A DNA stretch of 64,000 nucleotides, taken from the NCBI GenBank assembly GCA_028279595.1, contig JANQNK010000003.1, positions 240,568 to 304,567 on the forward strand. The letters are read 5' to 3'. Positions 1 to 64,000 of this stretch are shown piece after piece. The notes below the pieces were generated by a model, which did no database searches, had not been told where the DNA came from, and saw only the letters and a program-made list of their open reading frames with translations. Numbering within the stretch: the first letter of the stretch is position 1; each line of letters begins with the position of its first letter. Made by a program: the position numbers and the translations under genes. This DNA comes from Thermoplasmatota archaeon (GTDB lineage Archaea; Thermoplasmatota; JAKEGO01).

Positions 1-3000
1 CGATGGCCTCCGAGAGGCCGGTCCGGTCCTCCTCGACCGCGAGCTGGCCGAGCCTCTTGCCCAGTATCTCGTCGACGGGCCTCCCCGTCAATATGGATGC
101 GGCGGCGTTCGCCGATGTGATCTTCCCGGAGCCGTCGATCGTGAGGATCGGATCGAGCGCGCTCTCGATGAGTCCGTCCCTTTCGGCCATTACCCTATCG
201 ATGTCGCCCTCGAGTTCTGTGGCCTTCGATCCGAGCTCCCTCTCGAGCTCCTTCCGCTCGGTAAGGTCCGCGGTCCGGTCCCTCAGGGTGGTTACCGCCG
301 TGTGGACACCGTCCTCCGTGCTCAGGACAGACCTCATCGAGGCCGGGATCGACCTCCCGTCGGCACCGATGACGTCCATGGAATAGTCCATCGCACCGTC
401 CGCGAGCAGGGAACCCATTATCTCGGGTATCGCAGCCCTTCCCTCCTCCGAGATCAGTTCGACGAGCGGCATCCCCCTCAGCTTCCCTGCCTTGTGGCCG
501 AAGAGCGACGCCGCGCCCTCGTTCACCTCGACGATGTCCCCCGGGGACCCCTCGTCAGTGACCGTGTGGACTATGACCGCGTCCGGTATCCCGTCCAGCA
601 GCCGTCGGTGATCGGCCTCGGCGGACCGTCGAGCCGAACGGGCCTCCTCGATATCGACCTCGGCCTGGACCGAACTCGATATGTCGCGGACGAATCCCAT
701 CACGGCGGGCCTTCCGTCGTGGAGCGTGGGGGCGAAGGACATCCTCAGAGGCACGTCCTTCCCGTCCTCGAGCAGTCCCGTGACCATGAATGAGGAACCC
801 TTCCCGCCGGCCTCACCGGCGGAGGAGAGTGCGTCCCTGACCCTCTCCCGGTCCTCGTCCGCGATAATGTCGGCGACCTCGGAGCCGATGAGGCCATCAC
901 GGTCCCTTCCCGTGATCACTGCGAGCTTGTCGTTGGCGTTGACGAAGACCCCTTCTAATGCCATGTAGGTGCCGTCCTCCGTGGCGTCCCCGACACCGTC
1001 GAACATGGTGCTGAACGCCTCGTTCTCGCTCGAGAGTGATGCCACAGTTCCGTATGTGAACCCCCTGTCCACTGCGATGGATGCGACATCGGACAGGTCG
1101 AGCGCGGTCGCCCTCTCCCGGCGTGTGAAATGATCGCCCTCCTTCCTGCAGAGGTAGATCGACCCGACAAGGTCCTCACCCTTCATCACGGGCATGACCA
1201 TGATGAAGCCGACCCCGGCACCGTTCAGGGTCGTCTCGAATTCGGTTGTGGACCCGTCGGCCGACAGGTCCTTGACCATGAGCTGTCCGAGGTTCACGAG
1301 TTCGGTGAGCTGGGCGATCGGCATATCGACGGCCGTGCCCGGCTCGATGTCGAGCGCACCATCTGGATAGATGCCGTACACCCTTGGCGATCCGTCCTCG
1401 ACAGTGAGGACGGCCGCATCGCAGTTGGTGAGCTCCACGAGATGCCCCATGGACCCGGAGATGATGGAATCGTTGTCCGCGGGGGTGATCACCGCCTTCT
1501 GCATCGACATGACCGCCCTCAGGACGCCGGTCCGGGTGTCGAGTTCCTCCGAACCCACGAGCCTGTTGAAGAATATGCCGACGTTCGTCTTCACCGCCGT
1601 CAGGAGCACGCCTTCCGGCGGTGCGCCTCCGGTCACGAGCACGCCGACCATGTCCTTCCCCGAGAAGATCGGCACGTGGGTAAGGTCCCCGTCGGCTATG
1701 TCCAGCCCCTCCTCTGGGGCCATCGTGACGGTGTCCCTAGTCTCCTTGAGCGTCTTGACGTTCAGGACGTCCTGATGAAGGACGGAGTACTTGTCTGTGG
1801 CTCCTTTGGGGAGGGATGAATGGGCGATCAGGTCGTACCGTTTCGTCTCCGGGTTCCTCATGTAGAACGCCTGCGGACCCTCACCCAGCCACTGGGCAGT
1901 CCAGCCGACGAGAGCGTTCCCCGCCTCGCCGGTGTCCGGAGCGGCGGCAAGCTTGAGCGCCAACTCCTGGAAAGAGCCCATCGCCTCCATCTGGGATGAC
2001 ATGGATGACTCCGTCTCGCTGGCCTTCGCCTCCAGCTTCGCGGTGTAACCCTCGATCTGCCTCTCCATCTCGATACGCCGCGTGACGTCCCTGGCGACTC
2101 CGATCAGGACGGTACCGGCAGGGGTAACACCCTGTCTCCTCAACCCCTCCACGACGGGATCGGCGACGACGGACTCGAACACCTCCAGCATCCTCTCCCC
2201 GTCGGGGGTCTTGACCGTTATGAAAGCCGGCGTATCGTCGCTCGCCGGCCTGTCCGTGAAGAGGGTCTTCGCGACCCTGTCCTCCTCCTCGGCTATGATG
2301 GTCGAAGCGCTGACCGGCGTGTCGTCCACGCCGAGCATGCTCTTTCCCGAAGGGGTCAGGTACTGGATGTCCCCCTTGGAGTCCCGGATGTAGACGATGT
2401 CAACAAGGGCATCCTCGACCGCGGACATGATGTCGGTCATCCCGGAGAGCTTCTGAAGGCTCTCCTCGATGGTCCCGGTGGCCTCGGCCTTCTCCTTCTC
2501 GGTGGTGCTCCTGAGCTCCTCGATCTCGCCCTCGAGCTTTCCCGCGTACTCCTTGAGCTTCTTCTGCAACTCCTTCTCGGGCGTGTGGTCGAGCAGGACT
2601 GCGGTGACGTTCTTCCCGGTCCTGTACGACGTGATCTGAACGGGGACCTTCTGCCCGCCGATCTCGTACTCCGCCACCGTGGAGAACCTTCCCTCCTTGA
2701 TGAAGTCCCTCAGGACCTTCCTGTCCAGGCCGAGGGCCTCGGTCAGGCGCATGCCCGTACCGTCGACGCCCGTAAGTTCGGTTGCGCTCTCGGGCCACAT
2801 GACGACCTCCTCCTCGTTGGCAATTATGAGGGCAAGGCCGCTCTGGGTCAGCGCGTCGCGATCGCGCATCAGGGACATCGCTTCGGACCGCGTCTTCTCG
2901 ATCCTGACCTCGAAGTCCGTTATGTCCGTGAATGTGAGTATCCTTCCGCCTTCCGTCCTGCCGACCCTCACCTCGTACTGCTTCCCGTCGTGCGAGAACT

Positions 3001-4351
3001 CGGCGCTATCAGTGCCCTCCTCGACGAGGAGCGGCGCGAGAGCCTTGGAGAGGTCTGCGATCTTCGATCCCCCCGACACCCCGAACGTCTCTCCGGCCGT
3101 CGAGGAGAACGATGTTATCGTTCCATCCACATCCACGAGCATGACGGGCGTCGGCATGCTCCCGATGGTCGCGGAGAGGTCGGCCATCTCCCGCTCTCCG
3201 GTGAGGTCGTACCAGACGAGGTGGAACAGCGCTCCTCCCTCCGACGTGGTGACCTCCAGCCTGTGAACGGTGCCGGCGAACGGCAGTTCCGCGGTCGCCC
3301 TGCCATCCTTCGCCGCGACCTCGAGGACGTCGAAGACCGCCTGTCTCGAGTCGCCCTCGAGGACCTCGAAGAGTGACCCATGCTTGACACCCACCAGCTT
3401 CTCGGCTGCGGGATTCATGAATGCGATCTCGCCTCCCGTCCGCAGTATCGCCATCGGGTACTCCGCCCTCTCGGCGAGTACCCTGTACGACTCCGAACTC
3501 GCCTTCACCCTCGCGTCACGGACCTCCTTCTCCAGGTATCCGCTGATGACGTCGGCGAGGAGCTCCATGGTGTTCTTCAGGGCCGGCGTGAACGAGTCCG
3601 GCTGGAAGGATCCGAATGTGACCGCTCCCTGGACCTGGCGTTCGACGATGAGGGGATAGGCTGCGTCGGCCTTCACGCCGTCCTCCATGTGGAGGCTGTC
3701 GATGGGAAAGAGGTTCTTCTCCTCCTCCAGGGACTGTCTGACGACCGGCTGCCTCGAAGACACCACACCGCTGAGGTGGGTGTAGTTCGGAGGTATGATC
3801 AATCCCGCGCGGCTCACCTGCTTGTCCCTTACCCAGCTGTGGATGACCGAGAACTGGTTGATGTCAGCGCTGTACGTGTAGGTGGTCACTGAATCGATGG
3901 CGAGGGAGGAGACCTCGTCGAGGACCTTTCCGAGGAACTCGTCCATGGACTTGGAGGAAAGGAGATACCGGAATATCGAGAGGTACTCCGATGTCATCGC
4001 GGACGCCGGTGTCCCGCTTATGATGACGACCGCCCCCTCCGTACCGTCCATCCCCTTGAACTCGGTCCATCTTGTGGACATGTCGACGGGGGTCATCCCC
4101 CTCCGCTCGATGGGGACCGACAGTTCCGCGACCCCCTGCTTCCGGAGCTCCTCCGCCACCGCGCGGAGGGTCTCCTCCCGGACCGCCTCGGGGAAGAGGA
4201 CCTCGAACGGCATGCCGAGCAGCTCCGCAGCGGTCCATCCGAGACCTCGGACCCGCTCGGTGCAGTACCAGACCGCTCCGTCCTTGTTCAGGATGATCAT
4301 GATGTCGGGTGTCGCTTCGAGGACTGCCTCGATCATGCCCTTTTCGTACAA
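1..4351 (-). CDS. Giant multi-PAS/GAF sensor protein, C-terminus off the left edge
   Basis: This reading frame is missing from the ORF track because its stop lies outside the window. I translated the minus strand and it stays open for about 1,450 codons. It contains roughly eight PAS-like segments, recognisable by cores such as TPDIMIILNKDGAVW, MPTPVMLVDVDGTITSF, LVDIVYIRDSKGDIQYL and LDPILTIDGSGKITSAN. About three GAF-like segments are interspersed (near residues 130-290 and in the middle of the protein). There is no signal peptide or membrane segment, so it is probably a cytoplasmic sensor. PAS and GAF domains bind small ligands or cofactors and normally control a C-terminal output domain. 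That output (histidine kinase, HTH or other) is not visible here. I prefer the TTG start at 4351 because a GGGGGA Shine-Dalgarno lies about 7 nt upstream; an in-frame ATG lies at 4336. Confidence 0.85.
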   Translation of the reverse strand, partial: MYEKGMIEAVLEATPDIMIILNKDGAVWYCTERVRGLGWTAAELLGMPFEVLFPEAVREETLRAVAEELRKQGVAELSVPIERRGMTPVDMSTRWTEFKGMDGTEGAVVIISGTPASAMTSEYLSIFRYLLSSKSMDEFLGKVLDEVSSLAIDSVTTYTYSADINQFSVIHSWVRDKQVSRAGLIIPPNYTHLSGVVSSRQPVVRQSLEEEKNLFPIDSLHMEDGVKADAAYPLIVERQVQGAVTFGSFQPDSFTPALKNTMELLADVISGYLEKEVRDARVKASSESYRVLAERAEYPMAILRTGGEIAFMNPAAEKLVGVKHGSLFEVLEGDSRQAVFDVLEVAAKDGRATAELPFAGTVHRLEVTTSEGGALFHLVWYDLTGEREMADLSATIGSMPTPVMLVDVDGTITSFSSTAGETFGVSGGSKIADLSKALAPLLVEEGTDSAEFSHDGKQYEVRVGRTEGGRILTFTDITDFEVRIEKTRSEAMSLMRDRDALTQSGLALIIANEEEVVMWPESATELTGVDGTGMRLTEALGLDRKVLRDFIKEGRFSTVAEYEIGGQKVPVQITSYRTGKNVTAVLLDHTPEKELQKKLKEYAGKLEGEIEELRSTTEKEKAEATGTIEESLQKLSGMTDIMSAVEDALVDIVYIRDSKGDIQYLTPSGKSMLGVDDTPVSASTIIAEEEDRVAKTLFTDRPASDDTPAFITVKTPDGERMLEVFESVVADPVVEGLRRQGVTPAGTVLIGVARDVTRRIEMERQIEGYTAKLEAKASETESSMSSQMEAMGSFQELALKLAAAPDTGEAGNALVGWTAQWLGEGPQAFYMRNPETKRYDLIAHSSLPKGATDKYSVLHQDVLNVKTLKETRDTVTMAPEEGLDIADGDLTHVPIFSGKDMVGVLVTGGAPPEGVLLTAVKTNVGIFFNRLVGSEELDTRTGVLRAVMSMQKAVITPADNDSIISGSMGHLVELTNCDAAVLTVEDGSPRVYGIYPDGALDIEPGTAVDMPIAQLTELVNLGQLMVKDLSADGSTTEFETTLNGAGVGFIMVMPVMKGEDLVGSIYLCRKEGDHFTRRERATALDLSDVASIAVDRGFTYGTVASLSSENEAFSTMFDGVGDATEDGTYMALEGVFVNANDKLAVITGRDRDGLIGSEVADIIADEDRERVRDALSSAGEAGGKGSSFMVTGLLEDGKDVPLRMSFAPTLHDGRPAVMGFVRDISSSVQAEVDIEEARSARRSAEADHRRLLDGIPDAVIVHTVTDEGSPGDIVEVNEGAASLFGHKAGKLRGMPLVELISEEGRAAIPEIMGSLLADGAMDYSMDVIGADGRSIPASMRSVLSTEDGVHTAVTTLRDRTADLTERKELERELGSKATELEGDIDRVMAERDGLIESALDPILTIDGSGKITSANAAASILTGRPVDEILGKRLGQLAVEEDRTGLSEAI

Positions 4352-4432
4352 GCGTAATCCCCCTTGCGGGAACGCAATGGCGACGGCATTATAACTTACT
4401 TTTGGAACGTGGCGCCGGAACTCCTGGGAGCG

Positions 4433-4543
4433 TCAGAACCTGGCGATCATCCTCGACCCACACTTCTTGCATCTGGTCATGAACGAGATGTACTCCGTCC
4501 ATTTCGACCTCTGCCATTGATGGCCGCACCTCAGGCACTTCAC
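4433..4543 (-). CDS. Tiny zinc-ribbon protein (about 36 residues)
   Basis: Translated by hand; it is too short for the ORF track in this frame. The product has two knuckles, CLRCG near the start and CKKCGS near the end, spaced 18-20 residues apart and joined by a basic, aromatic linker (HQWQRSKW). This is the layout of a small zinc ribbon. A GGAGGT Shine-Dalgarno lies 6 nt before the GTG at 4543, which makes that start the best supported. An in-frame ATG at 4591 would add 16 residues without a clear ribosome site. Nucleic-acid or protein binding is the usual role of such ribbons, but no specific function can be given. The competing ORF-track frame at 4389-4595 lacks these motifs. Confidence 0.6.
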   Translation of the reverse strand: MKCLRCGHQWQRSKWTEYISFMTRCKKCGSRMIARF

Positions 4544-4607
4544 CACGGTACCTCCGGTGTCCTTGGATGTCTGATGAGATAGATAAACCATTCACTGCGA
4601 GGGCCGA

Positions 4608-6029
4608 TCAACGGACGAAGGACTCGTGCATCCACCTGTTCTCGATCCTCGAGTAGTAGACGTAGGTCCCCGCGAGGATGTAGATTGCTATGCCCATGAG
4701 CATGAACTGGACCAGGTCCTGGTACTCGTCCCTGCCGAGCACTCCGTACAGCGCGGCAGCCATGCTGAGCGGCAGCGCGCCGAGGACGGTGAACAGTGCC
4801 AGGAACTTCGGCTCGAGGAGCATCTCCGCCGTCCGGAATCCCGTGAGGTAGGCCATGACCACACCCATGAAGACGGACCCTATCAGGACTATCGGAAGGG
4901 CGACGAACATCGCCATGGCGTCGACGAAGAGGAGCCCGATGCCCACGGCCATGAGGACCGAGACCAGTGCGGACATCATGAAGTGTAGCTTGAGCTTCGC
5001 CCTGATCACGTCCGCCGGGGAGATGGGCAGGACCTGGTAGCTGTTGAGGTAGTCCGAACCCGAGATCATGTAGTAGATGAGCATCCCGAAGAAGCCCATC
5101 GTCAGTGCGTAGAACTCCGGTCCGAAGGCGAGCTCGTCGGAGATCGTGTCGGACAGGATCTTGATCATGAACAGGGCGCCCATGGGCATGACGAAGGTGA
5201 ATGCGATCTTAGCCGTGCCGCCGGAGCGCTTCATGTCGAGGAACTCCTTCGCCACGAGGAGGCTGTCGAACCCTGTGAACGAGAACCGCTCCTCCGTCCT
5301 GTCGAGTATGCTCTCCGCCGTGTGCTCCTTGGACTCCCACTTCTCCTTGGAGAACGCGATGGCCATCGCGGAAAAGGCCATGATGGCCGAGAAGCTCATC
5401 ATGCCGAGGGCGAACGCCGTTCCGATATCGGCTCCGGAATACTTCAGGAGGTTGAGCCCGACCGGAGGCACTATCCACTTGACCGGGATGTCGGCCAGGA
5501 CCGCCAGGACCACGAGGGCGCCGAGGGAGCCGATGAGTGCCGACCCGAGCCCCTTTGACCTGATGTAGGCCATTGATATAGCGAAGGCGAGGGCGAATCC
5601 CAGGGTGAACGTCAGGAACATGCAGCCTGCGAGAACAGCGACCCCGATCACGGTGAAGTCCGTCATGGGAAGCGCCGCAGCCCCGAGGAGGCCTATAGAT
5701 ATCGGTGCCAGGATGATCGTGCTGTAGAAGAGGATGTCCTTCACGTAGATCAGGAAGTAGATCCTCTTCACCTCGATGGGGAGGTAGGGCTGTTGCGCCA
5801 CCAGGAGCTTGATGTCGCCGAAGCGCTTCTCGGCGATCTCCGGTGCCATGAAGGCGAACCCGCCGAGGATGAGCCCCGTCATCATGACGCTCATCTGGAG
5901 GAGGAGAACCATCTGCCTGACGTCCATCTCGGGGACGAGCGTTCCCTGGAGGACCCCGCCGAAGAAAACTCCGATGAGGATCAGCACGGGAAGGAGGATG
6001 AAGTTCTGGCCGCCAATGGCTATGTGCAT
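4608..6029 (-). CDS. ABC-2 type exporter permease
   Basis: This is a 473-residue integral membrane protein with about 12 hydrophobic helices and almost no soluble domain apart from a charged loop near residues 235-270. It begins with a hydrophobic segment and ends in a short cytoplasmic tail. It lies 46 nt downstream of an ABC ATPase gene on the same strand, so the two very likely form one ATP-driven exporter. The size suggests two fused six-helix halves, which would need only one permease gene with a dimer of the ATPase. The substrate cannot be read from the sequence. The ATG at 6029 has GGAAGAG upstream. The frame stays open above it for about 15 codons but contains no ATG, GTG or TTG, so 6029 stands. 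Confidence 0.75.
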   Translation of the reverse strand: MHIAIGGQNFILLPVLILIGVFFGGVLQGTLVPEMDVRQMVLLLQMSVMMTGLILGGFAFMAPEIAEKRFGDIKLLVAQQPYLPIEVKRIYFLIYVKDILFYSTIILAPISIGLLGAAALPMTDFTVIGVAVLAGCMFLTFTLGFALAFAISMAYIRSKGLGSALIGSLGALVVLAVLADIPVKWIVPPVGLNLLKYSGADIGTAFALGMMSFSAIMAFSAMAIAFSKEKWESKEHTAESILDRTEERFSFTGFDSLLVAKEFLDMKRSGGTAKIAFTFVMPMGALFMIKILSDTISDELAFGPEFYALTMGFFGMLIYYMISGSDYLNSYQVLPISPADVIRAKLKLHFMMSALVSVLMAVGIGLLFVDAMAMFVALPIVLIGSVFMGVVMAYLTGFRTAEMLLEPKFLALFTVLGALPLSMAAALYGVLGRDEYQDLVQFMLMGIAIYILAGTYVYYSRIENRWMHESFVR

Positions 6030-6075
6030 CCTGTACTCTTCCTTCCACAGTGTCCTCAGGAGCTCCGCCAGACCA

Positions 6076-6828
6076 TCACCCCTCGTAATCGAAACCGTCC
6101 ATGTAATACTGGTCCGCGCCGCCGACGAGCCTCATGAAGATCTGCTCGAGGTTCTCGTTCGGTCGGCTCCTGAGCTGGGACATCGTCCCCTCTCCGATCA
6201 TGACACCCCTGTTGATGATCGCAAGCCTGTCGCAGAGCTTCTCGGCGATCTCCAGGATATGGGTGTTCATGAAGATGGTGCCTCCCCTCTGGATGTAGTT
6301 GGCCAGGTAGGCCCGCACCTTCCTCTGGAAGATCGGGTCGAGGTTGATGAAGGGTTCGTCGAGGAAGACGAGCGAGGTCTCGGGCATCAGCGTCGCCGCG
6401 AGCATGACCTTCTGCCTCATCCCCTTTGACAGGTCCTTGCAGAGCGTCTCCCGCTTCTCCTCGATCTTGAAGAAGTCGATCCACTCGCCGATCTTACCCT
6501 CGAAGTTCTCCATTTCCCTTATGCGGGCGACGAAGTAGAGGTACTCCTCGACGGTGAGGAAGCTGGGAGGCGACTCCGTCTCCGGCATTATCGCGATCTC
6601 CTTCTTGACCTTGAAGGGGTCCTGCATGACGTTGAAGTTGAAGATGAACGCGTTCCCGGAGGTCGGGGCGATCTGGCTGGTGAGGATCTTCAGGAGCGTG
6701 GTCTTGCCCGCACCGTTCGGTCCGCACAGGCCGTAGAAGGAGCCCTGGGGGATCGACATGCTAACCCCGGAGAGGGCGGTGAAGTCCCCGAACTGCTTGA
6801 CGATGTTCTCCGCGACTATGACCTTCAT
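6076..6828 (-). CDS. ABC transporter ATP-binding protein
   Basis: This 250-residue ATPase carries Walker A GPNGAGKTT (residues 36-44), the signature LSKGMRQK (133-140) and Walker B/D-loop VFLDEPFINLD (154-164), with a switch histidine in MNTHILEIA. The signature has K in place of the usual second residue of LSGGQ, as in many ABC-2 export ATPases. It would power the adjacent permease (4608-6029). A TATA box lies about 26 nt upstream of the ATG with almost no leader, so the transporter operon probably starts here with a leaderless message. The substrate is unknown. Confidence 0.9.
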   Translation of the reverse strand: MKVIVAENIVKQFGDFTALSGVSMSIPQGSFYGLCGPNGAGKTTLLKILTSQIAPTSGNAFIFNFNVMQDPFKVKKEIAIMPETESPPSFLTVEEYLYFVARIREMENFEGKIGEWIDFFKIEEKRETLCKDLSKGMRQKVMLAATLMPETSLVFLDEPFINLDPIFQRKVRAYLANYIQRGGTIFMNTHILEIAEKLCDRLAIINRGVMIGEGTMSQLRSRPNENLEQIFMRLVGGADQYYMDGFDYEG

Positions 6829-6847
6829 GAGGGGACATCACGGGTAC

Positions 6848-6857
6848 TTTATATAAA
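6848..6857 (-). promoter_or_regulatory. TATA box for the ABC exporter operon
   Basis: On the minus strand this reads as an uninterrupted AT stretch containing TTTTATATAAA. Its centre is about 25 nt from the ATG at 6828, which fits an archaeal promoter that starts transcription at the start codon. Confidence 0.6.
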
Positions 6858-6895
6858 AATACTTTTAGAAACCCTTCCCGTTCTCCGAAGTCGGC

Positions 6896-7810
6896 TCATC
6901 CCTTCCCCTTTCGTTTCTGGGTACCTCTCTTCGATCTGGTCCCAGACGGGGGATACCTGGTCGTCGTCATCCCGGCCGACCTGTACACAAGGTAGAAGCC
7001 GATGATCGAGATGACGGACCCAGCCACCAGCTGCCAGATTGGCGGTACATCCCCATGGTCGAACAGGAGCATTGCGTTCCCGATCGACAGGACCACCGCT
7101 GAACACCCGATCCTCCGCCGAACCCTGTATGCTCGACGGGTGGCGGCCTTTCCCTCTTTCACGGCAACGATGATGATCGCGTGCAGGACGAGGATCGCGC
7201 TCAGCAGTTCTATGAGCTCCTCGGAGAGCACCGAGCCCCCCTCCGTGAGGTCCATCACCTCGCCCCCGGCCAGGATGATCAGTCCCAGGGTGAGTATGAT
7301 GGCGGCCGTCCTGTGTCTGACGACCGCACGCCACAGGAGGGGAAGGAAGAGCAGGAGGAACGGGATGGCGAACATGAGGGTACCGGCGAACGATTCCCTG
7401 AGCCACAGGTCCCAGTTGTTCTCCATGAAAAGCATCAGCACCGCGCTCACGAAGACCCCTGAAGGCACGATCTTCGGCATGAGCTCGTCAGCCCAGCCTG
7501 CCGGTGAGATGACGATCCCTTCCCGTCCACGCGCGTCCACCCACATTGGAACGCACAAGGCCACGATCAGGATGTAACAGATCCTCGTAACTATCTCGGG
7601 CGGCATGTACTCGCCCTCGATCCCCAGGTCGTTTAGCCCGGACACGTTGGCGGCGAGGGCGTAGACGAAGACCAGGAACAGGCTTACCGAGAGGTAGTAG
7701 ACGACTGACATCTCGGACGGTCCCAGCAGTGGTTTTCGCTTTGGCTCGGGCCTTCTCCTCGACATGCTCCCCCGGAATCGTATGCATGGGGCAGTGAAAA
7801 GGTTATCCAT
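6896..7810 (-). CDS. Membrane protein with about 8 transmembrane helices
   Basis: I do not recognise the family. About eight hydrophobic helices are visible after a short basic N-terminus (SRRRPEPKRK). The first is VVYYLSVSLFLVFVYAL and the last is IISIIGFYLVY-like near residue 270; the C-terminus is very basic. The ATG at 7810 is given, but the in-frame ATG at 7765 (MSRRRPEPK) may be the real start, because a TATA-like stretch at about 7825-7835 on this strand is only 20 nt above 7810. The gene is divergent from the first surface giant and shares its AT-rich intergenic region. It is separated from the ABC genes by its own stop and their promoter. Confidence 0.65.
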   Translation of the reverse strand: MDNLFTAPCIRFRGSMSRRRPEPKRKPLLGPSEMSVVYYLSVSLFLVFVYALAANVSGLNDLGIEGEYMPPEIVTRICYILIVALCVPMWVDARGREGIVISPAGWADELMPKIVPSGVFVSAVLMLFMENNWDLWLRESFAGTLMFAIPFLLLFLPLLWRAVVRHRTAAIILTLGLIILAGGEVMDLTEGGSVLSEELIELLSAILVLHAIIIVAVKEGKAATRRAYRVRRRIGCSAVVLSIGNAMLLFDHGDVPPIWQLVAGSVISIIGFYLVYRSAGMTTTRYPPSGTRSKRGTQKRKGKG

Positions 7811-7825
7811 CAGCCATTTCTAAAC

Positions 7826-7834
7826 TATTAAATA
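7826..7834 (+). promoter_or_regulatory. TATA box upstream of the first surface giant
   Basis: TATTAAATA lies in the only AT-rich stretch before the gene. Transcription would start near 7856 and leave a leader of about 78 nt before the ATG at 7934. The same AT-rich stretch may also serve the divergent membrane protein gene. Confidence 0.5.
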
Positions 7835-7862
7835 TCCAGGCGTCGATTGACATGTCGTTCCG

Positions 7863-7912
7863 GGACCCCGCCTGGGTGCGAGGTGCCCCAGGGCTATCGC
7901 CGTACGGGGTCC
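7863..7912 (+). promoter_or_regulatory. Structured GC-rich 5' leader of the first surface giant
   Basis: GGACCCCG (7863-7870) is perfectly complementary to CGGGGTCC (7905-7912). Inside it CCTGGG (7871-7876) pairs with CCCAGG (7887-7892), so an RNA could fold into two stacked stems just above the Shine-Dalgarno (AGGTGA at about 7923). Related inverted repeats precede the two paralogous genes. Whether the structure regulates translation is inference. Confidence 0.45.
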
Positions 7913-7933
7913 GGACCGATGCAGGTGACGAAA

Positions 7934-10900
7934 ATGAAGAGAGCGATAACTATCTGTCTGCTAGCGGTCGCATTCCTTGCGGTCGTTGCGATGTTCATGC
8001 CCGGAGCGGAGGCAGTGAACAGGACGTGGACCGGGTCCACGAACACTGCCTGGGCGAACGGCAACAACTGGAACCCGACAGGGGTTCCGTCGTCGTCCGA
8101 CCACGTGTTCATACCGAACGTTGCGAACGATCCGGTGATCTCCGTGGACGCCGAGACGAACAACCTCAGGCTCAATGCCTCGGCACACCTTTCCGTCGAT
8201 GGGGCGACCCTCGACGTGAACGGTGAGACGTACACGGTGTCGGGCTCGGAGATCGACCTCACCAACAACGCGACGATCGTACATTTCCGCGGGATCGTCC
8301 ATGCCTACGGAGCGGTGAACTGTTCGGATTCCACGACGACGGTCCACTGTCATGACAGCTTCTACATGCACAACAACTACATCTCCGGTCTCTCGACGAT
8401 CTATGCCGAGGGTTCCGGTTCGTATTACTTCTACCAGGGCGGGGCGACGAAGGATTACTACGACTTCGTCGTCAACGGCTCGTCGACCGATGCCAGGATG
8501 TCCGCCCCATGGTCGGTCGTAAAGAACAACCTGACTGTCGCCGACGGGGTCTTCGACCCGTACGCGCGGACGACCTTGATACGGGGCAACCTCATTGTGG
8601 ACGGCGAGCTCGAGATGTCCCGGGCGGCGGACGAGATAATCGTCAAGGGCGACATCCATTTCAACAACGGGAGCACGACCGACGTGTCCACTGGTGTCCT
8701 GTCCTGCTGGGGCGAGTGGTACATCAGGGACACAGCGGAGATGCAGTTCACTGGCAGCCACGAGAGCATCATGAACGGGTCGACGATGACATGGCACACG
8801 ATGGAGTGCCACAGTCCGGACAGTCACTTCAACATGCTCTCGATCGAAAAGACTGGGAACAACGTGGAACTCGCCGGAACGGAGCCCGTGAACGTCACTG
8901 ACGATCTCAGGATAGAAATGAGCGTCCAGAACCAGATATTCGACGTTTATCACGGAGGCCTTGTCGTCCATGGAGACGTCGCAGTGAACAGGGGAGGTTT
9001 CGAGTTCTGGGGCGTCGGCGTGGCGGACGTCATGGGAAATGTGACCGTGGCAACGGTCGGGAAGATCCGTTTCGAGAACGTGGGACGCCTGAACGTCGGT
9101 CGGAACCTCACCCTCAACGGAGACCTGTTCTTCAGCCACACCAACGGAGGCACGACCTCCGTGGATGGTATCACCTGGATCCAGAACGGCGGGCAGATCG
9201 TATACAATAGCCAGTTCGGCGAGTTCCTCGCCGGGGGTGCGATCTACCTCAACAACACATGCTCGATCGACATGTCCGCTGGCAATGCATACCTGAACCA
9301 GACCCTGAACAGCTTCTTCTATGTCAGGGACCTGGTCAACCTCAGGAACGACGACGCCCGCCTCAATATCGGACACATGTGGATAACTGGCGGCGGACAT
9401 GTGAATTGCCATGGTTACTCTCCCGAGATCGGAGTGAAGAACCACTGGTACGATTACGGGACGTTCACCCACGGTACGTCCACCGTGACCTTCACCGAGA
9501 CCTGGACATTCCTATACAACGAATTCGCCTTCTGGAACGTCGTCGTCGACAAGTTATGGAAGATGCAGCTGAGCGATGACACGACGATCAACGGGACGTT
9601 GGTGGTCGACGGCGGGACGCTGGACATCTACGACGAATCCCTCAGGGTCAACGGCAGCGGACCACTCAACTATGGAGGTACGGATTACACCGGTCTCGTC
9701 GTCCTCGACGGCGCGATCGAGATGGACGACGCAGCGGACTTCATAGAGGTCAACAGCGATGTCTACTGGGGTGCAGACTCGACGGCCATCATTACCAACG
9801 GAACCATCAACTGTACCGGCAACTGGACCTTCGCTTCCGGGTCGGATGTCAACCTGACCGGAAGGAACACCGTCAACCTCAACGGGAGTGTGAACCTGGT
9901 CTTCTCTGGAGACCTCGACCGTTACCTCTGGACCAATTCGACATCGTCGAGTTTCAACCACCTGAACATCACCGGATGGGGGACCATTTTCGGTGACGAG
10001 GTCGTCACATGGATCGACGGTACCGAGACGGTGGTGGTCGACGGCCACCTCAGCAAGTTCGGTAGAGGTGGCGACGTGATCATGGGCTCGTCGGCGTTCG
10101 AGGTCTGGGGGAACGTCAACATCTCCGAGGGTCTGATATGGCTCGACGGTCCGGGCTCCATCGACGTACACGGGGACCTGTTCGTCTACGATGACATCGG
10201 AGGAGTTTCCGATGACGGGACCTTGTGGTTAGGGGCGAACGCCACAAAGACCGGCGAAGGCACAGTCGATGTGGCCGGAAGGTTCTGGACCTCGGGCAGA
10301 GTTTCGTTCCGCGGGCTTGGCGGGAACCTCACGGTTGCCGAGTACCTCACCATTGCGTCAATGGGCGGCCTGGAGTTCGTCGGGACCGCCGGGAACATCT
10401 CGACCCATACGATCTACAAGGAAGGGGGAAGCGGATTCGCGATCTACTCCAACGATACCACGATCGACGTGCACGACCTCATAGTCAACACGAGCATGGT
10501 GGTCGGGAAGCGTAAGACCCCGACATTCCTGATCTCGGGCGACTTCGACTGGGCGGGTTCCCTGTGGATCGAGCCAGGCCACTCCGAGTTCAGGCTCGAT
10601 GGGACCGGGAGCCAGACAATGGACAGCGGGTTCACCTACTGGGGCGTCGTCATCGACAAGCCGTCCGGGGATGCGGACTGGGATGGTCACATCTTCGTGG
10701 AGAGCTACTTCGCGGTACACCGGGGCGGTTTCGAGCTGGACAACAAGGTGTTGAGGGTGTACGGCAATGGAACGACGGCGGACGGTTACTCCAGGGGGAC
10801 CGGTCTCTTCCGCGGGTTCATCGTCGAGGACGCCTACTTCAACATGACCACTGCCAATGCCAACCTGTGGGTACGGACGGTATATCTCTTCTCCGGAAGC

Positions 10901-13900
10901 AAGGGCAACTTCAGCGACGGTCAGATCCATTGCAACTACTACTGGTACGTCGAGGTCGGGTCGTTCATCAACATGACCGGGACGACGACATACTTCGACG
11001 GCGATCCGAGCAGTTTCCTCTATGTCTATTCCCCAGTGTTCAGCTTCTACCGCCTCATCATCGCGAAGGACAGCGTATACGCCATGACCATCGGGAGCAT
11101 CCACACTCAACTAGTGGTGGTGAAGGACAACCTCACGGTGAACATGGGCGGCTACGAGGACCCGGTGAACGTCAGGGGAGACCTGTTCGTGGGCGGTCAT
11201 CTCGAGGTCAGGGAAGGCGTGATGCACTTCTACGACGAGAGCAACACGAGGGTCAAGAGGGGCATGTACATCAATGGCGATGGTTCATCGAAGTTCGGTC
11301 ATGCGATCGGTGGCGCGAACCTCGACATAGGCGGGGAGCTCTCCATCGCGGGTTACGGTATGCACTTCAACGACACCGGAGGGAACGTGACAGTGGGCTG
11401 CACCACGTGGATCGATTCCGTCCTCGGCTTCAACGCCGAGAACGGGAACGTCACGACGTTCTCGACATACGAGATCGAGGTGAATGGTACTGGTATCCTT
11501 TACGTCGCATCCAACGAGACCTACATCTCCACCGACCTGGACATCAGCTATTCCGGGACGATCCGGGTCGAGGACGAGGCGAAGCCGAGGTTCACTGTGC
11601 GCGATGACTGGCACTCCGGCGGCGGGACCTTCCAGTCCGGCATGAGTGAGGTCTGGTTCGAGGGGGACCTCTACCAGTACATCTCACCCGAGCGGTTCTG
11701 GATCGTCGTGATCAATAAGACCGACTTCAACGCCTATCCATCCGGAGCGAACCTGACCATCAAGTCTTGCCTCTTCGTCCTCCAGGGGGTCTACGATGCA
11801 TGGTTGCACACGACCCACGTCAACATGTCATCGCCTGGATTCCTCTACAACGGGACCTACTACACAGGTTTCGTCAACTACGGCGGAGTCCTCAGGATGA
11901 CCAATACCCAGAGCGTCATGGACATCAACGGTCCAACGGTTTGGGGTCCGATGAGCCAGGACGACATCCAGGATGGGGAGATGTACTGCAACGGTTCCTG
12001 GAACTTCACGGCCGGTTCCCAGGCGAGCCTCGACAACATCACCGTGACGTTCGACGGGAACAACTACGACACGTACTTCAACTGGGTGACCGTCCAGTCC
12101 CACAGCACGATGAGCTACTTCACGGACCTCGTCCTGTCGAGGGATTCGGGACAGGGGGTCGCTCTCGATCATCCTTCGACAGTACCCCTTCTGGTGGAGG
12201 GGGATATCGTCTCAAGTGGCAATTTCGCAGTCCTCCATTCGACCATGAACGTCACTGGCAGCTGGAACCAGACTGCAGGGCTCCTCATGGTGAACACGGA
12301 ATTCTGGAACGTGGTCGGAACGACCCACCTGTTCATCGGCGGTGATCTGTACGTTCAATCCGGTGCTACCCTCTATTACCAATCCAATTACTTCAACAGC
12401 ACCATAGAATGTGCGGACCTGGTGATAAATGGAACTCTCACGGTCTCCTCGATGCTACACCAGAACTGGCTGAACGCGAGCGGGTCATCGGTCATCAGCG
12501 GGATCGCCAACATATTCGGTCTCGGAGCCTGGAACACAGGCGGAACACTGACCATCGCCACGGGAGCCTCAGTCTACGTTTCCGGAAACAGATACCACAT
12601 CAATGCATCACTATCCGTGATTCTGCAAAGCGGTACCAACACAAGGCTCTACTCCGACGGCGTACACCTGAGGGCGGGAGCCTATTTCTCCCTCTTCGGC
12701 ACGCTAGACTGCGATGGCTTTACCCCCGAGATACATGTCGGCGCCGACTGGTCGTCCAGTCCGGGAGCCACCTTCGATCCGGGAGAGAGCACGGTCTTCT
12801 TCGAGGGCACTGGTGTAAGCACTACCATCGACAACACCGAGAGGTTCCACAACATCCACGTCGACATCGTATCAAGGAACCTCACCCTCGTGACGGGCGA
12901 CATATCATGTCACGACCTGAACCTGACCTCGGGGACGATCGAGCTCGACGATCACAGCCTGACGGTCCGAAACGACTTCTTCGGTCACGATAGGTTCGAG
13001 ATGGACGGCGATATCTGGTTCAACGTCAGCGGCAACGTCAACTGGCACAACGGGAGTGTTGCTGATATCATCCGGGGCTCCTGCATCGTTTCCGAGGACC
13101 TCTTGATAGATAACGGAGCAGACGTAACCTACGGACCATCGTCACTCCTGAGGTTCAACAGCAGCAGAACGAGCCGATGGTTGAACAACGATCCAGGATC
13201 GGACTTCGGCGATGTCGAGATCAACAAATCGAGCCGTCTGTATGCCGTCCGGGGCTATACGATATACATGGACAGCCTCGCTGTCAACAACAAGGGATCC
13301 CAACTCCAGATACACCTGCAAACGCAACGCATCGTCGTTGATGGAGACCTTGAACTCATACGGGGAACACTCAACCCGCACACTAATTCGAATGTCACAG
13401 TGAACGGGACATTGACATGCCATAATCGATCATTCCTCGATCTCGAATGGACAACCCTCAATGCAGATACCCTCATCATCGATGGGAAGATGTACCTCAA
13501 TGGTACTTCAGGCGATGTCTGGGTCGGTGGCTCTGCATACATCCCGGGAAGCGAGATCATTTGGAACAGGGTCTCCGATATGATCGTCCTTGGTGATATG
13601 TGGGTCAACATCACGGGCATCGTGAACATGAGTGCCTCCTCCGGCTACCTCGAGATATTCGGGGACCTCAACATATACGGCCTCGTCGATCTGTCCAACG
13701 ATTACGCCACCCTGACCGTGCATGGAGACCTGCAGGTCTGGCCACTTGGCGGCGGGACACTCAGAGTAAGGGACAATGCGGAACCGGATATCTATCTGTA
13801 CGGTCACTTCAACGGCCTCGGACCGGCCTCTGTCTTCGAACCAGGCCATTCGGTATTCCATCTGATGGGCCCCAACTATCAGAGCCTCGAGGACCGGTTC

Positions 13901-16336
13901 GATTACTGGGGCGTCGTGGTCGAGAAGAACGGCTCATACGCGCGGTTCGAGGGGAACCCGGGAAACACCGCCCACATCCGATCGTTCCTTGTGATCGAGA
14001 CGGGAACGTTCAACCTGATGGACGCTTCTGTCATGGTCAATTCCAGCGGCAGCGGTCACTCGATATGGCCAGACTCCTTCGTGGGTTTCGCGAACTACGG
14101 TGGATACTTCGTCATGTCGAACGAGAACGGGTCCCTGGATGTCAATGGACCCGTCTACTGGGGCGATACCTCCACCGAATACATCACTGATGGCGACATC
14201 CACGTATCTGGCAATTGGCACATAGAGAGCGGAGCCCTCATGACCCTGACCGACAAGAACCATGTGCATTTCGATGGGAACGAGTCTGCGATGTACTACG
14301 GATACGCCAACGGCTCCCAGTTCCGGAACGTCACCGTCGAGAAGGACCCGACCCTTGCCCTGACCTTCGGGGGCGGGATCATGAACGTCACCCACACATT
14401 GACGATCGATTCGACGGCTGGTATCGACGTCTGGAACTCGACCCTCGAGGCATTCGGCATCGTCCACGACGATGGCGAGTTGAACGTCTCAGGACCTGAC
14501 GGAGAGCTGTACGTCTGGGACACCATCGCGATGGACAGTACCTCTACTCTGTCCATGAGCAACGATTCCTATGCCTACATCAAGGACTTCACGGGAATGG
14601 GCACGATCTGGCTCGGGAACAGGACGAACCTGACGATAGTGGACGATCTGTGGATGCCCACCGGAACCCTGAATCCAGGGAGGTCCGTCGTACACTTCAC
14701 GGGAGGAGCAGCCACGAGCATCGATATCGGTGGGTCCTTCCACGACCTCACCGCGGATAAATCCGGGATAACCCAGGTCGGTCTGAACGACGAGACCTTC
14801 ATCGAGGGCGACCTGACTATACTGATGGCCGCCTTCTACCCGCAGGCTCACAACATCCACATCGGCGGCGACTTCTACTGCTCACCCTCCGCGTGGTTCG
14901 CCCAGGCCTCATCCGATCCGGGAGAGGTGATATTCAATGGCATGAAGGTCCAGTACCTCAGGTCCGGCGGAACGAACTCCAACCACGACTTCCAGAACAT
15001 CACGGTCAAGGGAACCGGCACCGAGGTCCGTGTCGTCGATCACTCGATGTCGATAACTGACAGACTGACGATCGGGAGCGGGACCGAGTTCAGGTTCGCC
15101 GCTGACAACGAGACGTTCTACACCGGATCCGGCGGCGTGATCAATGATGGCGTGTTCAGGGTCATCTCAGACCACGGTCCCATCGATTTCGAGGTCTATG
15201 CAGGAAGCGACATCATCAACAACGGGTCGATGCACCTCGTGGATGCGTCATGGACAAGAGCAATTCATGTCTACTCCTCGTCACCGGGGACGCAGTGGAA
15301 CCTGATCGACAACACCGCCTCCAAATCGGTTCCGAACGTCTTCCACGCGAACGTCTCGGACTCCGACGCCACAGGTGGGAACACCATCTATGCTGGCAGC
15401 GGGTACAACCATGACGACGGGAACAACGACAACTGGGTGTTCAGCGCCCGCATCAACCTCTGGTTCCACGACAACGACGGATACTCGATGAACCTCACCG
15501 TTTACAGGTTCGACAGTCCGGTGACCATCTCCGGGACCACCGGAATCTGGGACTGGGCCGACGAGAACAGAACCGCCACGCTCCAGGATGAGTACGTCAT
15601 CACCACGAACGAGGAGAGGTACTACACCGAGGACACCACATCATGGACGGTGACGTCCGAGATCAACGCGGACGTATACTACTACCGACAATGGAGGCCG
15701 TCGATCACGCTCGACGGGACCGACACCAGTCACACGGTCGGAGCATACTACACCGCTCTAGGCGGTACTACCAGCCAATCCAGCCAACACACCTCATGGT
15801 CGAGGTGGGTCGACAACGGCACTGCGCTGAGCTTTGACAAGGACGCCTCCGGGACGCCGGCTAGACATACAAGCGAAGACTTCAGTGCGTCCCCGTGGGA
15901 CCCCGTTGGCTCTGCGTTCACGCGGACCGTTTCCTATTCAGGGAACGACGTGCCGGAGCTCTACAACGGATCGATGGACCCGTCCGGAGGGAACGTCACG
16001 ACCATGTTCAACTTCACGGTCGAGTACTGGGACGCGGACAACGACACGCCTTTGTTCGTCTATGTGAACATCGACGGGACGAACTACAGCATGGACAAGG
16101 TCGACTCAGGCGATAACGACTACACTGACGGCTGCGAATACTACTACGAGACCCTTCTGTCTGGCGGAGACCACGACTACTACTTCATCTGCAACGACTC
16201 GTATGCAACGAACCAGACATCTACAGAGAACACCGGTACGATCATTCCCGAGTTCGGGATCCTGCCAGTGATGATCTCGATGATGGCCGTTGGCGCAGCA
16301 ATATCCTGGAGGCGGAGGAGAAAGGGTCTCCGATGA
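7934..16336 (+). CDS. Giant secreted beta-helix surface protein, paralogue 1
   Basis: The product is about 2,800 residues. I start it at the ATG at 7934, which has AGGTGA 5 nt upstream and opens directly into a signal peptide (MKRAITICLLAVAFLAVVAM ending GAEA). The earlier start in the ORF track is unlikely. The mature N-terminus has the motif WTGSTNTAWANGNNWNPTGVP, also seen in paralogues 2 and 3. The body is made of short beta-strand repeats rich in N-G-S/T sequons (potential N-glycosylation) with phrases like VNGTL and GNLTV, typical of a parallel beta-helix. A motif of the type VYWG..S...TNGTI.C.GNW recurs. Anchors of the form PGHS...YWGVV.DK recur every 350-380 residues, giving four full modules and a shorter last one. 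A conserved stalk and IIPEFG - helix - WRRRRK tail follow. It probably projects from the cell surface as an adhesin or coat protein (inference). Confidence 0.85.
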   Translation: MKRAITICLLAVAFLAVVAMFMPGAEAVNRTWTGSTNTAWANGNNWNPTGVPSSSDHVFIPNVANDPVISVDAETNNLRLNASAHLSVDGATLDVNGETYTVSGSEIDLTNNATIVHFRGIVHAYGAVNCSDSTTTVHCHDSFYMHNNYISGLSTIYAEGSGSYYFYQGGATKDYYDFVVNGSSTDARMSAPWSVVKNNLTVADGVFDPYARTTLIRGNLIVDGELEMSRAADEIIVKGDIHFNNGSTTDVSTGVLSCWGEWYIRDTAEMQFTGSHESIMNGSTMTWHTMECHSPDSHFNMLSIEKTGNNVELAGTEPVNVTDDLRIEMSVQNQIFDVYHGGLVVHGDVAVNRGGFEFWGVGVADVMGNVTVATVGKIRFENVGRLNVGRNLTLNGDLFFSHTNGGTTSVDGITWIQNGGQIVYNSQFGEFLAGGAIYLNNTCSIDMSAGNAYLNQTLNSFFYVRDLVNLRNDDARLNIGHMWITGGGHVNCHGYSPEIGVKNHWYDYGTFTHGTSTVTFTETWTFLYNEFAFWNVVVDKLWKMQLSDDTTINGTLVVDGGTLDIYDESLRVNGSGPLNYGGTDYTGLVVLDGAIEMDDAADFIEVNSDVYWGADSTAIITNGTINCTGNWTFASGSDVNLTGRNTVNLNGSVNLVFSGDLDRYLWTNSTSSSFNHLNITGWGTIFGDEVVTWIDGTETVVVDGHLSKFGRGGDVIMGSSAFEVWGNVNISEGLIWLDGPGSIDVHGDLFVYDDIGGVSDDGTLWLGANATKTGEGTVDVAGRFWTSGRVSFRGLGGNLTVAEYLTIASMGGLEFVGTAGNISTHTIYKEGGSGFAIYSNDTTIDVHDLIVNTSMVVGKRKTPTFLISGDFDWAGSLWIEPGHSEFRLDGTGSQTMDSGFTYWGVVIDKPSGDADWDGHIFVESYFAVHRGGFELDNKVLRVYGNGTTADGYSRGTGLFRGFIVEDAYFNMTTANANLWVRTVYLFSGSKGNFSDGQIHCNYYWYVEVGSFINMTGTTTYFDGDPSSFLYVYSPVFSFYRLIIAKDSVYAMTIGSIHTQLVVVKDNLTVNMGGYEDPVNVRGDLFVGGHLEVREGVMHFYDESNTRVKRGMYINGDGSSKFGHAIGGANLDIGGELSIAGYGMHFNDTGGNVTVGCTTWIDSVLGFNAENGNVTTFSTYEIEVNGTGILYVASNETYISTDLDISYSGTIRVEDEAKPRFTVRDDWHSGGGTFQSGMSEVWFEGDLYQYISPERFWIVVINKTDFNAYPSGANLTIKSCLFVLQGVYDAWLHTTHVNMSSPGFLYNGTYYTGFVNYGGVLRMTNTQSVMDINGPTVWGPMSQDDIQDGEMYCNGSWNFTAGSQASLDNITVTFDGNNYDTYFNWVTVQSHSTMSYFTDLVLSRDSGQGVALDHPSTVPLLVEGDIVSSGNFAVLHSTMNVTGSWNQTAGLLMVNTEFWNVVGTTHLFIGGDLYVQSGATLYYQSNYFNSTIECADLVINGTLTVSSMLHQNWLNASGSSVISGIANIFGLGAWNTGGTLTIATGASVYVSGNRYHINASLSVILQSGTNTRLYSDGVHLRAGAYFSLFGTLDCDGFTPEIHVGADWSSSPGATFDPGESTVFFEGTGVSTTIDNTERFHNIHVDIVSRNLTLVTGDISCHDLNLTSGTIELDDHSLTVRNDFFGHDRFEMDGDIWFNVSGNVNWHNGSVADIIRGSCIVSEDLLIDNGADVTYGPSSLLRFNSSRTSRWLNNDPGSDFGDVEINKSSRLYAVRGYTIYMDSLAVNNKGSQLQIHLQTQRIVVDGDLELIRGTLNPHTNSNVTVNGTLTCHNRSFLDLEWTTLNADTLIIDGKMYLNGTSGDVWVGGSAYIPGSEIIWNRVSDMIVLGDMWVNITGIVNMSASSGYLEIFGDLNIYGLVDLSNDYATLTVHGDLQVWPLGGGTLRVRDNAEPDIYLYGHFNGLGPASVFEPGHSVFHLMGPNYQSLEDRFDYWGVVVEKNGSYARFEGNPGNTAHIRSFLVIETGTFNLMDASVMVNSSGSGHSIWPDSFVGFANYGGYFVMSNENGSLDVNGPVYWGDTSTEYITDGDIHVSGNWHIESGALMTLTDKNHVHFDGNESAMYYGYANGSQFRNVTVEKDPTLALTFGGGIMNVTHTLTIDSTAGIDVWNSTLEAFGIVHDDGELNVSGPDGELYVWDTIAMDSTSTLSMSNDSYAYIKDFTGMGTIWLGNRTNLTIVDDLWMPTGTLNPGRSVVHFTGGAATSIDIGGSFHDLTADKSGITQVGLNDETFIEGDLTILMAAFYPQAHNIHIGGDFYCSPSAWFAQASSDPGEVIFNGMKVQYLRSGGTNSNHDFQNITVKGTGTEVRVVDHSMSITDRLTIGSGTEFRFAADNETFYTGSGGVINDGVFRVISDHGPIDFEVYAGSDIINNGSMHLVDASWTRAIHVYSSSPGTQWNLIDNTASKSVPNVFHANVSDSDATGGNTIYAGSGYNHDDGNNDNWVFSARINLWFHDNDGYSMNLTVYRFDSPVTISGTTGIWDWADENRTATLQDEYVITTNEERYYTEDTTSWTVTSEINADVYYYRQWRPSITLDGTDTSHTVGAYYTALGGTTSQSSQHTSWSRWVDNGTALSFDKDASGTPARHTSEDFSASPWDPVGSAFTRTVSYSGNDVPELYNGSMDPSGGNVTTMFNFTVEYWDADNDTPLFVYVNIDGTNYSMDKVDSGDNDYTDGCEYYYETLLSGGDHDYYFICNDSYATNQTSTENTGTIIPEFGILPVMISMMAVGAAISWRRRRKGLR
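9461..14760 (+). repeat. Tandem ~1.1-kb super-repeats within giant 1
   Basis: Anchor motifs begin near 9461, 10565, 11624, 12770, 13827 and 14664. They have the form Phe-x-Pro-Gly-His-Ser, then about 18 residues later YWGVV-x-(D/E)K. The intervals are about 1,100, 1,060, 1,145, 1,055 and 840 nt. The repeats are clear at the protein level but diverged at the DNA level. Within most modules the next element is a GF.NYGG......N..V.WG..S segment. Confidence 0.6.
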
Positions 16337-16614
16337 GGTCGTGTCGGTCCCGAGCTCGTCCGTTCTGATCTCAACGAATCTGCTGCACCTATTTCGGGGT
16401 AAACCGCAGATCCGTCTGGATCGGACATGAGTTCGTCAGGCCAACGAGGTCTTAAGTGTCCGATCTCTCCCACCCGCCCATCGTGACCCGTGCAGGTGAG
16501 AGTCCATCGACGTTGTGTCCAGTCTATAACAGTTATATAACTTCGAATCGATACCCATCCAGGTGACCGTCGGGTGGTCTGGGGTATCGCCCGGTCGGTT
16601 GAACGGGTGATGAT
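16337..16614 (+). promoter_or_regulatory. Intergenic region with TATA box and leader hairpin for giant 2
   Basis: The first 190 nt after giant 1 hold no ORF I would call; a small GATCC/GGATC hairpin lies near 16409-16422. A strong TATA box, TTATATAA, is at 16533-16540 and predicts transcription from about 16563. The leader folds GACCG (16565-16569) with CGGTT (16596-16600) and CGGG (16571-16574) with CCCG (16590-16593). A GGGTGAT Shine-Dalgarno follows immediately before the ATG at 16615. Confidence 0.5.
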
Positions 16615-19600
16615 ATGAGGATGCTCAGAGCGATATTGTGCTTGATGCTTGTTCTAGCAGTCGTTGTAGTGCTGGCCCCTATGAGTGCTGAGGCAGAGAC
16701 CAAGGTCTGGACCGGTTCCACCAACACGGCCTGGGCCCAGGGGAACAACTGGAATCCGACGGGGGTGCCGGGTTCGACGGACGTGGTGTACATCCCGGAC
16801 GTGTCGAACGATCCGGTGGTCCAGGCAGACGCCACGGTCAAGATGGTCCAGATCAACGACTCGGCGGTGCTGACCATCGACGGGGCGACGTTCAATGTGA
16901 CCAACCGGATCATCATCAAGAGCGATGTGGCGGACGGCTCTCTCGAACTGTCGAACGACCTCAACGGTGTCAACGTCGAGAGCATATACAACTACGGGTC
17001 CATACTCGTCAATTCCGGGAGGACCCCGATGGTGAACCTCAGCCATCTCTATTCCTACAGTGGATCGACGATCAAGAGCGGGTTCTCGACCTTCACCTTC
17101 GTGGGAGCGGGTAACAACACTGCATACATGGACGTTATCGATCCACTCTACAACGTCATTATCGACGCGCCCACTGCAACTCTCATGATGAACGGGACCT
17201 ATGGCCTGGACGCCGATGGTCAATTTCGAATAATCGACGGCAAGCTGGACCCCACAGGGAAGGAGATGGTCGTCTCATATCTCTACTGTTACGATGAGAT
17301 AGAGATGGAGACCGGCGACTGGCTCCATGTGACAGGAGATGCCAACTTCTACAACGGCTCGTACCTGCACGGAGACAACGGGACCCTGACGATCGATGAC
17401 GACCTCTACATCGGCAGGGGCTCGACGATCGAGCTCGAGGGCTCCCACCATTTCAATATCACCGAGTTCCACTGGGGCTCGAACCTCAACCTCCATGAGG
17501 ATTCAGCCCAATTCAACGATGTGACGATCGACAAGGGATACGGACACGTCGCTCTGAACACCAACATGACGATCAACGGGACCCTCACCGTCTCTCGCGG
17601 GGTCTTCAAGGTTATCGATGTGGATTCCCTCTCGGTCAGGTATCTTGTTGTACATTCCAACGGCCACGTCCAGCAGTCACGGGATTCGAACGTCACGGTT
17701 ACGGAAGATGTCTCCCTCTACTCCGGGAGCAGATATGAGCTCGGTAACGGCACGAACGACTGGCACGGCGGAAGCCTCGCCATCGGGAGGGACATCGACA
17801 TCAGCGGTCGTCTCTGGCTCTTCGGGAGGGGTGGTGAGATCGTCCTTACCCGTCACATGCGAATATATGGTTCCGGAAACCTGACGTTCTATGGAGGGAA
17901 CCTCACGACCGTTGGTCCTTCCTCCGGTGCATACACGTACGGAGGCAGCGATACCTACATCCATTCCTCCAACACGACCATCACATTCGACACCTACACC
18001 CATTACGCCGGATGCAGATGGTGGGTCAACCGATCGGCAAGCCCGACCATCGTATTCAAGAGCTACATATACAACGCCGGAACGGTGACCGCCTACACTC
18101 CAGGCCTCAGCACGATCGTTGCCTATGGTAACTATGTCGCATCGAACCTGGACTCCGACATCCCCGTCCGGAACCTCGTCATAAACAAGACCTCAGGTCA
18201 CTTCAAGCCCTCGTACGGGCCTGGAACGTTGAACATCAGCGGATCCCTACTGCTCATCGACGGAGAGCTCGACATCAGGGGTGAGGAAGGTTACAACATA
18301 GTCGTCAACGGTTCGGATGGCATCATGCACGAAGGCCAAATGTATCGTGGGTTCGCCAACATCGGAGGGGAGCTGCTCATGGAGACCTGGAACGACTCGC
18401 TCGAGGTCTCGGGCGGTGTCTACTGGGGTCCAGACAGCGAGGCGACCGTTGACACAGGATGGATCCACTGCCGTGGGAACTGGACCTTCGCAGCCGGATC
18501 GAGCATCAACCTCACCGGCAATAACACGGTCCGTTTCTTCGGCGGGATGATGGGATACAGCTACCAGCTGTGGATGAACTCGTCGGCCTCAAGCTTCTGC
18601 AACGTGCTACATGGCATGGGGATGACGTCAAGCTTTGTCAATGGGACCGTACCGATGGTCATCGATAACAATTTGACCTTTACCAGCCTCAACGCCATGT
18701 TCGTCGAGGATGGCGCCGAACTGATCGTGTGGGGAGACGCCAACGTCACTTCGATCCTCTACGTGAACGAGGGAGGTGATGTCTACATCCACGGGAACCT
18801 CACTGTAGCAGGGGGACCAGGGCGACTCGACTTCGGCCTCAACTCCACCTCGGACTATGGGGGTTCTCTGCACGTAAACGGGTGGATGTCGGTCTGGAAT
18901 CCCGTCAACTTCTACATGGACGGCGGGAATCTCACCGTCGATGGGAACGCAACGATACATCGTACTGGATACATCATGTTCAAGACCCATGGTGGGAACA
19001 TGAGCGCGGGGAACATCTCCATCAATGATGGAGGTGCTTTAAGGATCTACACTACCAATACGACCATCGACACCGCCCAGTTGAGGAGCTACGGCGAACT
19101 CAACATCAGCAACAGTGTGAGACCTGTCCTGCGTATCAGCGGACGCTTCAACTGGTTGAACGGGGACTTCAGACTGGGCCGTTCCGAGGTCAGGGCCGTG
19201 GGGACCAGCGATCAGAGGTTCGAGGACAGTCACCCGTACTGGGGCCTCGTCATCGACAAGCCGTCCGGTAACCTTACATTCGAGGCACCGTTCCCGATCG
19301 TGGCCCAGTCGTACATCGGCGTCGCACAGGGTACTTTAGCGGTGGGTGGTTACACGATACAATGCGAGGGCGAGGGATCCTTCGGCACCGATGGTTACGT
19401 CATTGGAGTGAATCGGTACCCTGGATTCATAATGGACGGCGGGGTCCTGGACATGAACCACACATCGGGCGTCCTTGAGGTCGATCGGTTCCTCCGCTGG
19501 TTCGATGGGACTGCGAATGGTTCATCCGGAACGATCATCACTGACGCGAGCTGGACCGTATATGCTGGCGTCGACGCCGACATCCAGTGTCCAGTTGTCA

Positions 19601-22600
19601 TGACCTCCAATGATGTCTATGCACGTACCTTCACGATGCACAGCTCCGATTTCACGTTCAACGACCTGATAATCAACACATCCACAAGGATGACCCAGAC
19701 CAGTTACAGCAGTCATCCCATCCACGTGACGGGGGACCTGTGGATCAACAATACCGACAACTACGACGAGTTCAACATCACCAAGGGTTTGGTGGTGGAC
19801 GGCGACATCAACATCCGGATCGGATCATTGGTCCTCAGCAATGGCGCCGAGGTTACCGTGGGCGGCGACGTGGAGCAGCTCCCCGCCAGGTGGAACGGAT
19901 GGTTGCGTATATACAACGGTTCGATGGATATCGGCGGTTACTATCACTGCGACGGATGGGGTGTCGACGTGTCCTACCATGGCGGTTCGATGGACATCAC
20001 TGGCCCTCTATGGATCGACTCTCAGCTCCCGCCTGCTGGACCTGGATTCTATGTTGGACAGAAACCGGGGTACTCGTTCGATCTGACGGCGGAGTTCATC
20101 CGGATCAATGCTACCGGATACATGAACCTGTCCTCTGACAACACGAGGATAGTAAGTCAGGCAGATCTGATCAACCATGGTTCCCTCCGTTCATGGGGCG
20201 ATGCGATGCCGGATATCGTGACATACGATGACATAGAGGGATCGGGGACCTTCAATCTCGGGCACAGTTCGATATGGTACGAGGGCGACAACGCGTTCCA
20301 GGACGTCCGCGACCTTCCCTACTGGAACCTGGTGATCAACAAGACTTCGGGAGTGGCGCGATCACAGTCCGACATCTCCGTCGAGTCCTGCCTGTTCATC
20401 ATGAACGGGACCTACGACATGAACGGCTACAAGCTCTGGGTGAACAGCAGCGGGAACAGCTTCATATGGAACGGGACGCACTACAGCGGTTTCGTCAACT
20501 ATGGAGGCATCCTGTTCTACCAGACCTCCGACGAGGAGCTCCACGTGAACGGACCGGTCTCATGGGGACCTGGTGTGAACCAGACCTTCGACATGGGGAC
20601 GATCTACGTCAACGGCTCCTGGGAGTTCATGGCAGGGTCCCAGGTCAACCTCACGGGAACCCACCTCGTCTACTTCTGGGGTCGAAACTGGTTCGGACCG
20701 TATATCTCATGGGCGCCGATCTACTCGAACAGCACGACGAGTTGGTTCAACGACATCACAATCGACAGGGACTTCGGTTTTGGACAGTACACTTCGGAGA
20801 AGTCAACGGAAACCGTCGTCGTCAAAGGTGACATGGACCATGACGGTGGATTGTTCGAGATCTATGCGTCCACGATGTACGTGGTCGGGAATGTCGATAA
20901 CAGGGGCCAGTCGTTCTACGTGGAAGGGACCACGGTCTTTGGGAACGCATCCCTGACGGTCGATGGTGACTTCTACTCACAGTCCGGCTCCTCACTCAAT
21001 GTCTTCGGTAGTGCATCATATGCCTGGTCAAGGATGACCTGCAGCTATCTCTACGTGAACGGCTCACTCAATCTGAAGTCCTACTCATCGGTGCACGCTG
21101 GCGAGAACATCTGGATATCCGGCTCCATCGACTACGACCAAGCGGGCTTCCAGTGGGCCGAGGTGATATCCGACGGGAACATATACGTCAGTTCTCCTGG
21201 CAACGTCGACATGAGCGGTATCGGGAGGTCCCATCTCAACACGACATCGGGATTCATCGTGGTCTACAACGGAGCCACCCTCGACCTGAGGGGCAATGCC
21301 CAGGTGACCGCGTGGACCCATTTCCACCCATACGGGACCGTCATCTGCACCGGATGGTGGCCCGAGATCAATGTCGGCAACGCTTGGTATTCCGATACCT
21401 CCGGCGACTTCAGGCCCGGCTGGAGCCAGGTCACCTTCTTCAAGGCGGGGACGTCATACATCAAGGACACCGAGGACTTCGCAGACATAATCCTCAACAA
21501 GACCTCTGGACTCCTTTACCTCTACGATGGGGACCTGAACTGCACGGACCTGGACATCGAGAGTGGAACCTTCGACCTCAATGGATACAACCTGACGGTC
21601 ACTGACGACCTCACCGTCTGGGGGTCCCTCGAGATGGACCACGACGGATGGATAAACGTGACACACGAGGTCAACTGGATGAACGGGAGCACCGAGGATA
21701 TCACCAACGGAACGATCCAGTGCGACGGCCTGTGGTACATCGAGGACGGAGCCGACATGACCTTCGAGTACCCGGTACACGTCTACCTGAACGCGTCCAC
21801 GGACGTGATCGTGGACGATCCCGACTCGTACTTCGACAACCTCACGTTCAGGCTCATGGGTGGTGGATTGACCGCTTACATCAACGGGACCGAGGCATTG
21901 AACGCCACAAGCGTGCTCAAGATCGATGACAAGGTGACCGTCCGCCTCATCGGAGGGAGCATAGAGGCCACGCAACTCTTGCTCTACTACGCAAGCGAGT
22001 TGAACGTTTCGTCGCCGGATTCGACACTCCACGTTTGGGATTATCTGTACATGGACAGCTTTACCGAACTGATGCTGGACAACGGATCCTACGCGATGGT
22101 CCAGGACTTCTTCCCGGCTCAGGACATCTACGTGATGAACGGATCGAACCTGACCGTGGTCGACGACCTCATCGGCGGCAGGATCCTCTCAAGGGATGGC
22201 GATGTGTACATCGATGATGGTGCTTCGACCTCATTGAACACCAAGGGACGATTCCACAACCTGACGTTCGGCGGGGGAGCCTCGGTCTACGCGAGGATGT
22301 GGATAGGAGGTGACCTGCGGATACTGGGAGGAACTGTCTACCCGCAGGACAATGACGTCGGTATCCTCGGTGATTACTATTGTTCGAAGACGGCTGCATT
22401 CCGGCCGGCGAACGGGAGCAGGTTGGTGTTCAACGGCACAGGGAGACAGTTCATGGAGACCGGCGGTACGGACTCCAACCACGAACTCTGGGACCTGATA
22501 ATCAATCACACGACACTGATAGTCCAGAACGGTTCGCTCTCCGTCAAGAACAACATTACTGTCATGGACCTCTCCATGCTCTGGATAAAAGCGGACAACA

Positions 22601-23811
22601 TGACATTGTACACCGGTGAGGACGGCCTATGGAATGACGGCTCCTTCCTCTTCGAAGGCCCGAAAGGGAAGAACTCGATCGTGTTCTACGCCGGGACCAA
22701 TGTGACGACCGATGGCTACTTCGTCATCACGGGGAACCCGACCTACAGGACGATAGTCAGATCGTCATCTGCGGGCACCCAGTGGAATTTCAACGATTCG
22801 ACCCCCGAGCAGTCCTTGCCATCGTTCGATCGCATCCGGGTCCGGGATTCGGATGCCACCTCCGGAGACACCATCTACGCTGACGGGACGAGCGTCGATG
22901 CTGGCAACAATGACAACTGGGCCTTCGGGAAGCCGCTGACCCTGGACCTGTCGGGACTCGAGGGTCAATACGCGAACCTGACTGTCGAGCAACAGGGCCT
23001 TACGACCTACGTCTACCTTACGGACGGTATCACCGAGTCCTGGGCCGACAGCGGCACGACAGCGACTCTCGTGGAAGAGTACTCCGTTTCATCGACAGAG
23101 AGGTATTACACCGAGGACACCACATCATGGTCGATGTCCGGGAACGTCTCTGCGAGCGTGACCTTCTATAGACAGTGGAAGCCGACGATCACTCTTGACG
23201 GAACCGACGCGAGCCACACAGTGACGGCGTATTACACGGTCCTGGGTGGCAATTCGAGCCAATCGGGCCAGCACACCTCCTGGTCCAGGTGGGTGGACAA
23301 CGGTTCAGCACTGAGCTTCGACGAGTTCGCGACCGGTGATCCCGAAAGGCACACGGGCGAGGATTTCGACATCCCGCCATGGGATCCGTTGACATCCGCT
23401 CTGGTCTACACTCTCGACTACGCCGAGAACGAGGTCCCGGAGCTCCACAACGGGAACATGGACCCCGCTAGCGGGAACCTCTCGACGCTGTTCAACTTCA
23501 CCGTCGAGTACTGGGACTCGAACGATGACGCGCCATTGTTCGTCTACGTCAACATCGACGGCACCAACTACACGATGAACAAGACCGACCGGAGCGACCA
23601 CGACTACACCGACGGTTGCGAGTACCACTACGAGACCTACCTCTCCGGTGGCGACCACGACTACTACTTCATTGCGAACGACACGTATTCGACGAACCAG
23701 ACGGCGATGGAGAGCACTGGAACGGTCATTCCCGAATTCGGTCCGACCGTGGTCATCGTATCGATGATGGCCGTCGGCGTCGCCGTGATCTGGAGGCGTA
23801 GACGCCGGTAG
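16615..23811 (+). CDS. Giant secreted beta-helix surface protein, paralogue 2
   Basis: This 2,398-residue protein has the same plan as its neighbours. The signal peptide (MRMLRAILCLMLVLAVVVVL...AEA) is followed by WTGSTNTAWAQGNNWNPTGVP, long asparagine/glycine/threonine-rich beta-repeats and a C-terminal tail VIPEFG - helix - WRRRRR. Module anchors lie near 18095, 19165, 20245, 21405 and 22190, so it holds three full ~360-residue modules and a short last one, one fewer than paralogue 1. Phrases such as VYWGPDSEATV...GNWTFAAGS repeat and match the paralogues closely. GGGTGAT sits right before the ATG at 16615. About 280 nt separate it from paralogue 1, with its own TATA box, so each giant is probably transcribed alone. 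The molecular ligand is unknown. Confidence 0.85.
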   Translation: MRMLRAILCLMLVLAVVVVLAPMSAEAETKVWTGSTNTAWAQGNNWNPTGVPGSTDVVYIPDVSNDPVVQADATVKMVQINDSAVLTIDGATFNVTNRIIIKSDVADGSLELSNDLNGVNVESIYNYGSILVNSGRTPMVNLSHLYSYSGSTIKSGFSTFTFVGAGNNTAYMDVIDPLYNVIIDAPTATLMMNGTYGLDADGQFRIIDGKLDPTGKEMVVSYLYCYDEIEMETGDWLHVTGDANFYNGSYLHGDNGTLTIDDDLYIGRGSTIELEGSHHFNITEFHWGSNLNLHEDSAQFNDVTIDKGYGHVALNTNMTINGTLTVSRGVFKVIDVDSLSVRYLVVHSNGHVQQSRDSNVTVTEDVSLYSGSRYELGNGTNDWHGGSLAIGRDIDISGRLWLFGRGGEIVLTRHMRIYGSGNLTFYGGNLTTVGPSSGAYTYGGSDTYIHSSNTTITFDTYTHYAGCRWWVNRSASPTIVFKSYIYNAGTVTAYTPGLSTIVAYGNYVASNLDSDIPVRNLVINKTSGHFKPSYGPGTLNISGSLLLIDGELDIRGEEGYNIVVNGSDGIMHEGQMYRGFANIGGELLMETWNDSLEVSGGVYWGPDSEATVDTGWIHCRGNWTFAAGSSINLTGNNTVRFFGGMMGYSYQLWMNSSASSFCNVLHGMGMTSSFVNGTVPMVIDNNLTFTSLNAMFVEDGAELIVWGDANVTSILYVNEGGDVYIHGNLTVAGGPGRLDFGLNSTSDYGGSLHVNGWMSVWNPVNFYMDGGNLTVDGNATIHRTGYIMFKTHGGNMSAGNISINDGGALRIYTTNTTIDTAQLRSYGELNISNSVRPVLRISGRFNWLNGDFRLGRSEVRAVGTSDQRFEDSHPYWGLVIDKPSGNLTFEAPFPIVAQSYIGVAQGTLAVGGYTIQCEGEGSFGTDGYVIGVNRYPGFIMDGGVLDMNHTSGVLEVDRFLRWFDGTANGSSGTIITDASWTVYAGVDADIQCPVVMTSNDVYARTFTMHSSDFTFNDLIINTSTRMTQTSYSSHPIHVTGDLWINNTDNYDEFNITKGLVVDGDINIRIGSLVLSNGAEVTVGGDVEQLPARWNGWLRIYNGSMDIGGYYHCDGWGVDVSYHGGSMDITGPLWIDSQLPPAGPGFYVGQKPGYSFDLTAEFIRINATGYMNLSSDNTRIVSQADLINHGSLRSWGDAMPDIVTYDDIEGSGTFNLGHSSIWYEGDNAFQDVRDLPYWNLVINKTSGVARSQSDISVESCLFIMNGTYDMNGYKLWVNSSGNSFIWNGTHYSGFVNYGGILFYQTSDEELHVNGPVSWGPGVNQTFDMGTIYVNGSWEFMAGSQVNLTGTHLVYFWGRNWFGPYISWAPIYSNSTTSWFNDITIDRDFGFGQYTSEKSTETVVVKGDMDHDGGLFEIYASTMYVVGNVDNRGQSFYVEGTTVFGNASLTVDGDFYSQSGSSLNVFGSASYAWSRMTCSYLYVNGSLNLKSYSSVHAGENIWISGSIDYDQAGFQWAEVISDGNIYVSSPGNVDMSGIGRSHLNTTSGFIVVYNGATLDLRGNAQVTAWTHFHPYGTVICTGWWPEINVGNAWYSDTSGDFRPGWSQVTFFKAGTSYIKDTEDFADIILNKTSGLLYLYDGDLNCTDLDIESGTFDLNGYNLTVTDDLTVWGSLEMDHDGWINVTHEVNWMNGSTEDITNGTIQCDGLWYIEDGADMTFEYPVHVYLNASTDVIVDDPDSYFDNLTFRLMGGGLTAYINGTEALNATSVLKIDDKVTVRLIGGSIEATQLLLYYASELNVSSPDSTLHVWDYLYMDSFTELMLDNGSYAMVQDFFPAQDIYVMNGSNLTVVDDLIGGRILSRDGDVYIDDGASTSLNTKGRFHNLTFGGGASVYARMWIGGDLRILGGTVYPQDNDVGILGDYYCSKTAAFRPANGSRLVFNGTGRQFMETGGTDSNHELWDLIINHTTLIVQNGSLSVKNNITVMDLSMLWIKADNMTLYTGEDGLWNDGSFLFEGPKGKNSIVFYAGTNVTTDGYFVITGNPTYRTIVRSSSAGTQWNFNDSTPEQSLPSFDRIRVRDSDATSGDTIYADGTSVDAGNNDNWAFGKPLTLDLSGLEGQYANLTVEQQGLTTYVYLTDGITESWADSGTTATLVEEYSVSSTERYYTEDTTSWSMSGNVSASVTFYRQWKPTITLDGTDASHTVTAYYTVLGGNSSQSGQHTSWSRWVDNGSALSFDEFATGDPERHTGEDFDIPPWDPLTSALVYTLDYAENEVPELHNGNMDPASGNLSTLFNFTVEYWDSNDDAPLFVYVNIDGTNYTMNKTDRSDHDYTDGCEYHYETYLSGGDHDYYFIANDTYSTNQTAMESTGTVIPEFGPTVVIVSMMAVGVAVIWRRRRR

Positions 23812-23897
23812 ACCAGTACCGATACGGTCAAAATGACCCAGGACCCCGATCCGGAGGAATTACACCTGTCCAGTCATGTCAAGTACTTGCAGTAAGC

Positions 23898-23958
23898 ATA
23901 AATACAGCCAGGTCGATATCTCAAGACGACTGGACCCGGGGCGACTGAACGTGGGTCC
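23898..23958 (+). promoter_or_regulatory. TATA box and leader hairpin for giant 3
   Basis: ATAAATA at 23898-23904 predicts transcription from about 23928. Directly after it GGACCC (23932-23937) pairs perfectly with GGGTCC (23953-23958) across a 15-nt loop. The stem resembles the GGACCCCG/CGGGGTCC stem in the leader of giant 1. A GGGTGAT Shine-Dalgarno follows at 23969-23975. Confidence 0.5.
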
Positions 23959-23978
23959 TGTCATGAATGGGTGATCAG

Positions 23979-26900
23979 ATGCGTGGATGGAGACATTTTG
24001 GATTCGTATTGATAGTGATAGCGGCCCTCACAGTATTGGCCCTGCCAGCGGTCGAGGGCGAGATCAAGGATTGGACCGGCACGACGAACTCGAACTGGGG
24101 GACCGCCTCCAACTGGGACCCCTCCGGGGTTCCGACGTCGTCGGACAACATCTACATCGACGACCAGACGAACGATCCGGTCATTCAGACTGATGCTGTG
24201 GCATATGGCATCTACATAAATGGGTCCGGGATCCTGGACATCGACGGTGCGACCCTGAACGGCAGTTACATACAGGTAGAGGACGGGGGCACGCTCGACC
24301 TGACCAACGACGCGACGATCGTCAACCTTCGTCAGAGCCTTCACCTCTACGGGAAGCTCGATTGCGGAGCTTCCAACACACCCGAGATCAACCTCAGGCG
24401 CATCTACATGACCTCCACGTCATCGACCAGTCCAGGCTGGTCGACGGTTACCTTTGTCGGAGGAAACCCTGGAAGTGTCTTCAACAACGGATACGAGGAG
24501 CTGTGGGACGTTGTGATCGACGAGGACACCGCGGTCAATGTCACCAGTGGAGACCTCATCATATTGAACGACTTCACTATAACCAATGGCTCCTTCGACC
24601 CTAACGGTCATCTCGTGGAGGTCGGGGATAACCTCCGATGCTTCGACAGGATAGTCATGAACGATCTCGACGACAACATATCGATCGATGGCAGGTCATA
24701 CTTCTATTCTGGATCGAACCTCTCCGGCGACGATGGTGTACTCCATCTGAAGGATTGGACTACGTTCGAGATCGGCTCGAAGGCGAACTTCACAGGGAAA
24801 CATATGCTACTGTCCACAGGAGCGGGGGATATATACTACGACATCTGGAGCCCCGATGTCAGGTTCAACAATGTCACGACCAACAAATCGAGCTCCTTCG
24901 TGGCCGTTAGAGGGTACCTGTGGGTCCACGAGACGATCACGGTCGAGTATGGGTATTTCTATGTTCTCTACGGAGGCAATCCTTACAATGTTACGACGAC
25001 CAATCTGACGATCCAGGACAATGGGATCTTCTATCTCTACCAGTGGGCCACTGTGAACGTGACGAACGACATCGACATTCTCGACGGAGGAGAGATCATC
25101 CTCGGTCGGAGCACAACATGGGGCGGGACGTTGAACGCGAACAATGACATCTTTAGCTTCGGGGATATCACCTTCCAGACCGGTGGCGGCAATCTCAACG
25201 TGGGTGATGACCTGTTCATCTACTCAACAGCGAACGTCACCATGCACGCGGGAAATATCACGGGAACGACGGACACCATCCTTTATCTCTATGGCGATCT
25301 CTACATCAATACCAACGATACCACGGTCTACTTCCACAATTGGTACATCTACGGTTCCAGCCAGATGTGGGTGGCAAACCAGGCGACCCCGGAGCTCCAG
25401 TGGTCCGGCATGATCTACGAGCAGGGATCGCCGAACGTGTGGCATCCCGGTCACAGCACGTTCATGGCGGTCGGTGTCAACTTCCCTGCTATCGACGCGA
25501 GGTTCTCATATTACGGTGTCGGCGTCAATCTGACGTCCGGCTTCATGGCACCGGGATACGACGATATCCTGTACATCGATAGCCATCTGGTCATCATCAA
25601 CGGTGCGTTCCGGATGAATGATAGGACAGTTCGTATCAACGGGTCCGGGTCCTACATGTACGATGGCATGGAATACACGGGATTCGCGAACATCGGCGGC
25701 GAGCTGACCATGGAGAGCGACGACGAGTACCTGATGTCATATGGTCACGGCGGCGTCTACTGGGGCCCTGACAGCACCTCGGACGTCGATGCCGGTTCCA
25801 TCAACTGCTCCGGCGATTGGGTGTTCGCAGCGGGTTCGGACGCAAACCTCAGGGGTACGAACATGGTAAGACAGCAGGACCTCGGGGTCGAGTCCACCTA
25901 TTGGATCAACTCCTCGGACAGCAGCTTCCAGAACGTCACCATCAATTCGATATTCGCCGCCTCGCATCTGAACGGGACGGAGACCATGGTGGTCAAGGGC
26001 GATCTCACGATAAACGGACTTACCGCCTTCGTGGTCGACGGCAACGATCTCGAGGTCCAGGGTGACCTCAACGGGACCGGCGGGAATCTGTGGGTCCTCG
26101 GAACTGACAATTCGGTCGAGGTCCAGGGGGATGCGTACATGATGGGTAGTTCCCTGAACCTGGGTCAGGCCTCCTCCTCGAGCGAGGGTGGGACCGTCGA
26201 GATCGATGGATATCTCTCGATCGACGAGGGTCTCAACTTCGAGGAGGGAGAGGGCGAGGTCACAGTAGGCGAGACACTGTTCGTATCATCGACCGGGGTC
26301 GTCTCCTTCGATGGTACGAAAGGGACGCTCACAGCAGGGAGCATGATCTTGAACAGTTCGAGCGACGTCAACCTCACCGGTTCAGGTGAATACGTGATCA
26401 ACGTCCTGGGCGACCTGAGGATAAACGGAGTCCTCAACATGACCAACGATAACGCAATCCTGAGGGTCGGCGGTGACCTGATCCTCCCCGATGGCCATCT
26501 GGACTGCGGCCCCAAGTACGAGCCCGAGATATTCATTGGCGGCGACTTCGACTGGCTGTTCGGAGGTCTTAACTTCACCGCGGGTCACAGCACCGTGTTC
26601 ATCGATGGATCCGGCGACCAGAAGATTGACAACGACTTCCGCTTCTACGGTCTGGTCGTGAACAAGACCGGCGGTGAGATGTACTTCGAATGGAGCCATC
26701 CCGGCGATCGGGACATCCCGAAGTTCGAGTCCTTCTTCTTCATCGAGGCGGGCACCTTCAACATGAGGAACACGAGCATCAGGGTCTGCGGCAACGGGTC
26801 CGGTTACCAGGGAGTCGCACTCTACACCGGGTTCGTGAACCTGGGCGGCCACTTCGTAATGCAGAATGGATCGTCCACCCTAGAGGCTTTCGAGGACATC

Positions 26901-29081
26901 CTCTGGGGTTCCACTGCGACCGGGAACGTGACCAACGGGACAATCGTCGCCCATGACAACTGGATCGTCCAGGGCAACGGATACATGGAGCTCGGCGGCG
27001 ACAATCTGGTCTTCCACAAGGGTGGCGATACTTCCCTGTTCAATTTCGTCGGCGAAGCCATCTTCAACAACTTCACGATGCGGAAGTGGTCGGACAACTA
27101 CGAGACCTTGATCGTCGGTGAGGGCGGGATGAACGTCACGAATCTACTGAACATCTATGGCGATTCCAACATGGAGGTCAGATCGAAGCTGGAAGCTACC
27201 TACATCGACCTGTATGGTAACTCCCTCCTCAACATGTCTTTCAACGTCAGCGAGCTGCGCGTCTGGGAGACGATCGAAACGAGCTCGGGTGCGGAGGTCC
27301 GCGTGGGAGACAACGCATATGCGATGACCCGGAACATCACTGGAAGCGGGGACATATACCTTGGAACGAACACGAACCTGACGCTACGTCAGAACATGTG
27401 GATGAATCCGACCACAACACTGTATCCCGGAATGTCCACTGTCTATTTCGGAGGCAAGAACACCACACAGGTACGACTATACAACGGTGGCTTCTACAAT
27501 GTGATCGTCGCCAAATACCGGATCGGGAACAGGGCCGTCCTCATGTATACTGCTTCGGATTACTACATCGACGGGAACCTGACCCTGAGGAACGGTACCT
27601 TCTACTCAAATGGACGGATCTTCCACCTTAAGGGCAACTTTGATAACAACGGATGGTGCAGGTTCGATCCATCCCCGAGCGGATACTTCGTCTTCGACGG
27701 TGGTGGTACTCAGTACATCCAGACGGGCGGGGACTTCGGTAATGTCGGATTCGAGGACCTGAGGGTGGAGTCGTCGACCCAGGTTATCGTCCAGAACTAC
27801 TCGATGAGGATCGATGGAATACTCCTGATAGAGGGCGGTTCGGCGTACCAGTTCAAGTCAGAGGATGGTACGCTCACTCTAGGAGACCGCGGAATGTTCA
27901 ATGATGGAACGTTCCATGTATGGCCCTCCTCCGGTAAGGGAAAGTTCGTCGTGACGGCCGGAACGACCGTGACGAACAATGCGACGATGTACCTCGTGGG
28001 AAACACCGAACAAGCGCCACTTCGCATCAGGTCCTCCTCGGACGGGACTCAATGGAACCTCGAGGACAACACCGCATCAGATCAACAACCTCACGTTCAG
28101 CGTGCCCTTGTCAAGGATTCCGACGCCAGCGGCGGGAACACAATCTATACATGGATGTACTGCGTGGACCAGGGCAATAACGAAAACTGGGTGTTCTCCC
28201 ATCCGTTGACGATATACATCACCGGGCTCGAGGGACACGACGTCAATCTCACCTGGACCCAGAGGAACTCCACCGGTTCGGCACCGATTTCCTTTTCGGT
28301 CCTCGTGTTCTCGGACAACGACACCACCGCATCTATCGAGGACCTCTATACTGTATCATCCACCGAACGGTACTACACCGAGGATACGACGTCATGGGAC
28401 GTGACTGATAACACGACCGTCTATGTCAACTTCTACAGACAGTGGAAACCGACGATCACCCTTGATGGCACCGATGCATCTCACACCGTATCCGCATACT
28501 ACACGGCTCTCGGTGGGAACACCAGCCAGAGCGGACAGCACACGTCCTGGTCGAGGTGGTGCGACAACGGTTCCAGACTATCGTTCAGCAAGGACGCCAC
28601 CGGATCTCCGCCGAGCCACACCAGCGAGGACTTCACAAGGGACCCATGGGACCCGCTAACGTCGGCACTCGTGAAGACCGTCTACTACGAAGGGAACGTC
28701 AAACCGGAGCTGAAGAACGGCACCATGGACCCGTCCGGCGGCAACCTGACGACGGTATTCAACTTCACCGTGGAGTATTGGGATGACAACAACGATATCC
28801 CGCTGTTCGTCTACGTGAACATAGACGGCACGAACTACTCGATGGAGAAGGTCCAGAAGGGCGACCACGATTACACCGACGGTTGCGAATACTACTACGA
28901 GACCAAGCTGTCCGGCGGCGACCACGACTACTACTTCATCTGCAACGACTCTTACGAGACGACCCAGACCTCGTCCGAATCCACGGGCACGATAGTTCCG
29001 GAGTTCGGGATGCTGACGGTATTGATCTCGGTCATGATGGTCGGCGTCGCTGTCATGTGGAGGCGCCGTAGAAGACATTGA
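23979..29081 (+). CDS. Giant secreted beta-helix surface protein, paralogue 3
   Basis: About 1,700 residues. I start at the ATG at 23979 because GGGTGAT is 3 nt upstream and the protein then opens MRGWRHFGFVLIVIAALTVL..., a signal peptide; the ATG at 23967 lies in front of that site. The N-terminal motif is WTGTTNSNWGTASNWDPSGVP. Module anchors are near 25430, 26560 and 27410, giving one full module and a short last one, which explains why it is the smallest of the three. The C-terminal stalk (TEDTTSW...YRQWKPTITLDGTDASHTV) and the IVPEFG - helix - WRRRRRH tail match the other two giants. The body is again beta-strand repeats with many N-x-S/T sequons. It is expected on the outer face of the membrane. 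Confidence 0.85.
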   Translation: MRGWRHFGFVLIVIAALTVLALPAVEGEIKDWTGTTNSNWGTASNWDPSGVPTSSDNIYIDDQTNDPVIQTDAVAYGIYINGSGILDIDGATLNGSYIQVEDGGTLDLTNDATIVNLRQSLHLYGKLDCGASNTPEINLRRIYMTSTSSTSPGWSTVTFVGGNPGSVFNNGYEELWDVVIDEDTAVNVTSGDLIILNDFTITNGSFDPNGHLVEVGDNLRCFDRIVMNDLDDNISIDGRSYFYSGSNLSGDDGVLHLKDWTTFEIGSKANFTGKHMLLSTGAGDIYYDIWSPDVRFNNVTTNKSSSFVAVRGYLWVHETITVEYGYFYVLYGGNPYNVTTTNLTIQDNGIFYLYQWATVNVTNDIDILDGGEIILGRSTTWGGTLNANNDIFSFGDITFQTGGGNLNVGDDLFIYSTANVTMHAGNITGTTDTILYLYGDLYINTNDTTVYFHNWYIYGSSQMWVANQATPELQWSGMIYEQGSPNVWHPGHSTFMAVGVNFPAIDARFSYYGVGVNLTSGFMAPGYDDILYIDSHLVIINGAFRMNDRTVRINGSGSYMYDGMEYTGFANIGGELTMESDDEYLMSYGHGGVYWGPDSTSDVDAGSINCSGDWVFAAGSDANLRGTNMVRQQDLGVESTYWINSSDSSFQNVTINSIFAASHLNGTETMVVKGDLTINGLTAFVVDGNDLEVQGDLNGTGGNLWVLGTDNSVEVQGDAYMMGSSLNLGQASSSSEGGTVEIDGYLSIDEGLNFEEGEGEVTVGETLFVSSTGVVSFDGTKGTLTAGSMILNSSSDVNLTGSGEYVINVLGDLRINGVLNMTNDNAILRVGGDLILPDGHLDCGPKYEPEIFIGGDFDWLFGGLNFTAGHSTVFIDGSGDQKIDNDFRFYGLVVNKTGGEMYFEWSHPGDRDIPKFESFFFIEAGTFNMRNTSIRVCGNGSGYQGVALYTGFVNLGGHFVMQNGSSTLEAFEDILWGSTATGNVTNGTIVAHDNWIVQGNGYMELGGDNLVFHKGGDTSLFNFVGEAIFNNFTMRKWSDNYETLIVGEGGMNVTNLLNIYGDSNMEVRSKLEATYIDLYGNSLLNMSFNVSELRVWETIETSSGAEVRVGDNAYAMTRNITGSGDIYLGTNTNLTLRQNMWMNPTTTLYPGMSTVYFGGKNTTQVRLYNGGFYNVIVAKYRIGNRAVLMYTASDYYIDGNLTLRNGTFYSNGRIFHLKGNFDNNGWCRFDPSPSGYFVFDGGGTQYIQTGGDFGNVGFEDLRVESSTQVIVQNYSMRIDGILLIEGGSAYQFKSEDGTLTLGDRGMFNDGTFHVWPSSGKGKFVVTAGTTVTNNATMYLVGNTEQAPLRIRSSSDGTQWNLEDNTASDQQPHVQRALVKDSDASGGNTIYTWMYCVDQGNNENWVFSHPLTIYITGLEGHDVNLTWTQRNSTGSAPISFSVLVFSDNDTTASIEDLYTVSSTERYYTEDTTSWDVTDNTTVYVNFYRQWKPTITLDGTDASHTVSAYYTALGGNTSQSGQHTSWSRWCDNGSRLSFSKDATGSPPSHTSEDFTRDPWDPLTSALVKTVYYEGNVKPELKNGTMDPSGGNLTTVFNFTVEYWDDNNDIPLFVYVNIDGTNYSMEKVQKGDHDYTDGCEYYYETKLSGGDHDYYFICNDSYETTQTSSESTGTIVPEFGMLTVLISVMMVGVAVMWRRRRRH

Positions 29082-29178
29082 TTTCCGACCGATCAGCGTC
29101 CGTGATCATACGTACGAGCTGCACATTTCAGTGGACACCATTATTAACGCTAATCACACTCACCGTATTGGTGTTAGA

Positions 29179-30756
29179 ATGAAGGCGGTGGTTCTTGGTA
29201 GTCTTGTTGTCCTTGCTGTTGTGTCCATAATGATCATACCCACCGTTTCGGGAGACCAGGGTGACATCCTGTGGGATGAGACCTTCGGCGGTACCGATGA
29301 GGACCGGGGCAGGTACGCCACGGAAACATCAGACGGCGGTTTCATCATGACCGGCGAGTCGAAATCATACGGTTCCGGGAACAGGGACCTTTGGCTCCTC
29401 AAGACGGACGAGAACGGGTCCGAGGAGTGGAACGAGACCTTCGGCGGTTCAGGTGAGGACCTCGGCTTCGTTGTGCAAGAGACCTCGGATGGAGAGTTCG
29501 TGGTCTGTGGCTTCACGAGCCCTGGCACCAATAGGAACCAGCGGGATCTCTGGATAGTCAAGACGTTCGCTAACGGGACATTGAACTGGAGCCGGACCTA
29601 CGGAGGGACCTCGCAGGAAGAGGGCCGTTTCCTCATAGAGACCGATGACGGTGGGCTGATTTTCACCGGATTCACCGGTTCATACGGTTCGGGAGGCTTG
29701 GACATCTGGGTGATCAAGACCTACGCCAACGGAACGGAGCAATGGAACGAGACCTACGGCTGGCAGTACCGCGACGAGGGCCACTCCATCCGTCCTACGA
29801 GTGACGGTGGATACATATTGGGTGGCAGGGGTGCACCCCCAAGCGGCGGGGGCGGCCAGGACCTCGTACTAATGAAGATCGACGACGAGGGAACCCTCGA
29901 TTGGACCGAAACATGGGGGGGCTCCGGAATGGACGAGGCCTGGGACGCTCAGGAGATCGAAGGAGGGGACATCCTCGTTTCCGGCAGGACGTTCTCGTAC
30001 GGTCAGGGAAATGGAGACCTGTATCTGATCAAGACCGACGGCAACGGATCCGAGGAGTTCGAGAAGACCTACGGCGGCTCGAAGGAGGACCTCGGCAAGC
30101 TCTTCACCGAAACCCCGGATGGAAATTACGCCATTATCGGCAGAACCCGTTCGTACGTTTCAGGAGGATCCAGCGACATAGACATCTGGCTCCTCGTCGT
30201 TGACAGCGATGGGGTCGAGATCGTGAACGAGACCTATGCCGGGAACGGATGGGACGAGGCCAGGAGCATTCTCATGACCTCAGACGGCAACTACATCATT
30301 GCTGGTTCCTACGGCGATACAGACAGGGACGAGACCCATTTCTGGCTCCTGAAGCTCGAGGGGCCTCCCCCGAACGTCGCTCCAGAACTCGTGAACGGGG
30401 ACCACGATCCCAAGAACGGGAACACCTACACATGGTACAACTTCACGGTCACATACAGGGACGCCAACAACGACACGCCTGCATTCGTCTACGCCAACAT
30501 CGACGGGACGAACCATTCCATGGACAAGGTGAACTCGACCGACGACGATTTCGTTGGCGGTGTGGACTATCATTACAGGACCCGGCTGACCGCCGGCGAC
30601 CACGACTACTATTTCGTGACGGACGACGGTGTCCATACCAACTCCACCACTGTAAGGACCACAGGGACGGTGATCCCTGAGTTCGGGTCCCTTGCAGTAA
30701 TGATCTCCGTGACCATGTTCGCCATGGTCCTCATCTGGGCCAGACGGAGACGGTAA
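29179..30756 (+). CDS. Secreted seven-bladed beta-propeller protein with PEFG anchor
   Basis: Started at the ATG at 29179, where the signal peptide MKAVVLGSLVVLAVVSIMII begins; the ORF-track start adds 16 non-signal residues. The mature protein has seven repeats of about 50 residues with the pattern W.ETFGG...DEGR...ETSDGGFI.TG...SYGSG..D.WL.KTD.NG. Seven such units fit a closed beta-propeller. After residue ~400 comes the same membrane-proximal domain found at the end of the three giants (DPKNGNTYTWYNFTV, VYANIDGTNHSMDKV, GDHDYYF). The tail is VIPEFG - helix - WARRRR. It therefore shares the export and anchoring route of its neighbours while carrying a different ectodomain. TATTAA-like bases near 29142 may be its promoter. 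Confidence 0.85.
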   Translation: MKAVVLGSLVVLAVVSIMIIPTVSGDQGDILWDETFGGTDEDRGRYATETSDGGFIMTGESKSYGSGNRDLWLLKTDENGSEEWNETFGGSGEDLGFVVQETSDGEFVVCGFTSPGTNRNQRDLWIVKTFANGTLNWSRTYGGTSQEEGRFLIETDDGGLIFTGFTGSYGSGGLDIWVIKTYANGTEQWNETYGWQYRDEGHSIRPTSDGGYILGGRGAPPSGGGGQDLVLMKIDDEGTLDWTETWGGSGMDEAWDAQEIEGGDILVSGRTFSYGQGNGDLYLIKTDGNGSEEFEKTYGGSKEDLGKLFTETPDGNYAIIGRTRSYVSGGSSDIDIWLLVVDSDGVEIVNETYAGNGWDEARSILMTSDGNYIIAGSYGDTDRDETHFWLLKLEGPPPNVAPELVNGDHDPKNGNTYTWYNFTVTYRDANNDTPAFVYANIDGTNHSMDKVNSTDDDFVGGVDYHYRTRLTAGDHDYYFVTDDGVHTNSTTVRTTGTVIPEFGSLAVMISVTMFAMVLIWARRRR

Positions 30757-30876
30757 GGGGAAGGGATCCCAGCATCGCCCGGTCCGATGCCTTCCCGCCC
30801 TGCGGGACCGATGCCGTCGGGTGATGGCGGACAGCCGCGAATTCCCTTGTGATCCATTCGGCTCCCCGTCGATGCA
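30757..30876. other. Intergenic region with a GC hairpin
   Basis: Between the propeller gene and the regulator promoter. CCCGC (30794-30798) and GCGGG (30802-30806) form a tight hairpin, enclosed by a near-direct repeat of GGTCCGATGCC/GGACCGATGCC. There is no T-run, so a terminator role is uncertain. Confidence 0.3.
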
Positions 30877-30885
30877 TTTATATAA
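30877..30885 (+). promoter_or_regulatory. TATA box for the Bat-type regulator
   Basis: TTTATATAA is a near-ideal archaeal TATA box. Transcription would start near 30907-30911, giving a leader of about 20-25 nt that contains GAGGTTGA before the ATG at 30932. Confidence 0.65.
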
Positions 30886-30931
30886 TTCCGCAAGGATTCG
30901 AACATTGCTTTTGCGAAGAGGTTGACCTCGA

Positions 30932-31555
30932 ATGATGGAAGCGGTTATCTCGCTGAAGACCCCGGATACATGGGTCAGCAACCTGGCGAAGAAGTTCGAT
31001 ATCCACATCAAGGTCCTCGATTGCATTCCCGACGATGGGAAGATGAGGGACCTCGCTGAGATCGCCCTCAACCGGAACGAGCTCGATCCGATCATCGAGG
31101 AGATCAAGGGGATGGAGAACGTCCTTTCAGTGGACGTCGAGCAGGTCGAGCGGGACCGGGCCTGGGTCGTCGTGCACACGAACGAGTGCCTTGGTTGCTG
31201 TCTGCTCCGGGACCACGATTGCTTCCTGATAATCGCCGAGACAGGGAAGGAGGGCGAGATACTGTGGAAGCTCGTCTTCACCGAGAAGCGCCACCTCCAG
31301 GAGCTCGTGTGGGACCTGAAGGAGACGGGCATCGAGGTCAAGATACACAAGATAAGCAAGTTCACGGAGAAGGAGTCGCTCACCGAGAGGCAGGAGATGA
31401 TGATACGACAGGCCCTCGCCCTCGGCTACTACGACTTCCCGAAGAGGATCGGGATCAGGGAGCTGGCGGAGAAGTTCGATGTCTCCACCGCGACCCTGAG
31501 CGAGACCCTGAGGAGGGGTCAGAAGAAGATCCTCGAGGACTACTTCCAGAAGTGA
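30932..31555 (+). CDS. Bat-type (bacterio-opsin activator) HTH transcription regulator
   Basis: 207 residues. The C-terminal part (about 150-207) matches the HTH_10 family: LTERQEMMIRQALALGYYD, then IGIRELAEKFDVS and STLSETLRR-type recognition helix (here TATLSETLRRGQKKIL). Such proteins bind DNA in archaea. The N-terminal ~140 residues are not a PAS or GAF domain; they look like an alpha/beta ligand or metal domain and include a cysteine-rich stretch, HTNECLGCCLLRDHDC, which could bind a metal or sense redox state (inference). The gene starts a plus-strand group with the DUF488 protein 43 nt downstream. Its position right after the surface cluster makes it a candidate regulator, but no binding site is shown. 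Confidence 0.8.
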   Translation: MMEAVISLKTPDTWVSNLAKKFDIHIKVLDCIPDDGKMRDLAEIALNRNELDPIIEEIKGMENVLSVDVEQVERDRAWVVVHTNECLGCCLLRDHDCFLIIAETGKEGEILWKLVFTEKRHLQELVWDLKETGIEVKIHKISKFTEKESLTERQEMMIRQALALGYYDFPKRIGIRELAEKFDVSTATLSETLRRGQKKILEDYFQK

Positions 31556-31598
31556 GGGCCGGACTGACGATCATTCAGCCACAAGGGACAGTGAAACG

Positions 31599-31943
31599 AT
31601 GTTGAGGACGAAATCGGTGTACGAGGGACTGTCGGACGAGGACGGCATGCGAGTGCTGGTGATGAGGGAGTGGCCCCGCAATATCGAGCGGGACCAGATC
31701 GACGAGTGGATCGTCGAGCTCTCTCCCAGCGAGGAGCTCGACATGGAGTGGAACAACCGGAAGATCGAGTGGGAGGAGTACGTCGAGCGTTACAAGGCAG
31801 AGGTCGCCGACCAGGTCACCCACATGAAGTTCCTGAAGGAGCTCTCCCAGAGGAAGGACGTGACCCTCCTCTGCTGGGAGGGGATGGAGGACCGGTGCCA
31901 CCGCAAGATCCTCAAGGAGCTCATCGAGGCCATCGACGCCTGA
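31599..31943 (+). CDS. DUF488 family protein
   Basis: 114 residues. The layout fits the DUF488 family: an N-terminal LRTKSVYEG strand, a REWPRNIERDQIDEWIVELSPS block and the hallmark TLLCWEG...CHRKIL near residues 88-105, where the cysteine and histidine are the conserved pair. The biochemical function of the family is not established. It follows the Bat-type regulator by 43 nt and is probably co-transcribed with it. The ATG at 31599 has only a weak ribosome site (GTGAAA). Confidence 0.8.
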   Translation: MLRTKSVYEGLSDEDGMRVLVMREWPRNIERDQIDEWIVELSPSEELDMEWNNRKIEWEEYVERYKAEVADQVTHMKFLKELSQRKDVTLLCWEGMEDRCHRKILKELIEAIDA

Positions 31944-32050
31944 ATCCGATCCAATTCCTTTTCCTGACCACGGCCACCCCATACCGTCTAACGTCGGTCC
32001 ATTAACCATTTCGGGGCAACGGCCTTAAAGGGTAGCGGGGTTCCCAGACC

Positions 32051-32353
32051 ATGGTGACAGAAGCAGCGGTCGTGCAGGCCATGAAGAAGGCCACGGAACC
32101 TGCAACCGGGATAACCCTGTTCGATCTGGGTTTCATAGACGATGTCCGGATCGAGGAGGACACGGTGTTCATCATCGTCGTCCCCCACTGCAACTGTCCG
32201 TTCATGCCCATACTTCTCGAGGACCTCTACAGGGTCACCTCGGACGTTCCCGGCGTGGAGAGCGTCGAAATCGAGGTGAACTGGGAGGCCAAGTGGCACC
32301 AGGGCAGGATGACCGTTGAGGGCAAGAAGCACCTCGGCATCGTTGCCAAGTGA
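32051..32353 (+). CDS. DUF59/MIP18-family protein, Fe-S assembly or NifU-like accessory
   Basis: 100 residues. It resembles the DUF59 (MIP18, PaaD, SufT-related) fold: EPATGITLFDLGFIDDVRIEE, then a beta strand ending in PHCNCPFMPILLEDL and a final VESVEIEVNWE strand. Members help load iron-sulfur clusters. The two cysteines in HCNCP sit where the family's conserved cysteine lies. TTAAAG-like bases near 32020-32030 are about 26 nt above the ATG, suggesting a leaderless message independent of the DUF488 gene. Confidence 0.7.
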   Translation: MVTEAAVVQAMKKATEPATGITLFDLGFIDDVRIEEDTVFIIVVPHCNCPFMPILLEDLYRVTSDVPGVESVEIEVNWEAKWHQGRMTVEGKKHLGIVAK

Positions 32354-32443
32354 ACCATTGGCGTCGGATCTGATACTTGAATTCCATTCTACACAGCGTG
32401 AGCCCTTTCCTACATGAAGGCCTGACCACCGACCCGCAGGTGC

Positions 32444-35400
32444 CTACCGTTTCCTACCACCGATCGGGATGTAACCCAGGAACACCGCTATCAGGAACAC
32501 GATCACCAGCACCGCGGCCATCGGGATGACAAGACCGGCAAGGCCCTCGTCTTCGCTCTTCTCCTTCGGGACAACGACGTTGATGACCGTATCCGCGGTC
32601 TCCCCATGGTCGTCCGCGATGATCCGGACCGTGTAGACGCCGGGCTTGATGGGTCTGACCGTGACCATCACCGATGTGTCGTCCTCCGGGTCCAGTGTGA
32701 CCTCGACGTCGTCAAGGGTCACGTCCAGTCCCGCCGGGTCGTGCACCGTTGAAAGGGATATGGTAGATTCGTAATTGCCCATGTTCCCCACCTTCACGTA
32801 GAAGGTCATGGTCTTCCGGGCCCTGTCCGAGTTCTTTCCGTCCACGGATATCGTCGGCGAGTAGTACGGGTCCTCCTGGTTGTCGATCGTGATGATGATC
32901 ATGTCGGAGTCGGTCGCTCCCTCGAAGTCGGTCGCCCGGACCCGAAGGTTGTACTCGGCGTCCGAGAGCTCGAGCGTATCGAGGGTGTAGGAGTAGATGT
33001 CATCACCCTCGTAGTCCATCTCCTCGACGACCTCTCCGACGAGGAGCTCGACCGTGTCGATGGTCCTGTCGTCTGTGACCTTCGCCGTGACCTCGACGAG
33101 GCCATCGACCTTCCCCGACGACGGGGTCTGTATCTTGACCTTCGGGTCCTCGTTGACGTTGTCGATCTCCACCGACCATGATCTGAATGCCACATTCCCG
33201 AGGGTGTCCTTCGCCCTGACGTCGATGGTGTGAGGCCCCTCCATCAGGGACCTGGTATCCCATGGGATGCGCCACGTGTCCCCGTCCTGCTCCATGTCCT
33301 CCCATGTTGAGACGAGGTAGGCGGAGACCTCATCGATGTTCGGGTCGATGGTCCTTACCTTGACGGTGATATTGCCCTCGACGGAGTCGCCCTCCTTCGG
33401 GTTGTTTACCCGTATCTCGGGCTCCGTGTTGTCCACCTCGATATTGACGTACGTCTCGTTCACGGATCCGTTCGTGTCGGTGACGCGGAACTCGAGCCTG
33501 ACCGTGCCGTCGTCGGCCTCGGTCGTATCGATATCGCCTCTCCAGATGGAGTTCTTGGAACCGCCCTGGCTCTTCCATAGGTCCATCCAGTCCCCGCCGT
33601 CGATGGACGCCTCGACGTTTTCGATGCCGAAGTCGTCCTTCACCGTCACCTGGACCTCCATGTCCCCGCCGAACACACCGTCCAGCGGTTCGTCGATCCA
33701 TATGTACGGAAGGTGATTGACGTTGTTCGTCTCCCTCTCGATGGTCTCCTCGGTAACGTGTCCGACCATGTCGATGGCCCTGAACGTGATGGTGTGATCC
33801 CCGTCGGACACCGACCCGGAGTTCCAGACCGCCTGCCATCGATCGTAGTTCTGCTGTTCCAGGTCGTCCCATCCTCCGCCATCTATGCTGTACTCGACGG
33901 CGACGATGGTGTCGTCGACGACGTCGGCCTTCAATTTCACATATCCCGTCAATGTGCCTGAGGGGACGATGGTATCGAGTGTGGGATACTTGCTGTCCTT
34001 TATGAATGAGAATGACTCGGTGACCTCGTTGTCAACGGTGTCGTTGGCCCTGATCTTGACCAGGTAGCTTCCGTCATCCCTCGGGTCCCAATCGTAGTAG
34101 AACTCGTCGTCGATATGGTCCATGGTCTTCCAGCTTGTCGAGCCGATCCTGATCTGGACCTGGGCCAGGTTGTCGTCGTCCACGGTCAGGGTTATGTTGA
34201 TGCTCTCCTCGAAGGCGGTGCCGTTCACAGGAGTGACGTCCTCGAGGACCGGCGCTGTCGTGTCCAGCAGGACGCTGCCCGACTTCTGCCGGGTGCTCCC
34301 GTCGCTGTCCTCCGCCCTGATCGTGAATCCGACGTTCCCGTTGAGGCCGGACGTGTCCCATTCGTATCTGTACTTGTTCTCGCTGGTTCCGTTCTCCATC
34401 TCGATCCAGCTACCGTCATCGGGCCTGAACAGCACGGAGTCGATGCCCCTGTCGTCGATGACCTCGACCCTGACCGTTACGCCGACCCCGTACAGGTCGT
34501 CGTCCGGTTCGATGATCGTTATCACTGGAAGGTCGTTCACATTGTCGACGGAGACGTCAATGGAACCGTAACCCTCGTTCCCGGCGACGTCGCGGCATCT
34601 GACCTTGAGGGTCATCTCGCCGTCGGCCGCCTCGGTCGAATCCCAGTCGTAAGTGTAATTGGACCCATTGACGGACATCTTCGACCATCCGCCCTCGGCC
34701 TTGAAATGCACCGTGTCAATGTCGGACTCGTCGATGTCCGCCTTCACGACCACGGTCCCGGCGACCGTGTCGTCCTGGTCCGGATCGAGTATGTCGACCA
34801 CTGGCCACGTGTTGTCGAAATCGAGGTCCCACGACGTCTGGTTCGTGTTCCCGGCGTCGTCGGAAGCCCTCACGGATACCGTATGCTCCCCGTCGAGATA
34901 GGTCGACGTATCGATGTATGCGTAGTAGGGGTCGTCCATGAACATGTTGCCCCAGTCCCCGTCGTCGACCCGGAACCACACCTCGTCGATCCTCTCATCG
35001 GCGATGCTGGCCCTTATCTTGATCGTCTCCTTGACGGTCCCGTTGGGACCGAGCGGTACGATCTCCGGGGGAGTGTTGTCCACGGTCACGTTGATCGTCA
35101 TGGTCTCGGTCTGGTCCTGCGTGTCGTGGACACGGACGTGGATGTCGTGTATCCCGTCCTCGACCGATGTGGACGACCAGTCCGCCACCCATGAATCGTC
35201 GTCCTCCATCATGTCGGTCCATGAGGCATCATCGTCGATCCTGTAGTCCACCTTCGATATGCCTTCGTCGTCCGTCGCATTGGCGGCTATGCGGACAGTA
35301 CCGAAGACCAGCGCACCGTTCGCGGGTTCCAGGATCTCGACTGCCGGAGGGCTGTCGACGTTGTTGACGTAGACCGTCAGGTCGTCCATGCCCCCGTTCC

Positions 35401-38400
35401 CAAGGCTGTCGATGACGCTCAGCTCGATGTCGACATCGCCGTCCTCGACCTCCTGGGTGTTCCAGTCGGTCTCCCAGGTCCCCGAGGTGCTGTTACCGGA
35501 GGTCAGGTTCAATGAGGTCCAGTCGCCGCCGACCGAATACTCCACCGAGTCGACCCCCGAGACGTCGGATACATCGACCGAGATCGTGATGGTCCCGTTG
35601 ACCTCCTCGTCCTCCACCGGTGTGACGAACTCCGCGTCTGGGGGTGTGTTGTCCACCGTGACGTTCCGGTAGGCATCCCCTCGATTCCCTGCATGGTCGA
35701 ACGCCCTCACCTGGATGACGTGGTCGCCGTCTGCGACCGTCTTCGTGTCCCAGTCCTCGTGCCCGTCCGAGGACATCCAAGATCCGCCTGCGATCCTGAT
35801 ATCGGAGGACTCCACGCCGCTTGTGTCGTCATCCGTTGTGAAATCGATCGGCGTCATGTCGGCCACGTGCTGCCCCTCGTCGGGAGCCACGAAGGTCACT
35901 TCGGGCGGTGTGTTGTCAACTGTGAAGTCGACATCCACATAGGTGACGTTGTCCGTCGAATTGGTCGAACGGACCTCGATGGTGTAGTTGCCGTCCGAGA
36001 AAGATGTGGAGTTGAAGGTCGCGTTCCAGACGCCATCCCCTTCGGACCCCTCCTTGAGCTGCATGTCGGACCACGCGCCGTCGTCCACGCGCCATTCGAC
36101 GCTCACTATGCCGTCGGAGTCCCTCGCATGGACGAGGACCTCCTTTTCGCCGGCTATGAAGTCGCCCTCCTCCGGAGCGAGGATCTCCGTGACCCTCGAG
36201 ACATTGACGAATCCAGCGAACACGATGTCATCGATGTAGAGACCCTCTCCGTCATCGTCATCGCCGTCGTGCATCACATGGAATGCGATGGTCACGTTGA
36301 ATCCTTCGTAATCGTTGAGCGGGACCACGGCAGTGTCCCAGCGACCCTCAATCCCGCGGAGCGTCGTGAGCCGTTCCCATGACTCGCCATCGTCGGTCGT
36401 GATGTTGAGCTCGGCCGAGTCGCCCTCCATGTCGAAGTAGTATCTGAACCTCATGACTCCCTGCTTGATCGAGAGGAGGGAGATGTCCCTCGAGAGAGAC
36501 GCGTCACCCGATCCGGTGCTGTAGTTACCGGTGGAGTCGCTGCCGTACCTCCATGAGTGCGTACCGCTCCTTGACCTCTCGTCCGATATGTCCCAGATGG
36601 ACTCCGACGTCCATCCCGTGTCGGCCTCGCAGTCGTCGTCCAGGAGGACCTTCAGGACCGAGATCACGCCGTCGAGCACATTGTTCTCCATGGCCGTCTC
36701 GTTGCTGACCTGTTCTACCGCCATCGAGACGTTGAACGTCCCGTTCATGCTGGGTATGTGGTCGATCGCGACCTCCTCGAACCCGCCGGCAGCGAGGGTC
36801 ACAGTAGTGGAGTTCACCTCGTCACCGTCTATCTCGAGTACGACGTCGAACATCTCGCTGCCCGTACCGAGGTTGTGTACGATGGCCGTGAAGGTGGCCG
36901 TGACGTTCCTTTCCACGTACCTGTCGAAGGTGAGATCGACGATGGCGCCATCGTGGTCCACCTCGTCCCGGACCAGGGACCTCACGAGCTGTCGTCCGAA
37001 GCGTGTGTTGTCATCCTCGTCCAGGTTGTCGTTCGCGAACAGTCCGATATCGGAGGTGGCGAATATGGTCCCTTCACCGAATCCCGTGATGACACCCTGG
37101 AGGATGCTGTCATCCTCGGGGTAGTCCCAGAACAGCGGAGGCCCCGATACCTGGGCATGAGGCCTCTTCAGATAGAGGGCCTCGACCCCCTCGGTCGACT
37201 CGTGCTCCTCGATGTTGGTCGTACGGCCCTCACGGCCCGGCCACGACCCCCACGAGATGTTGAGTCCGCTGCCCAAGAGGTTCGCTGGTTCGAGCAGGTC
37301 CGTCACGATGAACAGGCCCTTTCCGGTCCTCACGAAGTCATGGACGGCCGAGATCTCCTCGTCCTCCATGTTGGCCGTCCTGAGAAGCATCAGCTCGTCA
37401 AGGTGGGCGATGTCCTCGTACCTCAGCTCCGTATCGATCTCCTCGAAGTCGAAACCAAGGTCCATTAGATATGAAATGAAGTCGCCATGGTCCGTCATGT
37501 TCCCGTGGAACGTGTGGATCCCCAAAGTCCCAGTCCCATAGAACACGTCCATGTTGGTCCAGGTGGCGTCGTTCCCGGGGGTGTCATCGCCTGCCTCGAC
37601 AGAGCCGACGACCCTGAAGTATCCCTCGTCCTCGATGGAGACGTCGAAGGTGAGGTTCTCCCACTCGCGGGAGTCGAGCGATGAGACGTTCCTGACGATC
37701 GTGGTGCCCGCGACGTCGATGGAGACGTTGATGTCCGACATCTCGTCGATCCCGAGATTGATGAGAGTGATGTCGACCTCGAAGGACTCGTTAGGCCTGA
37801 CGATATCGGGCGCCGAGATCCTGGCCACACCGAGATCCTCCGACTTGAGGGTCCTGCTCAGCCAGGACGCTGAATTGATCGGGAAGAGGGCGTTGTCCTC
37901 CTCGTCGAGGTCGCCGTCCCTGAGGAAGTCGTCGTCCGTGACCACGACCATCCGACCCTCGCCGTACTCGACGGCAGCGGATATGTTCGCTCCGTTCGAC
38001 GAGTTGAACAGGAGATCGCTGTCTCCGATCTCCAGGGACGCATCCGGCGACCTGAAGTAGAGCGACGATATCCCATCGGTGACGGGATGGTCCTCGATGG
38101 TGTGCGCCGTATCGTTCTGTTTGCCCGGAACCGTGGACCAGTTCAATCCCATGGGCCCGGTGAGCATCCCGTACGACTCCGGATCGTCATCTGCAAGCAT
38201 CAGGACGCCGCCGCCGAGGCGGACGTAGTCCTGGAGCTCGAGGATGTACGATACTGACAAAACGCCAGGACCCGGGATGATGACCAACCGGGACCTCAGC
38301 ATCTCGGCAAGGTCCATACCGTACTCCGACCCGTTCGATATCCTGTAGCCGTCGTCCGCCAGGAGCGAAAGGAGGTCGCCGTGGTCCGACGCGTCCCCGT

Positions 38401-41005
38401 TGACGTCGTCGATGAGGATACGGCCCTTGTCCGTGTATATGGTGATGGTGAAGTTGAGCTCGTTGTTGTCCTCGGCGTCCTCGCCGGAGACGGGTTCCGC
38501 CCAGACCGACAGCTCGTAGTCGCCGGCCTCATCGGTGCTCCATTCGAGCTCGACCTGCTCCGTGTCGCCGGAGTCGATGTCCACGGTCGTCGAGTCCTCG
38601 GTCAGGCCGTCGAGGATCAGCTTAACCTCGACGTCAGTCTCGTCCCTCAATCCGAGGTTCTCGAGCGTTGCAGTGACCGTGACCTCCTCCCCGACCTCGG
38701 CCCTCTCCGGGGCCGAAACGTCGGTGACGGCGATATCATGTTCGGTCCCGCCCACCTCGATCTCGAACTCGTCGGTCCATGTGTGGCCCGGAATGTCCTC
38801 AAAATCGAGCTGGAACGTCAGGTTCTCGCCCACGGGGGCCGACGATGAGAGCTTGAAGTCGTAGTCACCAAGGCTCCATGCGGTCTGTCCCGCCCCCACG
38901 TTCCCGTAGCCCTCCTCGGCGTCGGTGATGTTTACGTACGGTGAGGTCGTGCTGAGGGTCCCCTGGAGGCCCGTGGCCGTCTGGCTTCCGATGTTCCTGA
39001 CCTGGAGGTTCAGCTCGATGGTCTCCCCGGGATTGACGATCCCGTCGCCGTTCCCGCTGCTGGAACCAAGGCTGTCGTCGTCCACCAGATGGTCGTTGTA
39101 GATGATGTTCGGCACCGGCAGGACGCTGATCGTGTGCGACACCTTCGACGCCCGTACGCCGTTGGTCCAGGCCTTTGCCTCGACATCGAAATCGGTTGCG
39201 AGGTTGACTGTCGGTGCATCGGAATCGAACTCCACCTTGACCTCGCACTCCTGATAGAAGTCGATGTCCTCGGTGTGTATCAGGGTGCCCTCGAAGGTCC
39301 AGTACCCGTCCGAGCTCGTGGGATTGGTGTTGGATGACGAGTAATCGACCCCGCCGTCGGCCGTGACCTTGATGTTGGTCGGCTTGCTCCAATCGTCGGG
39401 TATCGTCACCCTGAACGTGGTCTCGTCGTTCTCGATGGTGTAGGGGGTCCTCGTGACCGGGAGGGTGGCCTCGAACGTGACCTCCTTCGTTCCGGTATCG
39501 ACCTCGTCAGGGCCGTCGACGTCGGTCCTCGTGAGGTCCTCGGCGCGCTTCACGGCGCCGTAGCCGTCGACCTGTCCGTATCCCCAGGCCCTGTCCCACT
39601 TCTCGCTGTACTGGGGCCTGTCAGTGCCAGCCCTGTCCTGTGCGGTATCGGCCAGGATCTGCTTGAGGTCCAGTTCGTATCTCGGAGCGCCCGGCCTAAG
39701 GCTCGGGTTCGCCTGAAGCATGAGAGCGATCAATCCGCCCACCGACGGTGTGGACATGCTGGTGCCCGAACTTGCAGCGAGAAGGACGGCGCTCCATGAG
39801 ACCGCCGAAGTCACACCTGTACCCACTGCCGTGACGTGAGGTTTCATCTCGTCGTAGACGTCCGAATCCCCATCGTCGCCCCGCGGGCCACGGGCGGAGA
39901 ACCCGGATATGGTGTCGTCCCCCCTGGTTATCGTGTTGTGATCGTCATGCGAACCGACGTTGATGCACCTGTCCGCAGCACCCGGCATCGCGAGGCCGTT
40001 GTTGTTCGGTCCGTTGTTTCCTGCCGCGACCGTACAAACGATCCCTACCTCGACGGCGTCGTTCACTGCCTGCGATGTCTGGTCGTTCCCGTTGGACGCT
40101 CCCCCGCCGAAGCTCATGCTGAGGACCGGAACGCCGTCGTTGGCCGGACCGTCGTTCTCCCAGTCGGTCTCGTTGTTGTCGATGCACCAGTCTATGGCGG
40201 CCAGGACGCCCGCGAGGTTCAGATTGGTGAGCGAACCGACCCTGATATCGATCAGCCTGGACTCTGGCGCCGGACCCTGATGGTCCGTGCCGGTCCCTAT
40301 CGCATCGCCGGCCACGTGCGTCCCGTGGCCCGAATCGGACGCCTCGGGGTTGACGCCAGCCCCGCCGATAAGGACACCGGTGACCGCGTCCGCCCCCGCG
40401 ATGAGCTTGGGGTCGAAGGTCAGCGGATTGTCATCCATGTCGTCGACCATCGTGTGGCCGACCGGTATCTGGTCGTTCACTCCTGAGTCCATGATGGCGA
40501 CGTTGATCCCGTCGCCCTTATAGCCGAGCTCCCAAGCGGTGTATGGGCTGAACTCGGCCGACTCCCTGACCTTGATGTTCGGGATAGCCATGTCGAGCAT
40601 GTACTCCATCTCTGGAGGGACCTCGAGCAGGAGCAGCCCCTTGAGCCTGACCAGGGTCGGGAGGTCATCGCTGTCGACGTTCTCGAGGACGATGGTCTCG
40701 AAGTTGTGAGCGGCGTAGACGACCTCGAATCCCCGTTCCTCGAGCCATTCCACGTCCCCTTCGGTGGGGATGTGGTCCACGGCCGCGAGGACGAGGTCGA
40801 AGACCTCACGCTGGCCGAGATAGGCCCTGTCCAGGAGGTCGTCGATGCCGTTCCCGTTCTCGTCGCGGTAATACCCCGACCACCAGCCGTCCGGACGGTC
40901 GCCGAGGGTGGGTGCACCCTTGACCTCCTCCGACGTGGCGAGTACGGGGATTAGGCTAGATACCATAAGCATGAATACTACCAGTGCTGTCGTCCTCATC
41001 GTCAT
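32444..41005 (-). CDS. Giant surface subtilase (S8) with CARDB, DUF4350-like and Ig-like repeats
   Basis: About 2,850 residues. I start at the ATG at 41005 (or 40999), since the predicted transcript begins near 41017 and the signal peptide is MRTTALVVFMLMVSSLIPVL; the track's TTG at 41032 lies upstream of it. Residues ~45-160 form a propeptide-like region. The S8 catalytic domain follows with Asp182 (VAIMDSGVND), His236 (HGTHVAG), Asn339 (AAGNNG) and Ser425 (GTSMSTP), track numbering; all are intact, so it should be active. Next come a CARDB-like domain (DIAVTDVSAPERAEVGEEV), two copies of a GATase-like/DUF4350-type domain (GDLLSLLADDGYRI; GDFISYLMDLGFDF), each with a CARDB-like partner, a jelly-roll domain (TGWTSESIWDISDE), about 12 Ig-like domains with VDNTPPE linkers, and a final NEW3-like domain. 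A C-terminal helix plus GGRKR anchors it. The whole protein is very acidic. Confidence 0.88.
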   Translation of the reverse strand: MTMRTTALVVFMLMVSSLIPVLATSEEVKGAPTLGDRPDGWWSGYYRDENGNGIDDLLDRAYLGQREVFDLVLAAVDHIPTEGDVEWLEERGFEVVYAAHNFETIVLENVDSDDLPTLVRLKGLLLLEVPPEMEYMLDMAIPNIKVRESAEFSPYTAWELGYKGDGINVAIMDSGVNDQIPVGHTMVDDMDDNPLTFDPKLIAGADAVTGVLIGGAGVNPEASDSGHGTHVAGDAIGTGTDHQGPAPESRLIDIRVGSLTNLNLAGVLAAIDWCIDNNETDWENDGPANDGVPVLSMSFGGGASNGNDQTSQAVNDAVEVGIVCTVAAGNNGPNNNGLAMPGAADRCINVGSHDDHNTITRGDDTISGFSARGPRGDDGDSDVYDEMKPHVTAVGTGVTSAVSWSAVLLAASSGTSMSTPSVGGLIALMLQANPSLRPGAPRYELDLKQILADTAQDRAGTDRPQYSEKWDRAWGYGQVDGYGAVKRAEDLTRTDVDGPDEVDTGTKEVTFEATLPVTRTPYTIENDETTFRVTIPDDWSKPTNIKVTADGGVDYSSSNTNPTSSDGYWTFEGTLIHTEDIDFYQECEVKVEFDSDAPTVNLATDFDVEAKAWTNGVRASKVSHTISVLPVPNIIYNDHLVDDDSLGSSSGNGDGIVNPGETIELNLQVRNIGSQTATGLQGTLSTTSPYVNITDAEEGYGNVGAGQTAWSLGDYDFKLSSSAPVGENLTFQLDFEDIPGHTWTDEFEIEVGGTEHDIAVTDVSAPERAEVGEEVTVTATLENLGLRDETDVEVKLILDGLTEDSTTVDIDSGDTEQVELEWSTDEAGDYELSVWAEPVSGEDAEDNNELNFTITIYTDKGRILIDDVNGDASDHGDLLSLLADDGYRISNGSEYGMDLAEMLRSRLVIIPGPGVLSVSYILELQDYVRLGGGVLMLADDDPESYGMLTGPMGLNWSTVPGKQNDTAHTIEDHPVTDGISSLYFRSPDASLEIGDSDLLFNSSNGANISAAVEYGEGRMVVVTDDDFLRDGDLDEEDNALFPINSASWLSRTLKSEDLGVARISAPDIVRPNESFEVDITLINLGIDEMSDINVSIDVAGTTIVRNVSSLDSREWENLTFDVSIEDEGYFRVVGSVEAGDDTPGNDATWTNMDVFYGTGTLGIHTFHGNMTDHGDFISYLMDLGFDFEEIDTELRYEDIAHLDELMLLRTANMEDEEISAVHDFVRTGKGLFIVTDLLEPANLLGSGLNISWGSWPGREGRTTNIEEHESTEGVEALYLKRPHAQVSGPPLFWDYPEDDSILQGVITGFGEGTIFATSDIGLFANDNLDEDDNTRFGRQLVRSLVRDEVDHDGAIVDLTFDRYVERNVTATFTAIVHNLGTGSEMFDVVLEIDGDEVNSTTVTLAAGGFEEVAIDHIPSMNGTFNVSMAVEQVSNETAMENNVLDGVISVLKVLLDDDCEADTGWTSESIWDISDERSRSGTHSWRYGSDSTGNYSTGSGDASLSRDISLLSIKQGVMRFRYYFDMEGDSAELNITTDDGESWERLTTLRGIEGRWDTAVVPLNDYEGFNVTIAFHVMHDGDDDDGEGLYIDDIVFAGFVNVSRVTEILAPEEGDFIAGEKEVLVHARDSDGIVSVEWRVDDGAWSDMQLKEGSEGDGVWNATFNSTSFSDGNYTIEVRSTNSTDNVTYVDVDFTVDNTPPEVTFVAPDEGQHVADMTPIDFTTDDDTSGVESSDIRIAGGSWMSSDGHEDWDTKTVADGDHVIQVRAFDHAGNRGDAYRNVTVDNTPPDAEFVTPVEDEEVNGTITISVDVSDVSGVDSVEYSVGGDWTSLNLTSGNSTSGTWETDWNTQEVEDGDVDIELSVIDSLGNGGMDDLTVYVNNVDSPPAVEILEPANGALVFGTVRIAANATDDEGISKVDYRIDDDASWTDMMEDDDSWVADWSSTSVEDGIHDIHVRVHDTQDQTETMTINVTVDNTPPEIVPLGPNGTVKETIKIRASIADERIDEVWFRVDDGDWGNMFMDDPYYAYIDTSTYLDGEHTVSVRASDDAGNTNQTSWDLDFDNTWPVVDILDPDQDDTVAGTVVVKADIDESDIDTVHFKAEGGWSKMSVNGSNYTYDWDSTEAADGEMTLKVRCRDVAGNEGYGSIDVSVDNVNDLPVITIIEPDDDLYGVGVTVRVEVIDDRGIDSVLFRPDDGSWIEMENGTSENKYRYEWDTSGLNGNVGFTIRAEDSDGSTRQKSGSVLLDTTAPVLEDVTPVNGTAFEESINITLTVDDDNLAQVQIRIGSTSWKTMDHIDDEFYYDWDPRDDGSYLVKIRANDTVDNEVTESFSFIKDSKYPTLDTIVPSGTLTGYVKLKADVVDDTIVAVEYSIDGGGWDDLEQQNYDRWQAVWNSGSVSDGDHTITFRAIDMVGHVTEETIERETNNVNHLPYIWIDEPLDGVFGGDMEVQVTVKDDFGIENVEASIDGGDWMDLWKSQGGSKNSIWRGDIDTTEADDGTVRLEFRVTDTNGSVNETYVNIEVDNTEPEIRVNNPKEGDSVEGNITVKVRTIDPNIDEVSAYLVSTWEDMEQDGDTWRIPWDTRSLMEGPHTIDVRAKDTLGNVAFRSWSVEIDNVNEDPKVKIQTPSSGKVDGLVEVTAKVTDDRTIDTVELLVGEVVEEMDYEGDDIYSYTLDTLELSDAEYNLRVRATDFEGATDSDMIIITIDNQEDPYYSPTISVDGKNSDRARKTMTFYVKVGNMGNYESTISLSTVHDPAGLDVTLDDVEVTLDPEDDTSVMVTVRPIKPGVYTVRIIADDHGETADTVINVVVPKEKSEDEGLAGLVIPMAAVLVIVFLIAVFLGYIPIGGRKR

Positions 41006-41038
41006 CACACCGCTTACTGACATCCATTCCAAACACAG

Positions 41039-41047
41039 TTATAAATA
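41039..41047 (-). promoter_or_regulatory. TATA box for the subtilase gene
   Basis: On the minus strand this reads TATTTATAA, inside a longer AT run (ATATATTTATAAC). Transcription would begin near 41017, leaving a short leader of 12-18 nt with GGTGTGAT before the start codon. Confidence 0.6.
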
Positions 41048-41156
41048 TATCTGTATCCCCGTAACTGTTATATTAGACCCGAAGGGCCAGGCATCGCGGA
41101 CGGGTGTCGGACAATGTTATCACCGTCAAGTCCAGAACCCTGTCTGCGGGAAGGGT

Positions 41157-41166
41157 CAAATTAAAG
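41157..41166 (+). promoter_or_regulatory. TATA-like element for the TSP3-stalk protein
   Basis: AAATTAAAGT is centred about 27-30 nt upstream of the ATG at 41191, and no Shine-Dalgarno lies near that ATG, so a leaderless message is likely. Confidence 0.4.
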
Positions 41167-41190
41167 TAGGAGCCCTGACATAGATACGTG

Positions 41191-44100
41191 ATGACATTAG
41201 CACGTACTCTCTCGATTTTGCTTGTCCTCACATTATGCCTCATAGCGATCGGCTCGTCAACGGCGTCCCACTGGAACGGCACCCGGGGAGGCCCCGACCG
41301 CAATTCAGCGTACGATTCGGACCTATCCACCCCGCTTGGGATCGAATGGTCCTTCGAGGGGAACGGGGAGCTCAGGACCCCGCTGGTCAGCGGCGATTCC
41401 GCACTGTTCTCGTCCCTCGTAAGGAAGGTCTACGCTGTCGACATCACCAACGGCAGCCAGATATGGGAGTCCGGTGTCGATTCCTACTCCGTGAAACAGC
41501 AGGAGATAATCGGCGACAGGCTCTACGTCAAGGCCGGTAACAGGATACTCAACATCAGCATCGAGAACGGGAGCCGTACGATGTTCACCGTACCAGGTGG
41601 ACCGAGCTCGGCTCCGATCGCGTTCGGCCCGTACCTGATGCTGGTCAATTCCACACATCTCCTCGCATACAGGAACGACACTCTCGACTGGGGTGTGGGA
41701 TTCACGGGGTCCCCGTCGCTCCCCGCGACAGACGGCGATCACATCTTCCTGCGTGCGGGCACGGACCTGTATCGCGTCGACATCGGCGGAGCACAGACAT
41801 CGGTCACCCTGGCGGGAAGTGGTGGTTCCCCCACGGTCGCGAACAACAGGGTGTACATAGGCACCGACACGATGATCTACGAGTTCAGGACGAACCTGGT
41901 GGAGAACAGGTCGATCAACGCGTCCTACAACAAGAAGGCCCTCGCCGTCACCGATTCCCTGGTCGCGGTCTCGGGTTCGAACATCATCTCCTACTCGATG
42001 GCCAACTTCAGCCAGGAATGGTCCGTGACCCTCGATTACGAGATCACGACGCCACCGATAGTGTTCATCGACCACATTGCGGTGGGCACCGAGTGCGGCG
42101 TCTCCGTCGTGACGGTGGACGGCACCCACGTCCAGGACCTGGACATCGATGACGAGGTTCTCGGATGCATAGCTCCGCTGGACGACGGTATCCTCGCCGC
42201 GACCGACGGCGGATACCTCTTCAAGTTCTCCCGCGACCAGGACGGCGATACCGTCGCGGACGTGGTGGACGACTTTCCCACCGAACCCACCCAGTGGATC
42301 GATTCCGACGGGGACGGATACGGCGACAACCAGACCGGCGTCATGCCCGATCTGTTCCTTGAGGAGCCGACGCAGTGGAACGACACCGATGGTGACGGCT
42401 ACGGGGACAATCCGGAAGGCGTCGATCCCGACGACCTCCCGCTCGAGCCGACCCAGTGGAACGACACGGACGGCGACGGGCACGGCGACAACCAGACCGG
42501 ATTCGAGCCGGACAGGTTCATAGACGAGCCGACCCAGTGGTCGGACATCGACAATGACGGTTACGGCGACAACGCCAGCGGGGTCGATCCAGACGTCTTC
42601 CCGACGGTGGGGACCCAGTGGAACGACACCGATGGGGACGGTTACGGCGACAACAGGATCGGCGTGGATCCCGACCTTTTCCCTCTGGAACCATCCCAGT
42701 GGGCCGATGTCGACGGCGACGGATACGGCGACAACGCTTCCGGGGTGAACCCCGACATGCTTCCATCGAGCCCGACCCAGTGGAACGACTCCGACGGCGA
42801 CGGCTACGGCGACAACATGAACGGACTGGACCCCGACCTGTTCCAGGACGATCCGACCCAGTGGTTCGACGACGACGGGGACGGTTACGGCGACAACACC
42901 ACCGGGAACGAACCGGACAAATTCCCTGGCGTTCCCTCGCAGTGGAACGACACCGACGGGGACGGATTCGGCGACAATCAGGACGGGGTGTCCGCCGACA
43001 GGTTCATCCAGGACCCGACACAGTGGTTCGACCGCGATACCGACGGATACGGTGACAATCCCAACGGCACGGATTTCGATGCATTCCCTGACGACCCTAC
43101 CCAGTGGAACGACACCGATGAGGACGGATACGGCGACGAGCCGGACGGCCTGCATCCCGATGCCTTCCCCTATGACCCGAACGAGTGGAACGACACGGAC
43201 GGCGACGGTGTAGGCGACAACACGGACCTCTATCCGTTCGATGCGGACAACGACGGGACCGTGGACGAAATGGACGCCTTCCCGCTCGATGCCGCAGCGG
43301 CAAAGGACACGGACGGAGACGGTCACCCGGACGAGTGGAACCCCGGACACAATACGTCCACCTCGACCACTGGACTGACCCTGGACGCCTTCCCGAGGAA
43401 GGCCAGCCAGTGGTACGACAGGGACGGCGACGGATATGGAGACAACCCAACGGGAGCCCAGCCCGATGCATTCCCCGACGACCCCGTTGACTGGGTCGAC
43501 TCCGACGGGGACCTCGTCGGCGACAACACCGACCCATTCCCGGACGACGCCACCGAGTGGGAGGACACCGACGGCGACGGGATCGGGAACAACGCCGACC
43601 TGTATCCGAAGGACAGGGACAACGACGGCCACCCGGACCGGAAGGACGACTTCCCGGACGACCCTGACGAATGGGCCGATTCCGACGGGGACGGCATCGG
43701 GGACAAGTCCGACATCATACCCATGCACAATACCCATTTCGCCTACCTCATCACTGCCATAGTCCTCGCGATAATACCGATCATCGGAGCAGTGGCGTAC
43801 AGGAGGAGGCAGGAGGAGAGGCGGAAGAGGATCAAGGCCGGCATCAAGGCCGTCTCGGCGGGCCGGACCAGCATCGCCAGCAAGGGCGAGCGCAGGCGCG
43901 TCGGCGGGTACGTAAGCGAGGCAAAGAAGGCCGTTGCGACCGGTGAGCTCGAGAGGGCGGACAAGATGCTCAGGAAGGGCGAGGCGGAGTCGCATCGCGC
44001 CCGGTACATCGAGGAGATGTACAAAAGGTACCGCGGACACCTGGACCACCTGCACAGGACCATGGTGGCAAAGGGAATGGCGACGACCGAGGTCTCCAAG

Positions 44101-44778
44101 CTGGTCAAGGAGTCGCGGACAGGACCACTTCCGAAGAGGGTCGATTCCCTGATGAAGGGAGTGTCCGAGGCCACGAAGGCGCTGCAGGCACACGAGACCG
44201 CCACCATGCTGACCAACGAGCTGAAGGGCGCAGCCAGGGAGCTCGAGGACCGCGGATACGCGGTCGGCGGGCTCAAGTCCGAGAGCGCAATGGTCGCGGC
44301 CCTGATCGAGGAGGGCAACTACCGCCGGACGTTCAAGCTCATCATGCCCATTATCGGGCACATCAGGTACCTGCAGGGGCTTCCGAGGGGTTCGGAGAGG
44401 CCCAAGGACGAGGTCGACAAGCTCATCAACACCAGGAACGTACTTACCGGAGGCGATCCTGAGGCGATCATCAGGCTGTTCAAGGAGTCGATGGGAAAGG
44501 TCAAGACCGACACCTGGGACGACCTCATAACTGTGAAGGGTCCAGAACCATGGGGCATCGACATCGCTAACGCCTCCAAGGCCGTCACACCGACCGCCAT
44601 GGACGACGCCGCGGTCAACCTCGCGCTCCACAACCTGAAGTACATCTACGTGTTCTCGGGGATCGGGTTCACCCCTGACGCGCTCGCGAGGTCCATGGAG
44701 ATGCGGATCGTCAGGCCGATGAGCGTCAACGAGGCGATGTACCTGATATGGTCCACGGCACCTCCGGTCCAGGAGTGA
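41191..44778 (+). CDS. Membrane protein: beta-propeller, TSP3 calcium-repeat stalk, cytoplasmic helical domain
   Basis: About 1,195 residues. A signal peptide (MTLARTLSILLVLTLCLIAI) is followed by a PQQ-like beta-propeller to about residue 345 (WSFEGNGELRTPLVSGDSAL, VYAVDITNGSQIW). Residues ~349-845 are thrombospondin type 3-like repeats, about 17 units mostly 27 residues long (NDTDGDGYGDN.TGVDPD.FP..PTQW); the Asp/Asn pattern is a calcium-binding one and predicts a rigid, calcium-dependent stalk. A transmembrane helix (FAYLITAIVLAIIPIIGAVAY) comes next. The last ~320 residues are basic then helical (YVSEAKKAVATGELERADKM) and should be cytoplasmic; I do not recognise that domain. The plan suggests an outside-in receptor or a surface spike tied to an internal partner (inference). 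I use the ATG at 41191 instead of the GTG at 41188. Confidence 0.82.
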   Translation: MTLARTLSILLVLTLCLIAIGSSTASHWNGTRGGPDRNSAYDSDLSTPLGIEWSFEGNGELRTPLVSGDSALFSSLVRKVYAVDITNGSQIWESGVDSYSVKQQEIIGDRLYVKAGNRILNISIENGSRTMFTVPGGPSSAPIAFGPYLMLVNSTHLLAYRNDTLDWGVGFTGSPSLPATDGDHIFLRAGTDLYRVDIGGAQTSVTLAGSGGSPTVANNRVYIGTDTMIYEFRTNLVENRSINASYNKKALAVTDSLVAVSGSNIISYSMANFSQEWSVTLDYEITTPPIVFIDHIAVGTECGVSVVTVDGTHVQDLDIDDEVLGCIAPLDDGILAATDGGYLFKFSRDQDGDTVADVVDDFPTEPTQWIDSDGDGYGDNQTGVMPDLFLEEPTQWNDTDGDGYGDNPEGVDPDDLPLEPTQWNDTDGDGHGDNQTGFEPDRFIDEPTQWSDIDNDGYGDNASGVDPDVFPTVGTQWNDTDGDGYGDNRIGVDPDLFPLEPSQWADVDGDGYGDNASGVNPDMLPSSPTQWNDSDGDGYGDNMNGLDPDLFQDDPTQWFDDDGDGYGDNTTGNEPDKFPGVPSQWNDTDGDGFGDNQDGVSADRFIQDPTQWFDRDTDGYGDNPNGTDFDAFPDDPTQWNDTDEDGYGDEPDGLHPDAFPYDPNEWNDTDGDGVGDNTDLYPFDADNDGTVDEMDAFPLDAAAAKDTDGDGHPDEWNPGHNTSTSTTGLTLDAFPRKASQWYDRDGDGYGDNPTGAQPDAFPDDPVDWVDSDGDLVGDNTDPFPDDATEWEDTDGDGIGNNADLYPKDRDNDGHPDRKDDFPDDPDEWADSDGDGIGDKSDIIPMHNTHFAYLITAIVLAIIPIIGAVAYRRRQEERRKRIKAGIKAVSAGRTSIASKGERRRVGGYVSEAKKAVATGELERADKMLRKGEAESHRARYIEEMYKRYRGHLDHLHRTMVAKGMATTEVSKLVKESRTGPLPKRVDSLMKGVSEATKALQAHETATMLTNELKGAARELEDRGYAVGGLKSESAMVAALIEEGNYRRTFKLIMPIIGHIRYLQGLPRGSERPKDEVDKLINTRNVLTGGDPEAIIRLFKESMGKVKTDTWDDLITVKGPEPWGIDIANASKAVTPTAMDDAAVNLALHNLKYIYVFSGIGFTPDALARSMEMRIVRPMSVNEAMYLIWSTAPPVQE
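42292..43710 (+). repeat. 81-bp tandem coding repeats (TSP3-like units)
   Basis: The core CAGTGGAACGACACCGA and GACGG(A/T)TACGGCGACAAC recurs every 81 nt through the first eleven units, then the spacing becomes irregular. Each unit encodes one D-x-D-G-D-G-x-G-D-N calcium loop plus a P-x-Q-W turn. The repeats are in frame and diverged at many third positions. Confidence 0.8.
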
Positions 44779-44811
44779 GCGGCAAGACGGGCGGTCCGAA
44801 TAATACCATCA

Positions 44812-44834
44812 TATTCCACCCGATGCTTGGAATA
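44812..44834. other. Inverted repeat in the intergenic region
   Basis: TATTCCA (44812-44818) and TGGAATA (44828-44834) are perfectly complementary across a 9-nt loop. The element lies 34 nt after the TSP3 gene and about 60 nt before the next TATA box, so it could be a terminator hairpin or an operator. The rest of this 140-nt gap holds only AT-rich sequence. Confidence 0.35.
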
Positions 44835-44892
44835 ATTCATAACCCAGCTTGAATTTCTTATTATGGAATGTAACATGGTAGAGACAAATGTA

Positions 44893-44899
44893 TTATATA
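44893..44899 (+). promoter_or_regulatory. TATA box for the double-thioredoxin protein
   Basis: TTATATA is centred about 23-26 nt above the ATG at 44919. No Shine-Dalgarno separates them, so transcription probably starts at or beside the start codon. Confidence 0.6.
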
Positions 44900-44918
44900 C
44901 AAATATAGTAAAGCGGCT

Positions 44919-47900
44919 ATGAAAGCTAGGGTTTGGCCAGTGCTATTATTTCTGATCGGATTGTTATTAATCCCGGCCCCCTCGGCCAGCGGGGACGCGG
45001 GGGATTTCACCCACTTCGTGCTAGGCGAGGAGATGACCGCAACCTGGTGCGGTTTCTGTCCCACCGCGGCCGAACAGTTGTCCGACATCTACTACAACGA
45101 CAGCTACGAGTTCTACTACGTAGCCCTTATCACGGACGTCAATGACAAGGCCGACGACAGGACTGGCGACTATCCGACCTTCCAGGGCTATCCGACCGTC
45201 TACTTCGACGGCGGATTCCGCGAGCGGACGGGAGCCCAGGACGACAAGTCCGCTTATCAACAGGACATCGAGGACTCTGGCGAGAGGGTCGATACGCCGG
45301 TTGCGATCGAGCTCAATATGTCCTACCTCGGCGACAGCGAAATATACGTCAAGGTACGCCTTCGATGGGACGAGGACGGAACGATCGTCAACACTGACCT
45401 CCAGGTGTTCCTCAGGGTATACATCACGGAGATAACGTCGAGGTACTACAATGCCGACGACAAGCCCTACCACTTCGGCTTCCTCGATTACGCGTTCGAG
45501 GAGGGGGTCGACCTCGATCCACACGAGTGGTGGGAGAGCGAGACGACATGGGTCGGCGCCGACCACGAGGATGCCAACGGAGACGATTTCGGGGACATCG
45601 ATTACAGCAACATTGCACTCGTGGCTGCGGTCTTCAATGACGAGAGCAGCGACACCGACGACTACAGCCTAAACTGCACCGCGGCCATCGCACCCCACCT
45701 GACCATAACGGACCCGTTCGATAACACGACCCAGAATGGAGACTTCGACCTCAAGGTCGAAGCCACGCCCCATTATACGGAGGCCGACCCTGCATCGATA
45801 TCCAAGATCGAGTACTCGTTCGGCGAGGATGGATGGACCGACCTCGACGAGGCCGTCGGGGACGAATGGAGCACATCGGTGGACACCACATCGCTCGAGA
45901 ACGGATGGCACACCCTCCACGTACGTGCGACCGATTCGAAGAACACGACGATGGAGACCAACGTCAGCTTCGAGCTCGATGGCGAGGACACCTTCGCTCC
46001 TGTCGTGGAGTTCGTGTCCCCCGACGATGGAGGGACGATGTCGGGTGATGTCGAGATAATCGCGGAGATCACAGATCATTCAAACTTCACGGCCGAGTTC
46101 AGGGTAGGCTCGGGCGGATGGACCGAGCTGGACCATCTCTCGGATGACACCTACAAGGCAACATGGGATTCCACCGAGGTCACCGACGGGGATCAGACGA
46201 TCACGATCCTCGCGATGGATGAGCACGACAACGACGGGTTCCATCACCTCGACATCGTTGTCGACAACCTGAATGTCGAGATGACCTCCCCCAGATCGGG
46301 GACCGAGGTGGAGAACATAGTGGACATCGCCGCCACCGCCGTCAACACAGCCGAGATCGATTACGCTGAGCTTCTGATCGACGGTGAGGACATCGAGGAA
46401 TTGGAGGTGGACGGTAGCGACATCGCAGGAGAATGGAACTCGCGGTCCGTGGACAATGGCGAGCACTCCTTGACGGTCATCGTGTATGACACGATCGGGA
46501 ACGAGGCTGCCGATACCGTGACGGTCGACGTGGACAACGACGTCAACGACGAGGAACCCCCCGAACTGATCGTTGACTCCCCTTCGGAGGGCGAGGAGAT
46601 AGGCTCGACCTACAGGCTCGAAGCCACGGCCAACGACGAGAACGGCATCGACCGAGTGGAGTTCAGGTTCGTCGACGGGGATTGGACCGAGATGGACCAT
46701 GGCGACGGGGACGATTATTCCCACGACCTCAATACCAGGGAGATGGAGAACGGGGACTATGTGCTCGAGTTCCGCGCCCAGGACAGCTCGGCGAACAAGG
46801 CCACGGTCTCTTTGAACGTCACCGTCCATAACGAGGTGGACGAGGAGGCCCCGGAAATCGAACCCCGCAATCCGATAGAGGGTGACCTGGTCTCCCTCGA
46901 TGACACATTCCAGGTGGTGCTGCACGCCGTTGACGACAGCGAAATGGCCATTGTAGAGTCCAGGCTGGACTCCGGGGACTGGCGGGAGATGGAGTACGAC
47001 GAGGACCTGTCAGCGGAATATGATACGGATACCTATTCATTCACATATGATGGCACTCACAACGAGTTCAACGATCTGGAGGATGGTACCCACACCATCG
47101 CGTTCCGAGCCTCGGACGGTTCGGATAACACGGCAGAGGAGGAGGTCGAGTTCACGACCGATTCCACTCCGCCCGTGATAACCCTTGACCTCCCCTCGTT
47201 CATCAGCGGCGAGGTCGAGATGGGTTACGTGCTGGATGACATGTCCGACATATCAAGCCTTGAGGTGGGGATCGCCGGGGACGTACTCGATTCCATAGAC
47301 CATCCCGATGGTGAAGGCACCCTGGTGCTGGACCTCTCGGAGGTGGAGGATGGGCAGGTCGATCTCTGGGCGATCGCGGTCGACATGGCGGGAAACGAGG
47401 GTACCGGCGAACACGAGGCCACGGTCGATAATACCGCTCCATCCTTGTCGTTGTCTAGTCCCGGGGACGGAGCGTCCTTAGCGGGCGATATCGACATCGA
47501 GGTCGAGGTGGTCGATGACAATCCAGATGGTGTCACATGGCGCATGGACCTCGGTCCATGGTCCGACATGAATGGTAGTTCCGGGACATATTCGGTCAGG
47601 ATCCCTGTTGAGGATGTGGACGACGGATGGCACGACATCGATGTCGCTGCCGAGGACAGGGCCGGGAATGTCGACGAGCTTGCCTTCGAGGTCTTCACCG
47701 ACAACAGCGCTCCGATGCTGAAGAGCATCGAACATTACCCGGACATCCCCTACGTCGACGACGATGTCTTCTTCGAGGCCGAGGTGGAGGATGTTTCCGG
47801 AGTCGAGACCGTTCTCCTTTGGTACGAGATATGCCAGGGTTCGATCTGCATGCAGGCGGACGAGGTCGAAATGACCCTCGACGGCGGTGTCTACATGAGC

Positions 47901-49016
47901 TCGATCGCCTTCGACGACCACGGCAACGTCACTTTCAGGATCAAGGCCGAGGACGCCCTCGGCAACCGGGACACGCTTCTCGAGGACACGTTCGACGTGA
48001 TCGAGGAGGACATCGAGGACCCGGGTGAGGTCGATCCGCCCGAGGAGATAGCTGGGCCGGCCAGTGCAATGCTGCATTCCCTTTCGGAGGACGAGGTCGT
48101 GAGCGGTGTCCTGGCCCTCGAGGGGGGCGCCTACGATTCGACCAAGGTCGAGATCAGGTTCGATGACGGCGAGTGGATGGATGTGGGAACGCGTACGGTC
48201 CATCGCACCGAGAGGATGCCCGATTTCACACTGAGCACGATCGACAATCAAACCATCACTCTCGGGGACCTCGAGGGTCGCGTCGTGATCCTCGACTTCA
48301 TGGCAACCTGGTGCGGCGCATGCAAGGAGATCGCGATGAGCCTGGACGAGATCCAGGACATCTACGGCACTGGCGTGGCGATCATATCGGTGGACGTCGA
48401 CACCAGCCAGGACGAGCGCGACGCCGTCCCTGCCTATCTCGACGAGCACGGCCACGACTGGCCATTCGCCTTCGACGAGAACGGCCTGTCCGACAGGTTC
48501 GGTGTCGACCCCCTTCCTCACGTCGTGATCGGGACTCCCGACGGGTACATCAGCAGCCAGATCGTAGGGTCCGTGGACGTGGAGCGCCTCCAGCTCGAGA
48601 TCGGAATGGCCCTGACCGAGAGGGAGTGGTCATACTACTTCGACACCAGGATGCTCTCCAACGGTGAACACACGATCACGGTCAGGACGGATGACGAATC
48701 CGAAACCGTCAGCTTCTACGTGGACAACGGTGCTGTCTCCGATCCGGACGAAGACGACGACGGTTTCATCGGATCACCGATGTTCTGGCTCTTCCTCATT
48801 GCATTAGTGATCATCATCGCACTCGTTGCTGCCAGGCCTAAGGGTCGGAAGGCAGTCCACGTCGAGGCGCAGGTATTGAGCCCGCCAGTGAGGCCGTGCC
48901 GCAGATGCGGTGGCCCTCTGAGCCACGTCCCCCAGTACGACCGCTGGTACTGTTACAGCTGTCAAGCGTACGGTGATATCGAACCCAATGATGACAGTTT
49001 CATAGAGATGAGGTGA
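44919..49016 (+). CDS. Ig-repeat membrane protein with two thioredoxin domains and a cytoplasmic zinc ribbon
   Basis: 1,365 residues. A signal peptide ends near residue 25. An N-terminal thioredoxin-fold domain carries W43-C-G-F-C47 (ATWCGFCP) with the cis-proline region GYPTVYFDGG. Eight or nine Ig-like domains follow (APVVEFVSPDDG, EPPELIVDSPSEG, APSLSLSSPGDG). Near residues 1100-1236 a complete TlpA/ResA-like thioredoxin domain appears (MPDFTLSTIDNQTITLGDL, ATWCGACKE at 1131-1135, DPLPHVVI). It is flanked by the two halves of an Ig-like domain (VEIRFDDGEWMDV before, YYFDTRMLSNGEHTITVR after), so it looks inserted into that domain. A helix near 1288-1306 crosses the membrane, and the tail holds a zinc ribbon CRRCGG...CYSC (1327-1350). 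It could run disulfide exchange outside the cell. The message is probably leaderless and continues into the next gene. Confidence 0.85.
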   Translation: MKARVWPVLLFLIGLLLIPAPSASGDAGDFTHFVLGEEMTATWCGFCPTAAEQLSDIYYNDSYEFYYVALITDVNDKADDRTGDYPTFQGYPTVYFDGGFRERTGAQDDKSAYQQDIEDSGERVDTPVAIELNMSYLGDSEIYVKVRLRWDEDGTIVNTDLQVFLRVYITEITSRYYNADDKPYHFGFLDYAFEEGVDLDPHEWWESETTWVGADHEDANGDDFGDIDYSNIALVAAVFNDESSDTDDYSLNCTAAIAPHLTITDPFDNTTQNGDFDLKVEATPHYTEADPASISKIEYSFGEDGWTDLDEAVGDEWSTSVDTTSLENGWHTLHVRATDSKNTTMETNVSFELDGEDTFAPVVEFVSPDDGGTMSGDVEIIAEITDHSNFTAEFRVGSGGWTELDHLSDDTYKATWDSTEVTDGDQTITILAMDEHDNDGFHHLDIVVDNLNVEMTSPRSGTEVENIVDIAATAVNTAEIDYAELLIDGEDIEELEVDGSDIAGEWNSRSVDNGEHSLTVIVYDTIGNEAADTVTVDVDNDVNDEEPPELIVDSPSEGEEIGSTYRLEATANDENGIDRVEFRFVDGDWTEMDHGDGDDYSHDLNTREMENGDYVLEFRAQDSSANKATVSLNVTVHNEVDEEAPEIEPRNPIEGDLVSLDDTFQVVLHAVDDSEMAIVESRLDSGDWREMEYDEDLSAEYDTDTYSFTYDGTHNEFNDLEDGTHTIAFRASDGSDNTAEEEVEFTTDSTPPVITLDLPSFISGEVEMGYVLDDMSDISSLEVGIAGDVLDSIDHPDGEGTLVLDLSEVEDGQVDLWAIAVDMAGNEGTGEHEATVDNTAPSLSLSSPGDGASLAGDIDIEVEVVDDNPDGVTWRMDLGPWSDMNGSSGTYSVRIPVEDVDDGWHDIDVAAEDRAGNVDELAFEVFTDNSAPMLKSIEHYPDIPYVDDDVFFEAEVEDVSGVETVLLWYEICQGSICMQADEVEMTLDGGVYMSSIAFDDHGNVTFRIKAEDALGNRDTLLEDTFDVIEEDIEDPGEVDPPEEIAGPASAMLHSLSEDEVVSGVLALEGGAYDSTKVEIRFDDGEWMDVGTRTVHRTERMPDFTLSTIDNQTITLGDLEGRVVILDFMATWCGACKEIAMSLDEIQDIYGTGVAIISVDVDTSQDERDAVPAYLDEHGHDWPFAFDENGLSDRFGVDPLPHVVIGTPDGYISSQIVGSVDVERLQLEIGMALTEREWSYYFDTRMLSNGEHTITVRTDDESETVSFYVDNGAVSDPDEDDDGFIGSPMFWLFLIALVIIIALVAARPKGRKAVHVEAQVLSPPVRPCRRCGGPLSHVPQYDRWYCYSCQAYGDIEPNDDSFIEMR

Positions 49017-49023
49017 AGGAACC

Positions 49024-49539
49024 ATGAATACCAGGATCGGAATGACTGCAGGCCTCGCCGTGTTCGCGATGGCCTTGGTGATGATAGCGCTCGTCCCGTC
49101 GGGATCGGCGCAGGCGGATTTCGAGGACGTCTCGCACAGCCCTTCGGCGGCGATAACGTCCGACGATCAGGTCGAGGTCACAGTCGAGCTCGACAGCACG
49201 GACAATGTCTCAGCCGTCAACATACAGGTGTGCATAATCGAACCGAACTACAACTGCTATCAATGGGATGATATGGACCAGGACGACGAGACGTTCACAT
49301 ACACGATCTCTGCTCATGACGGCGGTTCTTTGATGGGCTACAAGATCGAGATCGAGTATGACGACGGCACTGACGACGAATACTCCCCGTCCGAGGACAC
49401 ATATCACGAGTACGAGATCGAGGAGGACGGGTCCTCCGGCGGCGGCGACGACGGGGATGACACCCCATTCCTCGGCGCCCCCTTGATCGCGGCAGGTGTC
49501 GTGGTGGCCGCGGTGGCCCACAAAGGGCGAAGACGCTGA
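49024..49539 (+). CDS. Small secreted, C-terminally anchored acidic protein
   Basis: 171 residues. It has a signal peptide (MNTRIGMTAGLAVFAMALVM...GSAQA), one small beta domain of about 100 residues with a cysteine pair (VCIIEPNYNC), an acidic Ser/Gly linker (EEDGSSGGGDDGDD), a helix (FLGAPLIAAGVVVAAVA) and a basic end (HKGRRR). This tripartite end differs from the PEFG tails upstream. The ATG lies 7 nt after the stop of the double-thioredoxin gene, whose last codons supply the GAGGTGA ribosome site, so the two are co-transcribed and may be translationally coupled. The paired cysteines make it a possible substrate or partner of that protein (inference). I do not recognise the beta domain; it resembles a short Ig-like fold. 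Confidence 0.75.
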   Translation: MNTRIGMTAGLAVFAMALVMIALVPSGSAQADFEDVSHSPSAAITSDDQVEVTVELDSTDNVSAVNIQVCIIEPNYNCYQWDDMDQDDETFTYTISAHDGGSLMGYKIEIEYDDGTDDEYSPSEDTYHEYEIEEDGSSGGGDDGDDTPFLGAPLIAAGVVVAAVAHKGRRR

Positions 49540-49645
49540 GAAGGGGCAAGCTTCCCGTTCCGGAACCCTTGGGATAAAATCGAAGTGTTCATGCCCAGTT
49601 CGGACTGGGAGTAAACTGATTGGTCATCTGGTCAGTGAAAGCGCC

Positions 49646-50404
49646 CTACCTGATATAGCCGACGTCGTCACCGCCGCCGCTCTCGAGGAGCTCGGCCAGG
49701 TCCTTGATCTGCGTCGTTATGCGCTCGACCTCCACGGCCTTCCTGCTGAGGTCCTCGAGGTCGATCTCCAGACCGAGGATCGAGGTCAGGATCTCGAGTA
49801 TCGCGCGCGAGCTCGACGGGTCCGCGATGTAACCGTGCGTCTCCCCCATGAGGCAGAGTCCACGGATGGAATGGAGGGCTCCGAGGCCCAGCAGCAATCC
49901 GCTCGCCCCGACGATCCCGCTTCCCGGCTCCCCCTCGCCGAACACGATGTCGTACTTCTCCAGGTCGCCTATCATCGCTGGGGTGTTGACGGCGCCGAAA
50001 ACCCTCGGGGATTCGACGAAGTGACCTACCTGGTATCCGCCCAGCGTGTAGATATCCTTCACTCCGAGGGAAACCGCTATCTCGATCATGTGGCTGGAAA
50101 GGGTGTACTGTCCGATGTGGTTGACGGCCTGGAAGTCGCCCGAGAGGAAGACCAGGTCCCCGCCCTCGCGCCTGTGGTAGTACAGCTTGTGGGAGACTAG
50201 ATATGCCAGTCCCTCTTCGTCCACGATGACCTGGGCCGGCAGATGGCTGGAATATATCGTCGCGAAATGGACGGCGCCCAGGACCTCGATCATGTGCTCC
50301 ACGGCTATCTTGCCGACGTTCCCGACGCCGGGCAACCCCTCGATGAGGATCGGGTCCACGAGCTGCGGCTTCTCGGTATACTTCACCGTCACCTGTTCCA
50401 TCAT
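49646..50404 (-). CDS. PAC2 / proteasome assembly chaperone family protein
   Basis: About 252 residues. It matches the PAC2 family (archaeal PbaA/PbaB; COG2047 type): PILIEGLPGVGNVGKIAVEHMIE near the N-terminus, FLSGDFQ, YTLGGYQ and ETHGYIADPSSSRAILEIL. Archaeal members assist 20S proteasome assembly or act as related chaperones; which applies here is not clear. I start at the ATG at 50404 (50401 also possible), since GAAGGTGGT is just upstream. It begins 8 nt after the ornithine carbamoyltransferase stop, so the two genes form one transcript. Confidence 0.85.
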   Translation of the reverse strand: MMEQVTVKYTEKPQLVDPILIEGLPGVGNVGKIAVEHMIEVLGAVHFATIYSSHLPAQVIVDEEGLAYLVSHKLYYHRREGGDLVFLSGDFQAVNHIGQYTLSSHMIEIAVSLGVKDIYTLGGYQVGHFVESPRVFGAVNTPAMIGDLEKYDIVFGEGEPGSGIVGASGLLLGLGALHSIRGLCLMGETHGYIADPSSSRAILEILTSILGLEIDLEDLSRKAVEVERITTQIKDLAELLESGGGDDVGYIR

Positions 50405-50411
50405 ACCACCT

Positions 50412-51317
50412 TCAGATATCATCGCTGATGAGTTTCATGAGCGCCTTCTGCGCGTGGAGCCTGTTCTCCGCCTCCGGATAGACGGCCGACCTCGGCCCGT
50501 CGATGACGGAGCTCGAGACCTCCTCACCCCTGTGTGCGGGGAGGCAGTGCAGGAAGATCGCGTCATCCTGCGCCATGTCCATGATCCTGTCGTCGACCTG
50601 GTATCTCTTGAAAGCCTTCAATCGCGTCGCCTTCTCCTCCTCGGAGCCCATGGAGACCCAGGTGTCCGTGTAGACCGCGTCCGCGTCGGCGGCCGCGCCG
50701 TCCGCGTCGGTCGTCAGCTCCATGACGGTGCCGTACTCCCTGGCTAGCTCCTCAGCCCTCTGGATGACGACCACCGGGGGTCTGTAGTTCTTCGGCGTCG
50801 CCACGGCGATGTCGAGGCCTATGTACGGGGCGCCGAGCATCAACGAGTTGCAGACGTTGTTGCCGTCGCCGAGATATGCGAGCTTCCTTCCCTTCAGGTC
50901 GCCCTTTGAATCGAGTATCGTCAGGAAGTCCGCCAGTGCCTGACACGGATGCTCCGCGTCGTCCAGGGCGTTGATCACCGGGATGCTGGAGTTGGCGGCC
51001 AGCTCGACCGTCGCCTGGTTCCTGAAGCCACGGTAGGCTATCATGTCGATGTATCCCGAAAGCACGTTGGCAACGTCCTTGATCGGTTCCCTGACACCCA
51101 TCTGGATCTCCTGCGGGGACAGGTATATCGGGGTACCCCCGAGCTGCCTCACGGCCATCTCGAAGGAGACCCTCGTCCTGAGCGAGGGCTTCTCGAACAG
51201 GAGGCCGAGGACCTTCCCGTCCATGACGTCCATCCTCTTGTGCCTGATCTCCTGGGCCGTCGAGAGCACCTCTCCGATCCTCTCGCCCACGTCCGTGATA
51301 GAGACTACGTGCTTCAT
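50412..51317 (-). CDS. argF: Ornithine carbamoyltransferase
   Basis: 301 residues, the normal length. It transfers the carbamoyl group from carbamoyl phosphate to ornithine, giving citrulline in arginine synthesis. The carbamoyl-phosphate loop is KPSLRTR (43-49; the usual first residue S is replaced by P-S-L-R, as in many OTCs), HPCQ is at 123-126 and the ornithine-binding FLHCLPAHRG is near 262. These separate it from aspartate carbamoyltransferase. It is divergent from glyA across a 206-nt region that holds a perfect inverted repeat, and is followed by the PAC2 gene on the same transcript. Confidence 0.93.
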   Translation of the reverse strand: MKHVVSITDVGERIGEVLSTAQEIRHKRMDVMDGKVLGLLFEKPSLRTRVSFEMAVRQLGGTPIYLSPQEIQMGVREPIKDVANVLSGYIDMIAYRGFRNQATVELAANSSIPVINALDDAEHPCQALADFLTILDSKGDLKGRKLAYLGDGNNVCNSLMLGAPYIGLDIAVATPKNYRPPVVVIQRAEELAREYGTVMELTTDADGAAADADAVYTDTWVSMGSEEEKATRLKAFKRYQVDDRIMDMAQDDAIFLHCLPAHRGEEVSSSVIDGPRSAVYPEAENRLHAQKALMKLISDDI

Positions 51318-51383
51318 CGGGTCTCCAAACGGGTAGTCCTATATCTATGTTTAGGGTCACTTGCCTATCCCGTACAACTCCCC

Positions 51384-51405
51384 GATCGAGGACACTACCT
51401 CGATC
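51384..51405. promoter_or_regulatory. Perfect inverted repeat between argF and glyA
   Basis: GATCGAGG and CCTCGATC flank ACACTA: an 8-bp dyad with a 6-nt spacer. It lies 67 nt upstream of the argF start and 119 nt upstream of glyA, in the shared divergent region, a good position for a dimeric repressor. A transcript hairpin is the alternative. Confidence 0.4.
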
Positions 51406-51492
51406 CCTGATGTTTCCGCTCGTCAGGGTCGTTCTCCCCTGACAACGCGTCTCACCGATGCTGGATCGGATCGGCACCCCCGCTGGAGCAAA

Positions 51493-51499
51493 CTTTATA
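51493..51499 (+). promoter_or_regulatory. TATA box for glyA
   Basis: CTTTATAA is about 26 nt above the GTG at 51524, which fits a leaderless glyA message beginning at that GTG. Confidence 0.55.
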
Positions 51500-51523
51500 A
51501 CGGGAGGCCTGGATTGACGCCCG

Positions 51524-52837
51524 GTGAATCCCGTGACCCGTAAGGATGACGCCGATTACATCGTCGAGAACGTGAAGGAGCATACGGACTATTTCAGGGA
51601 CTCCCTGGCGATGATCGCCTCGGAGAACATCATCAGCCCGATGGCCAGGGAGATGATGGTATCTGACTTCTGCGACAGGTATGCCGAGGGGCTGCCCGGC
51701 GCAAGGTACTACCAGGGCAATGAATTCGTCGACAAGGTCGAGGTCCATGCGACGCAACTGGCCAAGGAGCTCTTCCAGGTCCCGTATGCCGACACCAGGC
51801 CTATATCCGGGACCGTGGCGAACCTCGGCGTACTGTTCGCCCTCACGAAGCCCACTGACGTGATAACGGTTCCGAACGTCTCCGACGGCGCGCACATCAG
51901 CACTGCTAGGTTCGGCGCCGTGGGGGTCCGCGGCCTCGAGCCCGTCCCGTACCCGTTCGACGTCGAGAACATGAACATCGATGTGGACGGGGCCATCAAG
52001 GTCATAAAGGAGGTCAAGCCGAAGCTTGCCCTCTTCGGGATGTCCGTCTACCTGTTCCCGTCCCCCATCACCGAGATGATCGACGCTCTCAGGGAGGTCG
52101 ACGCCATGGTCTGGTACGACGCTGCACACGTCCTCGGACTCATCGCCGGAAAGCACTTCCAGGACCCGTTCAGAGAAGGCGTCGACGTGATGACGGGGTC
52201 GACCCACAAGACCCTGCCAGGCCCCCAGCACGGGATCATCCTCGCTGACCCGAAGACCGAGCGAATGTCCGAGGAGAAGTTCCTGAGGAAGCTCAACTAC
52301 GGTGTCTTCCCGGGCGTCCTCAGCAACCATCACCTTCACACCATGGCCTCCCTCGGGATCTCCCTCGCGGAGCATCTCGAGTACGGCGAGGAGTACGCGG
52401 GCCAGATAATCAGGAACGCCCAGGCCCTGGGCCAGGCAATGCACGAGAGGGGCTTCAACGTGCTCTGCGAGCACCTCGGCTTCACCGAATCCCACACGAT
52501 CGCAGTGGACGTCAAGGAGCACGGCGGTGGGACGCCCCTCGTCGAGGCGCTCGAGAGCGCCAACATAGTCACGAACAAGAACCTCCTGCCCTGGGACCCG
52601 ACCGACGCCGCCATGAACCCGAGCGGCATCAGGCTGGGGGCGCAGGAGCTGACCCGCATTGGCATGAAGGAGTCCGAGATGGATGCCGTCGCCGAGCTGT
52701 TCAAGAGGATCTGCATAGACAAGGAGGATCCGGATTCCGTCCGTCCGGACGTAGTGGAGCTGAAGAGCGGGTTCCAGGACATCCACTACTGCTTCGGGGG
52801 CGGAAAAGCATATAAATACCATCGCATTGTAGAGTGA
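51524..52837 (+). CDS. glyA: Serine hydroxymethyltransferase
   Basis: 437 residues, typical for the family. It interconverts serine and glycine while charging a folate-type or methanopterin-type C1 carrier, using pyridoxal phosphate. The PLP lysine is K229 in TGSTHKTLPGPQHG; D199 and H202 (YDAAHVLG) and the N-terminal IASENIIS and RYYQGNEFVD blocks are all present. The GTG at 51524 is kept because the TATA box is 26 nt away; a GTG at 51533 with GGTGA upstream is an alternative. The FolC gene two genes on suggests that folate is the C1 carrier in this organism (inference). Confidence 0.93.
   Translation: MNPVTRKDDADYIVENVKEHTDYFRDSLAMIASENIISPMAREMMVSDFCDRYAEGLPGARYYQGNEFVDKVEVHATQLAKELFQVPYADTRPISGTVANLGVLFALTKPTDVITVPNVSDGAHISTARFGAVGVRGLEPVPYPFDVENMNIDVDGAIKVIKEVKPKLALFGMSVYLFPSPITEMIDALREVDAMVWYDAAHVLGLIAGKHFQDPFREGVDVMTGSTHKTLPGPQHGIILADPKTERMSEEKFLRKLNYGVFPGVLSNHHLHTMASLGISLAEHLEYGEEYAGQIIRNAQALGQAMHERGFNVLCEHLGFTESHTIAVDVKEHGGGTPLVEALESANIVTNKNLLPWDPTDAAMNPSGIRLGAQELTRIGMKESEMDAVAELFKRICIDKEDPDSVRPDVVELKSGFQDIHYCFGGGKAYKYHRIVE
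52811..52818 (+). promoter_or_regulatory. TATA box inside the 3' end of glyA
   Basis: TATAAATA overlaps the last codons of glyA (encoding AYKYH). Transcription would start near 52840, just before the ATG at 52844, giving the coiled-coil/folC pair its own promoter. Confidence 0.55.
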
Positions 52838-52843
52838 ATTCCC

Positions 52844-53722
52844 ATGGATGAAGAAGAGGCGCGCGGAGAGATCGAGGACCTGAAGCGCAAGAGGCGCAAG
52901 GCCGAGAAGGAGATGCTGAAGCACATGGACAGGCGGAACCAGCTGAACCAGGAGGCCAAGCGCTGGAGCGGCATCAGGGACGAGTACAACGCAAAGGTAA
53001 GGGAACTTCTTCATCAGGCATCGGCCCACAAGGCACAGAGGGACGACGCCAACCGCGACGTGAGGGAGGCGAAGGAGGTCAGGCACACCTACAACATCAA
53101 GGTGAAGGAGCTCGACCAGGACATCCGCGCCCTCAAGCGCGAACTCCTCCCGAAGGACGCCGAATCCCTTGCCAAGCTCAAGAAGGAGCAGCGCGGACTC
53201 GAGTTCAAGCAGATGACATCCGTCCTTTCCCCCGACAAGGAGAAGGACCTCATCAACGCCCTGACGTCCGTGACGGCCAGGATCCGCGAGATCGAGAAGG
53301 TCGTCGAGGAGAACGATGAGATCCGGACGATGAAGGAGGAGCTCATCGAGGCCAAGGAGAAGGCCGAGGAGGCGCACCGCAAGGTCAGCGTCCTCGCCGA
53401 CGCCGCCCAGGTCGAGCACGACCAGATGATCGAGCTCTACTCCAAGATCGACGAGCTCAGGGAGATCGCCGACAACGCCCAGGAGAAGTTCGTCGAGGCC
53501 AAGACCCAGGCGGACGATGAGCACGGCATCTACGTGACCTTCCTCCAGCAGATGAAGGACTACGAGAAGATGGTCTCCGGCCTGTGGCGCAAGGACCGCG
53601 ATGACAAGAAGCGGACCGAGGAGGAGAAGGACAAGGAAGCGGAGGAGGCGGTGTTCGACAAGCTCAAGAAGGGCGAGAAGCTCAGCACCGACGACCTCAT
53701 GCTCCTGCAGAAGAGCGGGTGA
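52844..53722 (+). CDS. Archaeal coiled-coil protein (COG1340-like)
   Basis: 292 residues, almost all predicted coiled coil: long heptads rich in Glu, Lys, Arg and Ala, from EEEARGEIEDLKRKRRKAEK to about residue 220, with no signal or membrane segment. The C-terminus ends in KLKKGEKLSTDDLMLLQKSG, a short conserved-looking helix. It resembles the widespread archaeal coiled-coil family COG1340, sometimes misnamed phosphoserine phosphatase. The function is unknown; a structural or scaffold role is the usual guess. Its stop overlaps the GTG start of folC (GTGA), so the two are coupled. Confidence 0.7.
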   Translation: MDEEEARGEIEDLKRKRRKAEKEMLKHMDRRNQLNQEAKRWSGIRDEYNAKVRELLHQASAHKAQRDDANRDVREAKEVRHTYNIKVKELDQDIRALKRELLPKDAESLAKLKKEQRGLEFKQMTSVLSPDKEKDLINALTSVTARIREIEKVVEENDEIRTMKEELIEAKEKAEEAHRKVSVLADAAQVEHDQMIELYSKIDELREIADNAQEKFVEAKTQADDEHGIYVTFLQQMKDYEKMVSGLWRKDRDDKKRTEEEKDKEAEEAVFDKLKKGEKLSTDDLMLLQKSG

Positions 53723-54954
53723 GGATGGACACCAGACATCAGGTGCTGCTGGATTCCGCCTCCCGAGAGGGAGTGAAGCCAGGCCTCGACCGCATACGGA
53801 TTCTCACGGAAGGCATCGACGTACCTCCGGTCATCCACATCGCGGGGACCAACGGTAAGGGTTCCACTGCGATAATGGCCGAGGCGATCCTTCAGGAGCA
53901 CGGACTCACCGTCGGGACATATACCCAGCCCCACATCGTGTCACCGACCGAGAGGATACGGATCGACGGCCACGACATCACGGAGGAGGGCCTCGGGGCG
54001 GTTCTCGACGCCTTGACGCCGAGGATCGACGCAATGGCCGACAGGCCGACATATTTCGAACTCTTCACGGCAGCTGCGATGCTGGCCTTCTCGAAGGCCG
54101 GCGTCGACGTGGCCATACTCGAGACGGGGATGGGGGGTCGGCTCGATGCGACGAACCTCTTCCCCAAGAGGGTGGCATGCATCACGAGGGTGGCGCTGGA
54201 CCACACCGAGGTCCTCGGCCAGACCATCGGCGAGATAGCCGCCGAGAAGGCCGCTATAATAACCGCTGACGTCGATGTCGTGACGGGGGCGTCGGGAGAT
54301 TCCCTCGACATCATCGCCGGAGTGGCAAGGGCGGCCGGTGCTCGCATGCGGGTCCTCGGCCACGAGTTGATCGTCGATTTCCACGGCACCGAGTTCACGG
54401 TGATCACGGACAGGGCCAGGTACGAGGCCCTCCACACGTCCATGCCTGGCGCCCATCAGGCCGAGAACGCCGCCCTCGCCATCGCATGTTCCGAGGCATT
54501 CTACGGACCGCTGGATGGGATGAAGGTCCGCACCGCGCTCGGATCGGCATGGCTGCCAGGGCGCTTCCAGGGCATCGACCATCATCACAGGAAGATCATA
54601 TTCGATGTCGCGCACAACCCCGACGCCGCTGCCGCGGTCACCGACACCCTCAAGGCCGAAGGGAAGGAGCCCGAGGCGACGGTGTTCGCGGCGATGACCG
54701 AAAAGGACATCCCCGGGGTTCTGTCCGCACTTCCGAGGAACGATTATATCCTGACGACCGTCGGGACCCAGCGTTCTGCCGGCCGGCCGCAGCTGGAGGA
54801 AGCCGCAGGGAAGGTGGGGATCGGAGCGGAATGGGTGGCTGAACCCGAGGAGGCCCTCGAACGCGCGATCGAGAGGACGGAAGAGGGCGATACCATCCTC
54901 GTAACGGGCTCCGGATACCTCGTGGGGAGGATGCTAACCTCTCTCGACGAATAA
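53719..54954 (+). CDS. folC: Dihydrofolate / folylpolyglutamate synthase
   Basis: 411 residues. It ligates glutamate to dihydropteroate or to folates with ATP. The P-loop is GTNGKGST (43-50), followed by TQPHIVSPTERIRIDG, FELFTAAAMLAF, ILETGMGGRLDATN and IFDVAHNPDAA, in the order seen in the Mur-ligase-like FolC family. It is somewhat shorter than bacterial FolC. GTG at 53719 overlaps the upstream stop; the ATG at 53725 is the alternative. The pairing with glyA nearby supports a C1/folate setting. Confidence 0.92.
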   Translation: MRMDTRHQVLLDSASREGVKPGLDRIRILTEGIDVPPVIHIAGTNGKGSTAIMAEAILQEHGLTVGTYTQPHIVSPTERIRIDGHDITEEGLGAVLDALTPRIDAMADRPTYFELFTAAAMLAFSKAGVDVAILETGMGGRLDATNLFPKRVACITRVALDHTEVLGQTIGEIAAEKAAIITADVDVVTGASGDSLDIIAGVARAAGARMRVLGHELIVDFHGTEFTVITDRARYEALHTSMPGAHQAENAALAIACSEAFYGPLDGMKVRTALGSAWLPGRFQGIDHHHRKIIFDVAHNPDAAAAVTDTLKAEGKEPEATVFAAMTEKDIPGVLSALPRNDYILTTVGTQRSAGRPQLEEAAGKVGIGAEWVAEPEEALERAIERTEEGDTILVTGSGYLVGRMLTSLDE

Positions 54955-55017
54955 TGTGATCTCCGACACCTCTTAGGATAATAAAGATCCTTGGTAAACC
55001 CGGTCGTCCCGATTTCG

Positions 55018-55902
55018 CTAATCGATCCGGAACCCTTTTCGGATCCTGTGCCGTCTCGAGTTCGGGTCGTCATGCTTGTCGGCGGGCTCCAGCGGGTATC
55101 CCTCCTCCCCCTTGCCAGTTATCTCGGCCATCAAACCCTCCTCTTCGCACTCGACACCCAGCTTGGTGAAGACCCTGACCACGTTCCTGACGTCCCTCTC
55201 GAGGAACTCCATGGCGTTCGGGTGTTCCAGGACGACCGCCTGGCCCATGTCGATGATGACCGGCCTCTCATCCCTCACCAGGACGTTGTACTCGCTCATG
55301 TCGGCGTGGACGAGTTTGGCTTTCCTGTACAGGGTCCGGATCTGGTCGACAAGGTCGTGGTAGAATGCGTGCGGGTCCTCGGGTGGTGCGTCCTTCATCA
55401 TGGGGGCTATCTCATCGCCGTTGGTTATAAGCTCCATCACCAGGACGTTACGCCTCACATGGAAGACGTGAGGGACGTTGATCCTTGCGGCCTCGGAGCG
55501 CAGGAAGTTCTTGAACTCCTTCTGGCTCCACGTGTAGATGATGTTCCTGAGGTCCCTCTTGACCTTGTCGAACCTGGGGTCACCGTCGATGTACCTCGCC
55601 AGGGTCCGGAACTCGGCGTTGGATATCCTGTATATCTTGACGGCGGCCCAGCCGGTGTCCTCCACACCTGGATGGGTGTCCGAGGTCTTCGCCGTGAAGA
55701 CCACGGCCTCCTTGCCGGTGGAGATCGGGAATTCAACCGTCTCGAGGACCCCGTCGGAGAAGAGCTTGTTGACGACGGTCAGCGTCGAACGGTCGAAGAC
55801 CTCGGCCTCCACCCTCCTGGCCCCGCCGTCTCCGTCCCTGCTTCGGAGTATCCCGGTCTTGGTCTCGATGCGCTCGAGGTCCTGGTCCCGCACAGGGACC
55901 AC
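55018..55902 (-). CDS. rio1: RIO1-type serine/threonine protein kinase
   Basis: 294 residues. RIO kinases act in small-subunit ribosome maturation. The ATP-binding loop is STGKEAVVF near residue 62, the catalytic loop LVHADMSEYNVL near residue 198 and the metal loop IIDMGQAV near residue 216; all key residues are present. The first ~50 residues precede the kinase fold, and the basic C-terminus (RRHRIRKGFRID) could contact rRNA. The GTG at 55902 lies 3 nt after the eIF-1A stop, so both come from one transcript, a common archaeal pairing. A second in-frame GTG is at 55893. Confidence 0.92.
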   Translation of the reverse strand: MVPVRDQDLERIETKTGILRSRDGDGGARRVEAEVFDRSTLTVVNKLFSDGVLETVEFPISTGKEAVVFTAKTSDTHPGVEDTGWAAVKIYRISNAEFRTLARYIDGDPRFDKVKRDLRNIIYTWSQKEFKNFLRSEAARINVPHVFHVRRNVLVMELITNGDEIAPMMKDAPPEDPHAFYHDLVDQIRTLYRKAKLVHADMSEYNVLVRDERPVIIDMGQAVVLEHPNAMEFLERDVRNVVRVFTKLGVECEEEGLMAEITGKGEEGYPLEPADKHDDPNSRRHRIRKGFRID

Positions 55903-55905
55903 CCG

Positions 55906-56238
55906 TCAGAACTTCTGCAGATCGCGGGGAAGCTTCCCCGACCTCTGCAGGTACGAGGCCTGTGTGTGGGTGTACCTCCACAGGACGTCGGCCTTCTCGT
56001 CCTGGAAGTCCCAGGGCTTGACGATCAAAAGGTCTCCCTCCCGGATCCACATGCGCCTCTTCATCTTCCCTGGTATCCGGGCGAGCCTGGCCTTCCCATC
56101 CTCGCAGATGGCATTGACGTGCGATGCGCCCAGGAGCCTGTCAGCTATGGCATAGATCTCGCTCCTGTTCCGCTTCGGCACGCGGACCCGGACGAAGTCC
56201 TCCTCGCCGTCCTGGTCCCTGTTCCTCTTGTAGGCCAT
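55906..56238 (-). CDS. aif1A: Translation initiation factor aIF-1A
   Basis: 110 residues. An OB-fold protein that helps scan or position initiator tRNA in the small-subunit A site. A basic tail (MAYKRNRDQDGEEDF) is followed by RVRVPKRNRSEIYAIADRLLGASHVNAICEDG-type OB strands and RIPGKMKRRMWIREGDLLIVKPWDFQ, which is diagnostic. A TATA box is 26 nt upstream, so it is probably leaderless, and it heads the aIF-1A/RIO1 operon. Confidence 0.94.
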   Translation of the reverse strand: MAYKRNRDQDGEEDFVRVRVPKRNRSEIYAIADRLLGASHVNAICEDGKARLARIPGKMKRRMWIREGDLLIVKPWDFQDEKADVLWRYTHTQASYLQRSGKLPRDLQKF

Positions 56239-56262
56239 TGCCCCTGTAAGAAGGTGGGCTTC

Positions 56263-56268
56263 TTATAA
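56263..56268 (-). promoter_or_regulatory. TATA box for the aIF-1A/RIO1 operon
   Basis: On the minus strand TTATAA is centred 26-27 nt upstream of the ATG at 56238. Confidence 0.55.
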
Positions 56269-56297
56269 CAGTTTGGGTAGAGGTGACTGGCCAGGTG

Positions 56298-57296
56298 TCA
56301 GATGTCCCACATTATGGAATGTATCCCGACCGCCTGGTCGACGATCCTCCGTCCGACCCCGTTGTCGTAGCCCTCGTTGAGCCTCATCGGGACCGACCTC
56401 TCCTCGTCGATGGCTATGATGTTCCCTACGACCTCCGAGAGAGCGCCCAGATCGTACCCTCCTTCAAGGAAGTACGCGATGCCACGGGAGCCTCCGCGGG
56501 CGAAGTCGTGCAGCCGCTGTACCAGGGCCATGTAGCCCTCTGACGTCAATCCCATGTTGGCCAGCTGGTCGGCGTAATGAGCATCCACGCCGATGCTCAC
56601 GAGAACGAAGGATGGATCGTACTTCTCCAGGATCGGCAATATCAGCCGGTCCATCCCGTACATGAACGTCTTGTCACCCGTCCCTGCGGGGAGGGGAACG
56701 TTTATCGTATAACCCTCGCCGACACCGGTACCGACCTCCTTGATGTGGCCGGTGCCAGGAAAGATACCGTACTGATGGGTCGAGATGTAGAGCACGTCCT
56801 CCCTCGAGCGGAAGATGTCAGCAGTGCCATTCCCGTGGTGGACGTCGAGGTCGATGATCGCTACCCTCTTGGAACTCTCCAGGGCCCTCTCGGCCGCCAC
56901 CGCCACGTTGTTCAGGTAGCAGAACCCGCCTCCGAACATCGTCCCTGCGTGATGGCCCGGGGGCCGGACCAGGGCGAAGGCCGCTGAGTTCTCCGTCGCG
57001 ACGTCGACCGCCAACGAGCCCGCCCCCGCGGCAAGCCGTGCGATGGCGAGCGTGTCACCCGTCATGTACGTGTCGGGGTCGTAGTATCCCTCGCCCGTGT
57101 TCTCCAGGTCCCTCAGGTGGTCCTTGTGGTGGACCTTGAGCAGGAGGTCCTCGTCCACGGGCTTCGGTTCGTGCATCGGAGGGTCCAGTTCGGACCGCGC
57201 CAGCGAGCCCAGGACCACGCTGAGGCGCTCCGCCCTCTCCGGGTGTCCAGCGTACTGCCGGTGGTCCATGAAGCGGGGGTGGAATACTATGTCCAT
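56298..57296 (-). CDS. Histone deacetylase-family hydrolase
   Basis: About 332 residues from the ATG at 57296 (MDIVFHPRF), which I prefer over the track start because the TATA box lies only 26-29 nt upstream. It shows all arginase/deacetylase-fold signatures: HPERAERL, RPPGHHAG (the active-site His pair), the zinc ligands in DLDVHHGNGT and SIGVDAH, and the catalytic EGGYD tyrosine. This class includes acetoin-utilisation, acetylpolyamine and histone deacetylases. In archaea it may deacetylate chromatin proteins, polyamines or other amides; the sequence does not decide. It stands alone, 59 nt downstream of the aIF-1A promoter. Confidence 0.88.
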   Translation of the reverse strand: MDIVFHPRFMDHRQYAGHPERAERLSVVLGSLARSELDPPMHEPKPVDEDLLLKVHHKDHLRDLENTGEGYYDPDTYMTGDTLAIARLAAGAGSLAVDVATENSAAFALVRPPGHHAGTMFGGGFCYLNNVAVAAERALESSKRVAIIDLDVHHGNGTADIFRSREDVLYISTHQYGIFPGTGHIKEVGTGVGEGYTINVPLPAGTGDKTFMYGMDRLILPILEKYDPSFVLVSIGVDAHYADQLANMGLTSEGYMALVQRLHDFARGGSRGIAYFLEGGYDLGALSEVVGNIIAIDEERSVPMRLNEGYDNGVGRRIVDQAVGIHSIMWDI

Positions 57297-57320
57297 TGGA
57301 AGACCCAAAGCATTTCTGAA

Positions 57321-57330
57321 GATAAATAGT
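57321..57330 (-). promoter_or_regulatory. TATA box for the deacetylase-family gene
   Basis: Minus-strand ACTATTTATC is centred about 29 nt above the ATG at 57296, and it lies inside the extra N-terminal codons of the longer ORF, which argues against that longer form. Confidence 0.55.
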
Positions 57331-57392
57331 TTGTCTGGCGTGCGTCGTAGTGGAAGAACGATGCACATCCAGTCACAAATACCTCGGTAGGA

Positions 57393-58046
57393 TCATTTCT
57401 TCTTCTTCTTGCCAGCAGGAACGTTCCAGGTCGCTCCGTCATCGGTGACGACCTCGTGCTTGATCGAGTCCGGGCCGTGGTAACCGTCCTCGGCGTCGAA
57501 CCTCATCTGCTCCTCCTTCTGCCACTCCAGCCCGTGGGAGCGCTCCACCCAGTGGTCCTTGGACCTCTTCTTCCGAATCGGCTCCTCCGGCCTAGGCGTC
57601 GGGTCGGTGCGTCTCACATCCCGGGGCCTTTCCCTGGTCCTCGAACCGTCGTCGGGGGTCATGAACCATCCCGTGTCCCTCTGGGAAGGCTCCTCGGGCG
57701 GCTCGGGCCGGGCCGGCTCCTCCGCCCTATCGACCGGGGGCGGGAACCTGTTGTCGATGCCGTTGTCGAGGACGACCTCGACCCTTGCCCCGGAAGCGTC
57801 CCGCACGGTCTGAAGATGAGCATGGGGGATCTCCTTCTTCTCCTCCTTCTTCGGTGCCGCCACGTCGATGGGCAGGACCTCCAGGTCGTCCAGCCAGTCG
57901 GTGACACCCCCCTTCTTCTCGGGCTCCCGTTTCGGCTCCGGCTTGGGCGGGTCGAGTGGCTTGGCCACTCCCGTCGGTGCTCCGCACCCAGGACACTCCC
58001 TGTCGTATCTGGTGTACCTTGCCCCGCATTCGTCGCAGAACGTCAT
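57393..58046 (-). CDS. Zinc-ribbon protein with a disordered, proline/charge-rich body
   Basis: About 217 residues. I start at the ATG at 58046 because AGGAGG lies 3 nt upstream, and the protein then opens directly into a zinc ribbon, MTFCDECGARYTRYDRECPGCGAP. Residues ~30-190 are low-complexity Pro/Glu/Arg/Lys sequence, likely disordered, with a VTDWLDDLEVLPIDV motif. The end is GKKKKK. No membrane segment is present. The ribbon is almost the same as that of the 58641-60080 protein, and the two lie in one minus-strand row. The function is unknown; a protein-protein or nucleic-acid adaptor is plausible. Confidence 0.6.
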   Translation of the reverse strand: MTFCDECGARYTRYDRECPGCGAPTGVAKPLDPPKPEPKREPEKKGGVTDWLDDLEVLPIDVAAPKKEEKKEIPHAHLQTVRDASGARVEVVLDNGIDNRFPPPVDRAEEPARPEPPEEPSQRDTGWFMTPDDGSRTRERPRDVRRTDPTPRPEEPIRKKRSKDHWVERSHGLEWQKEEQMRFDAEDGYHGPDSIKHEVVTDDGATWNVPAGKKKKK

Positions 58047-58113
58047 GGTCCTCCTAGACGGTAACGCCACGGAGGTATTTTAAGAATTCTGTGACTCGAC
58101 CAAGATCCGATCG

Positions 58114-58647
58114 TCATCCCAACGAGAGGATATGCTTGATCGAGAGTGGGACCACGAGGGCCGCGCAGACCAGCGGTATGATGTTCATACCTATGGTATA
58201 ACTGATCTTCACGGAACCGCCGAAGAACGGGTCGGTCTCATCCACTCCGTATTCCTCGTTGTAGTCCGCAACATGGACGTAGTACATCCCGTGCAGTATG
58301 ATGATGAAGATGGCCAAGGCCGCTGCACCTCCGCCCATGTAGCCCACCGATCGGCCGAATCCAGCATTGTTCAAAGCGTTACCGATCACTGCCAGGGCGG
58401 CGAGGATCGTCATGACGATGTAGGCGTATCCGATCCACATGACGTCGTTCCCGAGGTTGCTCAGGACATCGTCGTTGGATTCCGAACCCTTCAGAACGGA
58501 CAGTTCCGACATGTGTGCGGTACCCCCGCTGCCATAGAAGTCATAGGAAGCTGTCATCCATGGTAGCATCGGGATCATTGATAGACCGATGACACTGAAC
58601 AGCAGCATGAAGAAGGCGGCCCTGGACTCACCGTAGTACCCTACCAT
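58114..58647 (-). CDS. Four-helix membrane protein
   Basis: 177 residues with four transmembrane helices and a roughly 45-residue extracellular loop after the first. Its start (VIGLSMIPMLPWMTASYDF) resembles the membrane domain of the upstream gene (VIGLLSSFLLPWITVWEED), and the helix spacing is similar, so it looks like a paralogous copy of that domain without the zinc ribbon. The ATG overlaps the upstream stop by 7 nt, so the two are translationally coupled. No known family is recognised. Confidence 0.7.
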   Translation of the reverse strand: MVGYYGESRAAFFMLLFSVIGLSMIPMLPWMTASYDFYGSGGTAHMSELSVLKGSESNDDVLSNLGNDVMWIGYAYIVMTILAALAVIGNALNNAGFGRSVGYMGGGAAALAIFIIILHGMYYVHVADYNEEYGVDETDPFFGGSVKISYTIGMNIIPLVCAALVVPLSIKHILSLG

Positions 58648-60080
58648 CGGTCACCCTCCTGCCCTCTGTCATATTCCATCCTTCCATCGTATCGATCGTC
58701 ATATCGGCCCCGGCGATCGGGATGCCGATCGTGTCGGGGTTCGGGCACCCGCTCTCGCGCCTTCGGCCTCTCCCTGACGCGTTCGATCCTTCCAGAGGAC
58801 GAGTGGATGAGCACCATGCCGAGGACGATCATCACGGATCCCATGAGAGCTATCACGGAGCCCGCCTGGGAGTAGTTGCCGTACCCATGGTCAGGGGGAT
58901 CCTCCGCCCCCGCCTTCGTCAGCTCGATGGCAAGGCCGTCCCCGATGAAGGTGGTCCCAGAATAGATAACCACACCGGCTGCCACAATGACCATCGCCCC
59001 CATGATGACCCCGAACAGTGGAGAGAGCTCCGGTTTGCTGCCTTCTAGGTAGGCCCCGTAACCGACCATGGCAGCACCGATCCCTGTTGCAGCGATGAGG
59101 CCCGTTATCCCCATCCATATCCTCCGCTCCATCACCTTTGCATCAGTGCCGTTGATGTCGTCCGCTTCGATGTCATCATCACTCTGGGATGAGACCTCGA
59201 GCTTGTAATCCCATGAGGCTTCGCTCGTCCCACCATCATCATCTTCCTCCCAAACAGTTATCCACGGAAGGAGGAAGGAGCTAAGAAGCCCGATCACAGC
59301 CAGGACAAGGACCAACGTACCGATCTTCGGCACATGTCCGAAGGAGAATCCCCCGCCCCCACCCCGGGGCGTTCGAGGAGGTCCCCCTCCATCGTCGACC
59401 GGTGGTGGACCACGACGCTCCTCGTATCGTTCAGGACCGTATGGTGGTCTTTCGTCATGATATCTGTCACTGTATCGGTCGAAAGGATCGCGTCCCCTAG
59501 GCGGACCGCCCCACTCGACATCCTCCTCCTTCACGGGGGAGCGACGCGGTGGTCCTCGGCCCTCATATTGATCCTCCGGTTCGAACTCCATGTCGGGTTC
59601 GCTCTCGAACTCGACGGCCGGTCGGCGGCGCGGTCTCCCGGGCTCGCTCCATTCGGGACCGTCATCGTCATATCCGAACTCGGGTGGCATCGGACCATCG
59701 GATGGTCCATCGTCGAACGAGACCTCCTGCGGCCTCTGGGTCTCGGGGAACTCCTCGAAATCGTCCCTGAACTCCGGAGGGATGTCGGACGGCGCTTCGG
59801 TGGCGGGCTCAGGGGTCTTCGGAGCTTCGAAAGGATCCGGGTCTCGTGACGGTTCTCTCTTCACGGGTGGTTCCGGACGGACAGGTTCCGGCCGAGGCAT
59901 CCGTTCAGCATAGTTCACCCGCTCGTCGAGCCAGTCGTCCCCCGTCATCTCGTGTTCCGGACCCGTTGGCGACTCCCGTTCCCGTCTCTTCGGCATTGCT
60001 GCAGCGATGGGGTTGCCGCATCCTGGACATGTCTCGTCGAATTTGCTGTGCTTTGCCCCACATCGATTGCAGTACGGCAT
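58641..60080 (-). CDS. Zinc-ribbon, disordered linker and four-helix membrane protein
   Basis: About 479 residues from the ATG at 60080 (GAGGGA upstream; the track start is 10 residues longer). An N-terminal zinc ribbon (MPYCNRCGAKHSKFDETCPGCGNP) is followed by a long acidic, Pro/Asp/Arg-rich disordered segment to about residue 250. Four membrane helices come next, beginning GTLVLVLAVIGLLSSFLLPW and ending SVIALMGSVMIVLGMVLI. The tail is strongly charged (RPKARERVPEPRHDRHPDRR). The ribbon lies on the cytoplasmic side if the helices pack as drawn. The adjacent 58114 gene appears to be a paralogue of its membrane part. The function is unknown. Confidence 0.7.
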   Translation of the reverse strand: MPYCNRCGAKHSKFDETCPGCGNPIAAAMPKRRERESPTGPEHEMTGDDWLDERVNYAERMPRPEPVRPEPPVKREPSRDPDPFEAPKTPEPATEAPSDIPPEFRDDFEEFPETQRPQEVSFDDGPSDGPMPPEFGYDDDGPEWSEPGRPRRRPAVEFESEPDMEFEPEDQYEGRGPPRRSPVKEEDVEWGGPPRGRDPFDRYSDRYHDERPPYGPERYEERRGPPPVDDGGGPPRTPRGGGGGFSFGHVPKIGTLVLVLAVIGLLSSFLLPWITVWEEDDDGGTSEASWDYKLEVSSQSDDDIEADDINGTDAKVMERRIWMGITGLIAATGIGAAMVGYGAYLEGSKPELSPLFGVIMGAMVIVAAGVVIYSGTTFIGDGLAIELTKAGAEDPPDHGYGNYSQAGSVIALMGSVMIVLGMVLIHSSSGRIERVRERPKARERVPEPRHDRHPDRRGRYDDRYDGRMEYDRGQEGDRW

Positions 60081-60092
60081 GGTCCCTCGCTG

Positions 60093-60102
60093 CCGATATC
60101 GG
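60093..60102. promoter_or_regulatory. Perfect palindrome between divergent genes
   Basis: CCGATATCGG is self-complementary. It lies 13 nt above the zinc-ribbon/4-TM gene start and about 158 nt above the PhoU-TrkA_C gene, so it could be an operator for the minus-strand gene. It may also be chance. Confidence 0.25.
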
Positions 60103-60197
60103 ACGCTCACTATTTCAACGTTCTGGAATCATCTCCAGTTCGAAATCGATATTCTCTTAAACCCCCTCTCCGATTGATGCGCGAGGCCTGAGAGGCA

Positions 60198-60263
60198 ATG
60201 GACGACTCAGATGGTGACCAACGGGGCGCTGCAAGATTCTTCGACCGGAGGCTTACGGAATGA
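60198..60263 (+). CDS. Possible 21-codon upstream ORF of the PhoU-TrkA_C gene
   Basis: ATG GAC GAC ... GAA TGA encodes MDDSDGDQRGAARFFDRRLTE, too short for the ORF track. GAGAGG lies 2 nt in front of its ATG. Its stop overlaps the ATG of the next gene (ATGA), the usual arrangement for translational coupling. It may be a leader peptide or a chance ORF. Confidence 0.3.
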   Translation: MDDSDGDQRGAARFFDRRLTE

Positions 60264-60859
60264 GGGTCAGTGAGAGGAAGGACGGTCCGCGGAACATCAA
60301 GGAGATGCTCACCGAGATGAAGGACATCTCCGAATCCATCGTGGACCTCGGTTATTCGGCGGTCATATTCAACAGCGAGGACATGGCGAAGGAGGTGAAG
60401 GTCCTCGAGGACACGATGGACGAGCTCCTCAACGAGATGCGCGTCACCGCGATCCTCGCGGCCCGGACCCAGGAGGACGCGGAACAGATGGCCGCCACGC
60501 TCCAGGTCGCGGCCGCCGCCGAGAAGATATCCGACGCCGCCGGCGACATCGTCCGGCTCCTCGAGATAGACATCGAGAAGCGTCCGTTCCTTTCGAGCAT
60601 CCTCGCCGGGGCGGACGAGAAGATCAGGTCCGTGGCCATCTCGCAGGGTTCCGATCTGTCGGGAAGGGTGGTCGGCGACCTCGAGGTCGAGTCGGAGACC
60701 GGCGTCAGGATCATCGCCATCAAGCGCAGGAAACGTTGGATATACGAGGTCGACGGCGACACCAGGATGAAGGCCGGCGACTACCTCGTGGTCCGCGGCG
60801 TCGAGGACGGTTTCGACCGCCTGAGGGACGTCGCCCAGGGGGTGAGCCCTTGGAGCTGA
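60260..60859 (+). CDS. PhoU and TrkA_C domain protein (COG3273-like), copy 1
   Basis: 199 residues. An N-terminal helical PhoU-like domain (IKEMLTEMKDISESIVDLGYSAVIF to about residue 100) is joined to a C-terminal TrkA_C/RCK_C domain (ISQGSDLSGRVVGDLEVESETGVRIIAIKR...GDYLVVRG). RCK_C domains bind small ligands and gate ion channels or transporters. GGAGG is 9 nt upstream of the ATG. It forms an operon with copy 2, which starts within its last codons. The membrane partner is not in the window. A cytoplasmic regulatory role in K+ or other ion transport is inferred. Confidence 0.8.
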   Translation: MRVSERKDGPRNIKEMLTEMKDISESIVDLGYSAVIFNSEDMAKEVKVLEDTMDELLNEMRVTAILAARTQEDAEQMAATLQVAAAAEKISDAAGDIVRLLEIDIEKRPFLSSILAGADEKIRSVAISQGSDLSGRVVGDLEVESETGVRIIAIKRRKRWIYEVDGDTRMKAGDYLVVRGVEDGFDRLRDVAQGVSPWS

Positions 60860-61431
60860 AGGGTTCCGTCGAGGACCAGGTCGTAGCACTGAAGAACACG
60901 ACCGAACTGATGATCGATCTTGCCTATTCCGCCCTGCTCTACGAGAGCCGCGAGCTCGCCGAGGAGGTCGTCGAGCTCGAGGAGGACGTCGACGTCGCAC
61001 ACATGGCGATAATCGAGGAGGCACTCCATTCCGTCGAGCGCGGAGGCTCCCCCGAGGCGGTCATGGCCGTGGCCAGGCTCGCCGTCAGCATGGAGATGAT
61101 CGCGGACGCCGCAAGGGACCTGGCGGAGGTGGTCCTCGATGACGTGGAGCTCCATCCTGTCGTCAGGATGAGCATAACCGACTCGGACACCGGGATATCC
61201 CGAGTTAGGGTGTCTGAAAGCTCAGTGCTCGCAGGGCGGACACTCGGCGACCTGCATCTTTCGACCGAGACGGGAATGTGGGTGTTCGCCGTCAAGAGAG
61301 GCAGGTCCTGGACCTACGGGCCGGACGAGTTCCAGGGCATCGAACCCGGAGACATCCTTATCGCCAGGGGCCCCCAGGACTCCTGTGACGATCTGCGCTC
61401 CATCGCCGCCGGGGAAATGGACCTGGAATAG
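60850..61431 (+). CDS. PhoU and TrkA_C domain protein (COG3273-like), copy 2
   Basis: 193 residues from the TTG at 60850, which has GGGGTGA 4 nt upstream; the longer ORF-track start lies in the out-of-frame overlap with copy 1 and gives an arginine-rich nonsense N-terminus. It has the same PhoU-like helices (NTTELMIDLAYSALLYESREL) and TrkA_C module (VSESSVLAGRTLGDLHL, GDILIARGPQ) as copy 1. It overlaps copy 1 by 10 nt, so the two are coupled and may form a heteromer. Confidence 0.8.
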   Translation: MELKGSVEDQVVALKNTTELMIDLAYSALLYESRELAEEVVELEEDVDVAHMAIIEEALHSVERGGSPEAVMAVARLAVSMEMIADAARDLAEVVLDDVELHPVVRMSITDSDTGISRVRVSESSVLAGRTLGDLHLSTETGMWVFAVKRGRSWTYGPDEFQGIEPGDILIARGPQDSCDDLRSIAAGEMDLE

Positions 61432-61657
61432 ACCTCCCGGAGCAAGTGAGATCGCTCACGGATTCTTGAAATTGGCCAATATACAGCCCACCTCGAGGGA
61501 TGTCGGTCATCCGAGCGTCATCCAGGTACCGCTCTTGAATCTAGATGGAACCAAGACGGGTTTTCAGGAATAGACGCTCGCCCCCGTTTTAATCGGGGGA
61601 CCGACACGTCTCACCCACTGCGATATGGGATCGTTGAGAATGGAAGGTACTCGACGC
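61432..61657. other. Convergent intergenic region with a hairpin
   Basis: This 226-nt gap separates the PhoU-TrkA_C operon and the L10e gene, whose 3' ends face each other. CCCCCG (61581-61586) and CGGGGG (61594-61599) form a 6-bp stem with loop TTTTAAT; TCG (61578-61580) and CGA (61602-61604) can extend it past a 2-nt bulge. It reads the same way on both strands and could be a shared termination or RNA-end element. I see no ORF or tRNA here. Confidence 0.35.
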
Positions 61658-62173
61658 TCACTGGTTCCAGGTACCGGTCTTGACGTCGATGCGCCAGGGG
61701 CTCGGCACCTTCATGCCGGCCTTCCTGAGGGCGCCCTTCGCGTGAACGATGTCCCGCTCGTCGACCCTGATCATCATGAGCGCCTGGTTCCTCTGGACCC
61801 TGGCAGCGGTGCTGACCGCCTTGCCGAAGGCTCGCCTCATCCCGTCGGAGACACGATCGGCCCCTGCGCCGACCGCCTGCTTGTTCTCCCTGAGGACGTG
61901 GTGCGGGAAGACAAGGACCTTGAAGTGGTAGTTCTGGACACCGACATGCTTGTGGAGGTACCTGTTGGCGGCGACACGAGCTGCTTCGAGGGACGTATGC
62001 CTGACCTGGCACCCTTCCTTGAGTACGAGGTAGGTCTCATGCTCGAACTTGCCCTTGACGTTGCCCAGGTCGAACTGCATTATCCTCGAACCTGGAATGC
62101 CACCCATGTACTTCCTTTGGGTGTAGGCGGGCCCGGTGATCCGCCTGTACATCTTCGCCGGTTTCCGCGACAT
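61658..62173 (-). CDS. rpl10e: Ribosomal protein L10e (uL16)
   Basis: 171 residues, the usual archaeal length. It sits at the base of the peptidyl-transferase centre near the A site. The match runs from end to end: MSRKPAKMYRRITGPAYTQR, IPGSRIMQFDLGN, LEAARVAANRYLHKHVG and HVLRENKQAVGAGADRVSDG, the last being the family's central signature. The TATA box is 26 nt from the ATG, so the message is leaderless. Confidence 0.96.
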   Translation of the reverse strand: MSRKPAKMYRRITGPAYTQRKYMGGIPGSRIMQFDLGNVKGKFEHETYLVLKEGCQVRHTSLEAARVAANRYLHKHVGVQNYHFKVLVFPHHVLRENKQAVGAGADRVSDGMRRAFGKAVSTAARVQRNQALMMIRVDERDIVHAKGALRKAGMKVPSPWRIDVKTGTWNQ

Positions 62174-62190
62174 GGGGCGCTGTAAAGGGT

Positions 62191-62205
62191 CATTATTTAT
62201 ATCAT
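62191..62205 (-). promoter_or_regulatory. TATA box for rpl10e
   Basis: Minus-strand ATGATATAAATAATG is centred about 26 nt upstream of the ATG at 62173. Confidence 0.65.
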
Positions 62206-62237
62206 TTGCGCTTTTTTACACGGCGTAAGTAGTAAGG

Positions 62238-62287
62238 TTTATATCCTTTTACGGGAATAGCTCGATAACCTGCTCAGTCAGAGCTAT
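62238..62287 (+). promoter_or_regulatory. TATA box and stem in the leader of the right-edge surface gene
   Basis: TTTATAT at 62238-62244 predicts transcription from about 62268. ATAGCTC (62257-62263) and GAGCTAT (62281-62287) are perfectly complementary across 17 nt, and GCTC-AGTCA-GAGC inside offers a competing hairpin. The first stem would include DNA upstream of the predicted start, so it may act as a dyad operator instead. A GGGTGA Shine-Dalgarno follows at about 62311. Confidence 0.4.
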
Positions 62288-62322
62288 CGCTATATCTCTG
62301 ATTGGTCAAGGGGTGAAATGAC

Positions 62323-64000
62323 ATGAAAGGAACCTATATGTGGTTGATAGGCGCCCTCGTCGGGGTGCTTGTGCTTGTAATGCTGGGCTCAACGGCCCAG
62401 GCTGGAGATGTTTTCTTGGACGACTGGGAGGACGGAGACATGTCCCTCCCGGACGATCTGGATGGCAACTCCGGAGACAAAGACGGATGGTATACCACCG
62501 ACTCGTTGACCTGGTACTACGATTCGGGTTGGGGTATGAACGATGACGGCTACACCTCGTATGACACCCAGGACCCGTACGAGGGAGACTACTGCGTTCT
62601 TGGTCAGCTCTACGGGTATGGCGACAACAATACCCTTTATATGTACATCGACCTGACCAACTCCGTAGAGTACGATTACACGCCGGGAGACGATGTTTGG
62701 ATATCATTCTGGTACACGTTCACCGAGTACCGCCCATCCTTCTCGTACCCGACGACCTCGCTCTACATGTACATCTACGACGCCGATGACGATTCGTACA
62801 CGACGGTCTGGACCGGCGACGTCACGAACACCGACTACTATCCCGTGCCTGGCTCGGGAGAGGACATCTGGAAGCACGTGGACGTCGACATCTCGGACTA
62901 CATAACGACGACCACCGGCGAGTACACGGAGATCTACATCTGCCAGAAGACAACCACCACTGGCTACGTTTATCCGTACAGGAACTACGCCAAGCTCGAC
63001 TACATCGAGTTCGACATCAAGGACTATCCTGACTTCGCGGTCGACAACATCACCGCGACACCCGACTATGCCGAGATGGGCACTGACGCCTTCGTCAAGG
63101 CAGCGGTCAGGAACGACGGTCACACCCAGTACACCCTCGACATCAGTGTCGAAATGAACGTCGCTGATTCGGACGGGACCGTGCTGGACACCCAGACGGC
63201 CACCATCACCGAGGACCTCGATGTGAACGAGTGGGTGTGGGTCTACTTCAACGTCAGCGAGTCCACCACCAACGGCTTCGAGGTATTCAACATCACCGTC
63301 GAGATCGACATGGGCACTGACGTCGACTCGTACGACGATATGAAGATGGCCCAGATCACGAGATACTGGGTCAAATGGTGGGAGAGCTACGAAACGGGCG
63401 ACATGGAGGCGCCATTGCCAGCAGAACATGGCTGGTGGGTCACCGATCCCCTCGGAGACAACGGCGGCGGCTACCAGGACGGCGGCGCCGGCCTGACCTC
63501 CGATTCGCAGTACTCCTCACCGACCGGTTGGGACAGGGCCTACGACGGCGATTACGCCATGATCGAGAGGGTCGCCAGGTACGAGAATCCCGCAGTCCTC
63601 GATGTTTCCGCATATGTCTCCTTCAACATGACAGGATGGGACAATGTCGGCATCGGGTTCTACTACGATATCTACCTGACCAGTTCCACGTATTACCAAC
63701 CCTACTACTTCGCTGAGGTGCTCGCCAGCGACGACGGCGGATCCTCATGGGTCTCGCTGGACACCGATTTCAAGAAGGACCTCACCGTCAACAACTGGGA
63801 GCCCAAGTCCTACGACATCTCGGGCAACCCGAACATCGACATGACGGACAACGTCACCCTCAGGTTCCGGTGGCGCTGCACGTACTCGTATCGGGCCTAT
63901 CCGTACTACTACTTCAAGTTCGATGCGCTCACCCTGACCGGTGATCCCCTCGACAAGGATGTCGCGATGAGGGGCATTGGAATCCCGGGCAACACTGTCA
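62323..64000 (+). CDS. Secreted Tyr/Asp-rich surface protein, C-terminus off the right edge
   Basis: Open to the end of the window (about 559 codons), so absent from the ORF track; translated by hand. The signal peptide is MKGTYMWLIGALVGVLVLVM...TAQA with GGGTGA 6 nt upstream of the ATG. A jelly-roll-like segment (WYTTDSLTWYYDSGWG, TYDTQDPYEGDYC), rich in Tyr and Asp, is followed near residues 240-345 by a CARDB-like domain (FAVDNITATPDYAEMGTDAF). Another jelly-roll-like segment begins near residue 360 (GDMEAPLPAEHGWWVTDPLG) and includes ASDDGGSSWVSLDTDF. The plan is close to the CARDB and jelly-roll part of the subtilase, but no catalytic residues are seen so far. Anchor and function are off the window. 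Confidence 0.78.
   Translation, partial: MKGTYMWLIGALVGVLVLVMLGSTAQAGDVFLDDWEDGDMSLPDDLDGNSGDKDGWYTTDSLTWYYDSGWGMNDDGYTSYDTQDPYEGDYCVLGQLYGYGDNNTLYMYIDLTNSVEYDYTPGDDVWISFWYTFTEYRPSFSYPTTSLYMYIYDADDDSYTTVWTGDVTNTDYYPVPGSGEDIWKHVDVDISDYITTTTGEYTEIYICQKTTTTGYVYPYRNYAKLDYIEFDIKDYPDFAVDNITATPDYAEMGTDAFVKAAVRNDGHTQYTLDISVEMNVADSDGTVLDTQTATITEDLDVNEWVWVYFNVSESTTNGFEVFNITVEIDMGTDVDSYDDMKMAQITRYWVKWWESYETGDMEAPLPAEHGWWVTDPLGDNGGGYQDGGAGLTSDSQYSSPTGWDRAYDGDYAMIERVARYENPAVLDVSAYVSFNMTGWDNVGIGFYYDIYLTSSTYYQPYYFAEVLASDDGGSSWVSLDTDFKKDLTVNNWEPKSYDISGNPNIDMTDNVTLRFRWRCTYSYRAYPYYYFKFDALTLTGDPLDKDVAMRGIGIPGNTV

What the first reader, a model, noticed from the sequence alone, without database searches (positions are those of the whole stretch)
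44919..49016. TlpA-type thioredoxin domain inserted into an Ig-like domain
The repeated Ig-like unit normally runs ...VEIR.DDG.W.DM...W...(F/W)DTR.L.DG.HTI.VR.... Here the first half (to GEWMDVG) and second half (YYFDTRMLSNGEHTITVR) are separated by about 140 residues that form a complete TlpA/ResA-like domain with WCGAC. A second thioredoxin active site (WCGFC) sits at the N-terminus. Nested insertion of an oxidoreductase into an Ig repeat, with two CxxC centres in one surface protein, is an arrangement I have not seen described.
Basis: partly seen in the sequence, partly recalled or inferred. Interest (0 to 1): 0.72.

Follow-up and report, generated by a model that had tools for sequence, protein, structure and literature searches.

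The report
Redox enzyme nested inside an Ig domain
An archaeal cell-surface protein carries a complete thiol-exchange enzyme domain spliced into a loop of its last immunoglobulin-like domain, plus two further cysteine-pair modules, so it is probably a surface-anchored relay that keeps disulfides outside the cell in check; the nesting trick is known from adhesins, but not, as far as I found, with a redox enzyme.

Summary
ORF 44919-49016 (+, 1365 aa) ends in an Ig-like (Big_7) domain whose two halves (residues 1046-1090 and 1236-1273) are separated by a complete TlpA/ResA-like domain (1091-1235, WCGAC). A profile built from 19 uninterrupted Ig relatives matches the first half at positions 7-48 and the second at 53-82; the rejoined halves score 59.8 bits as one domain. 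The TlpA part is confidently modelled and closest to ResA. The nested form was seen only in this one genome.

There is probably a third: the Ig domain just before the split one has C972-QGSI-C977 facing each other across a beta-hairpin, and the next gene (49024-49539) is a stand-alone anchored copy of that Cys-hairpin Ig. In other genomes of the phylum this Ig travels with thioredoxin-family genes; in one it is fused to TlpA and a CcdA electron channel.

Best reading: a membrane-anchored thiol-disulfide relay fed from CcdA, with the split Ig presenting the TlpA. Nesting: near-certain. Relay: inferred. Split Ig domains presenting a functional domain are known in adhesins, so this is a new variant of a known kind.

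The parts
44919..49016 (+). whole gene, 1365-aa secreted, C-terminally membrane-anchored protein
44919..44993 (+). signal-peptide-like N-terminus (residues 1-25)
   Evidence: hydrophobic stretch after a basic start read directly from the translation; no predictor run
45006..45689 (+). N-terminal thioredoxin-like domain (res 30-257), Omp28-like, with its own C-terminal subdomain
   Evidence: profile A2 matches solved thioredoxins, best E 1.2e-5 over positions 4-90; CxxC, cis-Pro and E145/S148/W185/N205 invariant in 33 sequences
45045..45059 (+). WCGFC active-site motif (C44, C47)
45690..47690 (+). array of Ig-like (Big_7) domains, res 258-924
   Evidence: Pfam PF17957, six stretches, E 1.2e-43
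47697..48011 (+). Cys-hairpin Ig domain (Ig8, res 927-1031)
   Evidence: AlphaFold2 mean pLDDT 94.6, pTM 0.84; family alignment A5
47832..47849 (+). C972-QGSI-C977 pair on the two strands of a hairpin
   Evidence: model residues 46 and 51, strands 36-47 and 50-51, two-residue turn; both invariant in A5, whose rows were chosen for carrying the pair
48054..48188 (+). first half of the split Ig domain (Ig9a, res 1046-1090)
   Evidence: profile positions 7-48, 26.7 bits
48189..48623 (+). inserted TlpA/ResA-like domain (res 1091-1235)
   Evidence: Pfam AhpC-TSA 1.2e-13; pLDDT about 94-98 over most of it; Foldseek to ResA 1st9_B, TM 0.91 by target, rmsd 1.5
48309..48323 (+). WCGAC active-site motif (C1132, C1135)
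48624..48737 (+). second half of the split Ig domain (Ig9b, res 1236-1273)
   Evidence: profile positions 53-82, 30.2 bits
48207..48215 (+). ACCGAGAGG, first copy of a 9-bp repeat (Thr-Glu-Arg) near the start of the insert
   Evidence: weak, by my estimate about 3% by chance
48615..48623 (+). ACCGAGAGG, second copy at the end of the insert
48777..48836 (+). transmembrane helix followed by RPKGRK (positive inside)
   Evidence: read from the sequence
48897..48962 (+). cytoplasmic zinc-ribbon-like tail, CxxC ... CxxC (C1327-C1348)
   Evidence: related tails in several named archaeal genomes and one bacterial genome
49024..49539 (+). next gene, 7 bp after the stop: 171-aa anchored stand-alone Cys-hairpin Ig protein (C-IIEPNYN-C)
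   Evidence: A5 profile E 4.2e-13 and BLAST 7e-15 to L141 of G018, which lies beside a TlpA-CcdA gene

Best explanation
The gene encodes a secreted, membrane-anchored archaeal surface protein with a TlpA/ResA-like thiol-disulfide oxidoreductase inserted into the loop between the front strands (profile positions up to 48) and back strands (from 53) of its last, membrane-proximal Ig domain. The split Ig acts as a rigid two-point mount that holds the TlpA domain close to the membrane with its active site facing outward, as split Ig domains do for binding domains in adhesins. I propose that it works as a relay: the genome's one CcdA-type channel, itself carrying a TlpA domain, brings electrons from cytoplasmic thiols; the nested TlpA takes them up and passes them to the neighbouring Cys-hairpin Ig (C972/C977) and/or the small anchored Cys-hairpin Ig encoded next door, and these reduce the N-terminal WCGFC thioredoxin-like domain, which sits at the end of the Ig stalk and reduces wrong or oxidised disulfides in the many surface proteins. 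Shown: nesting, the folds, the motifs, gene adjacency. Inferred: the direction of electron flow, the order of the steps, the substrates and the presenting role of the Ig.
For: Nesting. TlpA completeness and fold. N-terminal domain is a thioredoxin-fold family with invariant CxxC. The same N-terminal family occurs in one chain with TlpA and CcdA in G041, G050 and G020, and with TlpA but without the N-terminal CxxC in the incomplete G010 protein (hhalign 98.3%, E 1.7e-14). Cys-hairpin Ig: confident model with the two Cys opposed on a hairpin; all 8 pair-bearing homologues found by an Ig-only search lie in or beside a thioredoxin-family gene (7 by profile, 1 read by eye) against 0 of 6 without the pair (Fisher p 0.0003, or 0.005 if the eye-read case counts as negative). 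G007 fuses Cys-hairpin Ig, TlpA and CcdA in one 603-aa chain and G018 has them as adjacent genes. The next gene in the window is such an Ig. G000 has one TlpA-CcdA gene (L002), and VKOR was not found in the class. Bacterial precedent for CcdA feeding extracytoplasmic thioredoxin-like proteins: PMC7034828.
Against: No biochemistry. The nested form is in one genome only (a draft 86% complete). The Ig flanks of the model have pLDDT of only about 54-77 and coordinates could not be inspected. Two thioredoxin sites in one chain could act independently. G000's CcdA gene lies on another contig, not beside this one. The Cys-hairpin Ig is not recognisable as DsbD_N by Pfam, by PDB profile search or in the top 50 Foldseek hits. 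Missing VKOR in incomplete genomes does not exclude an oxidative pathway by other proteins. The homologues behind the Fisher test are not independent.
Confidence: 0.6

Rival explanations
1. The two thioredoxin-like domains are independent. The N-terminal one folds or isomerises surface proteins and the TlpA was picked up by chance in a loop that tolerated it; there is no internal relay, and C972/C977 is an ordinary structural disulfide.
For: The closest full-length relative (G002, 1064 aa) has the N-terminal domain and Igs but no TlpA, and L132 has the Cys-Ig and last Ig without an insert and with a degenerate N-terminal site, so the parts are separable. Stand-alone TlpA genes are common in the phylum.
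Against: The same modules are repeatedly fused or adjacent in other families; the Cys pair tracks with thioredoxin-family genes.
Confidence: 0.3
2. The system is oxidative: the protein introduces disulfides into surface proteins, with the N-terminal domain as a DsbA-like oxidase.
For: The class is rich in very large surface proteins; two WCxxC sites would allow oxidation as well as reduction.
Against: VKOR was not found in the three genomes of the class, the modules co-occur with CcdA, a reductive channel, and TlpA/ResA-type domains are usually reductants (established knowledge).
Confidence: 0.08
3. The nested arrangement is an assembly or gene-model artefact.
For: Only one draft genome shows it.
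Against: One uninterrupted frame of 1365 codons; both boundaries lie in one Ig loop; GC3 of the insert (0.855) is within about two standard deviations of same-sized stretches of the gene (mean 0.79, sd 0.04).
Confidence: 0.02

Closest known systems
ResA (Bacillus), TlpA/DsbE-type thiol-disulfide oxidoreductases
   Same: fold (Foldseek TM 0.91 by target to 1st9_B), WCxxC, cis-Pro, PDF start
   Different: inserted in an Ig domain of a large surface protein; scores 65.7 against the ResA cut-off 170; the position of ResA Glu80, three residues after the second Cys, is Ile here (read by eye, ResA numbering from my own knowledge)
Split Ig-like domains of RTX adhesins MpIBP and FrhA (PMC10865825) and the nested domains of RrgA (PMC5333627)
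   Same: a domain interrupted by a whole functional domain, whose two chain ends leave on one side
   Different: in MpIBP and FrhA the guest binds a ligand; here it is an oxidoreductase, and the host is an archaeal membrane-anchored protein
DsbD: nDsbD (Ig fold, C103/C109 on a beta-hairpin), CcdA-like membrane part, thioredoxin-fold domain (PMC7347389)
   Same: combination of an Ig domain with a hairpin Cys pair and thioredoxin-fold domains; G007 has Cys-Ig + TlpA + CcdA in one chain
   Different: the window protein has no CcdA part; no sequence match to DsbD_N and nDsbD not among the top 50 fold matches
Omp28 family (PF11551 / NF033782)
   Same: weak match over the N-terminal domain
   Different: below both curated cut-offs; longer conserved C-terminal subdomain and Ig stalk
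CcdA - thioredoxin-like - MsrAB pathway of Streptococcus gordonii (PMC7034828)
   Same: CcdA feeding extracytoplasmic thioredoxin-like proteins
   Different: there the final acceptor is a methionine sulfoxide reductase; here the substrate is unknown

Membership tests
TlpA/ResA-like thiol-disulfide oxidoreductase (fold family) | thioredoxin fold with WCxxC, cis-Pro and the TlpA-type insert | tested here: met
ResA proper (NF002854) | score above the curated cut-off | tested here: not met
   65.7 bits against 170
Big_7 Ig domain (PF17957) | one domain above the gathering cut-off, contiguous once the insert is removed | tested here: met
   27.9 bits against 24.1, positions 9-70; 59.8 bits with an independent profile
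Split Ig-like presenting domain (as in MpIBP/FrhA) | Ig-like domain interrupted in one loop by a complete functional domain | tested here: met
Split Ig-like presenting domain (as in MpIBP/FrhA) | guest domain oriented outward from the stalk | not testable with these tools
DsbD | CcdA/DsbD_TM domain in the same chain | tested here: not met
   absent from the 1365-aa protein; one separate TlpA-CcdA gene in the genome
DsbD | Ig-fold domain with a Cys pair on opposite strands of a hairpin | tested here: met
   C972/C977 in a pLDDT-94.6 model, from the strand list
DsbD | homology of that Ig domain to nDsbD | tested here: not met
   no DsbD_N hit, no nDsbD in the PDB profile search or Foldseek top 50
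Omp28 (PF11551, NF033782) | score above the curated cut-off | tested here: not met
   18.6 bits for the domain against 34.9; 21.5 against 150
Thioredoxin fold (N-terminal domain) | profile similarity to thioredoxins, CxxC and cis-Pro | tested here: met
   E 1.2e-5 to 2yzu; invariant C18, C21, P66 of A2

The most novel reading that the evidence does not exclude
Archaea of this phylum use a previously undescribed extracytoplasmic thiol relay whose shuttle is an Ig domain with a redox-active hairpin Cys pair, convergent with nDsbD, and in this lineage three redox sites (nested TlpA, Cys-hairpin Ig, thioredoxin-like tip) were built into one surface-anchored chain that conducts electrons along an Ig stalk.
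Probability: 0.4. Interest if true: 0.72.

Novelty: new variant of a known kind. Interest (0 to 1): 0.52.

Why it matters
How archaea without a closed periplasm control disulfides on their surface proteins is poorly known. This locus gives a concrete, testable system: a CcdA-TlpA electron source, a Cys-hairpin Ig family that keeps company with thioredoxins, and a protein in which the oxidoreductase is mounted in a split Ig domain. It also extends the split-Ig presenting principle from adhesins to an enzyme, which is of use for protein engineering.

Tried and rejected
A second structure job with Ig relatives in the alignment was planned, but MAFFT laid the uninterrupted Ig sequences onto the TlpA domain, so that alignment was not used. 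Filing the Cys-hairpin Ig as nDsbD was rejected. Filing the N-terminal domain as Omp28 was rejected (below cut-off). Among 390 genomes of the phylum the listed TlpA matches aligned to the TlpA part without covering both Ig flanks; about 14 loci, mostly with large frames, were read in full and none was nested, but not every match was read. Recent acquisition of the insert: no sign in GC3.
Full report
What was claimed. I checked both, then looked at the neighbours and at relatives in 390 genomes of the same phylum.

The gene. The ORF is open from ATG 44919 to 49016 (+) and encodes 1365 aa. In order it has a signal-peptide-like start, an N-terminal thioredoxin-like domain (WCGFC), an array of Big_7 Ig domains, an Ig with a Cys pair (Ig8), a split last Ig (Ig9) holding a TlpA domain (WCGAC), one transmembrane helix, and a cytoplasmic tail with CxxC...CxxC. 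A TATA-like stretch (tgtattatata) lies about 20-30 bp before the ATG (read by eye). The window lies on G000:C19 of a 2.29-Mb draft genome, 86% complete; only three genomes of the class are held.

Is the last Ig really split? Yes. (a) Pfam: the first half alone has no hit, the second half alone has Big_7 positions 52-70 at 19.1 bits; rejoined they give one Big_7 domain, positions 9-70, 27.9 bits, above the cut-off of 24.1; in swapped order 23.6, below it. (b) A profile from 19 uninterrupted Igs of other proteins of G000, G001, G002 and G008, without the window sequence, matches the first half at positions 7-48 (26.7 bits) and the second at 53-82 (30.2 bits), and the rejoined pair at 7-82 with 59.8 bits; 200 shuffles of either half reach at most 38.7. 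(c) The rejoined Ig finds dozens of uninterrupted Igs in the three genomes that align across the junction (35 distinct Igs listed). Two membrane-proximal Igs of G000, L008 (VEISIDDGPWSSVNGTA-EWSYW) and L005, show the empty loop. (d) L132 of G008 has the same order - N-terminal domain, Cys-hairpin Ig, last Ig, membrane anchor - with the last Ig uninterrupted (Big_7 50 bits). (e) AlphaFold2 of residues 940-1280, given only TlpA relatives so that nothing favoured the nested reading, gives TlpA at about 94-98 and the Ig flanks as four strands before and three or more after, at about 54-77. The flanks are therefore only moderately confident, and coordinates could not be inspected.

The guest domain. 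It is a complete TlpA-type domain: 36 relatives share the two Cys invariantly, and the model's closest solved structures are ResA (TM by target up to 0.91, rmsd 1.5). It is not ResA by NCBI's model (65.7 against 170). A 9-bp repeat, ACCGAGAGG, flanks the insert; by my estimate this would be expected by chance about 3% of the time, so it is only a hint at how the insertion arose. GC3 of the insert (0.855) is within about two standard deviations of same-sized stretches of the gene (mean 0.79, sd 0.04), so there is no clear sign of recent foreign origin.

The N-terminal domain. A profile of 33 sequences matches solved thioredoxins (E 1.2e-5), with CxxC and the cis-Pro invariant. It is common in the phylum: 86 of 390 genomes at E up to 1e-10, up to seven matches in one genome. 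It is Omp28-like but below the Omp28 cut-offs. The closest full-length relative, G002 (1064 aa, 61% identical in this domain), has the N-terminal domain and Igs but neither TlpA nor the same tail, so the nested TlpA was either added in the window's lineage or lost there.

A third Cys pair. Ig8 carries C972-QGSI-C977. A model from 11 sequences has mean pLDDT 94.6 and pTM 0.84, and its strand list puts the two Cys opposite each other across a two-residue turn. This is the geometry described for nDsbD, whose C103 and C109 lie on opposite strands of a hairpin of an Ig fold (PMC7347389). An Ig-only search returned 14 homologues outside this protein: 8 with the pair and 6 without. All 8 with the pair lie in, or next to, a thioredoxin-family gene (7 by profile, L138 by eye: CPAC in a nearby gene); none of the 6 without does within the flanks fetched (Fisher p 0.0003, or 0.005 counting L138 as negative). 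The sequences are related, so these values overstate the evidence. The A5 alignment was chosen for the pair, so the invariance in it is not evidence.

The neighbour. The next gene, 49024-49539, starts 7 bp after the stop and encodes a 171-aa anchored protein with one Cys-hairpin Ig (C-IIEPNYN-C): A5 profile E 4.2e-13; BLAST 7e-15 to L141 of G018. L141 lies beside a TlpA-CcdA gene. In G007 the same Ig, TlpA and CcdA form one 603-aa chain, and in both G007 and G018 a gene for the N-terminal thioredoxin-like family lies divergently. In G041, G050 and G020 one chain holds the N-terminal family, an Ig-like region with C-x5-C, TlpA and CcdA (family link by hhalign, 98.3%, E 1.7e-14); the incomplete G010 protein lacks the N-terminal CxxC. 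So the modules found together in the window protein are repeatedly joined elsewhere, with an electron channel.

How it most likely works. G000 has one DsbD_TM gene, fused to TlpA (L002); VKOR was not found in the class (the same search finds VKOR in three control genomes). I infer a reducing relay: cytoplasmic thiols, CcdA-TlpA, nested TlpA, Cys-hairpin Ig (in the chain or the neighbouring protein), N-terminal thioredoxin-like domain, surface-protein disulfides. The order and direction are inference. The bacterial CcdA - thioredoxin-like - MsrAB pathway is a precedent for feeding surface enzymes (PMC7034828). The split Ig would hold the TlpA near the membrane with both chain ends on one side and the active site free, as argued for split Ig-like domains in MpIBP and FrhA (PMC10865825).

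Novelty. Nested domains in surface proteins are known (PMC10865825; PMC5333627). I found no paper describing an oxidoreductase as the guest, in a library that lacks most subscription papers. The nested form is known from one genome. I call it a new variant of a known kind. The Cys-hairpin Ig family and its company with thioredoxins and CcdA is, to my mind, the more general finding.

Noticed in passing
L138 (G165) 1426-3226 and L140 (G099) 3-1842: Conserved string: anchored Cys-hairpin Ig gene, 4Fe-4S membrane protein (Fer4_5, NapH/CcoG-like by eye), and a thioredoxin-like gene with CLSC and C(A/P)AC; suggests a second electron source for this Ig.
   Followed up: partly
L132 (G008:C77), 532-aa ORF: Relative of the N-terminal thioredoxin-like domain that has lost CxxC but keeps the Cys-hairpin Ig.
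   Followed up: partly
window 32444-41032 (-): 2862-aa protein with subtilase (Peptidase_S8), CARDB and eight Big_7 stretches: large surface protease.
   Followed up: no
window 7847-29081 (+): Three very large ORFs in a row (2829, 2398, 1704 aa) with only weak G8-domain hits.
   Followed up: no
window 41188-44778 (+): 1196-aa protein with an N-terminal beta-propeller-like part (PQQ_2), many acidic DTDGDGYGDN-type repeats, a transmembrane helix and a charged tail.
   Followed up: no
L005 and L008 (G000 contigs C10 and C18): Surface proteins with extracellular repeats and Ig domains, one transmembrane helix and two winged-helix-like cytoplasmic domains: possible membrane-bound transcription regulators (by eye).
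   Followed up: no
L084 (G022:C19): At least five TlpA-type genes within about 15 kb, one with a C-terminal Cys-pair Ig and one fused to CcdA.
   Followed up: no
window 48207-48215 and 48615-48623: 9-bp direct repeat ACCGAGAGG at both ends of the TlpA insert.
   Followed up: partly
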